A stretch of DNA of 21,782 nucleotides, from positions 1 through 21,782 of IMG/VR virus record IMGVR_UViG_3300030333_004277, one strand, 5' to 3'. The position numbers and the translations under genes were made by a program. Below are positions 1-21,782 of the stretch, in pieces (the stretch's first letter is position 1; each line of letters begins with the position of its first letter). The DNA comes from a virus. The notes under the pieces were generated by a model. That model was not told the DNA's origin. It was given only the letters and a program-made list of their open reading frames with translations, and ran no database searches.

Positions 1-449
1 AAGCTGTTTATGATAAAATATCTGATAGAACTGCTAGTTATATACCTAAAATGGTTAACGCTATCAAATTAATATATGCTTTAGAAGATACAGAAGCTAT
101 TATGAAATGTTGTAGTTTAATAGCTCCTGATAGAATTAGTGTTGTTTCAAGTAAACTTGAGAGTACTCGAGAAAACTCTGTAAGAACACAAATACAAAAT
201 CTTATAGGTGTATTTGAAGGCGGTGATGATGTATATACTAAATTATATATGAAGCAACTTTGTGAAGAATTGCAAGAAATGCATGATATTGCTAATCATA
301 GACGTAAAGCTGAAGAATTGCAAGAAGAATTAGATAACGTTATAGACAATATAGATTTTAATTATGATCAAGACGATTTAAAGAAAGAGTTTAAAAAAAT
401 GTCTAATAATATAGTATCAAATACTAATACATATAGCCATGCAGAGTAA
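1..449 (+). CDS. C-terminal part of a probable AAA+ ATPase partner of the VWA protein (5' end outside window)
   Basis: The reading frame is open to the left edge: codons from base 3 onward read AVYDKISDRTASYIPK before the first in-window Met at base 51, so this is the end of a longer gene and not a 132-residue protein. The visible part is helical and highly charged. It starts with an ISDRT segment followed by an amphipathic helix (VNAIKLIYALED), which resembles the sensor-2 arginine and lid helices of MoxR/CobS-type AAA+ ATPases. It ends in a coiled-coil-like Glu/Lys-rich tail. No Walker A or B motif lies inside the window, so the ATPase call rests on the lid-like sequence and on the next gene being a VWA protein, the usual partner of such ATPases. 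The stop overlaps the next gene's start by 11 bases, suggesting translational coupling. An unrelated helical protein is the main alternative. Confidence 0.5.
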   Translation, partial: AVYDKISDRTASYIPKMVNAIKLIYALEDTEAIMKCCSLIAPDRISVVSSKLESTRENSVRTQIQNLIGVFEGGDDVYTKLYMKQLCEELQEMHDIANHRRKAEELQEELDNVIDNIDFNYDQDDLKKEFKKMSNNIVSNTNTYSHAE

Positions 450-1686
450 ATATTATGGATATAGAGCTAAATACTATAACAATCAAGAATTAGATTTTGG
501 AAGTGTAGATCAAAGAAGTTGTATTATACATCCTAATATAGATTCACTTACTGCTAATAGTATTTTAAGTACATATGATCTTAGTGCATATGCTCATGTA
601 AATATTACACAAGAAATGATACTAGATGGTTTTAAAAATTACTACAACAAAGATAAGAAAGTTGTAGTAAAACCTAGTATGTATTGGTTTCATCATTTCT
701 TACGTAAATGTGACAATCATATTTTATCTATGGTTACTAATGAAAATATGGGATATAGTCACATTGCCTCTAAAGCAATTATGGAAGCTTTGTATAATTA
801 TTTAAGGAAACAAGATCCTGATTATATAGACGAAGAGAATCAAAAGGTAACTAATGGATGTGCATCTGAAGAGTTAGACAAAGCAGCTAAATCTGCTATT
901 AACAAGGCTAAAAAAGCTATACAAGATTTACAAGATACCGCAGCCAATTTCGGCTGTGGTAAATCTTTTGGTAAAACTTTAGAGCAAGCTAAAATACTAG
1001 ATGATCCTAATCTTCTAAAAAAGATTAAAGTTAATGCTTCTGAATTAAGTAAAGTAGTTAATCATATAATTGATAAAGCTGTTAGTAATGTAGGTGGTAA
1101 AAGATATACCGTAGAAGAATCTATTTTTGAATCGGACGATCTAGAAGATATAGCTAATATTGAGAATTTTGCTCATGTAGCATTATTAGATGATCTTTCT
1201 GTTAAAGAGAATAGATATATTTTAAATTTTGATCTTTTTATAGATGACTCTGGTTCAATGGGCACTAGAGTTAACTTAGCAAACAAACGTGTAGAACTTA
1301 GAACTATTGCTAGAATGGTTGCATTTCAAATGTATGCTTCTAAATTAGTTAAGGATACTTGGATATTTGCTTGTAAAGGTGAATTATTTAAAATACCACC
1401 TGAAGAGATATTTACTGCTAAAATAGATGGTGGTACTAATTTAAGTCAATGTATTAGACAATCTCTTAAAACAGATAGACCTGCTTTACTTATTACTGAT
1501 GGTAATGATTGGTTAGAAAAAGATCTTAAGCATAATCCTAAACTTTACATAGTTGCTATTTATATGAATCATCTAAGTGAAAGTTTTCTTGAATATGGTA
1601 AAAGAGGTCAAGTATTATTTTATAATCCACAATTACCTACTCCTTTTACTAAAGGTAAAGTTAAAGATAATTATGTAGTATGCTAA
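439..1686 (+). CDS. VWA-domain protein with complete MIDAS metal site
   Basis: This 415-residue protein ends in a von Willebrand factor A domain from about residue 255 to the C-terminus. The metal-ion-dependent adhesion site is complete by eye: DxSxS at D269, S271 and S273 (sequence IDDSGSMG), a Thr at 333 (GGTNLS), and an Asp at 354 (ITDGND). The first 240 residues are mostly helical, with an Ala/Lys-rich coiled stretch at about 143-170, and show no family I recognise. The layout of a helical N-terminus and a C-terminal VWA resembles CobT, ViaA and other proteins that work with MoxR/CobS-type AAA+ ATPases, which fits the preceding gene. In such pairs the VWA protein usually acts as an adaptor that brings the ATPase to a client; the client here is unknown. 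It overlaps the genes on both sides (11 and 8 bases or fewer), so the three were probably expressed together. No Shine-Dalgarno site is visible. Confidence 0.85.
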   Translation: MQSKYYGYRAKYYNNQELDFGSVDQRSCIIHPNIDSLTANSILSTYDLSAYAHVNITQEMILDGFKNYYNKDKKVVVKPSMYWFHHFLRKCDNHILSMVTNENMGYSHIASKAIMEALYNYLRKQDPDYIDEENQKVTNGCASEELDKAAKSAINKAKKAIQDLQDTAANFGCGKSFGKTLEQAKILDDPNLLKKIKVNASELSKVVNHIIDKAVSNVGGKRYTVEESIFESDDLEDIANIENFAHVALLDDLSVKENRYILNFDLFIDDSGSMGTRVNLANKRVELRTIARMVAFQMYASKLVKDTWIFACKGELFKIPPEEIFTAKIDGGTNLSQCIRQSLKTDRPALLITDGNDWLEKDLKHNPKLYIVAIYMNHLSESFLEYGKRGQVLFYNPQLPTPFTKGKVKDNYVVC

Positions 1687-2540
1687 AAGAAATAGTTAGA
1701 AAATCAATGATTATTAGACCTTCATTTAGGTCTACTGATTTTATTTCTCCTAGCTTCGGCCACGGTTGCTTGTATAATTGTTCATATTGTTATATGAAAC
1801 GTAGCAAGCCAGAAGGTTTAACTATAGCTAGCAACACTGGTGATATATTAACTGCGATTAATAATCATGCATTTTTCACTGCTGTAGATAAACCTAATCA
1901 AACTCATGCAACTTATACAACATATGATATAAGTTGTAATGAGGATTTTGCATTACATGCAAAGCACCATGAATGGGAAAAGATCTTTGAGTTCTTCAGA
2001 GATCATCCCATTGCTATGGGTAGTTTTGCTACTAAACGCGTTAATCCTATACTAACTACGTTTGATCCTAAACAGAAAATTCGTATTAGATTTAGTTTAA
2101 TGCCGCAAAAAATTGCTAATTTACATGAGCCGCACACATCTAAAATTATTGATAGAATAAAAGCTATCAATGCATTTATAGAAGCAGGTTATGATGTACA
2201 TGTTAATTTTAGTCCTGTTATACTTTACAAAAACTGGTTAGAAGACTATGCTGATTTGTTTCATATGTTAGATGATTATGTAGACGGTCCTTACAAAAAG
2301 GATGTTCTTGCAGAAGTAATTTTTCTTACACATAATGAAGACAAACATTTAACTAATATGGAAAATCACCCTGAGACGGAAAAGCAATTATGGGTCCCAA
2401 AGATCCAGGAAGTAAAAACTTCTCAATATGGTGGTAAAAATATTAGATATAGAGCTGGTCTTAAACGTAAGTATATAAATAAGTTTATAGAATTACATGA
2501 TAGTATCATACCTTGGAATAAAATTAGGTATATATTTTAA
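1680..2540 (+). CDS. Radical SAM protein, spore photoproduct lyase-like (SplB family)
   Basis: This 286-residue protein has the radical SAM cluster motif CxxxCxxC at C30, C34 and C37 (GCLYNCSYCYMK), which binds a 4Fe-4S cluster and S-adenosylmethionine. The Tyr residues flanking the third Cys (Y36, Y38) and a later Cys at 86 (DISCNEDF) sit at spacings that match, from memory, the Tyr pair and the H-atom donor Cys141 of Bacillus SPL. The middle part (RFSLMPQKI, then AGYDVHVNFSPVI and W/Y-rich NWLEDYADLF) follows the SPL pattern. SPL reverses the thymine dimer called spore photoproduct. The protein is shorter than the roughly 340-residue bacterial enzyme, mainly at the N-terminus. The start ATG lies inside the end of the VWA gene, with no Shine-Dalgarno site. 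A role on another substrate is possible, since the probable host is not known to form spores. Confidence 0.85.
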   Translation: MLKEIVRKSMIIRPSFRSTDFISPSFGHGCLYNCSYCYMKRSKPEGLTIASNTGDILTAINNHAFFTAVDKPNQTHATYTTYDISCNEDFALHAKHHEWEKIFEFFRDHPIAMGSFATKRVNPILTTFDPKQKIRIRFSLMPQKIANLHEPHTSKIIDRIKAINAFIEAGYDVHVNFSPVILYKNWLEDYADLFHMLDDYVDGPYKKDVLAEVIFLTHNEDKHLTNMENHPETEKQLWVPKIQEVKTSQYGGKNIRYRAGLKRKYINKFIELHDSIIPWNKIRYIF

Positions 2541-2542
2541 AG

Positions 2543-2572
2543 AAGGAGAACTTAATTGTTCTCCTTTTTTTT
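2543..2572 (+). terminator. Rho-independent terminator at the convergent gene junction
   Basis: A perfect 9-bp stem (AAGGAGAAC at 2543-2551 pairing with GTTCTCCTT at 2558-2566) closes a 6-base loop (TTAATT) and runs directly into a T tract ending at 2572. It starts 2 bases after the radical SAM stop codon and ends 5 bases before the stop codon of the opposite-strand gene. The T tract makes it a good terminator for the + strand genes. On the - strand the stem is followed by CTTTAAAAT, a poorer tail, so activity in that direction is possible but weaker. The GGAGAA in the stem is not a ribosome site, because no start codon follows it. Confidence 0.9.
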
Positions 2573-2577
2573 AGACT

Positions 2578-5500
2578 TTATCTTCCAAATTTAGCATTAC
2601 CTCTAGTGTAGTATTCCATAGCTTCTTTTAAGTCTTTATGTTTTTCTAGTTGCTTCCACCATGGTACTATATCTCTAAATCTGTATTTTATTTTAGTTTC
2701 TCCTTTTCTTTTACCTGTTTTATAAACTTCATAAGGACCAAATCCTAAATTATCATCAATAAGCTGATCACCTAATTGTAGTATTCTTTGTACTAATGTT
2801 ATACTTACAGCTGGAGAACCTAATATTCTTAAGAATTCTCTTGGATCTGTATATTGCATTAACTCTGAATTTAATCTATTTGCCCAAAGAGCCATTGCAT
2901 AGTATAATGGATCATCTTCTTCATCTGCAGATGCTGCAAGCACACTTCCTAATACTCCAGTAACAATCATAGAGCCTACTTCTCCAATAGTTCTTCTTAT
3001 TTGTGCTTTTTCATATGAATTTAAAGTATTCCATTCTCTTTGAGACATACCTGCTAATTTAAATCTAAATCTGTGTAAATCTTTTAATACATTTTTAAAA
3101 AATTTAATAGTTGTTACATAGTCTCCATCCATTTCGGTATTAAGACCCATTTGGTAATTCTGTAGATTAGGCATATTAGCTTTTTCAGACCAAATTTTAG
3201 AAATATTTCTCCATCTTTTAGCAAATCCAGGAATCATAAATCTTCTCATAGAAAACATTAAAGTACCCCACCATTTAAACTCAGCTGCATTTTTATTATT
3301 TTTTGCATAGTGACCATGAAGATAACCATTTATTAATTGTAATGGTCTAACTATATGTTTAGATACAAAAGCAGTTTTATTAGGATCAGATTTACCATCT
3401 ACACTTGTACTTGCTACCCTATCATCTAGTTTTAAAGAAAACACACCGTTTTCATCTTCTACTCTTTCATGAGCATCTAACAAACTCATTGCTTTTTTAA
3501 TATCTTTAGTTGTGCCTCCTTTAGTAAGATAGTTACCATCTTTATCAAATACTTTTATATTATCTAAAAATGCCATAGCAGGGACACCGTGGTTAAAATA
3601 TTCAGGTAAACTAATCGTAGCCCATAAAGAATCACCTTTTGCTAATTGTGTAAATCGATGGGTATCTGCAAAATTATATCCTCTTATACTAAAATTATTC
3701 ATTGCATCATATTTTTCTAATATAAGTCCTACAAAAGATTGTGGTTTACGTTTACCTATATCATTTAATATACCAGGTGTACCATTTATAAATTTATAAT
3801 ATGCTGTCATTAAATTTTTACCATTCCAATGATAACCTCCTACAGCTTCTATTACAGACATAGCTTGACCATAATTATAATTAGCTCCAGTTGCTATCCA
3901 GTTAAACTGTAATAATAATGCTCCTGCATATGTACCAATATTGTTTATAATTTTTGCATTAGAAACTTCTTTTGCTTTTTTGATTACTAATTTACCATCA
4001 CCTGGATCAACAACAACCATATCTTTACCTATTTTAGTCGACTTACCCATCCAACCTTGCGCATTTATTTGAAAAACTCGTTGATCTATGTGCTCTCTGA
4101 TTAACTGATAAGCATTACTTGTTCCCTCTTTTCCTTCTCCTTGTCCTTGTTTAAACATTTGCGTAAAATACTTTTTAGCTTTATTGTAGACATTATCGTA
4201 TCCTTCTTTTATAGGTACTTGTCTTTTTTTCATAAAGTATTCTATCATTTGTACTTCAGGTAGTATATTATTATACTCATGAAAATGTAAAGCTGTAGCA
4301 TAATTTTTTAAAACTAAATCTACTACATTAAAAGACATGTTTTCTAGTCCTACATCTGATCTACCATGTATAGGTATATATCTTCTAACATCTCCTCGTA
4401 CATCTGCATATACTTCTTGACCTTCTTGTTCTTCTAATAATTGATCTATTCCTTCTATAGTAGGATCTGTTTCTTCTTGATCTAATCTTTTTTCTTCTCC
4501 TCTTATTTCATCATCTTCTTGTACAAGCCATGATTCTCTTACATATTCTTTAAAAGAATCCCACATAGATATACCTGCAGTTTTTGCATCTTTACTATCT
4601 GTTAAAATTCTTTCTTTAGCTAATTTACGATATTGGTAAATTTTAGATCCTAGTTTATAGTGCCCTGGTACTATTAAATCTGCTCCTCTTTGTAAATCCA
4701 TTAAATATTTATACAAATTTAAAACAGCCTCATCACTTTTTAGTAATTCATTATACTGAGGATTTTCCCATTTAGCTTTTGGTCTACTTACTGCGATACC
4801 TTTAGCTGCTTGTTCTTTTTGATATTGTCTAGCTTCTTCTACTTTTTTAGATGCTATTAGTCTTGAGTATTTTTTATCAGTTGACCAATTTTCTTTGAAC
4901 CACTGTCTACGCATTTCTTTACCTTCTTTTTCACTAATATTCTCAGCAAAAGACTCTTCTAGTATTTTCTTTTTTTCTTTATATACTTCACTTTTATATT
5001 TTTCTACAAAATGACCTGTACGTAATCCATCATCGTCTAATTCTAAAAACGGTGCATATAATTCAGAACTTTCTGTAGCTAGTGCTCCTATTTCTTTTTT
5101 TCTATGCTCTTCATATGCTTTAGTTAAACCATATAATTCTGTAACTTTTATTAATAATTCTTGACGGATCTTATCATCTGTTACATCGAACTTTTCAGAA
5201 AGTAACTGCGCAACACTATCTTTTTGTCTTCCTAATGCAACCATAAACTGGTCCCACCTGCTAATATCTCCAGTAGATGTATGAAAAATATCTTTTAACC
5301 AATTAACTGATTCAGTATATATTTCACTTTTATCTTTTTCTAGTTGTTCCCATACATACTCATCTCTAGCAGCTTCATATTTTTCTTGTGAAACTTTTTC
5401 TCCATCTAATTTACGAGTAGATAACCATCCTTCTATAGGATTTTTCTCTTGAAAATCTTTTCTATATTTTTCTACATATACTTTTTGTTTAACTGTAGTA

Positions 5501-6318
5501 AAATGTGGCGCATATTCATGTGCTAATATATTAGCCGCTGCTATTTTATATTTATTTTCAATTCTATTTCCTGCTACTTGTAATTCTTCTAAAACCTCAA
5601 GCTCATCTTCTGTTATTATATCTAATCCTTCTGCTTCTTCTGCTTTTGAATTATAATCATTTAGTATACCATCAGCTAAATCACCATATCCTTTTATATA
5701 CTTGTACATATCTTGTACTAGCTTAGCTTTTTGGTCCCTAACTTTTTTATTTTGCCACTCGACTTGACTTATTTTACCAATATTATCTAATTGTTGTAAA
5801 ATTTTAGCTGCTTGATCAGCGGCATTATCTAAAAATGTAATAAAAGCTTTTTTGTTCTCTGCTTCAGTATAACTTTCTAGAAGTTTTTCAATCTCTTTTA
5901 GATTATCTATATATAATTCAGCACCTTTAGTCCTGTTAAATTCTTTTATTTGTACATTTAAAGTATCAATAGATTTCTGTATATACTTAAGTTTTAAATC
6001 AGTTACTTCTTTAGTTTTTTTACCTAAATATTTTTCTTTTAGATTTTCTTTTTTCTGGTCTAGTACTTTTTGTTTAAAATCTAAAACATGTTCTAATAAA
6101 GGCATACCTTGCTTATCAAGCTTACCTTCAAAAAATTCACTTTTTGGATTAGCAATAAAATTACCAAAGTATTGAAAAAATTCTTTACTCAATACAGATT
6201 GTAATATCTCATCACCTTTATTAGTTCCAAATTTTTCAGATAATTCTTTACCTAAAGTAGGATATACTTGTTTACCAGTAGGTAATGTTACTTTAATTTT
6301 ACAAGGTTTTCTAGCCAT
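2578..6318 (-). CDS. Large putative virion protein encoded after the RNA polymerase gene
   Basis: This 1246-residue protein has no catalytic motif that I recognise. The N-terminal 600 residues are strongly helical and charged, with long Lys/Glu coiled-coil stretches (clearest at about 75-150). The C-terminal half has hydrophobic, Gly/Ala-rich segments at about 785-830 (IGTYAGALLLQFNWIATG) and 1108-1126 (VGSMIVTGVLGSVLAAS), the latter followed by an acidic run (ADEEDDP). A basic aromatic patch, MRRFMIPGFAKRW, lies near 1027-1040. The pattern at 785-850, with Asn/Gln-rich hydrophobic helices followed by an EAVGGYHW..K.L..A-like segment, resembles from memory a motif in large crAss-like proteins encoded beside the virion polymerase. 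A packaged cargo or ejection protein that contacts the host membrane is therefore plausible, but it is an inference. Its ATG shares one base with the stop of the small gene upstream (TAATG), so translation is probably coupled. It is the last gene of the - strand block. Confidence 0.75.
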   Translation of the reverse strand: MARKPCKIKVTLPTGKQVYPTLGKELSEKFGTNKGDEILQSVLSKEFFQYFGNFIANPKSEFFEGKLDKQGMPLLEHVLDFKQKVLDQKKENLKEKYLGKKTKEVTDLKLKYIQKSIDTLNVQIKEFNRTKGAELYIDNLKEIEKLLESYTEAENKKAFITFLDNAADQAAKILQQLDNIGKISQVEWQNKKVRDQKAKLVQDMYKYIKGYGDLADGILNDYNSKAEEAEGLDIITEDELEVLEELQVAGNRIENKYKIAAANILAHEYAPHFTTVKQKVYVEKYRKDFQEKNPIEGWLSTRKLDGEKVSQEKYEAARDEYVWEQLEKDKSEIYTESVNWLKDIFHTSTGDISRWDQFMVALGRQKDSVAQLLSEKFDVTDDKIRQELLIKVTELYGLTKAYEEHRKKEIGALATESSELYAPFLELDDDGLRTGHFVEKYKSEVYKEKKKILEESFAENISEKEGKEMRRQWFKENWSTDKKYSRLIASKKVEEARQYQKEQAAKGIAVSRPKAKWENPQYNELLKSDEAVLNLYKYLMDLQRGADLIVPGHYKLGSKIYQYRKLAKERILTDSKDAKTAGISMWDSFKEYVRESWLVQEDDEIRGEEKRLDQEETDPTIEGIDQLLEEQEGQEVYADVRGDVRRYIPIHGRSDVGLENMSFNVVDLVLKNYATALHFHEYNNILPEVQMIEYFMKKRQVPIKEGYDNVYNKAKKYFTQMFKQGQGEGKEGTSNAYQLIREHIDQRVFQINAQGWMGKSTKIGKDMVVVDPGDGKLVIKKAKEVSNAKIINNIGTYAGALLLQFNWIATGANYNYGQAMSVIEAVGGYHWNGKNLMTAYYKFINGTPGILNDIGKRKPQSFVGLILEKYDAMNNFSIRGYNFADTHRFTQLAKGDSLWATISLPEYFNHGVPAMAFLDNIKVFDKDGNYLTKGGTTKDIKKAMSLLDAHERVEDENGVFSLKLDDRVASTSVDGKSDPNKTAFVSKHIVRPLQLINGYLHGHYAKNNKNAAEFKWWGTLMFSMRRFMIPGFAKRWRNISKIWSEKANMPNLQNYQMGLNTEMDGDYVTTIKFFKNVLKDLHRFRFKLAGMSQREWNTLNSYEKAQIRRTIGEVGSMIVTGVLGSVLAASADEEDDPLYYAMALWANRLNSELMQYTDPREFLRILGSPAVSITLVQRILQLGDQLIDDNLGFGPYEVYKTGKRKGETKIKYRFRDIVPWWKQLEKHKDLKEAMEYYTRGNAKFGR

Positions 6319-6440
6319 TATTTTCTTTTCTTAACTTTTACGCACTTATCTTTACCGTTCTTAGTTCCAGCATATCTATAACCTTTCCAACATGCTTTAC
6401 CATCGGCCCCTTTTTTCTTATTACTTTTTCTTTCTGCCAT
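6318..6440 (-). CDS. Small basic protein with two cysteines, 40 residues
   Basis: This short reading frame encodes 40 residues, with 16 Lys/Arg and only three acidic residues. The centre reads GKACWKGYRYAGTKNGKDKC, with Cys at 17 and 33 and a cluster of aromatic residues between them; both ends are Lys-rich. I know of similar small ACWKGY-type proteins in marine phage genomes, but no function for them. It is supported as a real gene by its tight fit. Its start overlaps the preceding small gene by 20 bases in another frame, and its TAA stop shares a base with the ATG of the 1246-residue gene. An AGGA lies only one base before the ATG, too close for a normal Shine-Dalgarno site. Nucleic-acid binding or a small virion component are guesses. 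Confidence 0.7.
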   Translation of the reverse strand: MAERKSNKKKGADGKACWKGYRYAGTKNGKDKCVKVKKRK

Positions 6441-6525
6441 ATCCTTTTCTTTTTTTAACTGGTCCACCTTTTTTATATGCTTTTACTGCAGTTCCTCTTT
6501 TATAAGTTGATCTTCTTTTCATCAT
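6421..6525 (-). CDS. Tiny highly basic protein, 34 residues
   Basis: This 34-residue frame starts with a double Met (ATGATG) 22 bases after the giant gene's stop codon. Sixteen of its residues are Lys or Arg and none is acidic. The core AYKKGGPVKKRKGYGRKKK combines Gly, Pro and Tyr with runs of Lys, a composition seen in small phage proteins of unknown role and in nucleic-acid-binding tails. It ends 20 bases inside the next small gene. The compact fit between two large genes makes a real gene more likely than chance, but low complexity in an A-rich strand could also produce such a frame. If translated, it could neutralise packaged DNA or accompany the virion polymerase; this is speculation. 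Confidence 0.6.
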   Translation of the reverse strand: MMKRRSTYKRGTAVKAYKKGGPVKKRKGYGRKKK

Positions 6526-6547
6526 TTTTTTATATGTTTTGCGAATG

Positions 6548-9500
6548 TTACGGACATTCTATGTTAGTATCTAGTTCATCATTTTCAGTAGAGTCGTATA
6601 TTCCACCTTCAAAAGTTTCTATATCATCTTCTTCTATAAAACTAAATCCTTCTTCTTCTGATTGTTTCAAAATATTATCTAAATTATTATCTGGCACAAA
6701 CGATCTATCTCCGTCTGATTTAGAATACTCGTAAATATAACGATTATTTGCATCTCTTAATCCTAATTTATGAGTTATTTTATACACACCTTCTCCTTTA
6801 CTATTTACTTCAGTAAATTTATATAAGTTATTTTCAAAAGTAATAAAAGGTTTATAGTTTGTATCATCTAATTTAAATTTACTTGACTCAGTTTTAAATT
6901 CTATAGCAACTCCTGTTTTTTTCTTTTCATGTCTTTTCATACTTTTCTTTACAATATCATTTTTACGTGCATTCGGCACTAAAATTTTATTATGATGTAA
7001 GTGTCTGTATACTTGATTAATTATATCCATGAAATATTCAGAATCATTCAAACTTAATAGATTTCTTTCTGTTTTTAATTCTGGGTTTTTTAAATTCTTA
7101 AAACTTTCATTAATTTTAATAGATAGACTTGAGTCTTGTGGTGTTAATTCATGGAAAGAAAATAAATTAGTTCTCCATGCTGAAGCATATAATGCATATT
7201 TAGGTAATTCTTTTGTAAAAAATTCTTCAGTTCTGCTTGACCAGCTATTTACTAATCTATCACTAGTTGCAGAATCTTTAATAGCAGATGTGTTACCTTT
7301 TATATATCCTATACCTCCTTCTCTAGATTTTAAAGGTGTAAGAAAATCTACTATTGCTACGTTTTGTAATTTATTTTTACCATGTTTATAATTCCATAAT
7401 TTATTTGCAGTAGAATTTTCACCATAAAACATATTTTTTAATTCTGCTTTACTAGTATTATCTATAGCCATATACATAGAAGCATATAAATGATCTATTA
7501 TTAGGTTAATTGTTTCTACACTAAAATCACTTAAATCTCTACCTGATTGTACTGCAAATACATTAAGCGCACCAACAAATGCATTACTTGATTCTAAAAA
7601 CATTTTTTCAGTACTATTTATAAATAGTTTAGGAGCATTTTCAGTATATGCTTCAATAGCAGTTCCTTTCATTTTACCTTCTATACCATATAAATTCTCA
7701 TCATTCATGGCATTATTCATTCTATCTAAAGTAATTAATGATGCTGCTATACTACCACCTGTTCCTGATACATCCGCAGACATTGCTGCCATTTGATTAT
7801 TTAGTGACTTTGCTCTACCTGAAATATCTTTAAAATATTGTAATATTTGTAATTGCTCTTTAGGAAAAGATACTCCCTGGCCTATCATTTCATATAATTT
7901 TGATGCAGGTATTACTCTTGTTACTTCTCTAGAGTCTATTAATTTATTTAAAGTTTTACCTTCTGTTGAAATTAATTCATTATCTTCTTTATTATATTTA
8001 TATCCTCCTATTTTAGCATATTTTGTTAACACAAGTTCTTGTGCAGGTATCAATCCTTCTTTGTCATATTGTTTTTCTGATAGATTACCTTCGTTATTAT
8101 CCATAGTAGTAATCAAATCTTTTATAATAGGTTGCGCCATAAAGTAAGCAATCCATTCTTTTGGAGCCCCAGCTCTAATTAATAAAGCCCTGTGATTATT
8201 AGTAGCCGCACTTAAATTTAATCCTTGCGCTGTTTCTGGATCTCCTTCTATATCTACATTTATGTTTACTTGTGAAGATAATGTATCTGCTATAAGATTA
8301 CCTTCTACATCAAACATTTGTCTTAGATCTGTTATACCTAATGAATTATCTTCATGTCCTATTGACATAGATTCTACACCAAATATTTCATCTAATGTAT
8401 TATAGGATGATATACCATGATCTGAAGTATGTAATGAAAATTGACCTGTACCTGCTGCTCCTACTTGGAAAATTCTTTTTAAACCTAATTGATACATTGG
8501 ACTTGCCCATTCTAGATCTTTTCTAATACTTAATAAATCATTTACTTTATCTATGTACTCTTCTTTATTACGTCTTAGTTTAGTTAATGAAGCTTTATCT
8601 CCTTGAGATAATCTAGAAATATTTTCTTTAGCTCTAATTCTAGCAGCAAAATATCTATCATCTAGTGTTTCAATTGGTTTCATAGATCTTTTATGTACAT
8701 CAACATCTGATAAAATTTCTGTATATAATTCTATCATTCTATTATGTAACGCTTTTTTACTCTGCTCGCCAGCTGGCTTAGACTTATCAAATTCTATGTA
8801 TTCAATTTCTTTTGTTTTTTTATTATATGTGAAATAAGGTAGTATAGTATATAGCTTATCAAAATCAAAATCATGTCCTGTTTTAGGTACCATTTCATTA
8901 TAAGCAATTACAGAATTACCCATAGATTGTGGTAAAAATCCTACAACTTCATTTTGATCAATAGAAGATAAGAATTGTGTTGGTATTCTATAACTAATTA
9001 ACTTACGCAATCTAGGATCTGTTAAATATTGTTTAACTTCATTCATAGATAATTTACCGCTTGGTATAATTTTACCCATCCAATGTGGCAACCAAACATG
9101 TCCTGGTATTACTTTACCATTTTTTATATATGTAGGTTTTAATTCTTCAGGATTTACAAAAGCGCTCTTTTTCAACATATCTTGTTCTATAGGGCTTAGC
9201 TCGCTAAATTTAGTGACAGGTTCGTATAAACTAGCATTAATTAAAATCTTACCTCCACCTGGACCCTTAACTTTAACAGCTGCTTTTGTATACATTGATG
9301 CTACTATCTGTTGTACTTTACGTCTTATTGGACTAGCAGACAATTCATTTACAAAATCATTATCAACTACATCTAAATGCTTTCTTAAATGACGTGATAT
9401 ATTTGTAGTTCTAGACATATTATCTTTAATATCATCAGATAATTTATTTAGATTACTATACATATAGTTATTATCATTAACACCTTCATTAATTAAATCT

Positions 9501-12500
9501 ATACCATATTTCTTTTTTAATTCTTCTGTTTGTTTATTAGATTGTGCTGCATATATATCATTTAATTCTTTAGCTATTTCTCTATGTCTAGGTTTATCAG
9601 GATTTAAAACCTCAAGAGCTCCTACAATTTGTTTTTTAGGTTGTGATCCGATTAACTGATCACCTTTTTTTACTGGGCTTTTTTGTTGTAATTTCCAATG
9701 TCTAAATTCTAATCTCATTGGAGTTAACTCTTGGCTTAAAAGATTAGGATCTTTTATATTACCTTGCTCATCTAATATATTAATAGGATTTTGTGCTCCT
9801 GCTTTTACAGCAGACATATGTACTATAACATCTATTGGATTTGTACTATCTTCCATAGCTACTCTTAACTCATCTAGTTTAGTACCTTCTGTAAAATGTG
9901 GATACAATGGTACTTGTGAGTATTTAAGATATGTAGGTATAGACATTCCTTTTGTATTTCTTAACTGATAATGCATTCCTTTAATAGGCTGTGCTATTAT
10001 CAATTCTATATCTTTTTCTTTTGCAGTTCCCCTGATTAATCTTTGGTGAGCTTCTTCTTTGTCCTTACTCCAACCTTCTAATCCTGTTACAATATCTTTA
10101 TAATGTTGTGCTGTTATATAAGCATTTCCATCACTACTTGTAATTCTACCTAATTGTGGATGTATATCAGAATTTTTAATAATATCATTAATTACTGCAG
10201 CTGTATAATGAGTTTTTATATTACCATATTCATCTTTAATTTCTCCAATTAAATCTCCTGTAGCTAATAAAGAAGGAGGTCTTTTTTCTATACTTGTACC
10301 TTTATAAAATGCAGGATCACCTAAAAACATATGCTGCATCTCAAGATTATTCATCATACTATTTATAGTATACTCAGCAATTGCTCTTTTTATAGCTTGT
10401 GTTCTTGTTTCAGAATACTTTTTTTCGTATTTTTTTATTATATTTAAATCAATAGCTTTATTTATAAGTATATCATTATCTCTTTTTATTAATCCTATTT
10501 TTATAGATTCTAGATATTGTTCTTTTACTCTTTCTTCTAACACTTTTTCTATATAAGGATATAGTTTAGTAGCTGTATCTTTATCTAATGTTTCTACAAG
10601 TGTACCATCGCTTTTAAAGAATAAAGGCGCTAGTTTTTGGTCTATATTTAATGTAGGAAAATTTAAAAATTGTAATCCTTTAGCTTTACTAAAATCTTTT
10701 TTGCCTTGTTTATCTATACTATAATGATAATCAACAATCATATCTTTTACTGCTAATCCTCCTGCAATATGACCAGCAACTTGTGACATTCTATTATACT
10801 CTGCTAATACTTTATCTGCAAACATACCTTTGATACCATCAGAAAATCTAATAGCATCATTTTCCCAATGAAAACCTGCTCCTAAATCTATTTTAGGTAA
10901 TCCTTTAAAAAACTGGAATACAGATTTACTTGCATATGTCATAGGTAAACTATAACCATTTAATTCAAGAGCCATTCTCATAGCTACTTCATCAATCTTT
11001 TTTAAATTTTTAAATGATTGTCCTATAGTTTCTCCTCCTCTTAATGCGCCCATAGTTTTAACTTCTAGTTCTACTCTGGTATCTTCGCTTTGTTTTAGAC
11101 TATTTAAATATCTTGATGTTCTATTAAAAGGAGAAGCTAGTAAATCATTTACATGTTTATTATTATTTAAACTACCATTTTTTACTATCCTAGCTATATT
11201 TGTCATGTAGTTATAAGGAGCAAATAGCCAATGCGACTTATTATTTGCTGTACGTATAACAGATTCTCCGTAATGATTTAAATACTTAGCTGTAGAATTA
11301 GCTAGCGTTCTTATTATTTTTTCATCTTTAAAAAAGTTATTATCATTAAAGTCAATACTTTTACCTTCTCCCATTTTTTGTAGAGAGTATCCTGACCCTA
11401 AAAATAATTTATTGATACCTGATACAAGTCTCATAAATTTTTGTAAATTATCTTTACCATTTAAAGATTGATAAGCATCTCGTAATTCTTTTGTAGATGT
11501 ATTTATACCTACTTTAGCTAATATATCTGATATTTCTTTACCTAAACTATCTGTTAATATACTGTTATTTGCTATAAATCTTGCCTTAAGCCCTGGATTA
11601 TTCGGCCTGTTGTTTTTTAATGTTTTCCATTCAGTTACAATAGGTGTTATATTTTCTTTGTTTCCAACTATCTCACCTTCTTTAGTTTCAAATAAATTTA
11701 AATCTTGGAAATTCTCTAACCATTGGTTTACTACTTTAGACCTTCTAGAAAATTCTCCTGGATCATATAAATTAAATTTAACTGCGCCAGGCTTTCCTCT
11801 GTGATTTGCATTTAAGAAATTCATAGATCTTAAATTAAATGCAGCATGGAATTTAGTTTTTAATCCTGGTATTTTGTTAATAGCATCATAAATATATCTA
11901 AAACTAGGATCTGTAGATTCTAATTTTTTTAATTTATCTAGCATTTGTTTTTCTGAAGTAACAAATTCATCACCTATATAGTCACTAACTATATCAGATA
12001 GTTCGTTTTCTAGTATAGAAAATAAATTATTACCATCTGCAGGTTTTACTAAATTAGTATATGGGCTAATCTTAACATCATAACTACCTTCTTTTAATTT
12101 AAGAGAGTTTAATTCTGGTGTAAGTAATACTAATAATTTTATAGCAGGCCTAGCTTTATCTCTATTAGATATTTCATAAGCAGGTCTTACTGCTTCTAGT
12201 ATTTCTGTATTATTCTCATCAATAGCATTTTCAATCTCAGTTTCTACAGTAGTATCTTTACCATTAATAAATAATAAATGGCTTCTTAGTTCGTTTTTAA
12301 AGAACTCTTCGTGATCTACAATTTTATTTAACCATTGCTTACTCGGGTCTTTTGCTATTTGTTCTTTAATATTATTAAATGTATTTTCTATATCAACAAT
12401 TATTTCATCTTTCTCAAGTAAAGTTCTAATACCCCCTGAGTTATCAACTGCATGTCTAAGTAAAGATAAACTTATATCACCAATTTGATCTTCATTAAAT

Positions 12501-15500
12501 ACTCTTTCAGCTACTTCAGAATAAGATATTATTCCAGCTTCAGATAGAGCTTTCATTCTTTCTGGTCTAGGATTTTTACCTTTGTAATAACCTTCATGAA
12601 TATTTTTAAATAAAGAATCAACTGTTGTTTTAGGCTTGCTAAATAATCCTTTAATCCAATTCCATAATCTTTTAAAGAAATTAGTTTCTTTCTTACCAAA
12701 TCTAGTTTTACCGTCTGATGCTGCATAGTTTTGATAATTATTTGCTCTATGCTCTGATAAATATAAATGTCTATAGTAATCATCTTTAGTTTTAAAACCT
12801 AATTCATTAACAGCTTTAGTACTAATTTTATTACCCCATCTTGTTTTATATTTATATAAATCTGCAACACTAGGTAATCCTACTATCTTCATAGTCTCGT
12901 TATTTAACTCTTGAATCTCTTCATTAGTTAACATAGTTTCTTCAATAGCATGATATAATTCATGGTATTCTACACCTGTTGCCGCTTGTCTAGATAATTT
13001 AACACCTGTTGCTTGGAACATACCTTGAGCATAAGAACCTAATTCATTTCCTATAGATATAAAATCATCTATAAATTCTAAAGGAAAATCTGTTCTTTTT
13101 TCCCAATACGCTCTAGCTTCTGCTTCATCTATAATAGGGCTACCTAAAGTTTCTGGTGTAACCTCAGAGAACATACCCATATCTTCATTACCAAAATCTA
13201 ATTTTTTTGTAGTATCTTTCAGTTTAATTATATCCTTTCCAAACTTTTTATACAATTGTTCTAATCTTGGAGCTAATTCAACAGCTTTAAGTCCTATAGC
13301 AGCACCTGCAACCAATTCTTTCCCAAGATTTTCCTTCATATATTGATCTGCTTCCTCTTCAGTCTTACCCTCATCTCTGGCTTTTTGTCTAGCTTTACTA
13401 AATTTTATACCAAGTTTTGTTGCAGATTCCATAGCAGTTTGATTATCTAAACTACCTTCTGATGTTGATAACCAATTTACTAAAGCTTGATCTTGTTTAG
13501 ATAATGTAGTTTCAGTTTCTTTTTTTATTACTTGAGGTTTCTCTTTAGCATTTACTTCATTACTTAAAAATATATTAGGATCCATAAAAGGATTAGTTTG
13601 TATATCTGTATTAACAGTTATAACTCCTTGATCCATTAAGATTGTATTATAATCATCATTTTTTCCCTTCTCAATCTCAGTTCCTAAGAAATTTATTTTT
13701 TCTAGCGCTTCAAGCTCTCCAGAAAATATACTTCTATTTGTGTATTGTAGATCAATCCTACGTTTTTTATGTTGTTTTATATGATTTATAACAGCCTCTT
13801 CTTCTTGTGGTGTTAACTTACCTTTACTTGTTTTATTACTACCATAATGTATACGTTTGTTAGTAAGGTCGACATATAATTTATTATCTATTTTAGATGT
13901 ACTGGCACCTGGTCCTTCATATACTAATAGATTTAACATTTGCCCATAAGTCAATCCTGAATTAGCATAAGGAGTTTTAGGACTAGCCTTTTTACTAAGA
14001 AAAGATTTATATATATTTAATATAACTTTAGCTTCCTGTGTATTTATATTTCTATTATTTGCTTTAACAGGAGTAACACTGTTAGGTCTATTTATTTCTA
14101 AAAATACCCAACCATTAAATTTATCTTGCCATTTAAAATGAGGATGTATATATTCACTACTAGTTTTATTTTCACGTAGTGCTTGTTCATTCTTATCTCC
14201 AATAGCAACTCTACCTAATGTATCACCAAATACTTGTCTTGGATCATTTTGTTCTTCTCCATATTTAATTCTTTGATAACCATATATATCTTCTATACTA
14301 CCTATAGGAGTTTGATTAAGAGCTAATATATTATATATTTGTGTTTTTAATTTAATTAAGTTGTTTTTAGTTTCTGCTATCATTGCATTATCATACAACA
14401 CACCTCTTACCTCACGTTCTTTAGCTCTTTCTTCTGTTCTAGATTTTACTATTTGTCCAGTTTTTTTATTAACTAGCACCATTTCTATTGGCAAACTAAT
14501 TAATTTTTTTGTAAGATCTTCTACATTAGTATTTAATTCTTTTGCTATTCCTGGAGTTATAGGTTTAGGATTTTTAAATAAATTTACTACACCTTCGCCA
14601 AGATTATCTATTAATCTTTGGCTAAATCCAGCAGAATTTATTCTGTATATTACATCATGGTTTTCTATAATTTCTTTCTCAGGAGTTTGAGATAAAAAAT
14701 AAGAAGTTTGTGGTTCCATTGATGCATAAGAACTAGTGCCTGATACTCTTCTTAAAAATACAAATCTAGGTCTTGGTTCTTTTTTTAATCTAATATCATC
14801 TTCTTTAGCATCTCTTTGTGCTTGTTCAGCAGTTATTTCATCTCCTGTGTTTTCTAAATTATCTGGATTAGTTCCTTTTATTTGAGCATTTTTATGACTA
14901 CCTACAACAGTACCTTGTCTATTAGATCCTTCATTACGTCCTTTATGTTCTCCTTCTAATACTTCAGCTAAGCTAAGAGTTTCATCTAATATATCATCTG
15001 GTATTATAGCGCCTTCTTCATTAAGGTCTTGGTCAGCATATAATCCGCCAGCTTCTATCTTTTTTCTAGTCTCTGATAATTTATCTTTAACACCTTCAAA
15101 TGTTTCTAATTTATCAAGTTGGTCTTCAGGTATTTTTTCTGTTATACCTGTAGATTTTATTTTTACATCAAGAGTACCATCAGAATTACGTTTTAATACA
15201 GTTCCTTCATTTCCTTTATAATATACTAAATCATTTTCATTTATATCTCCATCAGGATCTTTTATCTTTTGCTTAACCTCTTCTGCTTTAGCTGCTTTCT
15301 TTTGGCCTTCTTTTTTGTTTTCAACAAAAGACTTAAGCTCTTCAGCATATGGTTCAAAATATTTAATATTCTCACCATCAAGTTTTTCCATCTCAAGATA
15401 ATAATTATTATGTCTCTCAGCTTCTAACTCTGCAATTATTTTTTTACTTTCTAAATCTACTAATTTATCATCTTGACTAAAAGTTGCTTCAGAGAACCCT

Positions 15501-17557
15501 CCATATGTTTCTATTGCTTCATCAACTTTACCTAATAATTCTTTTCTTTTATTTTCAAGTTGTTCTAAAGTATCTCTAAGTACTCTTTCATTAACTTTCT
15601 TTGGGTTAACTGCTTTATTTTTATCTTTTAGTATACTTTTAATATCTGTTATAGCTCTATCAACAGCTTTTAAACTGTTGTTTATTCTATTCATTTCTTT
15701 AAAGCCGTCCTTTCTTTCAATACCTGAGTCTGCTTCATAAATAGATTGTATAGTATTTTCTGTTTCTGCTGCTATATTTCTAGCAATTTTAGCTTTATCT
15801 TTAGACTTCATCATAGTAGCCATAACTACTTTCTTTTCATCTGCTGATAAATTTTTATACCCAGGTTGTTGTAATTTATCATAGATACCTCTCATGATAT
15901 TAAGATCTGCTAAAGCTTCATCTTTTGTAAGCTCAATAAAATTATCTTCAGGTAATTTATTTATTATCTTTGTAATATCTTCTACAGTTTTACCTTTTGA
16001 AAACATATCATAATAACTACCTGCTCTATAAAGAACTTGTTCTTCTCTACCATAACTATCTATAACATCATTTATATGTTTTTTATTAGCTTTATTATAT
16101 ACAGTGTTAAGTCCTTCTTTATATCCTTTAGTAAATATATTTTGTCCTAGCTCTATAGTGGCACCCATACCAGCACCTAATATAGCTCCTGCTCTTACAG
16201 AATTTCTAAATTCTGGATTGTTTGTTCTGCCTCCTACATAATCTCCGCTAAGCATACCCATCATAGCTTGACCTGTTTCTAAACCTAAACTAAAACCTCT
16301 TGATACTCTATCTAAAAATCCAACATCAAATGTTGATCCAAAACCATAAGTACCTCCTGAACTTCCTTTATCATATATACCTTCTAAATAATCTTGTTTA
16401 GTTAAAAACTGGTATCCTTCTTCCATACCTTCTATACCACCTTGATAAGCCATACCTACTCCATAACCAAGTACTTTAGATGCTCTACTAGTACCTAATA
16501 AATTACGTGTTAATCTACCCCATGGCATGAAAATACCTGCTCCTACCTGAGCTACATCACCAAAACCTAATAACATGTTTTGTTGGTACACTTCTCTTAC
16601 ACCTTTAGCAGCTCTTTTTTTAATTACTTCTACTAATTCTTTAGGTGCTTTTGATCTGTTTCTAGATTCCCAAAGAGCTATATCTTCTTTTACTCTAGTT
16701 TCATATGCATCCCACGCTTCTGCATTAGATTCAGCATCTCGCATATTCCAGGTTTCATATAGTCCATAACCTATACCAGCAATTGTAGTACCTGCAGCTA
16801 CCCAAGGATTAACATTTGCTACACTAGTACTTGCCCATGCAGCAGCTAATCTCATTCCTACATTTTTGATAAGTTGTGGACCAACAATAGCTTTTGCCAT
16901 AGACATAGCTTCAGACATAGATCCTCCTATATCTTGCGCTGCTTCTCCACTACCTAAATAAGACCACCAATTACTCGCCTCTTCTTGTTGTTGTGCAGCT
17001 GTAGCTTCTCTATAATAATCTGAAATAGGATTTCTAGATAATTCATCTTCTTCTTCTGCAATATCAATTTCAATATCTTGTATCTCAGATTCTAGCTTTT
17101 TTATTTCTCTTGTATATACTTCTATATCTTCAGGACTTAATTCAGGATTAGTATCTAATTCTTGTTTAAGCTCATCAATACGAGTTTGGTGCATTAACTT
17201 TCTACCTTTATATTTAGATAATTGTATTTGATCTATTTGTGCATATAAAGTATTCCACCAGTTTTTACTATCGCTTTGTAAATTATTTTCAACATACTCA
17301 GGCTCTACACTAAATCCAGGAAAAGCTTCAGTAATTCTTGGAGCAGTATCAATTGCATTAGTTCTTCTTTGTCTTAATAAAGATTCTGTTAATTGTATTT
17401 TAGGCTTATAATCATTGATTATAGGAGCCGTAAATCCTGGAGGTTGTAGACTTTGTAATAAATCTTGAAGATCATCTTGCTCAGTTATTGTAGGATCTTC
17501 AAATTGTACATTATATAAATCTATAGGTTTGTTAGTGTTTTCGTCACCGTTACTCAT
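6548..17557 (-). CDS. Giant crAss-type virion RNA polymerase protein with fused zinc metalloprotease domain
   Basis: This 3669-residue protein is probably packaged in the virion and injected to transcribe early genes. The polymerase signature lies at residues 2857-2900: RIPTQ (2857-2861), a FLPQSMGNSVI strand region, then GHDFDFDKLY, whose D2896, D2898 and D2900 form the DxDxD metal-binding loop of the double-psi beta-barrel polymerases. A GDPAFYKG..IEKR segment near 2410 also matches the crAss pattern, from memory. Further N-terminal is a gluzincin-like protease, HELYH at 1532-1536 with a likely third ligand E1602, followed by an amphipathic FFKRLWNWIKGLF helix near 1627. Residues about 765-812 look like a small KOW/SH3-like barrel. 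Residues 110-180 are coiled coil, and Gly/Ala-rich hydrophobic stretches occur at about 205-270, 326-386 and 412-480. The C-terminus is acidic. The known phi14:2 polymerase is about 2200 residues, so this one carries large extra regions. The ATG at 17557 follows the upstream stop by 9 bases, with an A-rich leader and no Shine-Dalgarno site. Confidence 0.93.
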   Translation of the reverse strand: MSNGDENTNKPIDLYNVQFEDPTITEQDDLQDLLQSLQPPGFTAPIINDYKPKIQLTESLLRQRRTNAIDTAPRITEAFPGFSVEPEYVENNLQSDSKNWWNTLYAQIDQIQLSKYKGRKLMHQTRIDELKQELDTNPELSPEDIEVYTREIKKLESEIQDIEIDIAEEEDELSRNPISDYYREATAAQQQEEASNWWSYLGSGEAAQDIGGSMSEAMSMAKAIVGPQLIKNVGMRLAAAWASTSVANVNPWVAAGTTIAGIGYGLYETWNMRDAESNAEAWDAYETRVKEDIALWESRNRSKAPKELVEVIKKRAAKGVREVYQQNMLLGFGDVAQVGAGIFMPWGRLTRNLLGTSRASKVLGYGVGMAYQGGIEGMEEGYQFLTKQDYLEGIYDKGSSGGTYGFGSTFDVGFLDRVSRGFSLGLETGQAMMGMLSGDYVGGRTNNPEFRNSVRAGAILGAGMGATIELGQNIFTKGYKEGLNTVYNKANKKHINDVIDSYGREEQVLYRAGSYYDMFSKGKTVEDITKIINKLPEDNFIELTKDEALADLNIMRGIYDKLQQPGYKNLSADEKKVVMATMMKSKDKAKIARNIAAETENTIQSIYEADSGIERKDGFKEMNRINNSLKAVDRAITDIKSILKDKNKAVNPKKVNERVLRDTLEQLENKRKELLGKVDEAIETYGGFSEATFSQDDKLVDLESKKIIAELEAERHNNYYLEMEKLDGENIKYFEPYAEELKSFVENKKEGQKKAAKAEEVKQKIKDPDGDINENDLVYYKGNEGTVLKRNSDGTLDVKIKSTGITEKIPEDQLDKLETFEGVKDKLSETRKKIEAGGLYADQDLNEEGAIIPDDILDETLSLAEVLEGEHKGRNEGSNRQGTVVGSHKNAQIKGTNPDNLENTGDEITAEQAQRDAKEDDIRLKKEPRPRFVFLRRVSGTSSYASMEPQTSYFLSQTPEKEIIENHDVIYRINSAGFSQRLIDNLGEGVVNLFKNPKPITPGIAKELNTNVEDLTKKLISLPIEMVLVNKKTGQIVKSRTEERAKEREVRGVLYDNAMIAETKNNLIKLKTQIYNILALNQTPIGSIEDIYGYQRIKYGEEQNDPRQVFGDTLGRVAIGDKNEQALRENKTSSEYIHPHFKWQDKFNGWVFLEINRPNSVTPVKANNRNINTQEAKVILNIYKSFLSKKASPKTPYANSGLTYGQMLNLLVYEGPGASTSKIDNKLYVDLTNKRIHYGSNKTSKGKLTPQEEEAVINHIKQHKKRRIDLQYTNRSIFSGELEALEKINFLGTEIEKGKNDDYNTILMDQGVITVNTDIQTNPFMDPNIFLSNEVNAKEKPQVIKKETETTLSKQDQALVNWLSTSEGSLDNQTAMESATKLGIKFSKARQKARDEGKTEEEADQYMKENLGKELVAGAAIGLKAVELAPRLEQLYKKFGKDIIKLKDTTKKLDFGNEDMGMFSEVTPETLGSPIIDEAEARAYWEKRTDFPLEFIDDFISIGNELGSYAQGMFQATGVKLSRQAATGVEYHELYHAIEETMLTNEEIQELNNETMKIVGLPSVADLYKYKTRWGNKISTKAVNELGFKTKDDYYRHLYLSEHRANNYQNYAASDGKTRFGKKETNFFKRLWNWIKGLFSKPKTTVDSLFKNIHEGYYKGKNPRPERMKALSEAGIISYSEVAERVFNEDQIGDISLSLLRHAVDNSGGIRTLLEKDEIIVDIENTFNNIKEQIAKDPSKQWLNKIVDHEEFFKNELRSHLLFINGKDTTVETEIENAIDENNTEILEAVRPAYEISNRDKARPAIKLLVLLTPELNSLKLKEGSYDVKISPYTNLVKPADGNNLFSILENELSDIVSDYIGDEFVTSEKQMLDKLKKLESTDPSFRYIYDAINKIPGLKTKFHAAFNLRSMNFLNANHRGKPGAVKFNLYDPGEFSRRSKVVNQWLENFQDLNLFETKEGEIVGNKENITPIVTEWKTLKNNRPNNPGLKARFIANNSILTDSLGKEISDILAKVGINTSTKELRDAYQSLNGKDNLQKFMRLVSGINKLFLGSGYSLQKMGEGKSIDFNDNNFFKDEKIIRTLANSTAKYLNHYGESVIRTANNKSHWLFAPYNYMTNIARIVKNGSLNNNKHVNDLLASPFNRTSRYLNSLKQSEDTRVELEVKTMGALRGGETIGQSFKNLKKIDEVAMRMALELNGYSLPMTYASKSVFQFFKGLPKIDLGAGFHWENDAIRFSDGIKGMFADKVLAEYNRMSQVAGHIAGGLAVKDMIVDYHYSIDKQGKKDFSKAKGLQFLNFPTLNIDQKLAPLFFKSDGTLVETLDKDTATKLYPYIEKVLEERVKEQYLESIKIGLIKRDNDILINKAIDLNIIKKYEKKYSETRTQAIKRAIAEYTINSMMNNLEMQHMFLGDPAFYKGTSIEKRPPSLLATGDLIGEIKDEYGNIKTHYTAAVINDIIKNSDIHPQLGRITSSDGNAYITAQHYKDIVTGLEGWSKDKEEAHQRLIRGTAKEKDIELIIAQPIKGMHYQLRNTKGMSIPTYLKYSQVPLYPHFTEGTKLDELRVAMEDSTNPIDVIVHMSAVKAGAQNPINILDEQGNIKDPNLLSQELTPMRLEFRHWKLQQKSPVKKGDQLIGSQPKKQIVGALEVLNPDKPRHREIAKELNDIYAAQSNKQTEELKKKYGIDLINEGVNDNNYMYSNLNKLSDDIKDNMSRTTNISRHLRKHLDVVDNDFVNELSASPIRRKVQQIVASMYTKAAVKVKGPGGGKILINASLYEPVTKFSELSPIEQDMLKKSAFVNPEELKPTYIKNGKVIPGHVWLPHWMGKIIPSGKLSMNEVKQYLTDPRLRKLISYRIPTQFLSSIDQNEVVGFLPQSMGNSVIAYNEMVPKTGHDFDFDKLYTILPYFTYNKKTKEIEYIEFDKSKPAGEQSKKALHNRMIELYTEILSDVDVHKRSMKPIETLDDRYFAARIRAKENISRLSQGDKASLTKLRRNKEEYIDKVNDLLSIRKDLEWASPMYQLGLKRIFQVGAAGTGQFSLHTSDHGISSYNTLDEIFGVESMSIGHEDNSLGITDLRQMFDVEGNLIADTLSSQVNINVDIEGDPETAQGLNLSAATNNHRALLIRAGAPKEWIAYFMAQPIIKDLITTMDNNEGNLSEKQYDKEGLIPAQELVLTKYAKIGGYKYNKEDNELISTEGKTLNKLIDSREVTRVIPASKLYEMIGQGVSFPKEQLQILQYFKDISGRAKSLNNQMAAMSADVSGTGGSIAASLITLDRMNNAMNDENLYGIEGKMKGTAIEAYTENAPKLFINSTEKMFLESSNAFVGALNVFAVQSGRDLSDFSVETINLIIDHLYASMYMAIDNTSKAELKNMFYGENSTANKLWNYKHGKNKLQNVAIVDFLTPLKSREGGIGYIKGNTSAIKDSATSDRLVNSWSSRTEEFFTKELPKYALYASAWRTNLFSFHELTPQDSSLSIKINESFKNLKNPELKTERNLLSLNDSEYFMDIINQVYRHLHHNKILVPNARKNDIVKKSMKRHEKKKTGVAIEFKTESSKFKLDDTNYKPFITFENNLYKFTEVNSKGEGVYKITHKLGLRDANNRYIYEYSKSDGDRSFVPDNNLDNILKQSEEEGFSFIEEDDIETFEGGIYDSTENDELDTNIECP
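8821..9010 (-). other. RNA polymerase catalytic barrel segment within the giant protein
   Basis: This segment encodes the RIPTQ to DFDFDKLY stretch. The three Asp codons of the DxDxD loop lie at 8870-8872, 8864-8866 and 8858-8860. In the family, these residues hold the catalytic Mg2+ that joins ribonucleotides. The surrounding hydrophobic pattern and the Gly-His before the loop match the crAss-type polymerase rather than T7-like single-subunit enzymes, which have a different fold and no such motif. Confidence 0.9.
12553..13200 (-). other. Metalloprotease region within the giant protein (gluzincin-like plus amphipathic helix)
   Basis: This sub-region encodes about residues 1453-1669 of the giant protein. 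HELYH (1532-1536) supplies two zinc-binding His and the catalytic Glu. E1602, in LSEHRANNYQNY, sits about 65 residues later in the place of a gluzincin third ligand. Immediately after comes the amphipathic, Trp/Phe/Lys-rich helix FFKRLWNWIKGLF, a type that inserts at membrane surfaces. From memory, a zincin domain joined to the polymerase-containing giant protein has been reported in crAss-like phages. Processing of the giant protein during virion assembly or after entry is a natural guess. Boundaries are approximate. Confidence 0.75.
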
Positions 17558-17566
17558 AATACTTTT

Positions 17567-20500
17567 TTATTTAAAACTTTCAATATGGAAATGATCGTCT
17601 TCTACTAGAACTGTAAATATAGGTTGACCTGTCATAGAATATACTGTATATTTTGGACCTAGACTAGTATCTTTTGTTTTCTTAGCCGCTGGACTTGTGT
17701 TTAACCAATCGCTAAATTTTTCATTTAACCTCACATCAATACCCATACCTTTTGTATGTGTAGAACCATGTTGACCACCTACAGTCTTATTATATTCTGG
17801 AGTTCTATATAACCCAGTTATAACAAATTCTTCACCTAAACTTTTAGCAATATCATTAATACTAACCATTACTGCTTTTGTAGTATTAGTTACATATGGA
17901 GCGTATACACTTTCAAGGAATCTTAAGTCACTATATAAATTTTCAGATACTTTATTTAATCCAAGACTTTCAGCTCTTTTTGATGCTACTGTTTTATAAG
18001 CATTAATAGACGCTTCTGTATTTATAAACTTATTATCTTTAATATACTGTACTCCATTATAAAAGCCTCCGCCTCCCCAAGGAGCTATGTGCTCATATAT
18101 CAGATTTCTTTTTTCTTCAGAATCAATAGGTGTATTAAATAAATCTACAAATTGAGCCCCTAACATAGCATCTTTGTTATCTTCATATTCCCAAGGCATT
18201 ATTCCTTCTGGTATTTCATCAGTATCATAGATAGGTTTTTTCTTAAAGCTACCAGTTCCAAAAGTACCATTAGTTGAGTATCCATTTTCCCATAAATCAT
18301 TATCAACTAGATATGTTTCTAATCTATTTGCAGCATCTATTCTATCAGCATCACCTGAATTAATTTCAGATTCTATAAAGTCATTTATATTATTAGCTAT
18401 TTTCTTTCTATGATTTACTGTACCAGATGGCATATTATCAGAATACAATCGTTTAGCATTTATAAAGTTACGTGTTTGGTTTTGGAATATAGCTTGACCA
18501 AAGATTGCATCATTTCTATTTGCATTTCTTGTTTGGTTATATAATTCTTGTTGCAATAGTCTTTCTTGATTACCAGCTTTACCTACACCATAGAAACCTT
18601 CGTTAATATTATTTGCTACTGCCCAATCATCATTCACTTGTCTCCATGCACCATTTAATTGGAAATAATTAACATCAGCTTCTCCATTATTATCTTTGTC
18701 TACATATAGTTCACTAGCAGGTGATGGGGTATACACACTAAACATATTATATCTACTATTTTCACCAACAAATTCATCATCCCAATCACCAAACCAATCA
18801 CTGGCTTGGTCATATCCTTTTCTTTGGAAATATTCATCTAATTGTGCTTCAGTAAATAGCATATTACCTTGTACAAATTTACCAGTAACAGGCATACCAC
18901 CTTCCTGACCTATAACCATAGTTTTAGTAGGCGCATTAGGTATATGCATCCATACTCCTCCAGATCCTGCTAACTCACTTAGCTCTACAGCCATTAAAGC
19001 ATGCATATCGTCTTTATCAAGATCTAAATCCTCCATATCTTTTTTAGTACCTGCTTGATAGTTTTTAAGCATTTCTTGTAACTCAGGATTCATTACATCT
19101 ACACCATACTTAGTAACATAATCTGCAACTGCTACATCTATTTCATTTTGTAGTCGATCTCTCTCTTCAATTTCAGTTTTAGATATAACATTCCAAACAC
19201 CGCCTGGTGATGCTTTTTGTTTATTTTCGCTTGTTACCCAATTTTTATACCACTCAGGATCATGAGTTATAAGTTTTTGGTTTGTTTGCCACGCTTTAAA
19301 ACTTGAAAATTTACTATTCTTTCCGTTATTTGTCAGTATATTATAATCTGCTTCAGTGATTTTACCATCACCATCTTTATCATAATTTTTTAAAATAGTT
19401 TTCCAATATTTCTTTTTCTTATTATAAGTACTTCTTTCATCACTAGACATCCAATCTTCTCCTATACCACGTTGCCTTCTTATTGCATCTAAGTCACCAC
19501 CTAAATTTCTCCATCCTACAAATTCACCATCTTCCCAAATACCATATTCCCATTGTAGTTCTTTAATTTTGTCACCATATGTATCCATAAAACTTTTTGC
19601 AACAGATATATTATGAGCAGATATAATATCATTTGTACTACCATCTCTTTTTATTTGTACAGGATTAAGATATACTTTTGTACCACTTTCTAAAGTATAA
19701 ATACCGTCTCCTAAATTAGTAGCTATTTTATTCATTATTTCAGGAGTTGTGGTAGTTTCATTAGATGTAGCCCAAGCTGTACCAGGTAAAAATGCACGAT
19801 CTAAATCATCTAATACAGTAGTATTATTATTTTTATTATTAATATTAGTATTACTTTTAGCACCTCCTTGAATATCTCTACCTAAATATTTTTGACCATA
19901 GTCATATATTATTTGTCTAGCTATATCTGTATCTGTCATATTAGGAGCTCCATCATTATTCATTCTATAGTCTGCTATAGCGTCTTTACCTGCAGGAGTA
20001 TTCATAAATGTTTCATCCATACCTGCAGCTACTCTACTAATATCTTCTTTAGTAACATCTTTAAGAATAAGACCAGTACTAGGATCTAATCGCTCATCAA
20101 CATTCATATCTTTATAATATCTTTCTAATAATACTGATGGATCATCATATCCTGCTACAGGATTAAATGGGTATACTCCTTGAGTTTGTACATCCCACAT
20201 TTGTTTTGTAGGATCACCAGCTGGTCCCCATGGATTTTGTGGAAGTCTACCTGCTTTATCAAGTTCACGTTGATGCGCTATGTTTTTGATATAGTTATTA
20301 TAACTAGTTTGTATATCAGCAAGGTTAGGATCATTAGTTATTGTTGTAATATCTCTATTAATATTACCCCAAACACTTTTAGTTAGATCTACATTACTAT
20401 ATTTATTTATTAAGTCTTCAGCATCTTGTCTCTTTTGTTTTACATATAATTCAGATGGACTAGGTTGGTATACTCCATTCTCATCTGTAGTACCAGGTAT

Positions 20501-20665
20501 AAAATTTAATCCAAGCACATCATCATATGCTTGGTTAAGCTTTTCTACTCTAGTATCTTGTAAATCATTTTTATATTTAGTAGCCTTGAATAATTCTTCA
20601 AAAGGATAATCAGGTACATAATCTACTATAGGCGCTGACCTTGATGTTTTATAATATCTACTCAT
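17567..20665 (-). CDS. Virion-associated protein with C-terminal M15-type zinc peptidase domain
   Basis: This 1032-residue protein ends in a peptidase domain of about 110 residues of the M15 (D-Ala-D-Ala carboxypeptidase/VanY, endolysin-like) type. The signs are YRTPEYN upstream, then STHTKGMGID with zinc ligands H970 and D977 (SxHxxGxxxD), and DDHFHIE, where H1025/H1027 give the final HxH, five residues before the end. Such domains cut peptide bonds of the cell-wall stem peptide. The first 900 residues are long, polar, Asn/Asp- and Trp/Tyr-rich, without a fold I can name. They hold a canonical EF-hand loop at 429-440 (DKDGDGKITEAD) and a weaker one at 656-667. A wall-degrading domain at the end of a large protein next to the virion polymerase suggests an ejected or tail-associated lysin that opens the wall during entry. 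The gene starts 11 bases after the previous stop, with an A/T-only leader and no Shine-Dalgarno site. A late lysis enzyme is less likely given its size. Confidence 0.82.
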   Translation of the reverse strand: MSRYYKTSRSAPIVDYVPDYPFEELFKATKYKNDLQDTRVEKLNQAYDDVLGLNFIPGTTDENGVYQPSPSELYVKQKRQDAEDLINKYSNVDLTKSVWGNINRDITTITNDPNLADIQTSYNNYIKNIAHQRELDKAGRLPQNPWGPAGDPTKQMWDVQTQGVYPFNPVAGYDDPSVLLERYYKDMNVDERLDPSTGLILKDVTKEDISRVAAGMDETFMNTPAGKDAIADYRMNNDGAPNMTDTDIARQIIYDYGQKYLGRDIQGGAKSNTNINNKNNNTTVLDDLDRAFLPGTAWATSNETTTTPEIMNKIATNLGDGIYTLESGTKVYLNPVQIKRDGSTNDIISAHNISVAKSFMDTYGDKIKELQWEYGIWEDGEFVGWRNLGGDLDAIRRQRGIGEDWMSSDERSTYNKKKKYWKTILKNYDKDGDGKITEADYNILTNNGKNSKFSSFKAWQTNQKLITHDPEWYKNWVTSENKQKASPGGVWNVISKTEIEERDRLQNEIDVAVADYVTKYGVDVMNPELQEMLKNYQAGTKKDMEDLDLDKDDMHALMAVELSELAGSGGVWMHIPNAPTKTMVIGQEGGMPVTGKFVQGNMLFTEAQLDEYFQRKGYDQASDWFGDWDDEFVGENSRYNMFSVYTPSPASELYVDKDNNGEADVNYFQLNGAWRQVNDDWAVANNINEGFYGVGKAGNQERLLQQELYNQTRNANRNDAIFGQAIFQNQTRNFINAKRLYSDNMPSGTVNHRKKIANNINDFIESEINSGDADRIDAANRLETYLVDNDLWENGYSTNGTFGTGSFKKKPIYDTDEIPEGIMPWEYEDNKDAMLGAQFVDLFNTPIDSEEKRNLIYEHIAPWGGGGFYNGVQYIKDNKFINTEASINAYKTVASKRAESLGLNKVSENLYSDLRFLESVYAPYVTNTTKAVMVSINDIAKSLGEEFVITGLYRTPEYNKTVGGQHGSTHTKGMGIDVRLNEKFSDWLNTSPAAKKTKDTSLGPKYTVYSMTGQPIFTVLVEDDHFHIESFK

Positions 20666-20676
20666 AATTTAATTTA

Positions 20677-21782
20677 TTAACCTGGGTAATATAGATTTTT
20701 CCAATCTAAATAATCTTGTTCAGTAGCAGTTGGATTAATAGTCCTTTTATACTCACTAAAATCCATTGCAAAATTACCTCTTTTTATATTTTCTAAATAT
20801 GCTTGTTCTCTAAGTTTATTTATATCTTTCATACCTAATTGCTTAGCAAAGTTCTGTGTTTGGGTGCCCAAGTTACTTAAATTTTCTGACAATGCAGTAT
20901 AATATGCGTCTCTATTTTGATCTAATTTATCATCTCTTGCTGTAGCTCCAGTAGCATCAGCTATATCACCTTGGAATCTTGTTTGTGCTATTTGATTATA
21001 TAGTTGAGATTTTTGTGTATCAAATCTTAAATCAGATAAAGGTATCTGTTCCATAGCTGCTACATCTAGTGCTCGTGCACCTGCTCTTCTTTGTCCAGCA
21101 CTCATTACATAATCATCTAACCTATTTATTCCTTGTCTTCTTTGTCTATCTATTACTCTTCTTGCGCTTTCTTTTCCATCATCAAATACACTTAAAGCTT
21201 TTTCTTGATCTGCAATAGCAGCATTTTCTATATCTTCAAAGTAATTTATTTCGTCTGTATCTATTCCAGCCTTAAGTGTTGTCGCTAATGGACCAAAACC
21301 TGATATAGTTGAACCTACTCCTCCTAATATATCAGGTAAATTCTTTTTAATATTCATTCCCTCAAGAAGCTCTTTAATCGTTTGTCTAGGTTTAGCTACA
21401 TTGTTAGCAGGTGGTAAATTCGTCATACTACCAGGTACCCACATTTCCATATTATCATCCCACACTAACTGATCGTCTCCTTTAAAGTACTCTCCAAATG
21501 TAGGACTATTTTCATCTTCATCCATTGTAAACCCATATCTTTCTGCAGCTTCTGCTTGTAAATCTCCTCCACTAGTAGTCACATCTATAGGGTCAGCAGT
21601 TGATAATTCTGGAAGTTGTAATGCATTCGGATCAGTAATACTAGGTATTTCTTGGATAGGTAGTGTAGGTATTTCTGCCTGTCTTTCTAGATAATCAGGC
21701 ACACCGTTATTATTTCTATCAATCTCTCCTATACTTGGACCTGCATCTACTGTAGGTGAGGTCATACCAAACACTTTTTGAT
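20677..21782 (-). CDS. Helical virion protein, crAss-like (5' end outside window)
   Basis: The frame is open to the right edge. The first start codons seen are GTG at 21774 and ATG at 21765, but Gln-Lys codons precede them, so the true start may lie outside. Counted from the GTG, 365 residues are visible. Near the N-terminus is a calcium-loop-like DRNNNGVPDYLE (19-30), followed by a Pro-rich, acidic linker to about 125. A short Gly-rich hydrophobic segment follows (about 150-165, GGVGSTISGFGP). The rest is a long charged helical region, with RRVIDRQRRQGINRLDD and a DDKLDQNRDAYYTALSENLSNL segment. That last region (D..+D..YY..L..++...G...Q) resembles, from memory, a conserved structural or virion protein of crAss-like phages. 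The role is probably an internal or tail-associated virion protein; a scaffold or cargo function cannot be told apart. Confidence 0.7.
   Translation of the reverse strand, partial: QKVFGMTSPTVDAGPSIGEIDRNNNGVPDYLERQAEIPTLPIQEIPSITDPNALQLPELSTADPIDVTTSGGDLQAEAAERYGFTMDEDENSPTFGEYFKGDDQLVWDDNMEMWVPGSMTNLPPANNVAKPRQTIKELLEGMNIKKNLPDILGGVGSTISGFGPLATTLKAGIDTDEINYFEDIENAAIADQEKALSVFDDGKESARRVIDRQRRQGINRLDDYVMSAGQRRAGARALDVAAMEQIPLSDLRFDTQKSQLYNQIAQTRFQGDIADATGATARDDKLDQNRDAYYTALSENLSNLGTQTQNFAKQLGMKDINKLREQAYLENIKRGNFAMDFSEYKRTINPTATEQDYLDWKNLYYPG

Follow-up and report, generated by a model that had tools for sequence, protein, structure and literature searches.

Packaging of the crAss-type RNA polymerase (RNAP) in the virion and its activity on early genes are known for phages phi14:2 and crAss001, and the virion RNAP (vRNAP) of phage N4 is known to have the T7-type single-subunit polymerase fold. 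Virions of crAss001 contain gp47, gp49 and gp50, which are thought to be ejected via the tail (PMC10172136). It has also been reported that RNAP genes of crAss phages can be as long as about 6000 aa (PMC10136315) and that vRNAPs are fused to large proteins in crAss-like phages; in Thermus phage P23-45, gp96 is a tape-measure-fused vRNAP that is active in vitro (PMC10770324). In Cellulophaga phage phi14:2, gp67 (1797 aa), gp66 (2180) and gp65 (1421) are encoded in a row by three genes, and gp67 and gp66 are not fused.

The window studied here is the whole 21,782-base stretch of a virus record, IMGVR_UViG_3300030333_004277. With a probability of about 0.88, its giant gene (Table 1) belongs to a crAss-like relative of the Fpv phages and codes for the virion RNA polymerase, with a gp67-like part, a zincin-like metalloprotease domain and a gp66-like RNAP in one polypeptide. 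The frame starts with ATG and has no internal stops, and a sister contig (IMGVR_UViG_3300030090_003481; 95,091 bases), 98% identical to the window at the nucleotide level, carries a frame of identical length. Comparison of the two gives a dN/dS of 0.14 over the whole gene, falling to ~0.10 for the zincin and the RNAP and peaking at 0.235 in residues 611–1430. Judged from these comparisons the 3669-aa gene is real and under purifying selection, which bears out the single unbroken frame proposed in an earlier, sequence-only reading of this DNA. The split genes of phi14:2 could be taken to mean that separate genes were merged into the long frame by an assembly or frame error, but the sister contig and the selection data (dN/dS below 0.25 in every section) refute this, many relatives also have fused genes, and we give the artefact virtually no chance.

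Table 1. Features of the window, with residues numbered along the 3669-aa protein.
Feature	Residues	Coordinates	Strand	Basis
Complete gene, encoding 3669 aa with an N-terminal gp67-like part, a zincin-like domain and a crAss RNA polymerase of gp66 type		6548..17557	-	homology
Gly/Ala-rich stretch with conserved E-E-G-x-Q motif; weakly hydrophobic, no clear transmembrane segment	195-480	16118..16975	-	
Segment with homology to gp67, a virion protein of Cellulophaga phage phi14:2	1142-1271	13745..14134	-	hhalign probability 98.7, E 1.5e-16
Zincin-like domain composed of strands, a helix carrying HExxH and a Glu-bearing helix	1473-1660	12578..13141	-	motif and model
HELYH; presumed zinc ligands H1532/H1536, presumed catalytic E1533	1532-1536	12950..12964	-	
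E1602, presumed third zinc ligand	1602	12752..12754	-	Glu in 43/47 homologues
crAss-type two-barrel RNA polymerase	1724-3282	7712..12388	-	homology to phi14:2 gp66 (6vr4)
DFDFD	2896-2900	8858..8872	-	aligned to D1361/D1363/D1365 of gp66
gp65-like gene after the RNAP gene, 1246 aa; its phi14:2 homologue gp65 is an RNAP-associated virion protein		2578..6318	-	blastp 1e-52
Gene upstream, in cargo position (1032 aa); M15 peptidase domain at the C-terminus		17567..20665	-	Pfam 4.8e-7
Further upstream gene, C-terminal part, cut by window edge; phrog_15413, similar to Fpv3 gp30		20677..21780	-	

The phage itself is most likely crAss-like and a relative of the Flavobacterium Fpv phages. Crassvirales markers are present in the sister contig, though not in the window (Crass_capsid PF23898, 2e-124; CrAss_Ring_1 PF24228, 6e-54); among named phages, Flavobacterium phages (Fpv3, for example) have the closest major capsid protein (46%). 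Scans for close relatives returned the sister contig as the sole match, distant blastn against the phage collection gave zero matches, and no relatives were found in the bacterial genomes scanned. The giant protein has no family in Pfam, PHROGs or NCBIfam; a Rieske match to it (E 0.15) was rejected as noise.

A phmmer search matches the polymerase half (residues 1724–3282) to the phi14:2 RNAP (6vr4, 7e-65), the sole relevant solved structure, and a profile built from 46 relatives matches residues 851–1847 of 6vr4 at 4e-292. An AlphaFold model of residues 2376–3296 (pLDDT 82, pTM 0.84) aligns with 6vr4 in Foldseek (E 6e-38, TM 0.78, 1042 aligned columns) across the two-barrel core taken as a whole. 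By homology and predicted structure, then, the polymerase half is homologous to phi14:2 gp66 and has the two-barrel fold, and the crAss-type RNAP that the sequence-only reading placed in the giant chain is borne out by all three comparisons. In a 12-row alignment K2545 and R2857 never vary, and K2901 hardly does. The DxDxD residues are kept in homologues, the scan pattern for relatives having itself required DFD[IV]DK[LM]. Alignment to the two-barrel core and retention of DxDxD both run against the conditions that the sequence-only reading had named as refuting it. HELYH, E1602 and DFDFD all lie where that reading had put them. Shuffling at constant composition yields DFDFD in 0.08% of cases, HExxH in 6.3% and bare DxDxD in 57%; DFDFD and HExxH are not due to chance, because dozens of divergent relatives conserve both of them at the equivalent sites.

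The region bearing HExxH and the distal Glu is likely a zincin-like domain with putative proteolytic activity, as motif conservation and the model indicate. Of 47 homologous regions, 45 retain H1532, all 47 retain E1533, 36 retain H1536 and 43 retain E1602, and the spacing of E1602, ~70 residues past HExxH, is conserved in relatives. The model has a gluzincin-like order of elements, with a pLDDT of ~90 for the HExxH helix and core, and Foldseek finds 12 matches (E < 1e-3) to the equivalent region of crAss-like giants and zero in the PDB. Sequence matches to FtsH/YME1 and Zmp1 are marginal (E 0.03–0.04). The zinc protease claimed earlier thus stands as to the conserved HExxH…E and the gluzincin-like order, but no solved fold was matched, and since the sequence matches are also marginal, protease activity is inferred from motif and element order. 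A literature search for this crAss zincin found no description; the search was incomplete, so we do not claim the domain to be undescribed.

How such genes are organized was surveyed in 80 IMG/VR loci, kept from an alignment scan that returned >480 relatives, together with named phages; the fractions refer to this selected set. Fused genes are seen in 56 of the 88 classifiable rows, with 32 split and 3 further rows unclear, and on a quick RNAP tree the two states require at least nine changes. The rows nearest the window on this tree (L021–L025) are all fused, with HExxH present. Seven Suoliviridae genomes have a single gene of 4328–4946 aa with zincin and RNAP in the window's order, four of them reading TAG as a sense codon, and in crAss002 the RNAP is instead joined to the gp65-like part. 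The sequence-only reading held that characterised crAss polymerases are shorter or split, but single-gene forms prove common and mostly longer than 3669 aa. The one-gene layout is ordinary and not unusual, because named and cultured crAss-like phages and the published record share it. By these sequence comparisons the window is an ordinary member of a known family in which genes have merged and come apart more than once. With it, the known single-chain crAss polymerases also include an Fpv-like lineage; the parts for ejection and polymerization have been joined and separated repeatedly, and the split falls at the site of the zincin.

This last point bears on whether the protein is a polyprotein, with the zincin cutting the chain where it joins the polymerase, either during assembly or once ejected, and so freeing a gp66-like enzyme. 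The zincin adjoins the RNAP just where split RNAP genes begin: they start 1334–1424 residues before DxDxD, and H1532 of the window is at −1364. Moreover, 29 of 32 split rows are without an upstream zincin and 33 of 56 fused rows keep HExxH. After correction for kinship, however, the link between fusion and zincin is not significant (seven independent pairs, median p 0.5). The remaining 23 fused rows have no intact upstream HExxH (eleven have HExxE or WExxR and twelve have none), in cr128_1 an intact zincin (HEAFH with the Glu) has a gene of its own on the opposite strand, and the vRNAP of N4 (about 3500 residues) is reported to leave the virion as a giant protein (PMC12633501). Self-cleavage, as earlier proposed, is therefore not supported, because the zincin persists apart from the RNAP and has decayed or is missing in 23 of the 56 fused rows, and we consider self-cleavage unlikely.

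Within RNAP blocks as a whole the motif is frequent. HExxH occurs in 76 of 92 crAss RNAP blocks (those of L005–L015 and L021–L100 were included in the count), against 4.9 expected by shuffling, and its site varies among blocks, lying on either side of the RNAP or in the gp65-like gene. When these sites were sorted by profile, a single profile absorbed most of them. Enrichment together with variable placement suggests that the ejected set requires a protease, and that this requirement is not tied to a single cleavage site. On the sequence evidence, a protease with a task in the ejected set or in the infection is accordingly a better reading than one that cuts this joint alone. It might be a delivered effector that cleaves host proteins, for example against host transcription or defence early in infection, with the RNAP fusion as its vehicle. 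We hold this tentatively as a possibility, since processing of other cargo proteins would fit the enrichment and differing placement equally well.

The changed motifs are concentrated, with HExxE in nine loci of one clade and WExxR in two loci (L065, L076, L084, L085, L087, L088, L092, L093, L097, L099 and L100 taken together), and the zincin region itself is retained in these fused giants, which suggests that zinc binding was lost there. A structural or vestigial domain devoid of proteolytic activity would account for degeneration of the motif in two separate groups that retain the domain, and for a zincin model with no PDB match. Both His residues, the Glu and E1602 are nevertheless kept in the window and in most homologues, with the low dN/dS given above, and a vestigial domain appears improbable for this gene. 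A protease acting in the ejected set could be general: in Crassvirales, a near-obligatory but positionally mobile zincin may accompany the ejected RNAP set, either releasing or activating the polymerase or disabling a bacterial target at entry, with the window an instance at the natural joint between ejection and polymerase parts. In this general form the proposal is rather unlikely. The frequency of zincins in RNAP blocks raises a question for cultured phages, namely the substrate of the ejected protease.

At the N-terminal end, residues 198–610 match cr118_1 and cr52_1 by blastp. Gly plus Ala make up 26% of residues 195–300, compared to 13% overall, with the EEGxQ motif downstream. The membrane-like segments reported earlier stand as to this Gly/Ala richness but not as to hydrophobicity: over residues 1–900 the best 19-residue Kyte-Doolittle window reaches 1.18, below the usual transmembrane level of 1.6 and also below the 95% point of shuffles (1.75). 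A few relatives exceed 1.6 near the equivalent place, so membrane contact of the N-terminal part may be possible. A pilot or ejection role is plausible, because this part is homologous to the virion protein gp67 of phi14:2.

The RNAP gene belongs to a cargo/transcription block that comes after the tail genes, and the gp65-like gene follows it. The gap between these two (6319–6547, minus strand) contains a small basic frame, which in the sister contig has 52 aa and lies at 63309–63467. In the product of the upstream gene at cargo position, the M15 domain has STHTKGMGID and HFHIE motifs, and an EF-hand-like stretch is also present; this protein is possibly a wall hydrolase carried in the virion. 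The gene cut at the window edge encodes 848 aa in the sister contig. Adjoining the RNAP block, positions 1680–2540 (plus strand) encode a radical-SAM protein of the spore photoproduct lyase family (TIGR03886, 3.8e-95, below the cut-off; CLYNCSYC motif). The product of 439–1686 (plus strand) has a DDSGS (MIDAS-like) motif and is perhaps von Willebrand A-like, with no family match.

Taken together, the giant protein consists, in this order, of a gp67-like part (residues ~1–1430), a zincin-like metalloprotease domain (~1473–1660) and a two-barrel RNAP (~1724–3290), a succession that Crassvirales encode either in a single gene or in several. By analogy with phi14:2 and crAss001, the capsid would take up the protein, which would pass through tail and envelope together with the DNA and then refold, and early genes would be transcribed from the catalytic DFDFD site. 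Such packaging and ejection are most likely, on the model of these relatives; virion proteomics of Fpv phages was not found in our literature search. The N-terminal part may help packaging and ejection, and the zincin would travel with the polymerase and act on other cargo or host proteins, not on its own chain alone.

Among the systems compared, phi14:2 resembles the window in its homologous two-barrel RNAP with DFD-I/F-D, in the gp67 homology of the N-terminal part and in a gp65 homologue downstream, all in the same order. It differs in missing the upstream zincin, and HEIMH is found in phi14:2 gp65. The vRNAP gp50 of the Schitoviridae (N4) is alike by description, as a single-chain ejected polymerase of the size given above (PMC12633501). 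P23-45 gp96 is likewise a giant virion protein that combines RNAP, metallopeptidase and membrane domains in one chain (PMC10770324), but it comes from a long-tailed phage and its RNAP is N-terminal and clampless; kinship is considered for the two-barrel RNAPs only. The Suoliviridae giants (cr60_1, cr118_1, cr10_1, cr55_1, cr113_1, cr52_1 and cr4_1) share with the window a Gly-rich N-terminal part, zincin and RNAP in one gene, followed by a gp65-like gene, with HExxH about 1430–1530 residues ahead of DFD[IV]D. Compared with the window's protein they are longer and about 20–25% identical to it, and some use the TAG sense codon. In the cultured Flavobacterium phage Fpv3, gp32, annotated as a virion structural protein, is like the window in being a single 4287-aa gene with an RNAP core (profile 2e-111), but it has DYDID for DFDFD, and its HExxH lies at 4065, C-terminal to the RNAP, with none upstream.
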